Virus record (IMG/VR): IMGVR_UViG_3300020472_000054
Location: 1 to 45,624 of that record
DNA from: a virus
Length of the DNA: 45,624 bases
Reading direction: 5' to 3' (one strand)
Below the pieces are notes generated by a model. That model made no database searches. It saw only the letters and a list, made by a program, of their open reading frames with translations, and was not told the origin of the DNA. Made by a program: the position numbers and the translations under genes. Of the stretch, positions 1 through 45,624 are shown in pieces; the stretch's first letter is position 1; each line of letters begins with the position of its first letter.

Positions 1-1096
1 ATCCACTAATTTCTGCCTTACCTTCAAGTCCGAAGAAGGTACTTTGTGGAGCCTGACTGAACCAGTTGGTTCCAGATACATTGATAGTACCAGAACCAGT
101 AATAACTGGTGTGAGTACACTTTCGGATTCTGCGTACTTGAATAGAGCACCAGAACCTTCGTAAGCGAATGGTATAGATTCTGCAGCACGTATACCAAAT
201 GCCTGGTATTCGTGTAGAGATATCTGACCACCAAATTTCCTTTCAATAACTCCATCATCTCTGGATGAAGTTACTGCATCTGCTACTGAACCGTAGTCTT
301 CAGCAGTGACCTGAATAGTATCACTGAATGAGGTCTCCTTAGCGAGAGGATCCTCAATTGTATCGTCAAATGTAGTATCAGCACTATCAAATGCAGCACC
401 CTGCCTTACTTCGATAGAACCGTAATTATCAGCAGACCACTTATCGTCTGGATCACGAGAGTAATTAAAGATTACATTCTCGGTTGAAGCACCCTTAGCC
501 TTCAGGGCATTCTTAACAATCGGAATGTAAGCGTCTTGGTATGGAGTTGAAGTAGTTCCAGATACATTGAGTGTACCTGATCCATTCCAAGGATAAACTT
601 GATCTAATTCGGTTGCAGCATCTTTGCTGAGTTGAGCTACAACACCAGAACCTGTATAGGTTGATCTACTATATGACTCATCAACAACACCAGAGGTGGT
701 GAAGATAACTGGCCCAGCCGCTCCAAGATCTGGTATAACCAGTCTTTCCAGTCCATGACCAATCTCGAATATTGTACCAGAACCAACCCAAGGTCTAACA
801 GGATTGGTCAGTGCCGCAGCACCTACGTCGAATAATACTGTACTATCTGATGGGAATATAACCTGATAGTATGTGTCGCTTGTTAGGGTGGCTATAGGAC
901 CAAATGGTACTACATCCTCTGTGTATATTATCTCACCCCAATAATGTAAGTTAAAATAATTTGCGTCTCTATCAATTACAGGAGTGTCTACTATATCGCC
1001 ATAGTCAACTCCTGTCGCATGACCGACCTGAACTGATCCAGCGTCCTCTGTGACAAATTCGTCTATTTTTGTATTGTCGTAGACAAATACGGTCAA
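1..1096 (-). CDS. Repetitive virion structural protein, N-terminal part (cut by window edge)
   Basis: An open frame runs from a TTG codon at 1096-1094 to the left edge of the window, about 365 residues, without a stop. TTG is the only usable start I see, because an in-frame TAG lies two codons upstream; an AGGGGG ribosome site sits about six bases before it. The protein starts MTVFVYDNTKIDEFVTED and is Ser/Thr/Gly-rich. Short motifs recur: GSGTINVSGT and GSGTLNVSGT, GSGALFKYAESE, and EDYGSV, DNYGSI, DYGDIV. Such GSG repeats occur in very long structural proteins of T4-like cyanophages, so the full protein is probably much larger. Its place at the end of the baseplate and fiber block suggests a fiber or surface protein. 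The exact function is unknown. Confidence 0.8.
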   Translation of the reverse strand, partial: MTVFVYDNTKIDEFVTEDAGSVQVGHATGVDYGDIVDTPVIDRDANYFNLHYWGEIIYTEDVVPFGPIATLTSDTYYQVIFPSDSTVLFDVGAAALTNPVRPWVGSGTIFEIGHGLERLVIPDLGAAGPVIFTTSGVVDESYSRSTYTGSGVVAQLSKDAATELDQVYPWNGSGTLNVSGTTSTPYQDAYIPIVKNALKAKGASTENVIFNYSRDPDDKWSADNYGSIEVRQGAAFDSADTTFDDTIEDPLAKETSFSDTIQVTAEDYGSVADAVTSSRDDGVIERKFGGQISLHEYQAFGIRAAESIPFAYEGSGALFKYAESESVLTPVITGSGTINVSGTNWFSQAPQSTFFGLEGKAEISG

Positions 1097-1114
1097 GACC
1101 TACCCCCTATAATT

Positions 1115-1146
1115 AAAAAGGGCCCACTTTGATATAAAGCAGACCC
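1115..1146 (-). terminator. Rho-independent terminator (hairpin plus T5)
   Basis: Read on the minus strand, GGGTCTGCTTT pairs with AAAGTGGGCCC (11 pairs including three G-U wobbles) around the loop ATATC, and TTTTT follows. It lies after the stop of the 335-aa protein and before the TTG-initiated gene. It could also act as a leader hairpin for that downstream gene. Confidence 0.75.
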
Positions 1147-1156
1147 CACATATTGA

Positions 1157-1164
1157 TATTTAGT
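1157..1164 (-). promoter_or_regulatory. Weak late-promoter-like element ACTAAATA
   Basis: ACTAAATA on the minus strand matches the T4 late consensus TATAAATA at six of eight bases, including the TAAATA core. It lies upstream of the terminator hairpin at 1115-1146, so a transcript starting here would meet that hairpin before reaching the next gene. It may not be functional. Confidence 0.3.
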
Positions 1165-1171
1165 GTTTCTA

Positions 1172-2179
1172 TTAGTCGAGAGCAACGTTTAGAGTGATCT
1201 TAATTTGGTCACCGTTGTTCTGAATGTTGTAAGGACCGTTTGTGAATCTCTCAGCGTACATTATACTGGAGTATAGTGTAGCAGTATTCAGTCCAAGTAC
1301 ACCGTTAGATGTAGCAGTCATCGAAGGAGTTGTTACAAACTCATCTGCGTTTGGTACATCAAAGACTGTGTAAACATTAGACTCAAGAGTAGTGTTACCC
1401 GCACCAGAGTTAACGTAAACAATGTCTCCACGACGTAAACCGTGATTGGTGAAGGAAATCTTACCGAAACTAAATGTAATACTTGGGTCGGTAGCAACCT
1501 GAATGTTATCAATAAGAGGCTTGTCGAGATATACAACTTGCAATGCTCGGTCAATACCAATTATTCGAGTTCCTGTCTGAACACCTGCGTTACCTGCAAC
1601 ATACTGACCAAGTGTTATATCATTGATACTAACCTGTGGGTCAATAGTAAAGTAGGAGTTACCAACAACTCCGATACATGGGTCTGTGTTGTTACCCTTA
1701 GTAACTGTAGTTCCAATACCAACACTCGCACCGTGTACAACACCTTGTACTGCAACAGGCATGTTATTTGCACGAGTTACATAGTAACCGTAAATATTAC
1801 CTGCAGGTCCAGTGAAGGTGAAAGTCTGTTCTGGGTATGTGGCTGTTGTACCACTACCAACGTTCTTAATAACCCAACGTGATCCATTCAACAGTATTCC
1901 GTACTGTTGGTTATAATCTTGGTCTCCTCTGTTGTTCACACAGTTTGGATAACCAGTGTTTGCGGTAGTACCATAACCATTGACGTTACCATCAATATAT
2001 GGTTCAAAATACGCAGCAGCTGCTGGTACGTCCGACTCCGCAGGAGTAGTGTTACTTGTAAAGAGTTTCAGTACAAGATTTCGTGGTGAGTTATCTTCTA
2101 AGTCAGCAACAAAGTTATTCTGAGCAATCAGATAACGTAGCGATTCAATTTCACCAATATTAGGAACGAGTAATGCCAT
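1172..2179 (-). CDS. Virion structural protein (baseplate or tail-fiber associated), 335 aa
   Basis: Beginning MALLVPNIGEIESLRYLIAQ, the protein has an N-terminal segment that reads like a short helical anchor with LVLKLFTSNTTP, followed by Gly/Thr/Asn-rich beta sequence with motifs such as TFTFTGPAGNIYGYYVT and SFTNHGLRRGDIVYV. It ends in AERFTNGPYNIQNNGDQIKI. This architecture is familiar from marine phage virion proteins encoded next to fibers. The start is the ATG at 2179, with an AGAGG-like ribosome site before it. A perfect late promoter lies 44 bases upstream and a terminator follows the gene, so it can be a single-gene late transcript. I cannot name a T4 counterpart. Expression as a virion protein is likely; a role in host contact is inference. 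Confidence 0.8.
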   Translation of the reverse strand: MALLVPNIGEIESLRYLIAQNNFVADLEDNSPRNLVLKLFTSNTTPAESDVPAAAAYFEPYIDGNVNGYGTTANTGYPNCVNNRGDQDYNQQYGILLNGSRWVIKNVGSGTTATYPEQTFTFTGPAGNIYGYYVTRANNMPVAVQGVVHGASVGIGTTVTKGNNTDPCIGVVGNSYFTIDPQVSINDITLGQYVAGNAGVQTGTRIIGIDRALQVVYLDKPLIDNIQVATDPSITFSFGKISFTNHGLRRGDIVYVNSGAGNTTLESNVYTVFDVPNADEFVTTPSMTATSNGVLGLNTATLYSSIMYAERFTNGPYNIQNNGDQIKITLNVALD

Positions 2180-2222
2180 TGAGAACTACCTCTGGAAGGG
2201 TTAGACGTTTAGAACTATAATG

Positions 2223-2230
2223 TATTTATA
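2223..2230 (-). promoter_or_regulatory. T4-type late promoter TATAAATA
   Basis: A perfect TATAAATA octamer on the minus strand, about 44 bases before the 335-aa gene. It overlaps the 3' end of the preceding 224-aa gene. T4-like phages use this motif with gp55 and the sliding clamp for late transcription. Confidence 0.8.
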
Positions 2231-2900
2231 ATTTTAATTTTAGAGAGACTAATAGCCTTCTAATGCCAGTAACGCTAATAACGTTAAAACTAAGAATATC
2301 ACCAGCGACTATGGTAGTCACCCAATTATTTAGTACATCGTCAAAGTGTTTATTTGTATTTTGCAATTGTAATTGTTGACCACTGGTAATACTGGTAAAA
2401 TTAGGATACTGTGCAAAAGTACATTTGGAGATGTCAAATACAATATCTCCTGTTTGATCGCATAATACTTTTATAGATTCAATCACACCACTAACATCAA
2501 TTGTGATTTTACCTTTGTCGCCAGGAAGCATTGGAGTACTTCCACTATCAATGACATAATTGACAGTTCTTGTAAGATCTGCAGCTGCAGCCAAAGCAAT
2601 CATGACTACATCGTCATTTGATGCTGGAGGAGTTGCAAATACAATCTCATTACCAGAAATGTTATAATCCGATGAAGGATCAAGTAAAAGACCGTTTTTA
2701 GTTACAAGAAGTTGTTGGTTATTATTAGGATTATATGAGGCTCCCTGATCAGCCAATGCAAACGTTTTTCCAATACCATTCATTCCAGTAATACCATCTA
2801 ATACGATATTACCGTATTGGATAGACTTGGAAGGGATTTCATAATCAACTCCGACATTATAGTTGCCTGGTTGATTTAAAGTGACTAAGTAATCTGCCAT
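2226..2900 (-). CDS. Virion structural protein, 224 aa (fiber or baseplate associated)
   Basis: The ATG at 2900 overlaps the TAA of the preceding 110-aa gene (TAATG), indicating coupled translation. The sequence begins MADYLVTLNQPGNYNVGVDY and contains a fiber-like segment, LLVTKNGLLLDPSSDYNI then EIVFATPPASNDDVVMIAL. This resembles the 'NGxxLxPxxDYxxxxxxIxFxxAP' pattern common in phage tail-fiber proteins. The C-terminal half is beta-rich, ending GIRRLLVSLKLKL. No transmembrane segment or catalytic motif is visible. Context, between DUF4815-type and other structural genes, supports a virion role. The precise position in the particle is unknown. Confidence 0.75.
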   Translation of the reverse strand: MADYLVTLNQPGNYNVGVDYEIPSKSIQYGNIVLDGITGMNGIGKTFALADQGASYNPNNNQQLLVTKNGLLLDPSSDYNISGNEIVFATPPASNDDVVMIALAAAADLTRTVNYVIDSGSTPMLPGDKGKITIDVSGVIESIKVLCDQTGDIVFDISKCTFAQYPNFTSITSGQQLQLQNTNKHFDDVLNNWVTTIVAGDILSFNVISVTGIRRLLVSLKLKL

Positions 2901-3232
2901 TATGATACGCCAGGGATTACTAAGACATTACCCTGAATAGGTCTTGTCTTATATGCATTGGGAGAAGTCAAGACAACATCATACACATATCTTCCACCTT
3001 CTATTGTGGAAGTAATAGTGCTAGCAAGAGATACCTTCACTACACCGTTTACTCTATCGGGAAAAGATACAGCAAAAGTATTAAACTTAGTAGCTTCTGG
3101 ATGTTTTTTAATCTTAGATTCGGCAGTATAACCAGTTAAATTCAAAGAAGAATTATTATTATTCTTAATAGTAAAAGTAGCTTCAAAATCTACTCCCTGA
3201 TCCAAAACTATATTGACATTTCTTGCTGTCAT
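2900..3232 (-). CDS. Small structural protein with BppU-N-like beta fold, 110 aa
   Basis: A short protein beginning MTARNVNIVLDQGVDFEATF and continuing with TIKNNNNSSLNLTGYTAESK, a segment with KVSLASTITSTIEGGRYVYD and a terminal GNVLVIPGVS. This pattern (N-terminal 'QG.dF...f.......ldltgyt...qiR' and late 'G.Y.YDv') resembles the small immunoglobulin-like or BppU N-terminal domains that link phage fibers and baseplates. The start is the ATG at 3232, shortly after a CATAAATA late-promoter-like element, and the gene overlaps the next one by TAATG. The fold assignment is from pattern memory and moderate only. Confidence 0.75.
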   Translation of the reverse strand: MTARNVNIVLDQGVDFEATFTIKNNNNSSLNLTGYTAESKIKKHPEATKFNTFAVSFPDRVNGVVKVSLASTITSTIEGGRYVYDVVLTSPNAYKTRPIQGNVLVIPGVS

Positions 3233-3254
3233 CTGTCAAAAGTATAATTTTAGT

Positions 3255-3262
3255 TATTTATG
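3255..3262 (-). promoter_or_regulatory. Late-promoter-like CATAAATA
   Basis: Seven of eight bases match TATAAATA on the minus strand, 23 bases before the 110-aa gene. The spacing is short but compatible with a T4 late start. Confidence 0.5.
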
Positions 3263-3485
3263 ACAATTTATTCAAGACCTGACTCAGTAGGCCCTTGATT
3301 TCAGTAATTTCATCCTTTAGATTGTCAATATCTTTTTTCTGAGTCTCCAAATCGACCACTTCTTTTAACTTCTGTTGTTTGAGTGTTATATAAGAATCAT
3401 ACTCAACATCAGAACAATTAATTATTGCACCAGACTCAGTATCTCTGTAAAGAGAGGTACTGTCCTTGACCTTTACTTTATTCAT
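3258..3485 (-). CDS. Small coiled-coil protein, 75 aa
   Basis: The ATG at 3485 overlaps the TAA of the 2,503-aa gene (TAATG). Residues 1-35 begin MNKVKVKDSTSLYRDTESGA and continue IINCSDVEYDSYITLKQQK. The rest is a clear heptad-rich helix (VVDLETQKKDIDNLKDEI, ending GLLSQVLNKLS) predicted to form a coiled coil. Short proteins of this build (LYRD-type N-terminus plus C-terminal coiled coil) are widespread in T4-like marine phages. Their job is not established; placement suggests a virion or assembly role. Confidence 0.75.
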   Translation of the reverse strand: MNKVKVKDSTSLYRDTESGAIINCSDVEYDSYITLKQQKLKEVVDLETQKKDIDNLKDEITEIKGLLSQVLNKLS

Positions 3486-6400
3486 TAGATAGATGCAATA
3501 GCTCTTAGATCCCTAATCTTAGGAACAAACGCATAGTTTGTACCACTCATTATAATTTTAATTTGGAATCCATTGAACTGTGGAAGATTTCCTCTTGTGA
3601 ACTTATATTCTTTATAATCATTTACTGTTGTAGAAGCCAAGATTCTTCTATCTGGTCTTCCACTATTCTTCGCCTTATTAATAATATTACCAACAGAATC
3701 TAAGTTATCAAAGCCAGGGAATAGTTCAAATAATTGATATTGTGGTGGAGCATCCACTCTGAATATCCTATACAGAACTCTAATATCATTTGTTGGATGT
3801 CTATATGCATCAAACATAACTGTCAATGCATCTGCAGCCTTCTCAAGATTAACAACCTTAGAAAGATATATTGCAGCACTTGGATCTGAATCCAGTGAAT
3901 TAACTCTCAAATCAGTTGCATAATCAGTAACCTTAGAGTTAATTCTATCCATTGTAGTAATAACATTAACTCTATCCAAGTCAATCATTGGAGTGACTTT
4001 GGTATCAAGAGTACTCATAAAGAATTGCATTGTAAATGACTTTCTGCCTGGGAAGTCAGTCAATCTGTTAAGTTCATTTGTTTTAGAACCAATCATCCTT
4101 GGAGAATTGAAAGTATTATTACTATTCAAGGATATTGCTTCATATCCCATATCAATATAGGCATCCATATTACCATCAGGACTATTACCACTAAAGGTTC
4201 TAACCTTAGCTTCCAGATTAGTACCATCTGGTATTAAAGTACCAACATTTGGTCTAAGTATATTGTATGGAATATTCTGTGTTGCTTGAGGTCCAAATGG
4301 AACACCAACCATCACATACTGTTGATCGTAACTTCCTCCAGACTTAGTTTCTCTCCAATATAACTCTGGGAAGTTATTAGAGTTACTTGCAGCTCTATCA
4401 ACACCACGAGAGGAAACACCAACCTTAACCCAATAATGATCAACATCAATTGGATATGTGGCAAGATCTGAATCGGAGAACTTATGAGTTGTGTTAATTC
4501 TTCTTAGAGATACACCATTCAATTCATACTTGTGAAGAATATCATTTACGTTGTAATCTCCAGCCTTAGTGGAATCAATAGATCTTGTAATACCTGTTAC
4601 AGTACCATTAGATGTACTTACACCAGTATACTTAAGAACTTCATTTCCAAGTTTAATATAGCCTGGATTAGAACTATCTACTGGTAGATTCTCAAATGCA
4701 GTAAAGATACCAACAGAAGAAACTGAAATATCAGATGTACTTGAAGAATCAAAAGCAGCAGTTATCTTCTCAGCCTTAACATCAGATTCTACTCCATTAA
4801 GTGTAACCTGATCAAGTTCTGAGTACATACCATGATTTTGATGTCTTACTCTGAAATGTAATCCATCAGATACATTCTGAAGATACTTAATGGATCCACC
4901 ATTAACAGTATTTGTATTACCACCTCCAACATATACAATTGCGGAAGATGCGTCAATCTTTGGTTGTCCTTGAATTTGATCAATAAGAATCGTATTAAAC
5001 GCACTAATAACACCAACGTTATTAGGAATTGTCAATCTAAGATCCTTACCAAAACTATCTGTCTTAGAGTAATCGATAGTCATTACATCACCAGCAGAAT
5101 ATCCAGTACCACCAATAGATACGGTAGCAGCAACAGCAACTCTGTTATTAACGTGAAGACTAACTTCTGCTCCAGATCCTCTACCTATCTGTGAGATTAA
5201 AGGAACGTTAGTGTAAACAATGGATGAATTAGTAAATCCAGTACCAACATTGGTTAGTAATAAATTACTTCCAATTCCAACAGCACCAAGAACCTTACTT
5301 AGATTTGCACTAAAGTTTGGATTATTTTCCTGATAGATTGTTGTACCTTCACTAAGTCCAGAAACTTCAGCAGTAGTAAGACTCTTACCTAAACCAACTA
5401 TAGTGTTGCCAGCAACCATATCAATTGGATCAAGAGCAAGAGAAACAATTTGTCTGTTTCCTACTTCCAAATCTGGGTTGTAGAAATTAACTCTACCAAC
5501 CTCAGATGTAAATTCTGCCCTATAAAGGTTAAACTTAAGATCTTCTAACTGACTTGGATCCCATGTAGCACCGTTCTGTGACTTGAATAGTGAACCAAGT
5601 AATGGTTGGGAAGAAACAATAATCTTCTCTGAATCAGCAGAATTAACTGTGGTAATGTCCTCTTCACCCATTCTGGAGATAAAGACATAATATTCATTAG
5701 ATGCAGAAAGGAGAACTAAACAATACTCACCACCACCTTCAAGATATACAGGAGATGGGAATGTAAATGTAGTTGCCTTAGAACCATCCTGAGAAAGAAC
5801 AACATCATCTGGATCAAGAATAACTTCACCAAAAGGAAGAATTTCCTGAGTAGGTAAACCAGTCTGTAATGTTCTTACTTGAAGTGTAACTGGTAATTGT
5901 TTTGTATCTTTTGCACTAAAGAATATATCACACTTAGTTAGATAAACACCGTTGATATCTGGTACTTCAAATGATTGTGCAAGAGGGTCAACCCATCTTG
6001 TCTGACTGGTAGATCTATTGTTAAAGTTAACATCAGTAACCAATCTACTGGAACTACTGGTGATTGTTCTGGAGTCTGAATGTGGAACTCTTTGAACATC
6101 AGCATTTCTCATTCTCAGAGTACTTGCTTCAATGTTTTGAAGAGTACCAGAAGAAGTGAAGTTTGCTTCAGCCGAACTATCTGTAAATCCAGAAATTGTG
6201 GAGTTAGCAGCACTGGTTGTTAAAGTGAATGTCTTAGTACCAGTACTAAATGATGGTGCAGCAGGAACAGTAGGATCAGGTAAGTATAGAGATCCAAGAA
6301 GAACTCCAGCCTTATCTGTAATTAATCTAATATCCTTAACTTTTGCAATAGCACCACTGGACTGACCAATCAGTTTCATATCTTTGGTTATGTAACCATA

Positions 6401-9400
6401 GAAACCAGATGCAGCCTGTAATTCAAGAGCAGCAGTATCAACGTTCAACAGTGTACTTGTAGAAGAATATGCTGAAGATATTGCATTTGAAGGAGAATAA
6501 GGATTCTCTTTATATGTCTGTGTTGGATTGTTATAAGGACCATACTTATGATTCTGATTTGCTAACCTGAATCTAATTGCATCAGCGTTAGTATTTGGAC
6601 GACTTCCTTCTACAACTTCGCCAGGTCCAAATGTACCACTAACCATTTCAATCTCAATGAGTTTAGGTACAACGTACTTACTCATATCAATGTTATCAAA
6701 GAATGGATAAAGTCTTGTATTAGGCTTAAGTCTTCTACAAACAAACTCAATATTCCTTGATCTCATTGTAGCAACAACTTCAGTTGAAACTACCTTGTCA
6801 CCAAGACTTGTAGTATCAAATCTTTCACCAACTCTAAACTGAATACCTGCCCTTGATTGATTGGAAGTAGTTGTAGTTGTTTGTTCCCTGAAGTTAATAG
6901 TTCTATCAGTGAAATTGGTAGTTGTGGTAATAGGAACACCATGACGACCACCTTCTCCATATTGACCTCTTCTGGTAGTTCTACCAGTCATAGTCGTTGT
7001 AGTATCACTGAATACAGAAGGACCAGTAGCTACACTTGATCCTGTCCATGTTGTCTCCCATGAACCCCAATCAATTGGAGATAGACCAGTATTACTATCC
7101 GCACCAGTCTGACCCATGAACCCATTGTAGGATCCTTCTATGTCATAGGTAGCAGAACTCCTTCTTGTCTCAATCCATGTGTCTGTGCCTGGATTTAATT
7201 CAATCTGACCAATCCAGTTGACAACAGCAAATGGGTTTACATTCTCAATTCTTGTTGCAAACTTGTTTTCAAGATAAGATGTATCACTATAGTTTAGACA
7301 TACAACGTCACCTATCCTCTTAACGTTAGCGTCTCCAAGGTCGGTAACGAATCTATAATCAGCAGATGGAGAAGATGAAGTTGCAGCACCAACAATTGCT
7401 TCTGATCCCAATAATAGGTCAATAGAAGTTGTATAGTGTTGTGGACGTAATCTACCCTCTACAGCATCAATACTTGCTCTAAATTGACTATTAGTTACAT
7501 CACCAGCAACAACAGACTTGAAGTTATCTACAAAGAATCCTGCCTTAAACCTATCAAGGTTAGTCTGTGGATCCCTTAAGGACATATTTGCAGTTTCACT
7601 TTCAAGAAGTGACAATGATGTATAGTATTCAATATTCTTAAGTCTATTCTCGATTATAGAGATATCCTTCATTCGGTATCTCTTATAATTTGCTAAACGC
7701 AACTTAACTTCACTTGCATCGTAAACATATGGAGGCAAGGTTACAGTTGCAACTTCTAACGCATTTTCTATAGGGTTAGGAAGTTTTGGTTCAGTTGCAG
7801 GAATACCTTGTGCCAGAGTGAATATTCCATCTTTAGTTAGATAAAGTTTGTCAATTCTACCAAGATAGTAATCATAAGTAAGATTGAAAGACTTATCTTT
7901 AGCAACTACGTGAGTAGAAGATGAAGTAAATGGATCAAATACTCTTGCGTTAAATTCAAACGGAGAATAACCAGAAGCAGCAGAAGTTGCCCTTGGTCTT
8001 AAGTCAATAATATCTGCGCCAGGAATACTACCAACAAATGGTATTGCGTCAGAATAAAGTTTTTCATCATAAGAATTAACTGTTACAAAGTCGCCAGGGT
8101 CAGAGTTCTCAATAACAAAGTTATTGTAGATAATTGTTAGTCTCCTTGTTGGAGCTTCTGTGCCAGGCCTTCTTACTATTGCAGAGAAATCACAATAATC
8201 TAATCTTTGGCCAGGATCAAACTCAAAGTTATTTCTAATATCTTTATCGCCTGGAACAAATGCTAAAACATCAGCAGTTACATTCGATTCTTCAAATAGA
8301 ATTTGTTCTCCTACTTGGAATGAATTTTCATTTTGATGAACGAATTTAACTTCATTAGTGCTGTTAGTATCAACTAAAACTGCAGAAGCACCTGAATCTC
8401 TACCAACTATTGATTCTCCAACAACTGAATTTAAAATATTAGTATTTAAATTCGTCAATACCAATGTAGGTAATTGAGGATTGGATGTTGATGATGACTC
8501 AAGAATAGATAAAACATATGCAACATCAGGTACACCAAGAGAAATTCTCCTATCTTCAGCTCTTGTACCAAATGTAGATGAATATGTTAAACCATTATTG
8601 GTTGTAGTAGCACCAATACCAGAAGAACTTTTAGCAGATGTTGTAATTGTAGTTGTAGAACATCTCTTAAATATCTTATTCTTTGGTTTTACATTTACTT
8701 TCTTCCAAGTAACTGTAAGAACAGCAGGCCCAGAAGCAGTATTTAAATTACTTAAAGTAGCTGTTCTTCCACTTACAGTTAATTTCTGATTATTAAGTGG
8801 TTCAATTGTTCCACTATTTGTGAAAGATAAGTTATAATCTTCTTCATCAAATGGTTCCAGAGTTAAGTTTGAATCGGACTCTAAAGTACCACTATATGCA
8901 TTATTAGCAACAGTAATTGCATATGACTTTCTAAAGATAATATCTGCACCATTTAAATCAACCGATGCAACATTAGGTTTAGATAATTCTGAGAATAGAT
9001 ATGCCTTAGAATTATTTTGAACTTCAAGTGTAGTCTTAAATAGATCACTTGTAGTAGCGTTTGCAGCAGGTAATGTACCAGTACATACACCAGAAACTGT
9101 TGTAGTTGCTTCAACAACTAATTCAACACTGGAAATAGACTTAATTGCAGCATAAGATGGTGTTGAATTTCCAGCAACACTATAACTTAAAATATTTCCT
9201 GTTGCAAGACCAACTTGCGAGAAATTAGCGTTAGGTGAAGTAACTGTAGAAACACCACCACTACCTGTTGTAACAGTAAACTGTGTTGCAGTAGGAGCGA
9301 TTAAACTTCCTATTGTTAGTCTTGGATCTGCAGTAAATGTGGAACCTGTTCCAACGAACTGGAACACATCTTGCATACCATAATCATCAACTCTTGTAAT

Positions 9401-10996
9401 TGATCTGGAGATAGCATTTCCATTAGCCCAAATCTCTTCACCCTCTTGAAATTCTCCAACTGTTTGATAGAGAACAAGTTGATTTCTACCACTAACAGAT
9501 TCATAAAGATATCCAGCAGCATTACTACTTCTACCTTCAATATATTGAGGTACTTGTAGTGTTGTAACTGCAGTATTAAGATTCAAATATGTGAACGTTT
9601 GAACATCATATAAAGAAGATTCAAATACCGTATCTGCACCAGAATATGCAATGTTCTTTAACTTCATATCATAGAGTCTTGCAACTCCAATTTGAAGACC
9701 ATTTGCCACTCCAGGCGTAGCAGTTCTCTTATTATAGAGTTTTACATAAGATGTTGTAGAAATACCAACATCTGGTGATCCATGAACGTTATCAAGTTCT
9801 ATCTGTCTACCAACACTGAAAGGTATTGATTCGTTCCTAATTTTTTCTGTTACTCTTGACTTAGGAACATCAACAGTGGTTGTATTTAATGTTTCTACTT
9901 CAAAACCACGAACATAGGCTTTACCTGGCCCTATAGACAAACACATCAAACTATCAATTGGTTTATTACCCTGTTGGGTTAATTGATTTGCATAGTATGA
10001 TCCATTATTACCAATTCTGTTGTTTAAAGACTCTTTTGCAACAACTGGGAATGGTCTAATGTAATAGTTACCAGACTCATCATAAGTCCTTCTGGCTAAC
10101 TCATCACGAATAAGATTGTAATTAGACTCTTTAACAAACCGAACTATTTCACCATCTTTAATTCTCATCAATTCAATGAAATTCTCATCATTGAAATCTG
10201 TGAGTGCTTTCTTAACTAATGTTGTTGATATCCTGAATCTATCAGCACCAGGCGCAGCAAAGTTTGAGAATCCTCGTGCATTATCATATAGATCGTTATC
10301 TGTATTAGAGGCAGTTACAAGTTCCTCTTTAATCAGTAATCCAACTCTATAAGAAGGTTTGTTTCTATATTGGTCAAGAATAACTGTAGCAGCACTAACT
10401 GTTACAAAGAAACCTCTGATGAAATATACACCTTCAGCAATCTTAGCAGCAGATCCTGTTGCAGTTGCATTAGAGATTAAAGTTGTACCAAAACTTGATC
10501 CAGATCTAATACTGGACAAAGAATATGTAACATCTTCCTCTACTAAAAGATTCTCACCATCAGCAAAAATCTGTCTGGAGAAATCAGTATCACTGGAACT
10601 TTGATACTTGATATAAAGTGTATAGTTTCCTTTAGTTGATGTTCTATTAGTAATATAATTTTCTACTTTTGCAGTTACACCACTTGTCTCACCTTTGATC
10701 TTTTTGCCCTTAAGAGCATCAAGATAAAGTGAAACAGGGATACCCAAATGAGTATCGTCAATTTGCACACAAGTATACTCAGATTCGTAAGCCAACTGGC
10801 CAGGAACCACTACTGCACCTTCTTTAAAGAAGTGTTTACCAAACTTCTCAACCTGATTCTGGAGAATAGACTGTAAAGTAGTTAATTCTCTTGACTGGAT
10901 TGGGAGGCCAGGCTTGAATAGTACCCTTTGATAATTCTTAGTATCACTAAAATCATCAAAGTACGGAGATGAATTTAGATTAGTATTTTGTGGCAT
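3485..10996 (-). CDS. Giant virion structural protein with DUF4815-type N-terminus, 2,503 aa
   Basis: The N-terminus (SPYFDDFSDTKNYQRVLFKP, PIQSRELTTLQSILQNQVEK, FGKHFFKEGAVVVPGQLAY) matches the DUF4815 pattern found in large structural proteins of T4-like cyanophages. The remainder is beta-rich, with Thr/Ser/Gly repeats of the type GTGFTNSSIVYT and GTGYSAGDVMTIDY. A Thr-run region (TTTTMTGRTTRRGQYGEGG, TTTTTNFTDRT, QTTTTTSNQSR) lies near residues 1310-1390. A jelly-roll-like segment near 1665-1760 contains WVDPLAQSFEVPDINGVYL and FPSPVYLEGGGEYCLVLLS. No enzyme motif was recognised. The gene lies six bases after gp8 and is coupled to the coiled-coil gene by TAATG. A baseplate-periphery or fiber-attachment role is inferred. 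Confidence 0.85.
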   Translation of the reverse strand: MPQNTNLNSSPYFDDFSDTKNYQRVLFKPGLPIQSRELTTLQSILQNQVEKFGKHFFKEGAVVVPGQLAYESEYTCVQIDDTHLGIPVSLYLDALKGKKIKGETSGVTAKVENYITNRTSTKGNYTLYIKYQSSSDTDFSRQIFADGENLLVEEDVTYSLSSIRSGSSFGTTLISNATATGSAAKIAEGVYFIRGFFVTVSAATVILDQYRNKPSYRVGLLIKEELVTASNTDNDLYDNARGFSNFAAPGADRFRISTTLVKKALTDFNDENFIELMRIKDGEIVRFVKESNYNLIRDELARRTYDESGNYYIRPFPVVAKESLNNRIGNNGSYYANQLTQQGNKPIDSLMCLSIGPGKAYVRGFEVETLNTTTVDVPKSRVTEKIRNESIPFSVGRQIELDNVHGSPDVGISTTSYVKLYNKRTATPGVANGLQIGVARLYDMKLKNIAYSGADTVFESSLYDVQTFTYLNLNTAVTTLQVPQYIEGRSSNAAGYLYESVSGRNQLVLYQTVGEFQEGEEIWANGNAISRSITRVDDYGMQDVFQFVGTGSTFTADPRLTIGSLIAPTATQFTVTTGSGGVSTVTSPNANFSQVGLATGNILSYSVAGNSTPSYAAIKSISSVELVVEATTTVSGVCTGTLPAANATTSDLFKTTLEVQNNSKAYLFSELSKPNVASVDLNGADIIFRKSYAITVANNAYSGTLESDSNLTLEPFDEEDYNLSFTNSGTIEPLNNQKLTVSGRTATLSNLNTASGPAVLTVTWKKVNVKPKNKIFKRCSTTTITTSAKSSSGIGATTTNNGLTYSSTFGTRAEDRRISLGVPDVAYVLSILESSSTSNPQLPTLVLTNLNTNILNSVVGESIVGRDSGASAVLVDTNSTNEVKFVHQNENSFQVGEQILFEESNVTADVLAFVPGDKDIRNNFEFDPGQRLDYCDFSAIVRRPGTEAPTRRLTIIYNNFVIENSDPGDFVTVNSYDEKLYSDAIPFVGSIPGADIIDLRPRATSAASGYSPFEFNARVFDPFTSSSTHVVAKDKSFNLTYDYYLGRIDKLYLTKDGIFTLAQGIPATEPKLPNPIENALEVATVTLPPYVYDASEVKLRLANYKRYRMKDISIIENRLKNIEYYTSLSLLESETANMSLRDPQTNLDRFKAGFFVDNFKSVVAGDVTNSQFRASIDAVEGRLRPQHYTTSIDLLLGSEAIVGAATSSSPSADYRFVTDLGDANVKRIGDVVCLNYSDTSYLENKFATRIENVNPFAVVNWIGQIELNPGTDTWIETRRSSATYDIEGSYNGFMGQTGADSNTGLSPIDWGSWETTWTGSSVATGPSVFSDTTTTMTGRTTRRGQYGEGGRHGVPITTTTNFTDRTINFREQTTTTTSNQSRAGIQFRVGERFDTTSLGDKVVSTEVVATMRSRNIEFVCRRLKPNTRLYPFFDNIDMSKYVVPKLIEIEMVSGTFGPGEVVEGSRPNTNADAIRFRLANQNHKYGPYNNPTQTYKENPYSPSNAISSAYSSTSTLLNVDTAALELQAASGFYGYITKDMKLIGQSSGAIAKVKDIRLITDKAGVLLGSLYLPDPTVPAAPSFSTGTKTFTLTTSAANSTISGFTDSSAEANFTSSGTLQNIEASTLRMRNADVQRVPHSDSRTITSSSSRLVTDVNFNNRSTSQTRWVDPLAQSFEVPDINGVYLTKCDIFFSAKDTKQLPVTLQVRTLQTGLPTQEILPFGEVILDPDDVVLSQDGSKATTFTFPSPVYLEGGGEYCLVLLSASNEYYVFISRMGEEDITTVNSADSEKIIVSSQPLLGSLFKSQNGATWDPSQLEDLKFNLYRAEFTSEVGRVNFYNPDLEVGNRQIVSLALDPIDMVAGNTIVGLGKSLTTAEVSGLSEGTTIYQENNPNFSANLSKVLGAVGIGSNLLLTNVGTGFTNSSIVYTNVPLISQIGRGSGAEVSLHVNNRVAVAATVSIGGTGYSAGDVMTIDYSKTDSFGKDLRLTIPNNVGVISAFNTILIDQIQGQPKIDASSAIVYVGGGNTNTVNGGSIKYLQNVSDGLHFRVRHQNHGMYSELDQVTLNGVESDVKAEKITAAFDSSSTSDISVSSVGIFTAFENLPVDSSNPGYIKLGNEVLKYTGVSTSNGTVTGITRSIDSTKAGDYNVNDILHKYELNGVSLRRINTTHKFSDSDLATYPIDVDHYWVKVGVSSRGVDRAASNSNNFPELYWRETKSGGSYDQQYVMVGVPFGPQATQNIPYNILRPNVGTLIPDGTNLEAKVRTFSGNSPDGNMDAYIDMGYEAISLNSNNTFNSPRMIGSKTNELNRLTDFPGRKSFTMQFFMSTLDTKVTPMIDLDRVNVITTMDRINSKVTDYATDLRVNSLDSDPSAAIYLSKVVNLEKAADALTVMFDAYRHPTNDIRVLYRIFRVDAPPQYQLFELFPGFDNLDSVGNIINKAKNSGRPDRRILASTTVNDYKEYKFTRGNLPQFNGFQIKIIMSGTNYAFVPKIRDLRAIASI

Positions 10997-11002
10997 TTTC
11001 TT

Positions 11003-12598
11003 TTAAAACTCCAGTACTATCTTGATGTCTTCCTTCTGACTTGCAGAACGAGGAATAGCGGTTCTGTTATCAATGTAAATTATTTCACCTGATTTGGTGT
11101 TATATTCAGCAGAGGAAATACCAGCACTAAAGTTCATTCCTAATTGGTAAGTCTTATTATTTATTGACGTACTTACACCATTAAATCCAGAATTGATCTC
11201 ACATAGAGGTCCAACGACTGATGATCCAGCAATTGTTACTCCATATCCTGCATTTGGATTAGAAGTAAATGGTATAATCTTATATCCAGTTTCACTGGAT
11301 GCAAGTCCTGCTGGTTGGTAGTACTTAAGTACCCCAGTAGTTTTATCCCAAGAAGCAACATAACCAATGGCAGTTGATCCCAAACCAACTGTTTGTGATA
11401 TCTCGGCATCAACTGCATACGTTGTTGCAGTAGTAACACCAGCCATCTTAATAGCTTTCAGTCCACTAACAATAGAAGTATCAAGAAGTTCTTTATCTGA
11501 TCCAAAAACAGTAGGATTTTTTACAATTCCAACCCTGGCAAAGTCATTGCCTTCAATAATGTCTGGGTTAGTCTCCAATGTCTCGAATCTTGCATAGAGA
11601 AGTGCTCGATATGCACCCAATTCTCTATAAATGTCATATCCATGTCCACCTTTTGGTGGAATAATAACATCAAAATTAGCAACAGATGTTGTACCAATAC
11701 CAGTATTGGTGAGGTTCGCAAGTGGACCTCCTGATTCACTTCCAGGCGCGCCAGGGAAGAATTGGATAGATCCATGAGTATATCCAGTACCACCATCGGT
11801 TACAAATACCTCTGAGACCTTTCCGAATGAATCAACAGTAATGGTTGCCTTCCCATCATTACCATCACCAAGGATAGGAATATTTGCAAATGATGTAGAT
11901 ATTGGTTGATAGTTAGTACCACGAGAACTAACAACAACTACTTCAATCTTTCCATCAATTGCATTATTTTTAGTTGCAACTGTTTCTCCAGTATCACCCC
12001 AATTTTCTGGAACTGGAATATACTCAAGAGAATCGAATTTTACAATCTCAGAAGGTTTAATAGTGTAAAGATACTTCCAAACATAACCATCTCCACTTGT
12101 ACCAGCTGCCCTTGGTTCAAGGTCAATAAATGTTGGTTGGTCATATGAAGGACGACCCGTTGCGTTCTCTGGGTCTGATCCATTCTGCAAACACACATAA
12201 ACTTTTAAATCATCATTCACAACATAATAATTTGCCTCATATAGACTACCCTGACTGGTAATCGGAGTTAAATTATAGATGTTGTAATCATGTCTGTACA
12301 TCTCATATGTCGTACCTGCAACCCACTTAACTTTACGAACAAGTCTACGAACATCTTTGTCCGTAATTTTCTTCATCGCAATAATAGATTCCTTAATGGA
12401 ATATTCCTCTTGGAATCCATCCAAAGGAGAAGGGGTGTCAGTCGCCCATGTTGAAGTTCCACCTGCTTTAGGTTCTATGGAATTAGGTAATCCCAAGAAA
12501 GCATAGTACTTATTTACAGTAGATCCAACACCAACCAAACTTTTCGTAAAAGTCTCGGCATTCAGGATCCTGAATTGTTCGGATATAATGGCAGGCAT
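11003..12598 (-). CDS. 8: Baseplate wedge protein gp8, 531 aa
   Basis: T4 gp8 is a dimeric baseplate wedge component that binds gp10, gp7 and gp6. The similarity is visible by eye. DGYVWKYLYTIKPSEI near residue 170 parallels T4 DGYVWEYLFEIPP. The C-terminus SGEIIYIDNRTAIPRSASQK and EDIKIVLEF parallels T4 GEMIYMENRPPIIMAMDQTE and EINILFTF. The N-terminus starts MPAIISEQFRILNAETFTKS. At 531 residues it is longer than T4 gp8 (334); an insertion of roughly 200 residues is Gly-rich (GDGNDGKATITVDSFGKVSE, VTDGGTGYTHGSIQFFPG). The start is the ATG at 12598. A late-promoter-like ACTAAATA precedes the gene by about 20 bases. Confidence 0.9.
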   Translation of the reverse strand: MPAIISEQFRILNAETFTKSLVGVGSTVNKYYAFLGLPNSIEPKAGGTSTWATDTPSPLDGFQEEYSIKESIIAMKKITDKDVRRLVRKVKWVAGTTYEMYRHDYNIYNLTPITSQGSLYEANYYVVNDDLKVYVCLQNGSDPENATGRPSYDQPTFIDLEPRAAGTSGDGYVWKYLYTIKPSEIVKFDSLEYIPVPENWGDTGETVATKNNAIDGKIEVVVVSSRGTNYQPISTSFANIPILGDGNDGKATITVDSFGKVSEVFVTDGGTGYTHGSIQFFPGAPGSESGGPLANLTNTGIGTTSVANFDVIIPPKGGHGYDIYRELGAYRALLYARFETLETNPDIIEGNDFARVGIVKNPTVFGSDKELLDTSIVSGLKAIKMAGVTTATTYAVDAEISQTVGLGSTAIGYVASWDKTTGVLKYYQPAGLASSETGYKIIPFTSNPNAGYGVTIAGSSVVGPLCEINSGFNGVSTSINNKTYQLGMNFSAGISSAEYNTKSGEIIYIDNRTAIPRSASQKEDIKIVLEF

Positions 12599-12617
12599 TT
12601 ATCTAATGTTTTTTCTT

Positions 12618-12625
12618 TATTTAGT
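12618..12625 (-). promoter_or_regulatory. Late-promoter-like ACTAAATA upstream of gp8
   Basis: ACTAAATA on the minus strand, followed by AAGAAAAAAC and ATTAGATA before the gp8 ATG. The same leader (TAAATAAAGAAAAA then TAGATA) follows the perfect late promoter at 24593-24600, which supports function despite two mismatches to TATAAATA. Confidence 0.5.
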
Positions 12626-12627
12626 GG

Positions 12628-15600
12628 TTAAGTTAATGGTTTAAGTCTGGACACCACTGCTGCAGTAGATAATCCTGTTAGACCGTTATCTGGATTTACA
12701 AAGAATTCATTCGGAGTTCCGGCACCTCTATTCTGGTATCCGTAGATTTGACCCCATGTATATTTACCGTAGAAGGTATCAATAAGAATTGAAGTAGATC
12801 CAATTCCAACCTGAATATCACTGTTATTGTTAGGTCCTGGCTGGAAGGCACATGTCACAGTAACAAGTCCAGAAACAGTGTCTCCAGGCGTTACTTGTTC
12901 AACTCTAAAGATTCCTCCAAGGTTATCTCCAGCAGATATAATTCCAACTTTATTAGCAGGATAATTTGAATATCCACCAATAGCAGTTGTAATTCCAGTC
13001 AATGCATGACCAACAACACATGGACTGTCATAAACTATGAAGTAATCATCTTTTTGAAGTTGACTATAATTAATTCCAAGTTGATTAAGTGAGGAATATC
13101 CATATCCAAGGTTAGTATTATCATTGAAATCAGACTTCAATGTAAATGTTAATCTTGGTGGAGTAGTAGCTCCAATTCCTGGCAACCATGTATTGATTCC
13201 AACAATTGTTCCATAATCACCCTTAGTTCTGAATGAAAGTACATCTTCCCTCTTAGTCTTGTCAGGTTCAACAATTGCAGGTGGAGAACTACCAACTCTA
13301 TATCCAAATCCACCATCTGTAATTGTAATACTTGTAATTACACCAGCAGTGACATTTGCATTAGCAGTAGCTCTATTAATAATTGGATCCGCATAGAATT
13401 GAGTGGTTCCTGTTCCAACTGCAAGAACTCTTCTTCCCCTACTTTCGCCAAAGGTGGTATCAACCAAATCTCTAATTTGATTTGAATGATTTACTGGGCG
13501 AGCATTCCAGTTAACAAGATCGAATGAATAGTACAATGAACCAACAGTACTTATTCCAATATAAAGTCCATCAATATACTTAAGTTTCTTAAAGTCAAAT
13601 GTTGCAGGATGAATTGCATTATTGTATTGTTGTTGACTCCAAGGCTGCCAGTAATTCTTATCAGAAGAAACTCCAATAGTTCCATTATCACCTACTGTAA
13701 TGAACCTGTTTCCATCATAGATGATATCTTGTAAATTATAGTTGGTATTACTTGTCTTAGGAGACCAAATATTACCATCGTTAGATGCAATAATAGCACC
13801 ACCATTACCAACGGCAAGATACTCACTTTGAGCATAAACAATTGCATTTAGAGTCTGAGGAGTATTGGAATACTTACTAAAGAATGTATCACTCTTAACT
13901 CCAACTGCAGTAAAGATAGATCCAGCAACACCAACAGCAACCCAAGTATCTCTCGATCCATCATAAACTACATCATTAAATGTTCCTGCATATGTACTAT
14001 CGTAGATAACTGTTAGATTCAAAGCAGGAATTTGTCTCTCTTCCTTTAAAGTAATAGGAGTCCAAGAAGACATACTATTTCCAACTCCTAAAGAACGAGC
14101 AATCTTTCCATATTCACCAGCGGCAACAACATACTTATCTTGAGGATCAGCATAAGTCCAACCGATTCCACAAGAAGTAAACGTAACAGTACCACCAAAT
14201 CCAATACTTCCTCTTTCCCAGAATGTACCACTCTTAGTGTTAATATAACGAGCACTACTTCCAACAGCAACTATTGGTTCTTCTTTTGTAAATGCCTTCC
14301 ACTCAACAGTATCAGTAACACCAGATATAGCATCAAATCTCCAATCTTTAATAATATCTTTCCTTTCAATTTGAGCATTGGATATTGAAACAACTGGAGT
14401 GTTTAGATATTGATATCCTGCTCCAGCATAAGAAATTGTTAGAGAAGATATACTTGAGGAAGTAGAAACCATAGAGGTTAAAATTCCTGGCGAAATATCA
14501 TAATCCTCAAAGATTTGTACATTTCTCTCTGCCTGAGTTAGTAAATCAATATCAGAGAAAATAGGATATGCATTATTAACCCAAATAACATTATCACTTT
14601 GACCAATATTCCTAATAATCCTTGTTGTAGGAAGAACCTTAGCAGTTAAACTTGGTCTTGCTTTAGAGATTAGAACACCAGAAACAACTTTATCTCTCTT
14701 TTGTTTCTCCCAAGTTAATGGTCTTTCTGCAGTAGGAGCAGTATCAATACCGATACTATCGTATGCAAATGTCTCTAAAACATCAGAAGCAACAATTCTC
14801 TTACCAGTTCTTTCAAACTGATCATTATCGAAGAGATTAATTTTATTCTCTTTAATTTGAACTTCATCACCAGCTTTAACAGTTAGTGGTGGTTCAATTG
14901 TTTCAACGTCTCTCTTAGATCCTCTGAAGTAGAATATAGAACACTTAGAATTTGCTTTAGGTGCTTCAGAGAATATAACTCTACTACCCTTGAATATGTA
15001 AGATTCGCCTGGAGTTTGTAGAATATCGTTGATGTAGATAAAGATATTATTTGTAATATCCATATCACTGCCTGGAGGTGTCTTAAGACTCAATATCTCT
15101 GTTGTACCACCAACAGTTACAGATAAAGTAAACTTCCTACGTGTTGAATTAAAGAATGATGCAATATTATCAAATAGGATAAATTGACCCATGTAGAAAG
15201 CAGAGAAGTCATCATTCTCAAGTTCTACAACTTTTAACTGGAACTCTGTAAGAACACCGACTCTTACGTCAGTAGATAATCCAGCAACTGTCAATACATC
15301 ATCAACCTTATAAGCAACACCTTCTTCAATAAGGTCAAACTCACCAATATTACCATCTACATTAACTCGTAATCCTGCAACAGCATTTGTTCCAATTCCA
15401 GTTGAGCCAGGAGTATATTCTAAAGGTAAATTAAAATATGGATCAGGTTCATGAATATCAAGGAATATTGGTTTATCAATACGACCACCTCTCTTAAAGT
15501 TGGCAAATTCTGTTGTAAGACCAAGATTTGTTCTAAAGTTAGCATTATCAATTGACTCAAGAACATCTACTCCACCATATCCTATTCCAGTAGAAGAAGT

Positions 15601-18600
15601 AACTCTCTTACCTTCAAAGAGATCTCCACCTCTGTTGTAATGGTGTACACAAGTTGAAATACCAACATTACATGTGAATTCCTTATTAGAAATAATCTTG
15701 TCTACAAATGTACCACCAGATGCATAGTCAGATCCACTTATTGAGTTATTAAATTCTCTTGGAGCAATAATTGCACCCTGAATTGTACCACCACCAATAA
15801 AGTGTGTTACTACAGTAGATACACCAACTTGAGTCTCTATTTGAGTGTTACTGATAACTCTATTAACCTTAGATCCAAAGAAATATGGATCACCTTTCTT
15901 AGGATAAGCATGTTCCTGAGTATGACCATCTTTATCACAAGTAAAGGTTATTGCACCTTGTAGATATTTGAAGTTAGTGCCAGGAGTAAAGCTGTGTCCT
16001 GCACCAACTGTCATAGTCATAATACCAAGGGACTCACTGTAATTTGCGGTTGATATGTTATAACCAACTGCAGTTGTAGTTCCTACATTAACTTGAAGTG
16101 TATTTGCACTTGCGGATGCAACTGTAAGTTTCTTATTATGCGCTGGATCATCAAGACCAGATTCTCCAACATTAACAGTGATCTTATCTGGTACAACAGA
16201 TTTAATAGTAGTAATCTTATTATGATATGGATCAGTTGTACGTGGGTATGAATGTTGAGTTGCATGTCCATCAATAGCACATGTAAATACCAATCCACTT
16301 GTAGCAATTCCAATATTAGCATTATCTCCAACCACGTAGTCGTGGCCAGGAAGTGTCAACTCAAGATCACCATTTGATCCATTATAAAATGCACCAGTAG
16401 GTGTTTTATATGATATAGTAGAAATACCACAACTAACCGTAATTGTTGTTGCAGTTGTTGCTGCAATTCCAACTTCTATATTATGAATAGGATCAGCAGG
16501 ACGAGGATATGTGTGTTGAGTAGCATGAGCGTCTCTTGCACATGTCATTGTGATAGAATTGGTTGCAATTCCAATTGTATCTACTGCTTTCTTAATTCCA
16601 TTTGAAGTTGCAGATACAAATGTATGAGCATAGTCTCCACCAGTAGTAACTGCATCATTAGCAGCATTCTCAAAGAGATGTGTAGTAAGATTAGTTGAAA
16701 CTCCAACATCAATTGTAAATGTCTCTGCAGTAACAGACTTAATTCCAAGGGCCGCATTAAGTGCTGGATCATCTCCAGTTGCACCACCTTGTCCGTTTGC
16801 ACGAGGATAAGAGTGTACAGATATGTAATTATCCTGAGCACACTTAAATATGAATCCTTGTTGTAACAGTCTAACACTTGTGCCTGGTCTCAAATTATGA
16901 GGTCCAACAGTGACCGTCATAATACCAGTTTGAGGTGTATATAAAGCGTTTGTAGGTGTAAAACTTACTTTTGGTGACTTACCTACTTCAATTGCAAATG
17001 TATCTGTAGTTGCATTGGTAATAGGTAACCACTTATTGAAAGTAGGATCAGTTCTACGTGGATATGCGTGGTTAGTAGTATTATTATCCATCGCACACTT
17101 GAAGGTTATACCACCCTCAACAATCTTAACTCTATCACCATTAACAAATCCATGACCAGCAGATGTAACTGTCATGATACCAGCAACTGGGTTGTATATT
17201 GCAGCAGTAGCAGTTGCTTGTTGTTGTGCCAACAATCCATGACCAGCAGGAACAGTCATTTCAAAGACACCTGTTGATGCAGTATAAGTTGCAGTTGTAA
17301 CCCCAAGATTTACTATCGTTGATATCCCAACATTAACTGTCAATGTAGTTGGTGTTGTAGCAGCAATTGCAACGTTTGTTAGACTGTTTATTGGGTCTGT
17401 AGTACGTGGATATGCATGTTCTGTTAGATAATTATCTCTTGCACAAGTAAATGTTATTCCACCAGTTGCAATACCAACAGTGTTAGTACCAGCGATTAAT
17501 CCATGTGCAGAGCCGAACGTTAGTACTAATAAACCTGTAGAGGCGGCATAAGTTGCATAGGTAGGAGTTTTTCTCGTTCCACTCCAAGATCCAGAGGTAA
17601 CACAATCTGTATCTGCACTAATGAATTTATGTGCATAATCTCCACCAGTATATGCATTTAAAGCAGCTGCAGCACTAACAAAAGTATGTGCATAATCTCC
17701 ACCATCAATTATAACACCAGAAGTTGCACTGACGAAAGTATGTGCATATCCTGGCCTTGGATATTGATGTTCTGAACCATGATTGTCCATGGCACATGTA
17801 TAATTCAAGGAACTTGTTCCTATACCAACACTAAGTCCATTAGAAAGTCCGTGTGCAGTATCCGTTGTTAACTCAACAATACCTGTTGCTGGAGCATAAG
17901 ATGCATTAGTGACATTAATTGGAACCTGAGTTGTTACACCAACTTGTATAGTTACTGAATTAGTTGTAGTTGTCTTAATTCCAAGTTCTACATTATGAAC
18001 AGGGTCTGAAGTACGAGGATACGTATGATTCGTAGAATGATCATCCTGAGAACATGTAAATGTTAATCCATTAGTTGTTATACCAACTGTTCCATTTGCC
18101 TTTGATAAACCATTAGATTTAGAAGCAAAGAATTCATGATCATAAGCACCTCCACTTATTATGGAATCTGCACTTGAAGATATGAATATATGTTCGGATT
18201 TATTGGATGCTGTTCCAACATCAAGAGTAATCGTTGTAGAACCAGTTGCAATAACTTTAACGGATGTATTATATGCAGGATCTGGTCCACCAATAGCAGT
18301 TGCTCTTGGATAAAAATGATTTGTAGCGTGATTATCCTGACCACAAGTAAATTTAAATGCCCTTGTCTTAAGTTTAACACCCTGTCCTTTCTTGATAGTA
18401 TGACTTCCAATAGTAACTGTCATTAATCCAGTATTTGGATCATATGATCCAGCTGTAGGACTGTAAGTTACTATAGTAGATACACCAACATTAACATTGA
18501 ATGTGTCTTCTGTTACTCCAAAAATAGGTAACCATTTTGACATGGTTGGATCTGATTGTCTTGGATACTTATGTACAGACTTTTTACCGTCCATACTGCA

Positions 18601-21600
18601 TCTAAATTCAATAGAATTCTTATCAAACTTAACTCTATCACCATTAACAAATCCATGATCGTTTAGAGTACAAGTCATAATACCAACTATTCCATTATAA
18701 TTTGCACTGGAAACAGTATGAAGACTTGCAGCCTGTAAATTATCACTAATTCTTGGTGATGTAAGTACTAATTCACCTGTACTTGGAGTATATGTCGAAG
18801 TTGATATATTACGACTTTCTATAGTCGATATACCAACGTTAAGAGTAATTGTATTAGCAGTAGTTGCGGCAATACCTATACTTGCATTTCCACCATAAGG
18901 ATCAGAAGGTCTTGGATATGCGTGTTCGGTTGCATGTGCGTCTCTGGCACATGTAAAGGATATAGAACCTGTATTAATTCCAACTGTATCAGTAGCTTTC
19001 TTCAGTCCATTAGCAAGACCAACGAAAAATTGATGTGTAGTAGTGTTTGAAGATACTCCAACAAATACGGAGAAGGTGTTAATTCCTACATTGTAAATTG
19101 ATAACCATCGATTAGCATATGGATCGGATGAACGAGGATATGCGTGAGGAGTTGCATAGTTATCTTCAGCACACTTAAATGAGACTGATCCAGTACCAAA
19201 ATTAACGTAATCACCACTAACAAAACCATGACCTGCAATGGTTGGTTCCAATACACCAGTAGAAGGTGTGAAAACAGCATCTGTGATCGTGTGTGAGGTC
19301 TGTGAAGTGTATGAATGACCTGCACCAACGTTAAGTACCAATTCACCTGTTAGAGGATCATATCCACAAGTTGTGATACTTCTATTCTGAATTGTAGATA
19401 CACCAACTCTTACAGTAAAAGTATTTGTTGTTTGAGTTGTTATACCAATATTTGTATTAAAGACTGGATCAGAAGATCTTGGATATGCATGGACAGTTGC
19501 ATAATTGTCCTTAGCACACTTAAATGATACAGATCCTTTTGCAATTTTTACTTTCTGAACTTCTCTTAAAACACCACTTGACGTTGCACTTTCAAAAGTA
19601 TGATCGTACACACCACCACTAATAACAGCGTCTGTTGATACACCAACGAATTCGTGATCATAATCACCACCAGTATAGACTGAATCAACAGTAATACCCT
19701 GATTGGGAATGAAACTGTGTATGTAATCACCAGCCGTAGTTAGACCAACATTACAGGTAAACATAGTACCAGCAACACCAGTTACAACAACAGCAGTATC
19801 GTGGAATGGATCTCCAGGCCTTGGATAAAAATGATTAGTACTATTAGCGTCTTTAAGACAAGTAAATCCTAAAGATAGTTCTTTAAATCTAACACTATCA
19901 CCAACAGTAATACCATGATTAACAGTATTCAGAACACAGGTCAAAACACCCACAGAAGGAGTATAATGAGCAAATACTGGAGTCTGTGTAACAATAGTAG
20001 AGACACCAACATTTACTGCAATTGTTGTTGCACCTACACTAACAATTGAAAGAGCAGTATCATAATATGGATCTGTTGTTCTTGGATATGTCTTAGTTGC
20101 AGTTTTACCGTCCATTGAACACTTAAAGTTCAATGAACTATTAGCAATCTTGATGCTTGTACCTGCCTTTAAATCATGAGTTCCGATGGTCATTGTCATG
20201 ATACCAACGGAAGGTGTATACTTAGCGTCAGTAACAGTAAAATTAACCAGTGGAGATGTTCCTACAAATATTTCAAAGGTATCAGTAGTTTTATTAGATA
20301 TCTGCATCCACTCATTACTAATTGGATCAGTTGATCTTGGATAAGTATGAGTAGAACCATATCCATCCATTGAACACTTAAATCCGATGGAATTGTCTAA
20401 TACTTTAATCTTATCTCCATTAGCAAAACCATGACTTGGAATAGTTAAAGTAACTATACCAACAATAGCGTTATATCTTGAAGTTGTTACTGTATGTGCA
20501 GAGGGACCAGATAGTCCATGATTAGGAACAGTTAGAGTTAAATCACCAGTAGATGCATTATAGTCAGCAGTTGTTGGTGTAGTTGTTCCTCCTCCAACAA
20601 TTTCTACACAATCTGCATTTGCACTAACAAATGTATGGTTATAATTACCACCAATTCTTATTACATCAGTCTGAGAACTTGTATGTGTATGTGCATATCC
20701 ACCACCATTAAACAAAGCACCTGCAGATGCAGTAATAAACTTGTGATCAAAAGCACCACCAGTCAATAATGCACCATCATTTGCATTAATAAACTTATGA
20801 GTATACTCTCCACCCAGAACTACACCACCAGCAAGAGCACTCTTAAATGTATGAGAGAATTGATCTTGTGGAGCAGCATAACCAACATCAGCAGTAATGG
20901 TATTAGAAGTAATACTAAGAATTGGAACTGATGTATCGTATGTGGAAGATTTTCTTCTTGGATAATAATGAGTCTTAGCACCATTGTCTAATTGACAAGT
21001 AAATCCAAGACCTGCAAGAACAATATCCTTACCTACCTTATAACCATGATTTGCAGCAGTAGTTACTGTCATAACACCAGTGGTGTTACTATATTCTGCA
21101 CTACTTACACCAATACGAGGTTCATAATCGCAAGTAAAGGCAATTCCAGAAAGAACTACACAATCATCTTCTGTTAGGTTGTGGTTCTTATTAGTTAAAA
21201 CAGTTGCAATACCAGAAGTATTATCATAGATCACTCTGGATACTGGTACTGCAGGACTACTTGCAAAAGTAACAGCAGTTCCAGTTACTTGAACAAAGTC
21301 ATCAGTCTTTAATCCATGACCTTCAAAATGAATAAAGGATCCAATACCTGCCTGAGCAGTATGAATTCCTGTAGTAGTCATTGCAGCACCGATATTAACG
21401 GTAAATGCTGTTCCTGCAAAACCAGTTACAGAATAGAATCTTTGAACATCTGATGGGAATGTAATATCACCAATACCAGTACTAAATGCAATACCAGCTA
21501 ATCTAACTACACTGGTTGCAGTTAATCCATGAGCACTGCCAGGAGTAATTGTTGCAACACCACTTACAGAATCATATGTTAAAGATGCAATGTTTACTCC

Positions 21601-23535
21601 ACCTGCAGGACCAACATTACATGTGATAGTTGTTGCACCTACACCAGTAATTGCTATATCAGTTTTATTATATACTGGGTCTGTAGTTCTGGGGTATGTG
21701 TGAGATGTGGCGTGATCATCCTTAGAACAGGTAAAACTTAATTTTCCTGCATTTATTTTTAATGTGTTTGAAGTTGTATAACTATGGGATCCAATTGATA
21801 ATACCAACTCTCCTGAATTAGGATTATATGTAGCACCATTTACGTCTTTATTAACACTGCCCTGAGTTATTGTAATTGCAGCAGTTGAATTACCACCATT
21901 GTAAATATGGGTATCATAAACTTGACTACCATGAGCAGTAACAGTTGTTATTCCATCAGATGGAGTCTGATTAATGTATGAAACTGTTTTTGGAATATAA
22001 TATCCTGTTCCACCATTAGTAATGGTTAGGGAGGTTATAATTCCAGCCTCTGCCTTCTCTACTACACCACCAGTAACGTAATTATGTTGGAAAGTAGTAA
22101 TACCAACAAAACAAGCGAATGTATTAGCTGTTGTTTTAAGAACATCGAAACCAACTATGTTTCGACCCTCCATGATACCAGTATCAATACCAGATCTAAC
22201 AAGTCCACCACTAACATAAGTTAGAGGTTGAGTTCCTACTCCTGCAAATACTCTTACTTCATTTGCATTATCGTTATTAACAATTGGATATCCATCTTCC
22301 CTAAACAAGAACGTACTGATACCATCAGTGACTTGAACTTGTGTTACTAAAATACTCTTTGATTGATTAGTTGCAGTACCAAGATAATGTCCAGCAGTTG
22401 CTCTTATACTTGCAATACCAGTAATATAATCATATCCAAAGAAAGCTATATTTCTATTAGCAGATAAAGGAGTAAAGGTAAATCCAGCACCAGTAATCCT
22501 TACCCTGTCATCTACTTCCAAATTATGAGCAGATCCAGTTGTAAATGTACAAATACCAGCAATATGGTTATAATCTGCAGTAGTTATGGCTACAGTTGAA
22601 CCTGCATTAGTACCCAAATTTGCTGTTATTACAGCACCACTTCCTTGACCAGATCTAATATATGTCTCTGGAGAAGATCTGTATCCTGCACCCTTTCCAG
22701 TTAATTGAATATGTTCTACAGCTCCAGTAGAACCTATACCAATAACACCAGCAGCCTTTATTGGAGCATAATATCCAGAACCAGTTTGTAATCCAACTTT
22801 AACTATTCTTCCAGCTCTTGGTACACCACTTAAAAAGTTAAGTTTATTATTTGAACTATTAACAACTTCAAAGTCTGCGCCAGGAGTCTGTACAACATTG
22901 TTAATGAGTACAAATGGGTTATTATTAAGATCTACACCACTATTAACATCATTATAGAGTGCAGTTACTATACCTAAATTTTCAGTTAAAGTAAATTGAG
23001 TTCCTGCAAGACCAGTAAACTCAAGAGCAATATCGTCAAGTACTAAATTCTTATCTTCAGGTTCAAATGGGTCTAATTTTCTCGAAAATAATCTACCAGA
23101 GAAAGTTGATCCAGTTTCTAATCCAACAGGTCCTAATTTTCCAAAAGGAGCATCTGTAAAGTAAATATTATCATCTTTAATATTATAATCACCAGTAAAT
23201 ACAGAGTTTGCAGCACTTACTGTATGACTGGTTGCTATTGAACCGAATGCTCCACGTTCTACAACAACATCAGATGCAGTTGTGGTACTAAAAACAGGGT
23301 AATATCCTATACCTTCTTTGAATATAACAATAGAACCAATTGTTCCTACACCAGTAATAACTGGAAAGAAAACTCCCTCTGTTGTAGGGGTTACTGTTCC
23401 ATCAATTTCTATTTTAGGAGGATCCGTTACAGCGTAACCAGCACCACCTTCCAATACCTCTATTTTTTCGACTCCGTAGTCAGAATTAAAATAAGGTCTT
23501 AGAAGAGCTCCAGATCCAGGCGTAGTCCTTGGCAT
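12628..23535 (-). CDS. Giant repeat-containing virion structural protein, 3,635 aa
   Basis: The largest gene of the window lies between the gp9/gp10-like gene and gp8. From the N-terminus: Gly-rich beta repeats of the type GGAGYAVTDPPKIEI; residues of about 590-2560 with 18 copies of a unit centred on FxCxxDxxxxxHxYPRxxDP and ending in a VGxST strand, mixed with eleven GGxYxHxF segments; residues of about 2650-3080 with generic beta sequence; residues of about 3080-3360 with at least six blades of a BNR/Ycf48-like propeller (WVAVGVAGSIFTA, YLAVGNGGAIIASNDGNIW, FITVGDNGTIGVSSDKNYW); then a Gly-rich end. No enzyme signature was recognised. It is plausibly a long fiber, whisker or baseplate spike that touches the host, an inference from repeats and position. 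The ATG at 23535 follows the preceding stop by about 13 bases. Confidence 0.85.
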   Translation of the reverse strand: MPRTTPGSGALLRPYFNSDYGVEKIEVLEGGAGYAVTDPPKIEIDGTVTPTTEGVFFPVITGVGTIGSIVIFKEGIGYYPVFSTTTASDVVVERGAFGSIATSHTVSAANSVFTGDYNIKDDNIYFTDAPFGKLGPVGLETGSTFSGRLFSRKLDPFEPEDKNLVLDDIALEFTGLAGTQFTLTENLGIVTALYNDVNSGVDLNNNPFVLINNVVQTPGADFEVVNSSNNKLNFLSGVPRAGRIVKVGLQTGSGYYAPIKAAGVIGIGSTGAVEHIQLTGKGAGYRSSPETYIRSGQGSGAVITANLGTNAGSTVAITTADYNHIAGICTFTTGSAHNLEVDDRVRITGAGFTFTPLSANRNIAFFGYDYITGIASIRATAGHYLGTATNQSKSILVTQVQVTDGISTFLFREDGYPIVNNDNANEVRVFAGVGTQPLTYVSGGLVRSGIDTGIMEGRNIVGFDVLKTTANTFACFVGITTFQHNYVTGGVVEKAEAGIITSLTITNGGTGYYIPKTVSYINQTPSDGITTVTAHGSQVYDTHIYNGGNSTAAITITQGSVNKDVNGATYNPNSGELVLSIGSHSYTTSNTLKINAGKLSFTCSKDDHATSHTYPRTTDPVYNKTDIAITGVGATTITCNVGPAGGVNIASLTYDSVSGVATITPGSAHGLTATSVVRLAGIAFSTGIGDITFPSDVQRFYSVTGFAGTAFTVNIGAAMTTTGIHTAQAGIGSFIHFEGHGLKTDDFVQVTGTAVTFASSPAVPVSRVIYDNTSGIATVLTNKNHNLTEDDCVVLSGIAFTCDYEPRIGVSSAEYSNTTGVMTVTTAANHGYKVGKDIVLAGLGFTCQLDNGAKTHYYPRRKSSTYDTSVPILSITSNTITADVGYAAPQDQFSHTFKSALAGGVVLGGEYTHKFINANDGALLTGGAFDHKFITASAGALFNGGGYAHTHTSSQTDVIRIGGNYNHTFVSANADCVEIVGGGTTTPTTADYNASTGDLTLTVPNHGLSGPSAHTVTTSRYNAIVGIVTLTIPSHGFANGDKIKVLDNSIGFKCSMDGYGSTHTYPRSTDPISNEWMQISNKTTDTFEIFVGTSPLVNFTVTDAKYTPSVGIMTMTIGTHDLKAGTSIKIANSSLNFKCSMDGKTATKTYPRTTDPYYDTALSIVSVGATTIAVNVGVSTIVTQTPVFAHYTPSVGVLTCVLNTVNHGITVGDSVRFKELSLGFTCLKDANSTNHFYPRPGDPFHDTAVVVTGVAGTMFTCNVGLTTAGDYIHSFIPNQGITVDSVYTGGDYDHEFVGVSTDAVISGGVYDHTFESATSSGVLREVQKVKIAKGSVSFKCAKDNYATVHAYPRSSDPVFNTNIGITTQTTNTFTVRVGVSTIQNRSITTCGYDPLTGELVLNVGAGHSYTSQTSHTITDAVFTPSTGVLEPTIAGHGFVSGDYVNFGTGSVSFKCAEDNYATPHAYPRSSDPYANRWLSIYNVGINTFSVFVGVSSNTTTHQFFVGLANGLKKATDTVGINTGSISFTCARDAHATEHAYPRPSDPYGGNASIGIAATTANTITLNVGISTIESRNISTSTYTPSTGELVLTSPRISDNLQAASLHTVSSANYNGIVGIMTCTLNDHGFVNGDRVKFDKNSIEFRCSMDGKKSVHKYPRQSDPTMSKWLPIFGVTEDTFNVNVGVSTIVTYSPTAGSYDPNTGLMTVTIGSHTIKKGQGVKLKTRAFKFTCGQDNHATNHFYPRATAIGGPDPAYNTSVKVIATGSTTITLDVGTASNKSEHIFISSSADSIISGGAYDHEFFASKSNGLSKANGTVGITTNGLTFTCSQDDHSTNHTYPRTSDPVHNVELGIKTTTTNSVTIQVGVTTQVPINVTNASYAPATGIVELTTDTAHGLSNGLSVGIGTSSLNYTCAMDNHGSEHQYPRPGYAHTFVSATSGVIIDGGDYAHTFVSAAAALNAYTGGDYAHKFISADTDCVTSGSWSGTRKTPTYATYAASTGLLVLTFGSAHGLIAGTNTVGIATGGITFTCARDNYLTEHAYPRTTDPINSLTNVAIAATTPTTLTVNVGISTIVNLGVTTATYTASTGVFEMTVPAGHGLLAQQQATATAAIYNPVAGIMTVTSAGHGFVNGDRVKIVEGGITFKCAMDNNTTNHAYPRRTDPTFNKWLPITNATTDTFAIEVGKSPKVSFTPTNALYTPQTGIMTVTVGPHNLRPGTSVRLLQQGFIFKCAQDNYISVHSYPRANGQGGATGDDPALNAALGIKSVTAETFTIDVGVSTNLTTHLFENAANDAVTTGGDYAHTFVSATSNGIKKAVDTIGIATNSITMTCARDAHATQHTYPRPADPIHNIEVGIAATTATTITVSCGISTISYKTPTGAFYNGSNGDLELTLPGHDYVVGDNANIGIATSGLVFTCAIDGHATQHSYPRTTDPYHNKITTIKSVVPDKITVNVGESGLDDPAHNKKLTVASASANTLQVNVGTTTAVGYNISTANYSESLGIMTMTVGAGHSFTPGTNFKYLQGAITFTCDKDGHTQEHAYPKKGDPYFFGSKVNRVISNTQIETQVGVSTVVTHFIGGGTIQGAIIAPREFNNSISGSDYASGGTFVDKIISNKEFTCNVGISTCVHHYNRGGDLFEGKRVTSSTGIGYGGVDVLESIDNANFRTNLGLTTEFANFKRGGRIDKPIFLDIHEPDPYFNLPLEYTPGSTGIGTNAVAGLRVNVDGNIGEFDLIEEGVAYKVDDVLTVAGLSTDVRVGVLTEFQLKVVELENDDFSAFYMGQFILFDNIASFFNSTRRKFTLSVTVGGTTEILSLKTPPGSDMDITNNIFIYINDILQTPGESYIFKGSRVIFSEAPKANSKCSIFYFRGSKRDVETIEPPLTVKAGDEVQIKENKINLFDNDQFERTGKRIVASDVLETFAYDSIGIDTAPTAERPLTWEKQKRDKVVSGVLISKARPSLTAKVLPTTRIIRNIGQSDNVIWVNNAYPIFSDIDLLTQAERNVQIFEDYDISPGILTSMVSTSSSISSLTISYAGAGYQYLNTPVVSISNAQIERKDIIKDWRFDAISGVTDTVEWKAFTKEEPIVAVGSSARYINTKSGTFWERGSIGFGGTVTFTSCGIGWTYADPQDKYVVAAGEYGKIARSLGVGNSMSSWTPITLKEERQIPALNLTVIYDSTYAGTFNDVVYDGSRDTWVAVGVAGSIFTAVGVKSDTFFSKYSNTPQTLNAIVYAQSEYLAVGNGGAIIASNDGNIWSPKTSNTNYNLQDIIYDGNRFITVGDNGTIGVSSDKNYWQPWSQQQYNNAIHPATFDFKKLKYIDGLYIGISTVGSLYYSFDLVNWNARPVNHSNQIRDLVDTTFGESRGRRVLAVGTGTTQFYADPIINRATANANVTAGVITSITITDGGFGYRVGSSPPAIVEPDKTKREDVLSFRTKGDYGTIVGINTWLPGIGATTPPRLTFTLKSDFNDNTNLGYGYSSLNQLGINYSQLQKDDYFIVYDSPCVVGHALTGITTAIGGYSNYPANKVGIISAGDNLGGIFRVEQVTPGDTVSGLVTVTCAFQPGPNNNSDIQVGIGSTSILIDTFYGKYTWGQIYGYQNRGAGTPNEFFVNPDNGLTGLSTAAVVSRLKPLT
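15880..21770 (-). repeat. Protein-level repeat array: 18 C-D-H-YPR-DP units plus GGxYxHxF units
   Basis: Within the 3,635-aa protein the unit (I/L)xFxCxxDxxxxxHxYPRxxDP recurs 18 times. Examples are SFTCARDAHATEHAYPRPSD and NFKCSMDGKTATKTYPRTTD. Each is followed 25-30 residues later by a strand ending NVGVST. Spacing between units varies from about 60 to 140 residues. A second unit, GGDYAHTFVSA-like, appears eleven times, often in tandem pairs. Cys, Asp and Tyr-Pro-Arg are the best kept positions and the His is kept in nearly all copies. Copies are diverged, so this is an old expansion with possible recombination rather than a recent tandem duplication. Boundaries are approximate. Confidence 0.85.
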
Positions 23536-23548
23536 TTATTACGTCCTA

Positions 23549-24571
23549 TCAAAGAATATTAAGAGAACTACTGCAATATACTCTGGTAGATCCAGTACTA
23601 TCTCGGATAATACTAAATGTCAAGATATCTTCATTACTTGTGGATGGAGGCGGATTACCACCAACCCATCTAACTCCACCAGAAATTGAAATACCGTTCA
23701 CTTTAACTGCATCCCCGTAAGTAGATCCTGCACCTGCATTATTTACGAGGGTAACTGTAGTAGCCTTACTATTTAACGCAGTTACGTTAGTGAAGTCCCA
23801 AGTAACAACTGAAGTTGATAATCCGCCAAGATGAACAGATCCTTTTGATGCATCTACTGTAAGGGTTCCACCTATAGCAGTTAATGAAGTATTCCAATCA
23901 CCCCAAACTTTTTCGGTGATATCACCATTAAGATGTGTAGTTCCAGTTAAGGTAGTAATACCAAGTATTTTTACATCACCAGAAACATCTAATCTTGATG
24001 ATGGAGCAGTAGATCCTATACCACAAAATGCTTTATTCGTAATAACGAATGATTCTAATGGTGTTACTAACTCATTAGAAGATATCCGTAATCCATGTGC
24101 ATTACCTTTAGCAATTCCCCATATAGCAGGTCTCTCATTAGAGAATGTTGCAACTTGCAATTGAGATGTAGGAAGTGAAGTTCCTATGCCAACCATACCA
24201 TCAGATTTAATCCTAAACATGGTTGTTGCATAACCAACCTCTATAGGACCATCTGTGATTGCACCTGGCTGTTGTATTGTAATTTTACCAATATCAGCAT
24301 AACTTGAAGTTACAACACCAGTCGTGTTGATCATTGGGTTTCCAGTCAGTCCATAAGCGAATTCAGACGTAACTGACGTTGATGCAGTTCCACTATTAGT
24401 TGAATATCCTGCAGTACTGGCATATGATACAAAACTGATTAAATTATCTCCATCCCCAAAGATGGTGTAAACATCCTCAAAATTAGAGTTAATCTTAAGG
24501 GTTCCAGCAAGTAGGGTATCCCCCGTGCCGTCATTAGGAGCAGATCCAGTGTTTATACCTTGTCGTGCCAT
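23549..24571 (-). CDS. gp9/gp10-like baseplate-fiber connector domain on a fiber protein, 340 aa
   Basis: Residues 5-45 (INTGSAPNDGTGDTLLAGTL, KINSNFEDVYTIFGDGDN) match the N-terminal segment shared by T4 gp9 (STGDILFDGGNKINSDFNAI) and gp10 (DDGTGDYLRKGGIKINENFD), a trimeric coiled-coil attachment module. The middle carries fiber repeats with the 'GIGT.xPxxxLxV' signature (VGIGTSLPTSQLQV, CGIGSTAPSSRLDVSGDVKI). The C-terminus (VRWVGGNPPPSTSNEDILTF) is a motif common at the end of marine phage fiber proteins. It probably plugs into the baseplate and presents a fiber-like tail, in the position of gp9/gp10. A perfect late promoter precedes the gene. I did not assign a T4 gene number because the match is to a domain shared by two genes. 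Confidence 0.8.
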   Translation of the reverse strand: MARQGINTGSAPNDGTGDTLLAGTLKINSNFEDVYTIFGDGDNLISFVSYASTAGYSTNSGTASTSVTSEFAYGLTGNPMINTTGVVTSSYADIGKITIQQPGAITDGPIEVGYATTMFRIKSDGMVGIGTSLPTSQLQVATFSNERPAIWGIAKGNAHGLRISSNELVTPLESFVITNKAFCGIGSTAPSSRLDVSGDVKILGITTLTGTTHLNGDITEKVWGDWNTSLTAIGGTLTVDASKGSVHLGGLSTSVVTWDFTNVTALNSKATTVTLVNNAGAGSTYGDAVKVNGISISGGVRWVGGNPPPSTSNEDILTFSIIRDSTGSTRVYCSSSLNIL

Positions 24572-24592
24572 TACTATCTACTGGTTTTTCTT

Positions 24593-24600
24593 TATTTATA
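24593..24600 (-). promoter_or_regulatory. T4-type late promoter CTATAAATA
   Basis: TATAAATA on the minus strand, 22 bases before the ATG of the 340-aa gp9/gp10-like gene and directly after the stop region of the 2,997-aa gene. The leader continues AAGAAAAACCAGTAGATAG. Confidence 0.75.
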
Positions 24601-24601
24601 G

Positions 24602-27600
24602 TTAATATGGAGGGTTGTCATCGTGAGTCGCTAATGTTGATCCCATACGAACAACTGAAGAGTTCATTCTCTTCGTGTCATAATAGAAATTATTATCGAC
24701 TGTATTTTCGGCATTTGCATACCTTGTCTTCACAAATGTAGTGTCACCAATGGATTTCACTTTAATCAATTCCTCATCAACCTTGATGATATCTCCTTGA
24801 GTTAAAGATCCAATTCCAGATGATATAATTATTCCTTGATCAATCTTAGAAATTTGTGAACCGATTCCAACTGATAACTTCTTATTCTTGATTGGAGTCT
24901 GAATAATGTTATCGATCATAATAAGAGCATTCAGATTAGGTTCTGCATACTTAAGAATATGCGTTCCTGTTCCCAATCCAACAAAATCAAGAGGTAATCC
25001 AGTCGATAGACCAGATAATCTAAATGTAGTGTCATCAATCTTCTGTATGAAGACTCTTTCTGGAATAGCTGTTCCACCAAGTTCTATTGGTGTTACAGAA
25101 ATGTTATCTGCTGGAGTAGCACCACCAATATAAGTTCCTGCAATAGAAATTGTATTTGTAGTAGCATATCCAGATCCACCAGCAACAACATCAACTTGAG
25201 AGATGTCTAAATTAGTATCTCTCCAAACATTAAATCTTGCACCAGTTCCAGCACCATCATTTGTAGATGGAACATTAGAATATGTTGTTAATATACCAAC
25301 TCTTGTACCCGTAACAGCGGTTACTGGGAAGGTTATATTGTTAGCAGCAGTTGCACCACCAAGATATGTTCCAGCAATACTTACATTATCACCAACAAAG
25401 TATCCACCACCACCTTTAATAAGAGTAACAGCAGTAGAAATTGGTTGTCCTGTGGACTGGTTGTAATCAATCTTGACTTGGAACCTTGCCTCAGTACCTC
25501 TTGTTGAAATGCCAGGCAAACCACCATCTGGACTACCAAATCCAAATATCTTATAGACTACAATTGGGTTAGCAGTTGTACTTACACCTGTTACTGGGCC
25601 AGGTATCTGGTTATTATAACCATTCTCATACATTGCACTACCACCATAACCAGAGTGAGCAACAGACATAACAATGTCTTTTGTTCCACTTAAATGAGAA
25701 GTTGTAGCAATACCAACACCATCACCACCCTGTTTATCATAAATTAACTCTTGTCCAGATTGGAAGTTATGACCAATGATTTTAATGCTATTATTTGTTA
25801 CACTAACAACACTTGAATCAGAAGAATCAAATGACTGTTTGAATATAGTTTTAGTATCAGATGTTAATTGGAATTTAGTATTTCCAACTAAAGTACCAGT
25901 TCTATCATGTTTTCCATCAAAACCACCAGAGATATCATCTATTTTAAGAACCTTATTGGTCTTATTAAGAATATAACTCTTAATTGGTCTTCCTTCTGGG
26001 AAGAATATCCTTTGTACAGATCCGTCTGGATGCATATCATCCTCAGTAACCATACAGAAATTCTGTTTGTTACCCATGAATATATCGTTATCGATATTGA
26101 TAAGTAAGTCAACTTTAGTGTCAACTGTCTTAACTTTCATGTTATTGGATTTAGCAATACCAACAGTAACTAAATCAAGTGCATCAACATCTTTTTTGGA
26201 ATCACTTTCAATCTTAAGATCAGAGAATTCAAGGAATCCTGATGGATGAAGAATAGATCTTACAGACTCTTTCCACTTATCATATGGAAGGTCACTCTTA
26301 ATAGAATATGAGAACTTCTGATAATAGAAGTTATCTGATATTCTTTGACTGAAATCGTTAAGAATACCAAAATTCATATCATTCTTAGAGACCTTATTTC
26401 TGGTAACTCCAAGTTTAGTTGAAACTGTAAATCTGTTTACATCTCTAACATTTCCTTCTAATTCAGAAACCTCTCCAGTCAATGTATCTCCAGATCTCAA
26501 TATACCAGTAGTATCTCTTAATCTAAGTTGATTTAATCGAGGATCCCAACCATTTTCAGCAACATATCCTTCAAACTTAGTAGATGTGACTCTTTCACCA
26601 GAAAGATACTTACCATCATCGATAAGTTTCATATTAAACTTAGCCATATCGTTGTAATTAACGATATAACCCAAAGTAAAGTCATCATCATAAGAACCAA
26701 GAGTTACAGTAGAAATTCCTGTAACACTTGCCATACTATAAGTGACTGTGTAATTGGTACTATTAATACCTGTTACTGGGAAGAAATTATAATCAAAAAC
26801 TTCGGAGTTGAAGTTAAATTCACCAGCAGATTGTGAAGCTGGTTTTATTCTACATCCTTCAACAAATACCATGTCACCAATTTTAAATGGGAAGGTAATA
26901 GATGTTGAAGCAAACCCAGAAGTAATTGGTTTGTTGAACTGCGGATCAAGAAGTAATTCTATAGTAACATCAGTACCAGAATGTGATATAGCATCTATAT
27001 CATATCCATTAGAGTTCTTTGTAGTAATGATGCTTAGTGGTTCATTAAATTCAAAAGCATTTTGAACAACTTCTACACTATCAACTGCACCACCAACAAC
27101 ATGAGAAGCAATCTTAACATTCTTATTACCACGAACAGTAACAGTAGGTGGTTGTGTATAATTTCTACCACCATCAATTACATCAATGGTATCAATTCTT
27201 GCAATTCCATTAATATCTGCAATAGCAGGAACACTCAAGAAAGGTAAGAGAGTTGGGTCAGTTGGATAATCAAACCCATCCTTAACTCTATCTAAATTAT
27301 CAACTTCACCAATATCTGTAGAATATACTTTAACTACACCATCTTTACCTTCACTACTTGCAAATCCAACTACTCTTGGTAAGATACGATATCCTTTGCC
27401 AGGGAAATTAATCTTAGTTTTAGCTATTGGGCCGTTAGCAGTAAGAGAATCTGTTCTATAAGTTATGGTACTTACACCAGCTCTTGAAACAAGCATCTGT
27501 GGTGAAGTAGGTCTATCCTTAAGATTAAAGGTAAACTCTTTATCTCCTGCTCTAAGAACCGTATGTTGTGTTCTAATAACTATCTCATTAAATGTGATGT

Positions 27601-30600
27601 TATTTCTACCAATAACTTCCTTATCAGAAATATTATATAACTTTCTTGTATCTGATGGAACAACTGGTGTTAAACTATAATAACTCTTTCTTGGATAATC
27701 AGTATTTGATCTAATAGTAACTGTGGCCGCAGCAGTGCCAGGAGTACCACTTCTTGTAATGTTAAATCCAAGTTCAGAATCACCATCCACATCCAATCTT
27801 GAAACAAAATCAATATCTTCAAAGAAATCCAATCTCATATCTTGAAGAGTCGTATCTGATACATCAAATGATATAAGATTTCCTGTAGTAAAGTTTAATG
27901 CAGGATTAATTCTTGCAAGATAATATGTACCAGTAGCAACCGATGTAATTGTTACAATCTTAGCATCTTTAACATCTGATTTATGCTTACAAAGTTTAAT
28001 GTTAACTGGATCTTCTCTCAATATGAAATATGTCTCATTATCTACCAATCCAGCAATCGTATTTCCATTAGCGTAATAAACAACTTTATCACCGTTTTGG
28101 AAGGTATCATTAGTAATTGCAATGGCAGTTAAATCTGCAGTAACCTCTGCTTGTGTAAAGGAAACCTTTTCAGTAGTAATCTTTGCTAATACTGGATCAT
28201 AACGTAAAACAACTTCTTCCGTTTCTGTAGGTATAACATCAAGTGTAATAACATCATTACTCTGAAGATTGTGATTAGTCTTAGTAACAACTCTACCAAA
28301 GAACCTTTCAACTGTACTATTAACTCTTGGGAACGTAGTTCTTAATGAATGTGCGATTCCAACTACAGATGATAGATTATAGAACCATACTGCATCAGAA
28401 GCAGACGGGAATCCAACAGTAGATAATCCAAGACGATCTTTCCCTAAATTTACAGCATATAATTCTCTTTCATCACCAAACCATTCAGTACCGATACCTG
28501 AAGTAGAACCAGCCCCTGTAGGACTCCAAACAAGAGATGATCCACCAACACCTACATTATAGATCAATTTTTGACCAGTAAAGTAAGTATGACCTGGCAA
28601 GTAGAGAGATCTCTCTTCTACAAACCTATTTTCGATGGTTTCTGTCAATGCAGTAGCAAGACCAGTAGAAACTATCCTATAATGAGTTCCTGTTGATCCA
28701 ACACCGACTGTTTCAGTAGGATTGAAGAATTTAGTGTAATTTTGGAAAGAAAGGTAACTAACATTTTGATTACCTAAATCAAATGAGAATTTAGTCGGTT
28801 TTAGAACAATATTATCAGTTCCTGCTGCATGAGTTACTGCAATACCAACATAATACTCTCTATTAACTCTTAATCTCGAAAACTTGGTATCTACCTCAAT
28901 AACCGTCATAGTTTCGGTTCCAATACCAATAACATCACTTACATTGAATCCTCTTGTATCAGTTACGTCAATATAAGTCGTTATACCAGTAGATGAGACA
29001 TTAGCAAGATTAGTAGATAAACCAACTGCTCTTGTTAAAACTTCTACTTTTTGTTGTCCATTAAATGGAGTAAATTGTGATGTAGAGATACCAGAAAGGT
29101 AAACAATCTCTCCATTAGCAATTTCATGTGGAATTGTCGATATAGCAACAATTTTGTTGTTCTCCAACATCAAATCGGTACTAACAAAAGTAGTTACACC
29201 AATTTGTAGAGTACTGACCTCTTCTCCAAGAACTTCCGAAACAACAATATTAGTACCAGTACCATCAGTACCACTATTATCTAATTTTAGACTATCATTA
29301 ACTTTATATCCAGTTCCTCTTGCAAAAATGGTTACAGAAGAAATACCAGAGGTTTTAGTCTTAGTAACATCAAATGATTGTTTGTAATTATCATCAACTT
29401 TGTCAATTAGGTCATAATCGGAGTTTCCGTATGACAAATAGTATGGACCAATGTTTCTTGTGAACTGTTTAGCAATAAGATCAGAATCTTGGTTAAAGAA
29501 GGTAATGAAATTCTCTTCAATTGGAAGATCCTTGAACCTTGTTCCCATAATGTATGGATACTTAGGTTCAGCAACTCCACTTGAGTCAACATCGATACTA
29601 TAGAAGTATGCATATGTTCCATCAGGGAATTGAGGAGTAATACAGTATCTTCCACCATATTCATCCAAATCACCAGAGTTATCAAACATGTAATCGTTAA
29701 TAAACGATCCCAAAGAGTACCCAGGCGGTCTCAGACCGACCTTAGACGTATTATCGAGAATATATCCACTCTTAAGTCTTACAACACTACCACCAGTCGG
29801 TGATTGATAACCATAAGGGCCATATATGGGGTTACCATCATAAGCATATCCCAAAATAGGAGAATGGACAGCATTTGCTGATAATTCTAAGTTGCCTGGA
29901 TCAAGATTATCTCCAAGTTGATATCTCAACTTTTGTGGAGGATACATCGATATAGTTTGAAGTTGAAACTCTGGGTTATTACTTGGTTTGATTAAAATAG
30001 AGTCTTCTCTACTAATAATATCTTCATTCTTGTCAACTTGGTTAATTTTCCACTCACGAACGTCAGCAATGAACTTTGCAGAAATACCTCTGTTCTGTAA
30101 TGTTAAAGTTGTATCACTTGACCCATATCCTACACCACCATCAAGTATTTTTACACCAGTAATTTTATTATTAGCAATAATCGGTTGAATATCAGCAAAA
30201 CTACCTTTTGGACTATAAACTACAATATCCGAGTCTTCTCTATATCCACTACCAGCTGCAAGTATCTGAACATCAACAATAGAACCATCAATAATGATTG
30301 GTTTCAATAATGATTGGAAAACAACTGTAGAAATACCAACATCTGGTCTTCTATGGAAATCAAGAATATTTGTACATCCATATCCAATACCACCGTCTTC
30401 CAAATAGACACTTTCTATACTTCCAAGTACTTTTGGACTTAAAACAGGTTCAATAATGGTTGTAGCACCAATACCAGAAAGAGCTTCAATAGAAACAACA
30501 ATAGGTGGATACTGTATGGTATGTTTACCAGTTCCTACTCCACGTAGAGTTTGAGTTCTTTTCTTATCGTAATTTTCTGGAGTTTTTTGAGTTCCAATTC

Positions 30601-33595
30601 CAATATCATATAATCTGAACTTATTACTGTCTATCTTACCAACTTTATACTCTGTGGTAGTAGTTAATCCATTAACAACAGTTCCAGTAGTTCTATACTG
30701 AACTATTTCTCCACTCTGGAAGTTATGATTAGGTGCAAAGACATAATCATCGGATGTACTAATACCAGACTGTGTATCGCCATTAACTGGTCTGCCAGGA
30801 ACAATTATTTTCTTGTTTGAATATCCAGATCCAGGCTCTTTTACATAAACCTTAGTTATTGTGTTTTTAGACGCAGTAGTAGTTAATCTATGGAAACCAT
30901 AACTAACAGATCCAATGTTAATCGTATTAATTCCAGCAATTGCATCTTCTGGAGTCAAATGTAACTTAACAATCTTATCACTTACTGGATTAATGAAATA
31001 TGTTGATCCACTTACGATATTACCAACATTAGGGTTAGTTCTGGAATCATAAATGACTCCTTCACCCAATTCAAAATTATGTCTATCTTCAAAATCAATA
31101 GTATCGGAAGAAGTGTTTACAGAAGTACCATCTGCCTTGAAATTGGCAATGATTCTTCCTCTAACAAAGTTAGATTCCAATACAGCACCAGTACCATTAC
31201 CGCCCGTTACTGATATCTTTGGTTTCTCTTGATATCCAATTCCTGGCGTGACTAATTTTACTTCTTTAAAGGATCCAACAACGTTAGCATACCCAACAGC
31301 ACCAGTTCCATTCTGATCATTAATTATTAGAGGAGGTCCAGTAATAACATCGTAATCCTTACCAGAATTTGTTACTTCAATACCCTGAATATCACCAAAG
31401 AAGATCTGTTCATCAAGAACTGTTGGTGGGAACAATTCCACACCATTAGCCATGAGTCCTATCGCTCTATTATCAATCTTTCTCTTATTAGGATCATCAA
31501 AATAGTTCTTTTCTTTTACATAATTGAACTTACGTAAAATCTTTTGGTTTTTAAGTGTTTTATTCTCCCAACCAGACTTGTATATGTACTGTCCTGTAGT
31601 ATTTGTCTTGACAGCAACATACTTCTTAGCGAATACATCAGATCCACTATATGAAAGCAAAAATTCAGTCTGGTTTACACTGGTAACGAAGTAAATACCA
31701 GTTTGAATTCCACTTAGAGTTGTATTGTCCCAATATATCTTATCTCCTGTTACATAATTGTGTTTTAGGAGAGCATTAGATGCAGGGTCAATGGATTTGA
31801 TAGTATATGTGTATCCACCACCTAAAATAGGAGTTCCTGTACCATCTGTAACTTGTACATCAGAAGATTTCACCCATACCTTGTTATCTGTAGCAAAAAC
31901 AGGGTAGTTAGGTAAACCAGATGATGTTACATAAAAACTCTTCTCATCAGAATCAAGATAACTGTTCTGAATACCAACTGGATATTCATCAACACCAGTA
32001 AAGTAGTTGGAATTATGAGAAGCCTTAATAACCTTCTTCTGAATCTTTACAGGAGTGTTTGGAGGTATTGTGGCAGCCTGTACAACAATAGTATCTGAGA
32101 ACTTCTTCTGAATATTTGTAGCTCCATACTCAATGTCCTTAATAGTGACAGTTGAAGTATTGTTGTATTGATCGGATATTATTAATTGTTCATCAATATA
32201 GAAAGTAACAGCATCATACAAGTTAATTCTATATGTGTTTACGTTAACCTGACTAAACCTAAAGATATCATGAGTTGACGGAATATTATAGATCCAGTTA
32301 TTAAATTTTGGACTATCTGCAAGATCTTGACCAAATGAATGTAACTTCATACTGTCACCGATCATCATATTCGATGTATCAGTCGTATCGACAGAATCAA
32401 TAACGTTTACAAGTCTAAATTGCAGTAATGATGTTTGTCCAAATCCAGCATAAGCATATGCTAATTTATTTTCAAATATATCCGCTGCAAAGGACATATC
32501 TGTTGAAATTCCTGTTACTCCAAGAAACTGGTTAACAGTCTTATCTGTATAAGAAACTGAGAGGAAGTTCGATTCAGCACTTGGTTTAATCAAAAGACTA
32601 CCAGTTTTACCAAATCCAACTGTAGAGTCTACAACAAGAGATGTTGAATTCTGAGATGTTGCTTCAAGAGTTTTTGTTTTGCCTGGTATCTGGAAAGATC
32701 CATCAAAAGAAGTAGAGTCAAGTGATATTTCGTAGAAATCCTTATTCGCAATTGGTCTATATTCTACGTTATAGATCGAAGCACTTACAGTACCAATTCC
32801 AGCAATATCTTGATATAAGAAATTACCAACTGAATCTAATGGTGTACCACCAAATAAATTCTCAACAAGTATATGTTTAGTTTGAAAATATACGTTAGAT
32901 GATGGAGATATTGTCTGATCAATTGGTTTAATCAGTTCAATCTCTTTACCATAAAGAAGTTTGAAAAGAATCTGATACGAAGCATCAGTTCCCTTCGACA
33001 TATAGAAGTCTTTTGCCCTTGTCAGAACATTAGTGATTGATGTTCCAGTGGTAAAAGTTCTATTCTCAAATCCAGGCAGAAATTCTTCTTTATATCTGGT
33101 AAAGAATGACTGTAAGAATAGGTTACTTAAATTATATACAGTGGTTCCAAGAGCATGAGTATCAGCATCAGTAATAGCAAAGTTTAGAAACTCTGCATTA
33201 TCTTCTTTAGAGATTTGGTCAATACCACTAAAACCTCTTGAACACCCAAGAAATTGTGTTGCAGTCTTTGTCTTATAAGTGATTATTTCATTATCAATCT
33301 TAAGGAGACCATATGTGTCTGGCCAACCTGTAGTAGAGGCAACATTAATAGTACCACTACCAGCAAGAACTTTCTTTGTTAAAAGAGTGCCAGGTACTAA
33401 TGTCTCATAATTAAATGCACCAATTTGTCTGTAATCGGTAAGATTAGTAGCAATATCAGTAACACCAGATTGATGTTCCTGTGAAATATAATACTGCTTC
33501 AGAAATTCCTCGAACAAAGGCGATTCCTGATTTAAGAACTCAGGAATTTGCGACTCAATAATATGAGATACTTTTACCTTTTTAATATCGGTCAT
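24602..33595 (-). CDS. Giant baseplate protein in gp7 position, contains YHYH domain, 2,997 aa
   Basis: The gene starts directly after the gp6 stop (TAA then ATG), the place of T4 gene 7, and cyanophages carry very large proteins here. The N-terminus MTDIKKVKVSHIIESQIPEF, LFEEFLKQYYISQEHQSG and a second segment (FLQSFFTRYKEEFLPGFE, AKDFYMSKGTDASYQILFKL) resemble gp7-type wedge-initiator proteins of marine T4-like phages. Near residues 1243-1350 there is a YHYH-type domain: HSPILGYAYDGNPIYGPYGY, then DLDEYGGRYC and TYAYFYSIDVD. Many GxGY...PP.V repeats surround it (GSGYREDSDIVVYSPKG, GGVGYGSSDTTLTL, GGRNYTQPPTVTVRG). Near the C-terminus a segment is duplicated (SIAGTYLGGATAANNITF, SIAGTYIGGATPADNISV). 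A baseplate wedge role is inferred from synteny; direct similarity to T4 gp7 is not visible to me. Confidence 0.8.
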   Translation of the reverse strand: MTDIKKVKVSHIIESQIPEFLNQESPLFEEFLKQYYISQEHQSGVTDIATNLTDYRQIGAFNYETLVPGTLLTKKVLAGSGTINVASTTGWPDTYGLLKIDNEIITYKTKTATQFLGCSRGFSGIDQISKEDNAEFLNFAITDADTHALGTTVYNLSNLFLQSFFTRYKEEFLPGFENRTFTTGTSITNVLTRAKDFYMSKGTDASYQILFKLLYGKEIELIKPIDQTISPSSNVYFQTKHILVENLFGGTPLDSVGNFLYQDIAGIGTVSASIYNVEYRPIANKDFYEISLDSTSFDGSFQIPGKTKTLEATSQNSTSLVVDSTVGFGKTGSLLIKPSAESNFLSVSYTDKTVNQFLGVTGISTDMSFAADIFENKLAYAYAGFGQTSLLQFRLVNVIDSVDTTDTSNMMIGDSMKLHSFGQDLADSPKFNNWIYNIPSTHDIFRFSQVNVNTYRINLYDAVTFYIDEQLIISDQYNNTSTVTIKDIEYGATNIQKKFSDTIVVQAATIPPNTPVKIQKKVIKASHNSNYFTGVDEYPVGIQNSYLDSDEKSFYVTSSGLPNYPVFATDNKVWVKSSDVQVTDGTGTPILGGGYTYTIKSIDPASNALLKHNYVTGDKIYWDNTTLSGIQTGIYFVTSVNQTEFLLSYSGSDVFAKKYVAVKTNTTGQYIYKSGWENKTLKNQKILRKFNYVKEKNYFDDPNKRKIDNRAIGLMANGVELFPPTVLDEQIFFGDIQGIEVTNSGKDYDVITGPPLIINDQNGTGAVGYANVVGSFKEVKLVTPGIGYQEKPKISVTGGNGTGAVLESNFVRGRIIANFKADGTSVNTSSDTIDFEDRHNFELGEGVIYDSRTNPNVGNIVSGSTYFINPVSDKIVKLHLTPEDAIAGINTINIGSVSYGFHRLTTTASKNTITKVYVKEPGSGYSNKKIIVPGRPVNGDTQSGISTSDDYVFAPNHNFQSGEIVQYRTTGTVVNGLTTTTEYKVGKIDSNKFRLYDIGIGTQKTPENYDKKRTQTLRGVGTGKHTIQYPPIVVSIEALSGIGATTIIEPVLSPKVLGSIESVYLEDGGIGYGCTNILDFHRRPDVGISTVVFQSLLKPIIIDGSIVDVQILAAGSGYREDSDIVVYSPKGSFADIQPIIANNKITGVKILDGGVGYGSSDTTLTLQNRGISAKFIADVREWKINQVDKNEDIISREDSILIKPSNNPEFQLQTISMYPPQKLRYQLGDNLDPGNLELSANAVHSPILGYAYDGNPIYGPYGYQSPTGGSVVRLKSGYILDNTSKVGLRPPGYSLGSFINDYMFDNSGDLDEYGGRYCITPQFPDGTYAYFYSIDVDSSGVAEPKYPYIMGTRFKDLPIEENFITFFNQDSDLIAKQFTRNIGPYYLSYGNSDYDLIDKVDDNYKQSFDVTKTKTSGISSVTIFARGTGYKVNDSLKLDNSGTDGTGTNIVVSEVLGEEVSTLQIGVTTFVSTDLMLENNKIVAISTIPHEIANGEIVYLSGISTSQFTPFNGQQKVEVLTRAVGLSTNLANVSSTGITTYIDVTDTRGFNVSDVIGIGTETMTVIEVDTKFSRLRVNREYYVGIAVTHAAGTDNIVLKPTKFSFDLGNQNVSYLSFQNYTKFFNPTETVGVGSTGTHYRIVSTGLATALTETIENRFVEERSLYLPGHTYFTGQKLIYNVGVGGSSLVWSPTGAGSTSGIGTEWFGDERELYAVNLGKDRLGLSTVGFPSASDAVWFYNLSSVVGIAHSLRTTFPRVNSTVERFFGRVVTKTNHNLQSNDVITLDVIPTETEEVVLRYDPVLAKITTEKVSFTQAEVTADLTAIAITNDTFQNGDKVVYYANGNTIAGLVDNETYFILREDPVNIKLCKHKSDVKDAKIVTITSVATGTYYLARINPALNFTTGNLISFDVSDTTLQDMRLDFFEDIDFVSRLDVDGDSELGFNITRSGTPGTAAATVTIRSNTDYPRKSYYSLTPVVPSDTRKLYNISDKEVIGRNNITFNEIVIRTQHTVLRAGDKEFTFNLKDRPTSPQMLVSRAGVSTITYRTDSLTANGPIAKTKINFPGKGYRILPRVVGFASSEGKDGVVKVYSTDIGEVDNLDRVKDGFDYPTDPTLLPFLSVPAIADINGIARIDTIDVIDGGRNYTQPPTVTVRGNKNVKIASHVVGGAVDSVEVVQNAFEFNEPLSIITTKNSNGYDIDAISHSGTDVTIELLLDPQFNKPITSGFASTSITFPFKIGDMVFVEGCRIKPASQSAGEFNFNSEVFDYNFFPVTGINSTNYTVTYSMASVTGISTVTLGSYDDDFTLGYIVNYNDMAKFNMKLIDDGKYLSGERVTSTKFEGYVAENGWDPRLNQLRLRDTTGILRSGDTLTGEVSELEGNVRDVNRFTVSTKLGVTRNKVSKNDMNFGILNDFSQRISDNFYYQKFSYSIKSDLPYDKWKESVRSILHPSGFLEFSDLKIESDSKKDVDALDLVTVGIAKSNNMKVKTVDTKVDLLINIDNDIFMGNKQNFCMVTEDDMHPDGSVQRIFFPEGRPIKSYILNKTNKVLKIDDISGGFDGKHDRTGTLVGNTKFQLTSDTKTIFKQSFDSSDSSVVSVTNNSIKIIGHNFQSGQELIYDKQGGDGVGIATTSHLSGTKDIVMSVAHSGYGGSAMYENGYNNQIPGPVTGVSTTANPIVVYKIFGFGSPDGGLPGISTRGTEARFQVKIDYNQSTGQPISTAVTLIKGGGGYFVGDNVSIAGTYLGGATAANNITFPVTAVTGTRVGILTTYSNVPSTNDGAGTGARFNVWRDTNLDISQVDVVAGGSGYATTNTISIAGTYIGGATPADNISVTPIELGGTAIPERVFIQKIDDTTFRLSGLSTGLPLDFVGLGTGTHILKYAEPNLNALIMIDNIIQTPIKNKKLSVGIGSQISKIDQGIIISSGIGSLTQGDIIKVDEELIKVKSIGDTTFVKTRYANAENTVDNNFYYDTKRMNSSVVRMGSTLATHDDNPPY

Positions 33596-35470
33596 TTATC
33601 TTGTATACTTTGTTCCGCTTGTGTAACTGGAAGTAGTAACGTATGCGGTAGCAGATGTATTTTCACCAGAAGAAACAACGTCTGGGATAGCAACCACGTT
33701 ACTGTTTTGAACGGCCAACTGAAGATAAAGATCTTTCAGAGCAATGATATCGTTCGATTGAGGACTTCCTTCGATCTGAATGGTTCCATTCGCCAAAGAA
33801 GTACCTGTTATATTTACCACATCCAAAACAATCTCTCCTTTCTTATAGTCAATTGTTCCAGCATCGTTTTTAACAATTAAAGGTAAATTGTTTTCAAGTT
33901 TAAAGAATACTATTTTTCCAGTTGTAGATCCAGTTATTGGAACGTCTCCAAGATAAATGGTTCCACTTATATTACTTACAGTGAATCCAGTGGATCTTAT
34001 TCCATATCCATCACATTGTTGATAGAACCCATTACCATAACAAAGTTCATATGTAGCAAACGTGTTAATCTCAGGTGTTATATCCCTTCTCATCTTAACT
34101 TTAGTGATGTTGGAAGTAACACCCCTTGCAGAGTCGTCAATAAGACCAACAACTTTACTATATTTAAATCTACCACCAAAAGCATTAAGATCAGTTGATT
34201 GTGCATAAGTCGTCAACGTCTTTAATACAGCAGTTCTCAATTCTGTAGCATCAGAGACTGCGTTAGTGTTATAATAGACGGAAGAATCAACTTCAACGTA
34301 AAGATACTTGAGGTCAATAATTTCTGGTTTAATTCCAGCAATAGAATACTGTTTTAATTGAGTAGAAATGTCATCCTTCGTAATTTGCGATAAGAATGAA
34401 CCATTTCTTGGTTTAATTGATATAAACACCTTTCCATACTCAGGAGGATCAAGTTCTTCCCCTCCGTAGGCGGTCACAGACTCGACGTTAGGATAAACAT
34501 ATGGAATGATACCCTTATAGTCGTTTGCGGTTACTGCACGGTACTGTGCAGCGTATATACGGGGTGCCAGATATTTGATTGAAGAGATATCTTCAACATT
34601 ATCTCCATTTCCAGCAGAATCAACTGTGGTTAAGAGAGAAATACCTTGAGTAAGAGTTAAATCAGTGTCATCCTTCAAAATACCGATGAAACTGAAATTT
34701 GAAGCTCCATTTGCAAGAGGACCGTTAGTTACAATGTAACTTACAGTTACCGTTGCTCCTGCAGGAGGTTTTTTACCTAAAATTCCATCTCCAAAGAGTA
34801 TTTCATATTGTTCATCTTCAATTTCTTGAATTAAGAACAATTTAGAGGTAGCATCAACCCTTAAGATGTTATCATATAGTGAATATATCTCTTTTGTTGT
34901 AGATTCGACCGTAACCCGAATAGAAGTAGTGTCAATTGATGGGTTTGGAAGGATGAAACGTTGATTTGGTAGAGAATAGTCTATTGTGAAGGTCTTAGTT
35001 AGGTATACTCCTTCATAAACAGACAAATTATTGAATAGTGCTTGTGAATTATCATCTACAGTAGCAATAAAGTCATCTGGAATGGAGAAAATGTACTGTC
35101 CACCCTCTTGATTACCTAAAGCAACTTGTCCAGCCTTTAAAATAACAACTCTGGTATCATTATTACCCAAGTTTACACTAAAATTAACTACTGCCTTAGA
35201 AGATCTGGTTGATCTTGGTACATAACCAATATTTCTTGCAAGAGCAACAACGTTTTCTCTTAAAGTTGCACTATCAAGGAAACATTCATTAACTGCCATG
35301 TTAGTGTTGTAGGCAGTAATGTAAGAGTTATAAGCTAACAAGTCAATTAGAACAGAAAAGTTAGACCCTTCAAAGTCAAAATCTGTAAAATCACTATTTG
35401 TTCGCAAATAATCTTTTATTTGTGCTCGAAGATCAGCGAAATCTAAATTAGTAAACTGATTGAAAGACAT
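33596..35470 (-). CDS. 6: Baseplate wedge subunit gp6 (baseplate J-like), 624 aa
   Basis: T4 gp6 forms the continuous ring of wedge dimers around the baseplate hub. The N-terminal signature is clear: FADLRAQIKDYLRTNSDFTD, FDFEGSNFSVLIDLLAYNSY, TAYNTNMAVNECFLDSATLR, NVVALARNIGYVPRS. This is the conserved start of gp6/baseplate J proteins. The middle contains EDEQYEILFGDGILGKKPPA and VESVTAYGGEELDPPEYGKV, typical of the J-like domain. Length is close to the T4 protein (660). The ATG overlaps the gp25 stop (TAATG at 35470), and the next gene follows its stop without a gap. A late operon from the promoter at 36100-36107 can supply it. Confidence 0.92.
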   Translation of the reverse strand: MSFNQFTNLDFADLRAQIKDYLRTNSDFTDFDFEGSNFSVLIDLLAYNSYITAYNTNMAVNECFLDSATLRENVVALARNIGYVPRSTRSSKAVVNFSVNLGNNDTRVVILKAGQVALGNQEGGQYIFSIPDDFIATVDDNSQALFNNLSVYEGVYLTKTFTIDYSLPNQRFILPNPSIDTTSIRVTVESTTKEIYSLYDNILRVDATSKLFLIQEIEDEQYEILFGDGILGKKPPAGATVTVSYIVTNGPLANGASNFSFIGILKDDTDLTLTQGISLLTTVDSAGNGDNVEDISSIKYLAPRIYAAQYRAVTANDYKGIIPYVYPNVESVTAYGGEELDPPEYGKVFISIKPRNGSFLSQITKDDISTQLKQYSIAGIKPEIIDLKYLYVEVDSSVYYNTNAVSDATELRTAVLKTLTTYAQSTDLNAFGGRFKYSKVVGLIDDSARGVTSNITKVKMRRDITPEINTFATYELCYGNGFYQQCDGYGIRSTGFTVSNISGTIYLGDVPITGSTTGKIVFFKLENNLPLIVKNDAGTIDYKKGEIVLDVVNITGTSLANGTIQIEGSPQSNDIIALKDLYLQLAVQNSNVVAIPDVVSSGENTSATAYVTTSSYTSGTKYTR

Positions 35471-35886
35471 TATACTCTCGTTGATTGAAGAATGAACTCT
35501 ACCTGTTGTGCCGGAAATGATAAACCAGTAATATCGTATGCAATTTGAACGATTAACTCATTTGTATCCGCAGGATATTTCACGATGACTTGTACGTTAG
35601 TGACACGTAATTCAAAGTTTTCAAGTAATAACAGAATATCGTCCTCTATGACTTCTGCCATATCTGGACTTTGCATTTCAAATAACGAATCCTCTACTTG
35701 AGTACCGATCAAATCATTATAAAACCTTTCTCCCAATCTGGTTCTAACCAAATTAGTTACAGATCTACGAACGGCATCTTCATCAGAAAAGGTTCCGATG
35801 TCGTTAGTTACTGGATGTTTTACAAATGACAAGCTTATATCTCGAAATTTTCGAGACCTATTTCTTGATCGGTCTATCAGAGCCAT
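35470..35886 (-). CDS. 25: Baseplate wedge subunit gp25, 138 aa
   Basis: gp25 is the small wedge protein that joins sheath and baseplate and is conserved in contractile injection systems (GPW/gp25 family). The sequence shows RKFRDISLSFVKHPVTNDIG, then DEDAVRRSVTNLVRTRLGER and FYNDLIGTQVEDSLFEMQSP. The 'v...tr.GER.f.p.lG..v...lFe' core matches, and a C-terminal strand IVQIAYDITGL follows. Length is typical (T4: 132). It starts six bases after the 56-aa gene and overlaps gp6 by TAATG. Confidence 0.93.
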   Translation of the reverse strand: MALIDRSRNRSRKFRDISLSFVKHPVTNDIGTFSDEDAVRRSVTNLVRTRLGERFYNDLIGTQVEDSLFEMQSPDMAEVIEDDILLLLENFELRVTNVQVIVKYPADTNELIVQIAYDITGLSFPAQQVEFILQSTRV

Positions 35887-35892
35887 AGTAAT

Positions 35893-36063
35893 CTACTTGA
35901 TGTCTATATTTAGCTCGCTTTCTTGAAGATTAGTACGTCTTTTGGTGTCATTTAAGAAATCACCAACGACTTCACGCAATAAAGAGTCTTTTTCAGGCTC
36001 TTCTTCGATCATTCCTTTCAAGAAAGGTGATCTATAATCGATATCTTTAACTTCTTCGGTCAT
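35893..36063 (-). CDS. Small acidic protein at head of baseplate operon, 56 aa
   Basis: A short open frame from the ATG at 36063 (MTEEVKDIDYRSPFLKGMIE, then EPEKDSLLREVVGDFLNDTK) to TAG at 35893. An AAGGA ribosome site precedes it, and a perfect late promoter lies 37 bases upstream. It is probably a soluble helical protein with no visible motif. Its place as first gene before gp25 suggests a baseplate or assembly function. I do not recognise a T4 counterpart; gp53, which could be expected near gp25, is not visible here and is larger. Confidence 0.7.
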   Translation of the reverse strand: MTEEVKDIDYRSPFLKGMIEEEPEKDSLLREVVGDFLNDTKRRTNLQESELNIDIK

Positions 36064-36091
36064 ATTCCTTAATAAAATAAAGGTTAAATCA

Positions 36092-36232
36092 TCAATATCT
36101 ATTTATAGCATAAAAAAAGAGGCCCCCATCGGGGCCCCAATATTCTGGTTCTCTGGGATCTATCCTTGGATCCCACCAGAAGAATCCGAGTTGATGCAGC
36201 CTAACATGCATCAATGGTTTTTTCAATTCCAT
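36092..36232 (-). CDS. Trp-rich small ORF, 46 aa, overlapping a terminator and a late promoter
   Basis: The ATG overlaps the stop of the 51-aa gene (TAATG), which supports translational coupling. The product begins MELKKPLMHVRLHQLGFFWW and continues DPRIDPREPEYWGPDGGLFF, a composition that looks like a real protein (three Trp in 15 residues, Pro/Asp turns). The codons for GPDGGLFFY are the stem and T-tract of the terminator at 36112-36136, and the last codons contain the TATAAATA late promoter. I have a faint memory of similar small cyanophage proteins but cannot confirm it. Alternatively the coupling and open frame are chance. Confidence 0.5.
   Translation of the reverse strand: MELKKPLMHVRLHQLGFFWWDPRIDPREPEYWGPDGGLFFYAINRY
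36100..36107 (-). promoter_or_regulatory. T4-type late promoter TATAAATA for the baseplate operon
   Basis: A perfect octamer on the minus strand, directly downstream of the terminator at 36112-36136 and 37 bases before the first gene of the gp25-gp6 operon. Confidence 0.85.
36112..36136 (-). terminator. Rho-independent terminator before the baseplate operon
   Basis: On the minus strand GGCCCC pairs with GGGGCC around a GATG loop, followed by TC and seven T. It separates the small-gene group upstream from the late promoter at 36100-36107. Confidence 0.8.
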
Positions 36233-36387
36233 TACCCAGCCGCTAAAGGTGATTGAGTATTGTTTGAATTAGCAGCACTCTTCTTACGTGCTTGTTGTGA
36301 CACGTCGTACTGACCTTTTACATTCCCACTACCACCACCAACGGTATTTACATTATGTGGTGCTAATCTTGGATCTGAATCAGCCAT
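36232..36387 (-). CDS. Small low-complexity protein, 51 aa
   Basis: The ATG at 36387 lies one base after the stop of the 47-aa gene. The product begins MADSDPRLAPHNVNTVGGGS and continues GNVKGQYDVSQQARKKSAAN, ending SPLAAG: disordered, rich in Asn/Ser/Gly with a basic patch. The stop overlaps the next ATG (TAATG). No known motif is visible. Its arrangement in a tightly coupled series supports that it is translated; function unknown. Confidence 0.65.
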   Translation of the reverse strand: MADSDPRLAPHNVNTVGGGSGNVKGQYDVSQQARKKSAANSNNTQSPLAAG

Positions 36388-36388
36388 G

Positions 36389-36532
36389 TTAACCTTGCCC
36401 CCTGTATCGTTTTCGTGCGTGATTACGCGATGTAGCGGAGTATTTAGTTAATTTACCCTGCCCTTGTCGTGTTTTCTTCGGTGTTGCCTCTACCATAGAG
36501 GATCCATCCTTAGAAATCTTCCTCACTGCCAT
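36389..36532 (-). CDS. Conserved small basic cyanophage protein, 47 aa
   Basis: The product starts MAVRKISKDGSSMVEATPKK and continues TRQGQGKLTKYSATSRNHAR, ending KRYRGQG. It is strongly basic (about 13 Arg/Lys) with no hydrophobic core. I recognise a closely similar small protein from T4-like cyanophages, of unknown role; nucleic-acid binding is plausible from charge. An AAAGGAG ribosome site lies eight bases before the ATG. The leader also contains GATAAATA (36534-36541), seven of eight to the late consensus but only two bases from the ATG, so probably not a promoter for this gene. Confidence 0.8.
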   Translation of the reverse strand: MAVRKISKDGSSMVEATPKKTRQGQGKLTKYSATSRNHARKRYRGQG

Positions 36533-36597
36533 CTATTTATCTCCTTTAAGTTATTTTCGCGGTTTACGCGCCGCGATTTGCGTTTTTGCGGTAGAAA

Positions 36598-36762
36598 TTA
36601 ATCTTCTGGAAAAGCCCTTAACCTCTGAGGGGAATATCCTTCCCCAATATAATGATTCAACCGTTCCTGAGCCTGCTCCTTGGTTAGGTGATGGTCAACC
36701 CTTTTGTCGATCATATCCCAACCATTGGTAGCAAGTTCACAAACCCTGTAGAGTTGTTCCAT
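36598..36762 (-). CDS. Conserved small cyanophage protein, 54 aa
   Basis: Translation starts at an ATG overlapping the stop of the glycosyltransferase-like gene (TAATG). The sequence begins MEQLYRVCELATNGWDMIDK, continues RVDHHLTKEQAQERLNHYIG and ends GYSPQRLRAFPED. The pattern 'l(Y/F)RVcE.atnGW..id....hLtKeqa...l......Gy.P..L.a.pe' is one I know from T4-like cyanophage genomes as a conserved protein of unknown function. It is probably a small alpha-beta fold. Its coupling to the glycosyltransferase gene suggests they are made together. Confidence 0.8.
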   Translation of the reverse strand: MEQLYRVCELATNGWDMIDKRVDHHLTKEQAQERLNHYIGEGYSPQRLRAFPED

Positions 36763-37520
36763 TAGATAATCCTCGTCTTCTCATGTCCTACACGAATCTT
36801 TGGATCACACCAAATTTCATATCCTGCTTCCTTAGCATCAAGACAGAATGAAACGTCTTCTCCGCACATGTCCTGAACATCACCCGATTCAAAGACTTGC
36901 ATCTTCGGAGCAAACCAAGGATACTTCATCTCTTTATTCTCAAAGACTCCGTTCTTAATCAGAAGCCATCCAAATCCTGTGTAATCCACTGTGAAAGGTT
37001 TGCGACGACGAGAGATAGACTCAACTGTTTCATGATTCATGACACCGCCATTCTTTGCGAAATCATCTTCTTCTAACCAGTGAGCAACCGATGTTGTCTT
37101 TCCGTCTTCAGTACAATACCAACCAGCAGCAATATCTTTTTGCATCCATGCAAGACGATAGAACTTCTCGGTATCAAATACTATATCAGAGTCAATCCAT
37201 AATTGGAAATCATACTTAAGTTTTCCGTCCCAAGGAATCTGATCAGGACCACGTAATACGTTTGCACCAAGGCACTTGCATCGTGCAAAGTTAACCATTG
37301 ATGAATAATCTTGGGAGATCTGAATGGATGATCCATTCTGAACTAAGTCAAAGCACAATTGAACAAATGCTTTGAGAAAAATATATGAGACTCCTCGACC
37401 TGGCAGACAAAAGACTATACTTTTACCTTTGAGTATTTCCTTTGCTGCTGCAAGATCAAAATCGTCCTCTACTTTCTTTGTTTTAGGGGCGTTTGCCTTA
37501 ACTGTAAATCCTTTAGCCAT
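36762..37520 (-). CDS. GT-A-like glycosyltransferase, 252 aa
   Basis: A GT2/GT-A type fold is indicated by the opening strand SIVFCLPGRGVSYIFLKAFV, a conserved ARCKCLGANVLRG segment, a DxD-type motif in FQLWIDSDIVFD (DSD at about 110-112), a later GFGWLLIKNGVFE, then CGEDVSFCLDAKEAGYEIWC (likely catalytic-base region) and DPKIRVGHEKT with a His that in GT2 enzymes helps hold the metal. Such enzymes move a sugar from a nucleotide donor; the acceptor here is unknown. I chose the ATG at 37520 (MAKGFTVKA); a TTG at 37532 would add four residues. A sigma70-like promoter lies 24 bases upstream. Cyanophages carry similar genes near structural genes. Confidence 0.75.
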   Translation of the reverse strand: MAKGFTVKANAPKTKKVEDDFDLAAAKEILKGKSIVFCLPGRGVSYIFLKAFVQLCFDLVQNGSSIQISQDYSSMVNFARCKCLGANVLRGPDQIPWDGKLKYDFQLWIDSDIVFDTEKFYRLAWMQKDIAAGWYCTEDGKTTSVAHWLEEDDFAKNGGVMNHETVESISRRRKPFTVDYTGFGWLLIKNGVFENKEMKYPWFAPKMQVFESGDVQDMCGEDVSFCLDAKEAGYEIWCDPKIRVGHEKTRII

Positions 37521-37543
37521 AACGTTGTACAAGTTACATGATT

Positions 37544-37572
37544 AGTATACCACGGTCAAATCAAATTGTCCA
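37544..37572 (-). promoter_or_regulatory. Sigma70-like promoter for the glycosyltransferase gene
   Basis: TGGACA, 17-base spacer and TATACT on the minus strand, with TG one base before the -10 (extended -10). The predicted start lies about 17 bases before the ATG at 37520. Confidence 0.65.
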
Positions 37573-37582
37573 TAGTGTTAAT

Positions 37583-37747
37583 TTATTTAGAGTTGTTCTT
37601 CTTGACTAATATCTCTTCTTTACGCAACTCATCTTCTGGATAGTGTGTAAAGTATGCACGAATAAACTCTAATTTATGTTTGAGGTCTATTTCTGGACAA
37701 TCTTCTATTAGAAGCTTCTCACCAATATAGACGTTATAAGTATTCAT
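37583..37747 (-). CDS. Small hypothetical protein, 54 aa
   Basis: An open frame starting ATG at 37747 inside the 3' end of the 49-aa gene (14-base overlap). The product begins MNTYNVYIGEKLLIEDCPEI and continues DLKHKLEFIRAYFTHYPEDE, ending KKNNSK: an N-terminal strand then an amphipathic helix. The overlap with its neighbour and even codon use support a real gene. No family is recognised with confidence; it is placed just before the glycosyltransferase promoter. Confidence 0.6.
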   Translation of the reverse strand: MNTYNVYIGEKLLIEDCPEIDLKHKLEFIRAYFTHYPEDELRKEEILVKKNNSK

Positions 37748-37883
37748 CTTCGATCATCGCCATTAAATCTTCATAATCAGTTCTTGTAGCAGGATGGTAC
37801 ATCAAGTGATTATCATTTTCTATTCTATACTGAACAGCTTCAAAAATCAACTCTACTTGATTAGAATCAAGTTCTACGTTCAT
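37734..37883 (-). CDS. Small hypothetical protein, 49 aa
   Basis: From the ATG at 37883 to TAA at 37734. It begins MNVELDSNQVELIFEAVQYR and continues IENDNHLMYHPATRTDYEDL, ending MAMIEDEYL: acidic, largely helical. A weak AGG ribosome site lies before it, and it follows the oxygenase gene by 39 bases. It overlaps the next small gene. Similar short acidic proteins are common between cyanophage gene blocks. Function unknown. Confidence 0.6.
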   Translation of the reverse strand: MNVELDSNQVELIFEAVQYRIENDNHLMYHPATRTDYEDLMAMIEDEYL

Positions 37884-37922
37884 ATACCTATTGCAACTAA
37901 GTTTATGTAGTATTTTTGTTCT

Positions 37923-38729
37923 CTATGTATGTTGATGACTCTCAGATTCAAAAAATGATCTGAATAACACATCTTTCTCTTCAGAACTAAGAAATTCAAA
38001 CATAGGATCCCTAACCATACGTTCTTGAGAGTTAAAATCAGTAAATCTCTTCAATTTTGGATCATGAATTGAACATGCATTGTTCATTGCACCATAATTT
38101 GTCAAACTATCCATTGAAACATCACCAGAAAGGCTAATTCTTGGTTCATTTGTCGAAAAATGTGGATAAACAGCATGATGAATCTCACTTGGGAACAACA
38201 TCATCGTTCCACTGTAACTTTTATTGAGATGAATGTTCTTTCTGCGTATTTTTCCGAGCATATCAGTGTACATAAACAAGAAATCACCTGCTTCGGGATG
38301 CATACCATCCATTATTAGCTTTTCTTCATCCGTATCATGTGGAATATTGAGCCAAATCACAAAAGAGAGTACAGAATCATGATTATGAGCTGCTTGATAC
38401 TGTCCAGTAGTCGTAACATTACACCAAAATCGTTGAAAAGTGAATCCGTGGGAGTGTGTGCCGTTCGGCCACCACGGAATTCCGTATTCTTGGAAATATT
38501 TGGTAACAGCTTGGTTTAAAACCTTCTCTTGAAACACATTTCCATCATCAAATAGACCCCATGCATGTGTTTTTACATCGGGGTCGATAGAAATGATTTT
38601 ATTCCCCTCAAATTTGTATCCTTTGGGAGAATAATTCGCAATAATTTTATATAAATGATCAATTTCTGGTTGATCTAAGTCAATTTGGTAAATTCCCCAA
38701 TTAGGGAGTGTCAAATTTCGTAATTCCAT
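37923..38729 (-). CDS. 2OG-Fe(II) oxygenase-like protein, 268 aa (paralogue 4 of 4)
   Basis: 2-Oxoglutarate/Fe(II) oxygenases hydroxylate proteins or small molecules through a double-stranded beta helix. Here the first metal-site segment is GQYQAAHNHDSVLSFVIWLN (His115 and His117) and the second is FPSEIHHAVYPHFSTNEPRI (likely His185, with Arg197 as the 2OG-binding residue). HGFTFQRFWCNV at about 94-105 is a further conserved strand. It is closely similar to the next gene upstream, sharing GFTFQR, TTTGQYQA, HNHDS and AVYPHF. The start ATG at 38729 lies inside the upstream gene (29-base overlap). The substrate is unknown; the nearby glycosyltransferase and baseplate genes make a virion protein possible. 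Confidence 0.8.
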   Translation of the reverse strand: MELRNLTLPNWGIYQIDLDQPEIDHLYKIIANYSPKGYKFEGNKIISIDPDVKTHAWGLFDDGNVFQEKVLNQAVTKYFQEYGIPWWPNGTHSHGFTFQRFWCNVTTTGQYQAAHNHDSVLSFVIWLNIPHDTDEEKLIMDGMHPEAGDFLFMYTDMLGKIRRKNIHLNKSYSGTMMLFPSEIHHAVYPHFSTNEPRISLSGDVSMDSLTNYGAMNNACSIHDPKLKRFTDFNSQERMVRDPMFEFLSSEEKDVLFRSFFESESHQHT

Positions 38730-39480
38730 GCTGTATTTTCATCTCTCGATCTTTTACAATGTATTCTTGGGAATTAAGATGCAATAATCTGTTCTTTTCA
38801 TCCGAATCTACAAGATGGGAAAGTTGAGATTCGATCATTTGTCCGTTAATTGGACCTTGAACACTATGACTACTTATAGAAATGTCTCCTGCAACCGAAA
38901 TTCGAGGTTTATCCGTTGTAAAATGAGGATAAACAGCGTGCATTAGTTGACTTGGGAACAAAACTATCTTTCCATTGTCATTTGGAGTTAGATGAATACC
39001 TCTTTTTCGTTGTCTTCCTAAAATATCTTGATACAATAACATAAAATCGCCCGTCTCTGGACGCATTTGTCCTTTAATTGCTCGTTCATCATCAGTATGA
39101 TAGGGAATATTAACCCAAAGTACAAAAGAGAAGACTGAATCGTGATTATGTAGAGCTTGATACTGTCCTGTTGTAGTTACATTAGCCCACCATCGCTGAA
39201 AAGTGAACCCATGTTGGTGTGTTGTATTTTTTAAAAACGGCAAACCATACTTTACAAGGTAAGTATCCACCATTGGTTGTAAAATTTCATTTTGAAATTT
39301 ATTTTTCTCGTCTAATAATCCCCATTGTTGACGTAACTCGTTAATTTTAGTGATTTCATTTGCCTCCCACTCATATCCATCGGGAGATGTTTTTTTAATT
39401 AGCGAATATACATGGTTTAATTGCTCCTCTGTAAGGGTATATTCAATTAAACCCAGATTGGGAAGGTCGATAGATCTCAT
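38701..39480 (-). CDS. 2OG-Fe(II) oxygenase-like protein, 259 aa (paralogue 3 of 4)
   Basis: Same layout as the 268-aa neighbour: HGFTFQRWWANVTTTGQYQA, then LHNHDSVFSFVLWVNIPYHT (His111 and His113), PETGDFMLLYQDILG, and FPSQLMHAVYPHFTTDKPRI (His181, Arg193). The opening MRSIDLPNLGLIEYTLTEEQ parallels the neighbour's MELRNLTLPNWGIYQIDLDQ, so the two are products of a local duplication with divergence. The ATG overlaps the stop of the 165-aa gene by four bases (ATGA). The family is known; the substrate cannot be read from sequence. Confidence 0.8.
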   Translation of the reverse strand: MRSIDLPNLGLIEYTLTEEQLNHVYSLIKKTSPDGYEWEANEITKINELRQQWGLLDEKNKFQNEILQPMVDTYLVKYGLPFLKNTTHQHGFTFQRWWANVTTTGQYQALHNHDSVFSFVLWVNIPYHTDDERAIKGQMRPETGDFMLLYQDILGRQRKRGIHLTPNDNGKIVLFPSQLMHAVYPHFTTDKPRISVAGDISISSHSVQGPINGQMIESQLSHLVDSDEKNRLLHLNSQEYIVKDREMKIQHGITKFDTP

Positions 39481-39974
39481 TTTAACTTTTCCCGTAATTT
39501 TCTACGCAAAGTAACTAATTTATTTTTAGCATACTCACTATATCTCTTTGTATAATATCCTTTTTCTTCCATTACTTTACCTTCATCATCCAAATCAGTA
39601 ATTCTTTGGATCATACACATTGTAAAATGCTCGTCAATTGAAGTTAACAACCACAAATCTTTATTTTGTGTGTTTAAAAAACTGTTTAATGCGTCAACAC
39701 TACCGCCCATCTGTTCTGGACTGATAATTCTTTTGTTTGACGCAGCTGCAATTACTACAATATCAAGATGGTCATCAAAAGAATTACATTCGGAACTAAC
39801 AATAGACCAAAACTCATACACATCAGTATAATTATATACTTTAACAACTTTTTGTCTTGCTGTTTTTGCATAAGGACAAGTTACTCCAGAGTAAGAACCA
39901 TCATCATAAGGTGTACTTAGTTGTGAAATCCAGTCTGAAAGGTAATTTTCAAGATGATCTAAAGGATGATCCAT
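39477..39974 (-). CDS. Hypothetical protein with CPYA motif, 165 aa
   Basis: Encoded within the oxygenase operon, starting at an ATG overlapping the TAA of the 58-aa gene (TAATG). The sequence begins MDHPLDHLENYLSDWISQLS and has GVTCPYAKTARQKVVKVYN at about 30-48, a central hydrophobic strand DHLDIVVIAAASN, and a basic C-terminal helix (NKLVTLRRKLREKLK). The CP(F/Y)AK motif followed by a charged strand faintly recalls DUF1415-type proteins, but I do not claim membership. No catalytic set is evident. It may be a partner of the oxygenases, judged only from its place between paralogues 2 and 3. Confidence 0.7.
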   Translation of the reverse strand: MDHPLDHLENYLSDWISQLSTPYDDGSYSGVTCPYAKTARQKVVKVYNYTDVYEFWSIVSSECNSFDDHLDIVVIAAASNKRIISPEQMGGSVDALNSFLNTQNKDLWLLTSIDEHFTMCMIQRITDLDDEGKVMEEKGYYTKRYSEYAKNKLVTLRRKLREKLK

Positions 39975-40150
39975 TAATATGATGCTTCAATTTCATAAGT
40001 TTCTCCTTTAATAGGAACAACTTCATGTTTATTTAAATCTATAGTACCATTATACACCAAATCTTCCAATTGTTCAAAGTTTAAATTGTGAGCGACTACT
40101 CTATCTCCGTTATTTTTTGTATATACGTGAAAAGTTAGTTCTCTATGCAT
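39974..40150 (-). CDS. Hypothetical protein, 58 aa
   Basis: I chose the ATG at 40150 (MHRELTFHVYTKNNGDRVVA), which overlaps the stop of the 133-aa gene by eight bases. A longer form from a GTG at 40189 would duplicate 39 bases of that gene and is less likely. The protein continues HNLNFEQLEDLVYNGTIDLN and ends with ETYEIEASY. It looks like a small beta-rich protein. No family is recognised; it is coupled on both sides within the oxygenase operon. Confidence 0.65.
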   Translation of the reverse strand: MHRELTFHVYTKNNGDRVVAHNLNFEQLEDLVYNGTIDLNKHEVVPIKGETYEIEASY

Positions 40151-40544
40151 CGGTTTTTCTTCGGGGTACTTGAATAGTCCACGAACCACCTTCTAAATCT
40201 ACCATTTCAAAGTTCTTCTCGAACTCTTTCTTAGCCTTTGCTATACGCTTCCTTTCTTCTTCAAAGGATTTGGCTGGTTCATCTCCTGCAGTTTCTCCGT
40301 AGTGGGGTCGTGGATCATTCTTTTCATCAGTATCTATATCATATTTGTCACAGAAGTCCCAGATTGCGGTATCAACTTGACCAAATAGGAAATCCCACGT
40401 TAATGTGTGCTTTAATTTCCACGCTAAAAGATCGATCTGTTCATCAGTCAAGTCAATCTTTTGAAAGTATGTTCTGGATTGAACTAAATCGATAAGATCA
40501 ATACGGAGATCCGTATCACATATTACAAAGGTGTCTTCACTCAT
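40143..40544 (-). CDS. Hypothetical protein, 133 aa
   Basis: It starts at the ATG overlapping the 3' end of oxygenase paralogue 2 by eight bases. The sequence begins MSEDTFVICDTDLRIDLIDL and has a helical N-terminal half (DLTDEQIDLLAWKLKHTLTW) and a charged coiled-coil-like segment (SFEEERKRIAKAKKEFEKNF) before GGSWTIQVPRRKTDA. No transmembrane segment or catalytic motif is visible. It is part of the oxygenase operon by coupling, and the function is unknown. Confidence 0.7.
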   Translation of the reverse strand: MSEDTFVICDTDLRIDLIDLVQSRTYFQKIDLTDEQIDLLAWKLKHTLTWDFLFGQVDTAIWDFCDKYDIDTDEKNDPRPHYGETAGDEPAKSFEEERKRIAKAKKEFEKNFEMVDLEGGSWTIQVPRRKTDA

Positions 40545-41238
40545 TGGTTTTAAAGTCGGAATTTACTTCTCTTTCAACTGAAGGATCAGGTGCTGCGTCT
40601 ATTTTATCGTATATCTCATCACTATTAAATGAGATATCACCTGCAACAGATATACGCCACTCATCAGTTGAATGATGTGGCCATACTACATGATTCATTT
40701 CGCTTGGGAATAGAATCATTTGTCCATTACACTGAGGACACAGACTAAAGTTCATCTTCTGTATTGTACCAAGAGTATCAATATATGTCAAACAAACTTC
40801 ACCTGCCTCAGGACGGAACCCACCTTGGTCTGCACGTTCAAGTTTACTATTAACAGGTATCTTCATCCATATAACAAACGTGAATATACCTTTATGATCG
40901 TGTAAACTTTGGTAGTCATGTCTTGTACTTGCTCTACACCAAAACCGATTAAAACAAATACCATGATTCTTAGTTGTTTTAGGTGTTTTGGGTAAACCAT
41001 ACCGTTGAAAATATGCGTCTGCTACGGGACGAAGAATAGTATTCTCAAATACATTATCTTCATCTGTAATAGACCACTGTTTCATATTAGTATCTACATG
41101 TAATAATGTATTACCACTCCACTCTGCGCTTTCAGGAGAATACTTCTTAAGTAATTTCCATACTAACTCTTGTTGTTCATCACTAAGTCGAGTCTGTACA
41201 ACACCAAAGTTAGCGGGATCAAGATAATCAAATTCCAT
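40537..41238 (-). CDS. 2OG-Fe(II) oxygenase-like protein, 233 aa (paralogue 2 of 4)
   Basis: The layout is that of the other two long paralogues: NHGICFNRFWCRASTRHDYQ, then SLHDHKGIFTFVIWMKIPVN (His113 and His115), PEAGEVCLTYIDTLG, and FPSEMNHVVWPHHSTDEWRI (His183, Arg195), ending in a beta strand SVAGDISFNS. Identity to paralogues 3 and 4 is clearly lower, and the post-His residue is Lys rather than Asp, so Asp is not an invariant ligand. The start overlaps the stop of paralogue 1 by one base (TAATG). It probably acts on a protein or small-molecule substrate in the infected cell; not determinable from sequence. Confidence 0.78.
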   Translation of the reverse strand: MEFDYLDPANFGVVQTRLSDEQQELVWKLLKKYSPESAEWSGNTLLHVDTNMKQWSITDEDNVFENTILRPVADAYFQRYGLPKTPKTTKNHGICFNRFWCRASTRHDYQSLHDHKGIFTFVIWMKIPVNSKLERADQGGFRPEAGEVCLTYIDTLGTIQKMNFSLCPQCNGQMILFPSEMNHVVWPHHSTDEWRISVAGDISFNSDEIYDKIDAAPDPSVEREVNSDFKTNE

Positions 41239-41897
41239 TATAGTAAATCACGCCATGTAGTCGGGTCGGTAATACAATGTTCGACATTAACATCATCTTG
41301 TACTGTAACCATTATATCATATGATACTGAGTATCTCAACTGTTCACCCATATAAGGTAATACTTCGTGCATTAATGAAGAAGGAAATATGATTAATCGT
41401 TTTTCCACAGGTTTATATATCGCTTCAGTCGAATTAATAAACTCACACTTCTTATATGAAAGAGGTAAGAAGTCCATTTCACTATGACTTGCAATAAACT
41501 TTATATAACCACTTGTATCAGTAGGTGATTGAACATAGTAAACTGCACTTAAACAACTATTTCTATGATTATGTCTCTTGATCACGCCGCCGTTATAACA
41601 AATAACTGGCCATGACTTACTTGCACTTATCCTATACTTACTTATATCTCCACCTAATGATTCAATATACCTTTGACAGTGAAACCCTACTTCATTATTA
41701 AGCCATGAAAAAGACGGATGATCATATAACTTATACTCGTTAATGACATCACCCGTTACACCCGTAGGTTTATTTTTTATATGGGATAATTTTTCAGTTA
41801 AATCATCAAAATATTTTTTTATTCCACTCTCTACATCTTTAGGTGGAGTAAGGTCATGTCTGTATATAACAGTAGGAAACCAAAAGTCTAAACTCAT
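41238..41897 (-). CDS. 2OG-Fe(II) oxygenase-like protein, 219 aa (paralogue 1 of 4)
   Basis: This one is closest to the 2OG-FeII_Oxy_5 type: it begins MSLDFWFPTVIYRHDLTPPK and has NGGVIKRHNHRNSCLSAVYY (His109 and His111), which matches the family's 'H.H..s.lSgvyY' pattern, followed by SPTDTSGYIKFI. The distal segment is FPSSLMHEVLPYMGEQLRYS (His177, Arg188). It is the most diverged of the four paralogues. The ATG overlaps the stop of the 56-aa gene by four bases (ATGA), which makes it the first oxygenase of the operon. Substrate unknown. Confidence 0.82.
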   Translation of the reverse strand: MSLDFWFPTVIYRHDLTPPKDVESGIKKYFDDLTEKLSHIKNKPTGVTGDVINEYKLYDHPSFSWLNNEVGFHCQRYIESLGGDISKYRISASKSWPVICYNGGVIKRHNHRNSCLSAVYYVQSPTDTSGYIKFIASHSEMDFLPLSYKKCEFINSTEAIYKPVEKRLIIFPSSLMHEVLPYMGEQLRYSVSYDIMVTVQDDVNVEHCITDPTTWRDLL

Positions 41898-42064
41898 GGT
41901 TCAAGTATATCAAGAAGAGTACCTTCACTCATTAACCTATGTCTCTTACCTGTAGACTTCGCTCTTGCTTGTGCTGACCTAAATGCATCTCTCTCATTAT
42001 GTTTAGTCACAAGATGTTTCCAATGACCAAACTGATCCTGCCATTCTATATCAACCTTGGTCAT
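41894..42064 (-). CDS. Conserved small cyanophage protein, 56 aa
   Basis: From the ATG at 42064 (MTKVDIEWQDQFGHWKHLVT, then KHNERDAFRSAQARAKSTGK, ending LLDILEP) to a TGA that overlaps the start of oxygenase paralogue 1. I know close relatives from T4-like cyanophages ('kVdIEWQDQFGkW...' with a RAKSTGKRHRL motif), annotated as hypothetical. It is basic, probably with a strand-helix-strand fold. It is the first gene after a roughly 205-base leader that starts at the consensus promoter 42280-42308. Confidence 0.8.
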   Translation of the reverse strand: MTKVDIEWQDQFGHWKHLVTKHNERDAFRSAQARAKSTGKRHRLMSEGTLLDILEP

Positions 42065-42097
42065 CTTTTTTATACCTGAAAAAAATTTGGAATCTTT

Positions 42098-42225
42098 TTA
42101 TATATGGCTCTCGTTTTCGGTTCGTTGTAGGTTAGGGTCTCTATCAAGGCTTAAGCCGACATCGCGATCACCGCGCTTAACATAAGGACAACAAATAACT
42201 GCACATTTGCTGCTCTAACCCTCAC
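42098..42225 (-). other. Structured leader of the oxygenase operon with possible membrane micro-ORF
   Basis: Minus-strand RNA from the promoter at 42280-42308 would contain nested pairings here: GGGTTAG (near 42219) with CTAACCT (near 42130), TTAAGC with GCTTAA, and CGCG with CGCG. A GTG-initiated frame at 42225-42151 encodes 24 residues with a hydrophobic core (NVQLFVVLMLSAVIAMSA). The -1 frame from the same place continues as GLSLDRDPNLQRTENESHI to a TAA at 42098. No good ribosome site precedes the GTG. It could be a regulatory leader, a tiny membrane protein, or both. Low certainty. Confidence 0.35.
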
Positions 42226-42279
42226 ATAATATCATAATCAAAGTGTTACATAGTGTCCACACAGTTGTTTATACTTTAT

Positions 42280-42308
42280 ATTATAACATTAAAAAAGGAG
42301 AGTGTCAA
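42280..42308 (-). promoter_or_regulatory. Consensus sigma70 promoter (TTGACA-17-TATAAT, extended -10)
   Basis: TTGACA at 42308-42303, a 17-base spacer and TATAAT at 42285-42280 on the minus strand, with TG one base before the -10. The -35 lies in the loop and stem of the terminator at 42291-42317, and the spacer includes its T-tract. It would drive the leader, the 56-aa gene and the oxygenase operon using host RNA polymerase. Confidence 0.8.
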
Positions 42309-42317
42309 CAACTCTCC
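42291..42317 (-). terminator. Rho-independent terminator overlapping a promoter
   Basis: On the minus strand GGAGAGT pairs with ACTCTCC around the loop TGTTGAC, followed by TTTTTT. It directly follows the stop of the 64-aa gene and encloses the -35 of the next promoter. Confidence 0.85.
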
Positions 42318-42327
42318 TCATATTGTG

Positions 42328-42522
42328 TTAGATAAGTGTAGCAGACTTGGTGTTAATCTTCCCTCGGTTTGTGTTAGTTCTGACCCCTTTAGTTTGTGTA
42401 AAATAGAGTTCAGACTTGCGAGGGTTTCTAACAGGTAGTCTCACATATTTGATCTTGTTTTGTGTATCCAAGATCTCCAAATCTAATCTTGTTAAGTTAC
42501 TCAAATTGGAAGGTAATTGCAT
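42328..42522 (-). CDS. Hypothetical basic protein, 64 aa
   Basis: The open frame from the ATG at 42522 ends at 42328, ten bases before a strong terminator, which supports a genuine gene. The product begins MQLPSNLSNLTRLDLEILDT and has a basic middle (YVRLPVRNPRKSELYFTQTK) and a low-complexity end (RGKINTKSATLI). No ribosome site is obvious. No family is recognised. Confidence 0.55.
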   Translation of the reverse strand: MQLPSNLSNLTRLDLEILDTQNKIKYVRLPVRNPRKSELYFTQTKGVRTNTNRGKINTKSATLI

Positions 42523-42567
42523 GATGTAAAGTGATAACGAAGGATTGATGATTAGAAGGACGAATGC

Positions 42568-42918
42568 TTAACAAACCTCAAGACGATTACCGTGGTCTAA
42601 TAGTATCATACCATCGGTAAATGACTCGGTTTGGTTATACATTTGTACGAACCAATTCCAATTCTTTTGAAATACTTTTGCACCATACATTACTTCGTTA
42701 AGTAAAGCATTAAGACGACTTTTTGTCGTCACTGTTTCATAACCACATGAGTCTAATTTGACTGCATTAGTGTTAAAGTCAACAGTTGCAATTTGATGAC
42801 CATGTAGAGAGATAGTGGAACAATTTGTGTTCTCATTGTAGCAAACTGTTGTGTTTGATTTGCTCCAATTAGTGCGGTTAATTACTGCACGATTCATTTC
42901 ACTTTCAATCTTTCTCAT
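42568..42918 (-). CDS. Conserved phage protein of unknown function, 116 aa
   Basis: The sequence has EMNRAVINRTNWSKSNTTVC near the start, a strand-rich centre (TISLHGHQIATVDFNTNAVK), then TVTTKSRLNALLNEVMYGAK and VFQKNWNWFVQMYNQTESFT. The combination 'W....TTkSRLNall' and 'VfQk...WfV' is one I associate with a family of short hypothetical proteins in many tailed phages. Function is not established. The start is the ATG at 42918; an alternative ATG at 42897 (MNRAVINRTNW) would remove seven residues and fits the remembered family start. An extended -10 promoter lies at 43064-43092. Confidence 0.75.
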   Translation of the reverse strand: MRKIESEMNRAVINRTNWSKSNTTVCYNENTNCSTISLHGHQIATVDFNTNAVKLDSCGYETVTTKSRLNALLNEVMYGAKVFQKNWNWFVQMYNQTESFTDGMILLDHGNRLEVC

Positions 42919-43063
42919 TTAGGTCGGTTTGTATTACTTTCTTATAATACACGATCTTATCACATAATGGGGAAATCATGTGACACTAATTGAACTGTCC
43001 TTTATTGCTTCATATAAGGTTTAAAGTATGTTAGACTAAGTGTTTATCAACCTCTACAGAGTT

Positions 43064-43092
43064 ATTATAACATAATGCGGGTAATCGTGCAA
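43064..43092 (-). promoter_or_regulatory. Extended -10 sigma70 promoter upstream of the 116-aa gene
   Basis: TTATAAT preceded by TG (TGTTATAAT) at the -10 on the minus strand, with a weak TTGCAC at -35 and a 17-base spacer. The transcript would have a leader of about 140 bases before the ATG at 42918. Confidence 0.5.
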
Positions 43093-43148
43093 GTATTTGC
43101 TTCACTCAGAATCGATTATAAGGGTCTCATAACTTATATCGAACCTCC

Positions 43149-43177
43149 TTGACATTTCCGAGCGTTTGTGATAGAAT
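43149..43177 (+). promoter_or_regulatory. Rightward consensus sigma70 promoter (TTGACA-17-TAGAAT)
   Basis: TTGACA at 43149-43154, a 17-base spacer and TAGAAT at 43172-43177 on the plus strand. It points against all genes of the window, into the gene-free region and then antisense to the 94-aa gene. No plus-strand gene of convincing quality follows. Confidence 0.6.
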
Positions 43178-43290
43178 GCCCGCAAAGATAACGACTCTGA
43201 GTAACATTTAAGAACCCCTAATCTATCGAATTAAGTAAACGAAATAAACAACACATATATGTTTTTTAATACATTTAAAATGATTGTACT

Positions 43291-43322
43291 TTTTCCACTA
43301 TTTGTTAGATAACTGTGGAAAA
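43291..43322. repeat. Inverted repeat TTTTCCAC ... GTGGAAAA
   Basis: Eight-base arms separated by 16 AT-rich bases. The right arm extends to TGTGGAAAA, the complement of TTTTCCACA, which is the cyanobacterial-type DnaA box. The left arm (TTTTCCACT) is one base off that word. Confidence 0.7.
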
Positions 43323-43419
43323 CTATCGTGTATTGTTGATAATATCAATACTCAAATACACGAAACTAAGTATAATCGTAGAGAGTACACTTGCATCCAT
43401 TAATAGTAACATAGTCATG

Positions 43420-43704
43420 TTAATCTGATAGGTTAGGTGGATTTTCAATACCCATATTCTCTAAGGTTTCTTGATAGAACATGTTTGCAATTTCATATTC
43501 TTTATCAACACTTTTGCGACCATAAGTTGTCTCCTTAACTGTTGATAACTTGTTCACAAGTTGTTTACAAATAGAGTAGATATTACCCCTTTCATTTGTA
43601 TCACTTTGATCCTTGTATTCTTCAAGTTCTTGTATAACTAAGAGTTTCAGTAATGATAACTCTTCACGAGTAAATACGGGTGCATAAGGTGTAGATGAGG
43701 ACAT
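43420..43704 (-). CDS. Hypothetical protein, 94 aa
   Basis: The protein starts MSSSTPYAPVFTREELSLLK and is mainly helical (LLVIQELEEYKDQSDTNERG, QLVNKLSTVKETTYGRKSVD), ending MGIENPPNLSD. A longer form from a GTG at 43749 adds 15 residues but lacks a ribosome site, as does the ATG at 43704, so the start is uncertain. 'FTREELSLLKLLVIQELEEY' recalls short helical hypothetical proteins of phages. The gene itself carries two DnaA-box-like words (43502-43510 and 43540-43548). Function unknown. Confidence 0.65.
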   Translation of the reverse strand: MSSSTPYAPVFTREELSLLKLLVIQELEEYKDQSDTNERGNIYSICKQLVNKLSTVKETTYGRKSVDKEYEIANMFYQETLENMGIENPPNLSD

Positions 43705-43762
43705 GAAATTAGGTTTGTTGTTTAATAATGAGAAGATGAAGTTTTCCACAGGTTGTTGATAA

Positions 43763-43906
43763 CTAAGGATCGTAATCTAATGGGTAATCTATTACATAAC
43801 CATCATAACCTTGTTGTTCTTCGATATCATCTCCATCAGATAATCGTTCGATAAAATGTTTAGTTGTTTCACGAACTTCTTTTGTTTGGTTATTACTTCT
43901 TTCCAC
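43763..43906 (-). CDS. Small acidic protein with GTG start, 47 aa
   Basis: It begins at a GTG at 43906 preceded by GGGAGGGG (part of a ribosome site shared with other genes here) and lies 14 bases inside the 3' end of the 71-aa gene. The product starts MERSNNQTKEVRETTKHFIE, continues RLSDGDDIEEQQGYDGYVID and ends YPLDYDP. It is acidic and probably partly disordered. No family is recognised. Confidence 0.65.
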   Translation of the reverse strand: MERSNNQTKEVRETTKHFIERLSDGDDIEEQQGYDGYVIDYPLDYDP

Positions 43907-44108
43907 GATTACCCCTCCCATTCTTATTACTTCTTTTCGCAATTTGTCCTAAGTTCTCTACATATACATCCTTAACACGTTCTCCACTTTTTAACTGTAA
44001 AAGTTCACCCCATTTCCAATTACTTGGTGGGACACAGTTACTATCATCAACTGTAAAATCTAAAGTAACACGATATCTTGTAACATGCGGTGTGATTGTG
44101 TTAGTCAT
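43893..44108 (-). CDS. Hypothetical protein, 71 aa
   Basis: From the ATG at 44108 (MTNTITPHVTRYRVTLDFTV, then DDSNCVPPSNWKWGELLQLK, ending with a basic tail NGRGNRGKK). An N-terminal beta strand is followed by a Pro/Trp loop 'PPSNWKWGELL'. Similar small phage proteins with a PP..W.W segment exist in T4-like marine phages, by memory only. A perfect consensus sigma70 promoter is placed 35 bases upstream, so it heads an early transcript with the 47-aa gene. Confidence 0.7.
   Translation of the reverse strand: MTNTITPHVTRYRVTLDFTVDDSNCVPPSNWKWGELLQLKSGERVKDVYVENLGQIAKRSNKNGRGNRGKK
43907..43919 (-). promoter_or_regulatory. Ribosome site GGGAGGGGTAATC before a GTG start
   Basis: This minus-strand element is nearly the same as the AGGAGGGTTAATCGT leaders of two other small genes nearby and decides the GTG start of the 47-aa gene. 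Confidence 0.65.
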
Positions 44109-44142
44109 TGGAAGAAGATTGCAGAGGGAAAGAGTTAATTTA

Positions 44143-44171
44143 ATTATAGAATATTAACGAGTCTTTGTCAA
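44143..44171 (-). promoter_or_regulatory. Perfect consensus sigma70 promoter (TTGACA-17-TATAAT)
   Basis: TTGACA at 44171-44166, a 17-base spacer and TATAAT at 44148-44143 on the minus strand. The transcript would start about 28 bases before the ATG at 44108. A CATAAATA late-type element lies just upstream at 44183-44190. Confidence 0.85.
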
Positions 44172-44197
44172 TCAAATCACTATATTTATGGTGGTTT

Positions 44198-44362
44198 CTA
44201 TTCATATTCTGTGAGATATTGACAGATTTCGTTATAAATTTCCAACTGTCTTTCTGGACTATACTTTGTAAACCAAGAAGGGGAACTTTCATCCCTTATG
44301 TTATCTTTAGGTGCGATAGTCATTGTGTATTCTTTACCAGAACATTCAAAGTTAATTGACAT
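44198..44362 (-). CDS. Hypothetical protein, 54 aa
   Basis: An open frame from the ATG at 44362 to TAG at 44198. The product begins MSINFECSGKEYTMTIAPKD and continues NIRDESSPSWFTKYSPERQL, ending with CQYLTEYE: an N-terminal beta hairpin then helix. No ribosome site is visible on this strand (the AAAAAGGAG close by is on the plus strand), so initiation may be weak. No family is recognised. Confidence 0.6.
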   Translation of the reverse strand: MSINFECSGKEYTMTIAPKDNIRDESSPSWFTKYSPERQLEIYNEICQYLTEYE

Positions 44363-44552
44363 AATAAAAAGGAGAATTGGGTGGATTAAATGTAAAGATG
44401 GTCTGAACGATTAGAGTTCTTAAGTGTTATAAAAATCTGCGGCGTTGACCTCGAAATGATACAAATAACAAGAGAGAATAGGTAAAGGAGAGTATTAACG
44501 AAAGAATCGTAATCCTATCCACTATCTAATAAAAACTGTGTTAAACTAATCA

Positions 44553-44795
44553 TCACCAATTAAATGGAAATTTGGGGTTTTCAAGTATAATATCTCTGAC
44601 TCTTTCACGATCTAAACTATCACCATCACCCCACGAATAAATGTCATATTTTACATCATCTCCTTCAATTCTCTCAATATAAGTATTAAACGCATTGACA
44701 ACATCATTCTTAGTTAACAACTTAATCGGATAAAGATCAGAACGTGGATTATAGAAACTCCACACATAATCAATGAATTCTTGTACACTATTCAT
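44553..44795 (-). CDS. Hypothetical protein, 80 aa
   Basis: The ATG at 44795 follows an AGGAGG ribosome site at nine bases, located in the last codons of the preceding 58-aa gene. The longer frame from 44888 would overlap that gene in full and is rejected. The sequence starts MNSVQEFIDYVWSFYNPRSD, continues LYPIKLLTKNDVVNAFNTYI and ends FPFNW, with SWGDGDSLDRERVRDIIL in the second half. It looks like an alpha-helical protein. Unknown function. Confidence 0.75.
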   Translation of the reverse strand: MNSVQEFIDYVWSFYNPRSDLYPIKLLTKNDVVNAFNTYIERIEGDDVKYDIYSWGDGDSLDRERVRDIILENPKFPFNW

Positions 44796-44796
44796 G

Positions 44797-44973
44797 TTAA
44801 TTAACCTCCTGAAGTTTACAATAAAGATCATAAGTAATGTAATTAGTAATATCATTAAATTCGGGATCACGATCAGGTTTACTTGCAATATTCTTCTTAA
44901 ATGTATTCAATCTGTCTGCAATTATACCACTAATTGCAACAAACTCTTCATTAGTAAATGTTATTGTTTTCAT
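44797..44973 (-). CDS. Hypothetical protein, 58 aa
   Basis: From the ATG at 44973 with a strong GAGGAGGG site, to TAA at 44797. It begins MKTITFTNEEFVAISGIIAD, continues RLNTFKKNIASKPDRDPEFN and ends YCKLQEVN. A small strand-helix protein whose last codons form the ribosome site of the next gene. No family is recognised. Confidence 0.75.
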   Translation of the reverse strand: MKTITFTNEEFVAISGIIADRLNTFKKNIASKPDRDPEFNDITNYITYDLYCKLQEVN

Positions 44974-44990
44974 CACGATTAACCCTCCTC
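44974..44990 (-). promoter_or_regulatory. Strong ribosome site GAGGAGGGTTAATCGTG
   Basis: Precedes the ATG at 44973 and nearly repeats the leader of the 86-aa gene. It overlaps the end of the 53-aa gene. Confidence 0.7.
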
Positions 44991-45140
44991 TTTCTTAAGA
45001 AATGCAGGGAAATACTTAACATTGTTGATAAGAATGTCCATGCAATCACTATCAGGATACTTATCATTTACTGCATCAATTACAGTCCTCCATTGATCCT
45101 CATTCATTGTGATTGTAGTCATTTCTTGAGATTTAGTCAT
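44979..45140 (-). CDS. Hypothetical protein, 53 aa
   Basis: The start is set at the ATG at 45140 (MTKSQEMTTITMNEDQWRTV), nine bases after a GAGG site; a frame from 45167 has no ribosome site and overlaps the neighbour further. The product continues IDAVNDKYPDSDCMDILINN and ends KYFPAFLKKEEG. It is mostly helical and acidic. It overlaps the end of the 86-aa gene by eight bases. No family is recognised. Confidence 0.7.
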   Translation of the reverse strand: MTKSQEMTTITMNEDQWRTVIDAVNDKYPDSDCMDILINNVKYFPAFLKKEEG

Positions 45141-45393
45141 TGGAAGTTTCCTCGGATTGGTTAACAAATTGTGGACAACCTTTTGTGTTGTCAGTAATAT
45201 TATAAAGACCCGAATCGTTCTTAGAGATTATATCATTTCCAACTGCGTAATCGTTCATAAGAACTTTATACATTGTCTTACCATAGTTTGTAACAACTTT
45301 TAGGTTAAGATCTGGAATTAGGTTATTAGTTAACCATGATTTTGCGGGATAGTAGTTAATAACTAAGTTTCCGCAGTTTGATTCAATTTGCAT
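45133..45393 (-). CDS. Hypothetical protein, 86 aa
   Basis: It begins at the ATG at 45393 after a strong AAGGAGG site. The sequence starts MQIESNCGNLVINYYPAKSW and has LTNNLIPDLNLKVVTNYGKT, then MYKVLMNDYAVGNDIISKND, ending QFVNQSEETSND. A small alpha-beta protein with no visible motif. It is coupled to the genes on both sides of this early cluster. Confidence 0.72.
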   Translation of the reverse strand: MQIESNCGNLVINYYPAKSWLTNNLIPDLNLKVVTNYGKTMYKVLMNDYAVGNDIISKNDSGLYNITDNTKGCPQFVNQSEETSND

Positions 45394-45409
45394 AACGATT
45401 AACCTCCTT
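45394..45409 (-). promoter_or_regulatory. Strong ribosome site AAGGAGGTTAATCGTT
   Basis: Full anti-Shine-Dalgarno complement (AAGGAGG) nine bases before the ATG at 45393. Shared extended form AGGAGG(G)TTAATCGT with the sites at 44974 and 43907. Confidence 0.75.
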
Positions 45410-45411
45410 AA

Positions 45412-45624
45412 TTAAGAATACATCTCTAAATCTTCCATTACTCTATGTAATGCAGAGAGACAATCTACGATATCAACTTTATAATCAGTCTGTTCAATTA
45501 CATTGTAGAACTTTGTATATAATCTGTAAAAATCGTCACCCTCGGTAACACTTCGATCCTCCATTTCAAATGGTAGATCATTAAGAACTGTTTGAAGTTC
45601 TTTAACACTTAGTTTGGTTGATTG
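45412..45624 (-). CDS. Hypothetical protein, C-terminal 70 residues (cut by window edge)
   Basis: An uninterrupted frame enters from the right edge and stops at TAA 45414-45412. Visible residues start QSTKLSVKELQTVLNDLPFE, continue MEDRSVTEGDDFYRLYTKFY and end MEDLEMYS. It is acidic and helical. An internal ATG at about 45564 could be the start of a shorter form, but the frame is open before it. No family is recognised. Confidence 0.65.
   Translation of the reverse strand, partial: QSTKLSVKELQTVLNDLPFEMEDRSVTEGDDFYRLYTKFYNVIEQTDYKVDIVDCLSALHRVMEDLEMYS

Follow-up and report, generated by a model that had tools for sequence, protein, structure and literature searches.

Genes at the locus

The window analyzed here, 45,624 nucleotides of viral DNA, carries a cluster of baseplate genes on its minus strand (Table 1). 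Within the cluster lies P0001, a protein of 3,635 aa whose uninterrupted reading frame (12628..23535) holds 18 units of a C-D-H-YPR repeat, in agreement with the initial annotation of this DNA. The order gp25-gp6-gp7-connector-P0001-gp8 is syntenic with that of S-SSM7 (Kyanoviridae, Lipsvirus), in which gp25, gp6, a “gp7”, a 340-aa protein, a second “gp7” and gp8 follow one another.

Table 1. Features of the window (residues are those of P0001)
Feature	Residues (aa)	Window position	Strand	Evidence
P0001, 3,635-aa ORF; best read as outer arm of giant gp7, T4-like cyanophage		12628..23535	minus
Array of FCCH-like units (predicted), 18 with the C-D-H/K-YPR hairpin	563-2585	15781..21849	minus	profile envelopes, alignment, models of 4/18 units
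Related copy lacking the motif	647-732	21340..21597	minus	profile
Two consecutive units, high-confidence model	1604-1782	18190..18726	minus	mean pLDDT 91.4
Four 18-residue GGxYxH repeats, in tandem	908-979	20599..20814	minus
Two GGxYxH repeats, low model confidence	1289-1324	19564..19671	minus
One GGxYxH repeat	1795-1812	18100..18153	minus
Two GGxYxH repeats	1945-1981	17593..17703	minus
One GGxYxH repeat	2299-2316	16588..16641	minus
C-terminal stretch of P0001; also aligns P-SSM4 gp7 and the unit-free S-SZBM1_208	2776-2945	14701..15210	minus
One-unit cassette of ~104 aa with the Cys603 unit; absent from L010, S-SSM7 and L012	~540-643	21607..21918	minus	312 nt net versus L010
P0002, gp7 core, 2,997 aa; T4 gp7 similarity, YHYH domain inside		24602..33595	minus
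340-aa protein with T4 gp9/gp10-type N-terminus (wedge-to-fiber connector)		23549..24571	minus	Pfam
gp8 baseplate wedge subunit		11003..12598	minus	Pfam
gp6 baseplate wedge subunit		33596..35470	minus	Pfam
gp25 baseplate wedge subunit		35470..35886	minus	Pfam

In S-SSM7 (locus L009), two proteins that stand one gene apart (3829-12852 and 13918-22923) both bear the name “gp7 baseplate wedge initiator”. Only the first has a window orthologue that matches T4 gp7 by sequence: P0002 matches the solved T4 protein (5hx2) at E 0.001. The whole of P0001 matched no PDB sequence at E up to 0.1, and a search at E up to 1 with the 1,035 aa at its C-terminus gave no T4 gp7 match either, so that the name “gp7” of its S-SSM7 orthologue is without direct support. 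P0001 does match phrog_2885, a “baseplate wedge subunit”.

The link to gp7 comes from relatives in which core and array form one polypeptide. Residues 7-2608 of the 5,195-aa gp7 of P-SSM2 align to P0002 and residues ~3215-4927 to P0001, the latter in several overlapping alignments; ORF101 of S-TIM4 (6,603 aa) matches P0002 in one region and the array in a later one; and the same arrangement is found in the examined parts of P-RSM6 and P-SSM4. Across these relatives and S-SSM7, the array is either fused to the gp7 core or adjoins it. Because core and array are fused elsewhere, P0001 is best read, on sequence comparison, as the split-off outer or distal arm of a giant gp7 that is here encoded by two genes.

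Two other proteins of the window have features of their own. Residues 1240-1335 of P0002 match the YHYH domain (PF14240, E 7.9e-20), unexpectedly for a baseplate wedge protein, and adjoining gp8 is a 2,503-aa protein (window 3485-10996) that is covered almost end to end by DUF4815 (PF16075) and by phrog_358, a family of unknown function.

A giant gp7 of a related kind is a virion protein. MS of purified virions detected S-SZBM1_208, a “baseplate wedge initiator” of 6,619 aa, with a table row that gives 71 (taken as peptides) and 13.5% coverage (PMC9146016). Its C-terminal 5,250 aa, the part that we examined, align to P0002 and to P0001 residues 2776-2925 and contain no unit. The units therefore look like accessory modules on giant gp7. 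They also occur beyond gp7, in proteins that depositors name tail fiber or short tail fiber, such as S-SSM7_113 (“phage tail fiber-like protein”, 2 units) and Sf-CH1b_92 (“tail fiber protein”, 3 units). That P0001 is a tail protein of virion type built on a repeating structural module, as first suggested, is consistent with its place in the baseplate cluster, the gp7 fusions and the barrel predicted for each modeled unit.

Architecture of the repeat

The pattern C..D.{5}[HK].YP[RK] occurs 18 times in P0001, with its Cys between residues 603 and 2533, and not a single occurrence arose when the protein was shuffled 2,000 times. Sixteen units keep the strict form C..D.{5}H.YPR; the other two are the unit at Cys 1139, with Lys for His, and the last unit, with YPK. 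Profile envelopes run from 563 to 2585, confirming an array of about 2,000 residues, and also detect related copies that lack the motif (e.g., aa 647-732 and 764-807). The consensus first proposed, FxCxxDxxxxxHxYPRxxDP followed by an NVGxST strand, holds in part. In the alignment, inspected by eye, xxDP directly follows in 14 of the 18 units and Phe stands two residues before the Cys in 16. A V-G strand comes after 16 units (unit 2332 has C-G, and unit 1914 is shortened, with a GG repeat taking over), and four units have N-V-G-x-S-T letter for letter. The count of eleven GGxYxHxF repeats fits the ten found by regular expression together with a degenerate one that lacks GG and belongs to the copies of DNA repeat D8.

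Successive Cys residues are spaced by 244, 207 and then mostly 85-87, 97-100 or 114-117 residues, with a single spacing of 74. In the sequence, the spacings of 114-117 hold an additional hairpin or GG repeats, and in the spacing of 74 a GG-type “H.F” element replaces the first hairpin of the unit. At the DNA level, the copies are mostly 60-75% alike (60% being the lowest value listed), which indicates that the repeat, for the most part, arose long ago and did not expand recently. One 40-nt pair between two units (window 17116-17155 and 18619-18658) is 93% identical and is possibly a local gene-conversion tract.

Predicted fold of the unit

Each unit of ~85 aa is predicted to form a small beta-barrel. 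An AlphaFold2 model of residues 1604-1782, which hold two units in succession, was based on 120 aligned segments and has a mean pLDDT of 91.4 and a pTM of 0.65. It shows six or seven strands in each unit, plus a single short helical turn; in its first unit the motif spans a strand at 39-42, a turn at 45-47 and a strand at 51-54. A second model with two further units (aa 1282-1510, 60 rows) reached a pLDDT of 79.7 and a pTM of 0.50, with low confidence in its GGxYxHxF stretch. The two models cover 4 of the 18 units, and at these pTM values the geometry between units is uncertain. BFVD models of S-SSM7 gp7 match the two-unit model at TMq 0.84.

A beta-solenoid fiber, possibly trimeric, was the architecture first proposed. 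Trimeric fibers are common among long, repetitive tail proteins of phages, and the GGxYxHxF repeats, of low confidence in the monomer model, could be trimeric. In both modeled segments, however, the four units are predicted as separate barrels within a monomer, a result that speaks against the solenoid for the C-D-H-YPR units, and the array is joined to gp7 in relatives. T4 gp7 is present in one copy per wedge, which argues for a single chain rather than a trimer. We consider a solenoid or trimeric fiber very improbable.

Comparison with known structures points tentatively to the barrel type of the E1 FCCH domain and of phage endosialidases; a sub-threshold Pfam hit had prompted the FCCH idea before any model was made. 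In a Foldseek search of the PDB, the two-unit model had no match at E below 1e-3; the top rows were the sialic acid esterase SIAE (E 0.095 and 0.23, TMq 0.21) and, third, the phi92 endosialidase (E 0.32). When the Foldseek top 1000 were realigned with VIA, the Uba1/Uba6 FCCH domains and the endosialidase barrel (endoNF 425-490) led the list for the first model, with Z up to 6.1, and for the second model Uba1 FCCH scored Z 6.9 over 75 residues and FCWL1 Z 6.8; Z values of 6-7 are middling on the tool’s own scale. The phage FCWL1 head-to-tail protein (9jlf_E) is high in both lists, at fourth and second place. Since FCWL1, MreC, riboflavin synthase and V-ATPase folds score level with the FCCH rows or no more than about 2 Z below them, it is their rank, combined with hits at the sequence level, that favors the FCCH reading. 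The sequence hits are sub-threshold: E1_FCCH matches a motif-less copy (aa 774-798) at E 0.0036 and the whole of P0001 at 17.8 bits, below the gathering cut-off of 29.5, and in searches with single units End_beta_barrel (E 0.032) and E1_FCCH (E 0.058) each matched 1 of 18. PF12195, the endosialidase barrel family, gave no hit with the whole of P0001 at E up to 1.

No Pfam model exceeds its cut-off for P0001, and NCBIfam gave no match at E 0.1. The earlier statement that no named domain covers the repeat accordingly stands for formal assignments, but has to be qualified by the FCCH/endosialidase-type fold, by the sub-threshold hits and by PHROG families that match the protein.

Several other hits were set aside. 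PepQ_N gave the best E of any unit search (0.00076, in 1 of 18 units) and 13.8 for the whole protein against a cut-off of 27, and we take it as chance, as we do the CCL2-like and HMA hits, each in 1 of 18 units. The sole PDB hit of the unit profile, an iota-carbonic anhydrase (E 0.048), consists of three stretches of 2.6-6.2 bits and is distrusted.

Conserved residues and the hairpin

We counted residues in a set of 998 unique units, some of them incomplete, expressing each as a percentage of the units with a residue at that position: Cys is found in 98%, Asp in 89%, Tyr in 94%, Pro in 98%, Arg in 90% and Asp57 in 92%. At position 50, occupied in 853 unique units, His accounts for 73% and Lys for 17%. 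As the loci behind these units were mostly chosen by the motif, the count was redone on 234 units from loci chosen otherwise, with similar values (Cys 96%, Asp 95%, Tyr 95%, Pro 99%, Arg 90%; at position 50, His in 151/196, or 77%, and Lys in 32/196, or 16%).

Covariation was computed over 694 units (effective number 435). The 30 strongest pairs include 38-51, 38-49, 35-51 and 40-49 of the hairpin; the strongest of all, 34-60, lies elsewhere. Pairs 38-51 and 40-49 define an antiparallel register (i+j = 89) that fits the predicted strands, and this register would place F39, C41, H/K50 and Y52 on one face of the hairpin, D44 near them, and R54 and D57 at its end, an arrangement that would keep the hairpin rigid. 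The clustering of Cys, Asp and His that had been supposed is thereby supported, in that covariation and predicted strands together indicate that the conserved residues are probably neighbors in the fold.

The initial annotation offered “a structural or metal-binding module”. The first half of this phrase is upheld, in the sense of a repeating structural module, and the second is not. A metal ligated by the Cys, Asp and His of each unit, stabilizing the fold or the arm, would fit the conservation of these positions, strong for Cys and Asp and less so for His, and position 50 does couple to position 43 and more weakly to 44. Lys, however, is not a usual metal ligand, and it replaces His at the frequencies given above, in both sets of units, while Cys and mostly Asp are kept; this exchange argues for packing or salt bridges and makes a metal site improbable. 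The same substitution weighs on a Cys-His-Asp catalytic triad acting on cell-surface polymers or proteins. Three conserved residues near one another in sequence would suit such an enzyme, but it would have to tolerate Lys for His in 17% of units and be repeated in 18 tandem copies, and the best-ranked matched domains are not catalytic, with riboflavin synthase rows ranking lower; although the E1 FCCH domain and the endosialidase barrel are parts of enzymes, neither is a catalytic domain. We regard an enzymatic role as extremely improbable. A covalent Cys-His/Lys bridge within the units is speculation.

Gain, loss and exchange of units

In three pairs of relatives, one member has a single unit (104-108 aa) more than the other. 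Compared with L010, whose DNA is 92-93% identical, the window is longer by 312 nt, a single cassette that contains unit 603; L016 is 318 nt longer than L012 (84-86% identical); and among uncultured phage genes, L018 is 324 nt shorter than L013. In the last pair, identity is 99.3% over 5,274 nt on one side of the difference and 83.5% on the other, so that a recombination (mosaic) junction coincides with the one-unit difference. These cases bear out the earlier suggestion that whole units are gained and lost by recombination.

Unit 603 resembles units of other loci (66% over 88 residues in L048, 73% over 62 in L129 and 58% in S-RIM8 gp7) more than any other unit of the window (45% at most). The cassette was therefore probably acquired from outside, and an origin by local duplication is unlikely, given matches of up to 66% over ~90 residues in other loci.

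Units outside the one-unit differences are old, as judged by their correspondence between relatives. All 17 units of L010 match the collinear window unit best, as do 8 of the first 10 units of S-SSM7, with the remaining 2 within 2 points. The last third of the array is the most divergent, and S-SSM7 has two units there. Between the window and L010, dN/dS is 0.14 for aa 1-539, 0.175 for 644-1000, 0.19 for 1001-2585 and 0.12 for 2586-3635, and the motif residues are unchanged at each of six positions in 17 of 17 shared units. The array is thus under purifying selection on average. No diversifying selection was seen in this single pair, for which regional averages would still allow a few selected sites.

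Distribution among phages

A tblastn search with a two-unit segment (E 1e-5) matched 294 of 50,697 phage records, whose names begin with Synechococcus (241), Cyanophage (25), Prochlorococcus (20) or Marine (8). Relaxing the threshold to E 10 raised the number to 383 records, with first words limited to the same four.

The comparison of unit numbers between related phages that had been proposed gave a range of 0 to 19. Counted with a loose pattern in the proteins examined, there is 1 unit in S-RIM8 gp7, 2 and 3 in two proteins of metaG-MbCM1, 3 in Sf-CH1b_92, 5 in P-TIM40, 6 in S-TIM4, 8 in P-SSM2 (7 strict), at least 11 in P-SSM4, 12 in S-SSM7, at least 16 in P-RSM6, 17 in L010, at least 17 in L018, 18 in the window, L012, L013 and L015, and 19 in L016. 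None was found in 16 ORFs of S-PM2 (S-PM2d), one of them examined in part, or in the gp7 part (5,250 of 6,619 aa) and two more ORFs of S-SZBM1, so not all such phages need units. The large mutated S-PM2d proteins of PMC9910659 (S-PM2d081 covered in part) contain no units, nor does ORF108 of S-TIM4, which was mutated in an evolution experiment (PMC6224464). In the main text of the latter paper, the unit-bearing ORF101 was not found under that name.

Viral and genome contigs were also searched with a DNA pattern of the motif; the viral set (at least 120 stretches) is a sample. In 84,980 species genomes, the long form of the pattern gave 26 stretches, whose titles are mostly those of MAGs, many of them from marine surveys. 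Origin was looked at for one of the 26, a 188-kb contig of the isolate assembly of Nonlabens xiamenensis 1Q3 (L154, NZ_RMVE01000006.1), of which the 8 kb examined are 98.7% identical to P-TIM40, a Prochlorococcus cyanophage of 188.6 kb; the contig is probably phage contamination of the assembly. A distant blastn search of plasmids with a 4.8-kb piece of the array gave no match.

A proposed function for the array

We propose that P0001 is the separately encoded outer arm of a giant gp7, made of FCCH-like barrel beads that contact host glycans and whose units recombine, a reading that we hold to be modestly probable on balance. Each unit would be a barrel bearing the C-D-H/K-YPR-DP segment as a strand-turn-strand hairpin, and barrels in series, some linked by GGxYxHxF repeats, would give a long and probably flexible arm at the baseplate rim. 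This arm may make the first, weak and multivalent contact with host surface glycans, in the role that the long tail fibers have in T4, and recombination that adds, drops or swaps whole units would change its length and surface.

We suggest glycans for two reasons. The endosialidase barrel has a sialic-acid site, and its loops are described as hotspots of host discrimination (PMC12632334). Moreover, S-SZBM1, P-RSM6 and P-TIM40 are listed among phages without long tail fibers (PMC9146016), and of these, P-RSM6 and P-TIM40 carry units, while the examined part of S-SZBM1 has none. In the units themselves, no carbohydrate-binding residue could be named.

The main rival to glycan contact is a pure spacer, in which inert beads set the length and elasticity of the arm, the hairpin stabilizes each bead, and contact is made elsewhere, e.g., by the C-terminal part or the connector. 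The conserved residues do look structural, selection is purifying, the range of unit numbers is what a spacer would allow, and relatives that have few units, or lack them, still retain the C-terminal stretch 2776-2945. A featureless spacer would nevertheless have no need for units that keep separate identities, as the collinear matches in S-SSM7 indicate; in addition, a phage barrel of similar fold binds sugar, and units are present in proteins named tail fiber. We therefore regard the spacer as a serious possibility, if a rather unlikely one.

A bolder version of the glycan-binding arm is a modular, exchangeable adhesion device, whose beads are traded singly between picocyanobacterial phages without long fibers, so that reach and avidity evolve by unit number, and whose stiffness may be set by a covalent or redox-sensitive Cys-His/Lys bridge; we offer it doubtfully, as an unlikely refinement. 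As a separate observation, ORF85 of S-CREM2 is a giant, MS-detected “long tail fiber” with reported homology to coliphage K1F, an endosialidase phage (PMC10665884).

Because its barrels can be counted and separated, a giant gp7 arm would be a testable candidate for host recognition, and the natural one-unit differences among related phages offer material for such tests. To our knowledge, host recognition of Prochlorococcus and Synechococcus by T4-like cyanophages is poorly known. Tail fiber proteins were described as “missing” in a review of 2010 (PMC2984593). Our literature search found no publication on the repeat or its fold by title or abstract opening, a weak result that leaves most subscription journals outside its coverage.

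Comparison with known systems

P0001 shares its gene place and fusion partner with the giant gp7 proteins of P-SSM2, P-SSM4, S-TIM4 and S-SSM7; its S-SSM7 orthologue, S-SSM7_103, is 49-51% identical. T4 gp7 itself has 1,032 aa, and P0001 alone lacks a match to it.

Like the E1 FCCH domain (PF16190), the unit is predicted to be a small beta-barrel (VIA Z 6.1 with 2.1 A over 62 residues in the first model, and 6.9 with 2.7 A over 75 in the second). Unlike it, the unit is not a domain of a cellular enzyme, P0001 scores below the Pfam cut-off, and ~20 residues per unit, about the size of the hairpin, stay unaligned (62 of 83 aligned). The endosialidase barrel (PF12195; endoNF 425-490, phi92 257-323) is a similar barrel by VIA (Z 6.0 for the first model, with an rmsd of 1.8-2.0 A over 59-60 residues) and also belongs to a phage tail protein, but it lies within a tailspike enzyme, whereas the P0001 units are serial and carry a conserved hairpin of which no counterpart could be demonstrated in the endosialidase.

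At the level of sequence, the protein is already covered by PHROGs: families 5342, 2885, 1276, 701 and 18802 match P0001 in 11 to 19 stretches each. Their names go no further than tail fiber, baseplate wedge subunit, virion structural protein or unknown function, with no described domain, and the barrel predicted here would supply a fold for their units.
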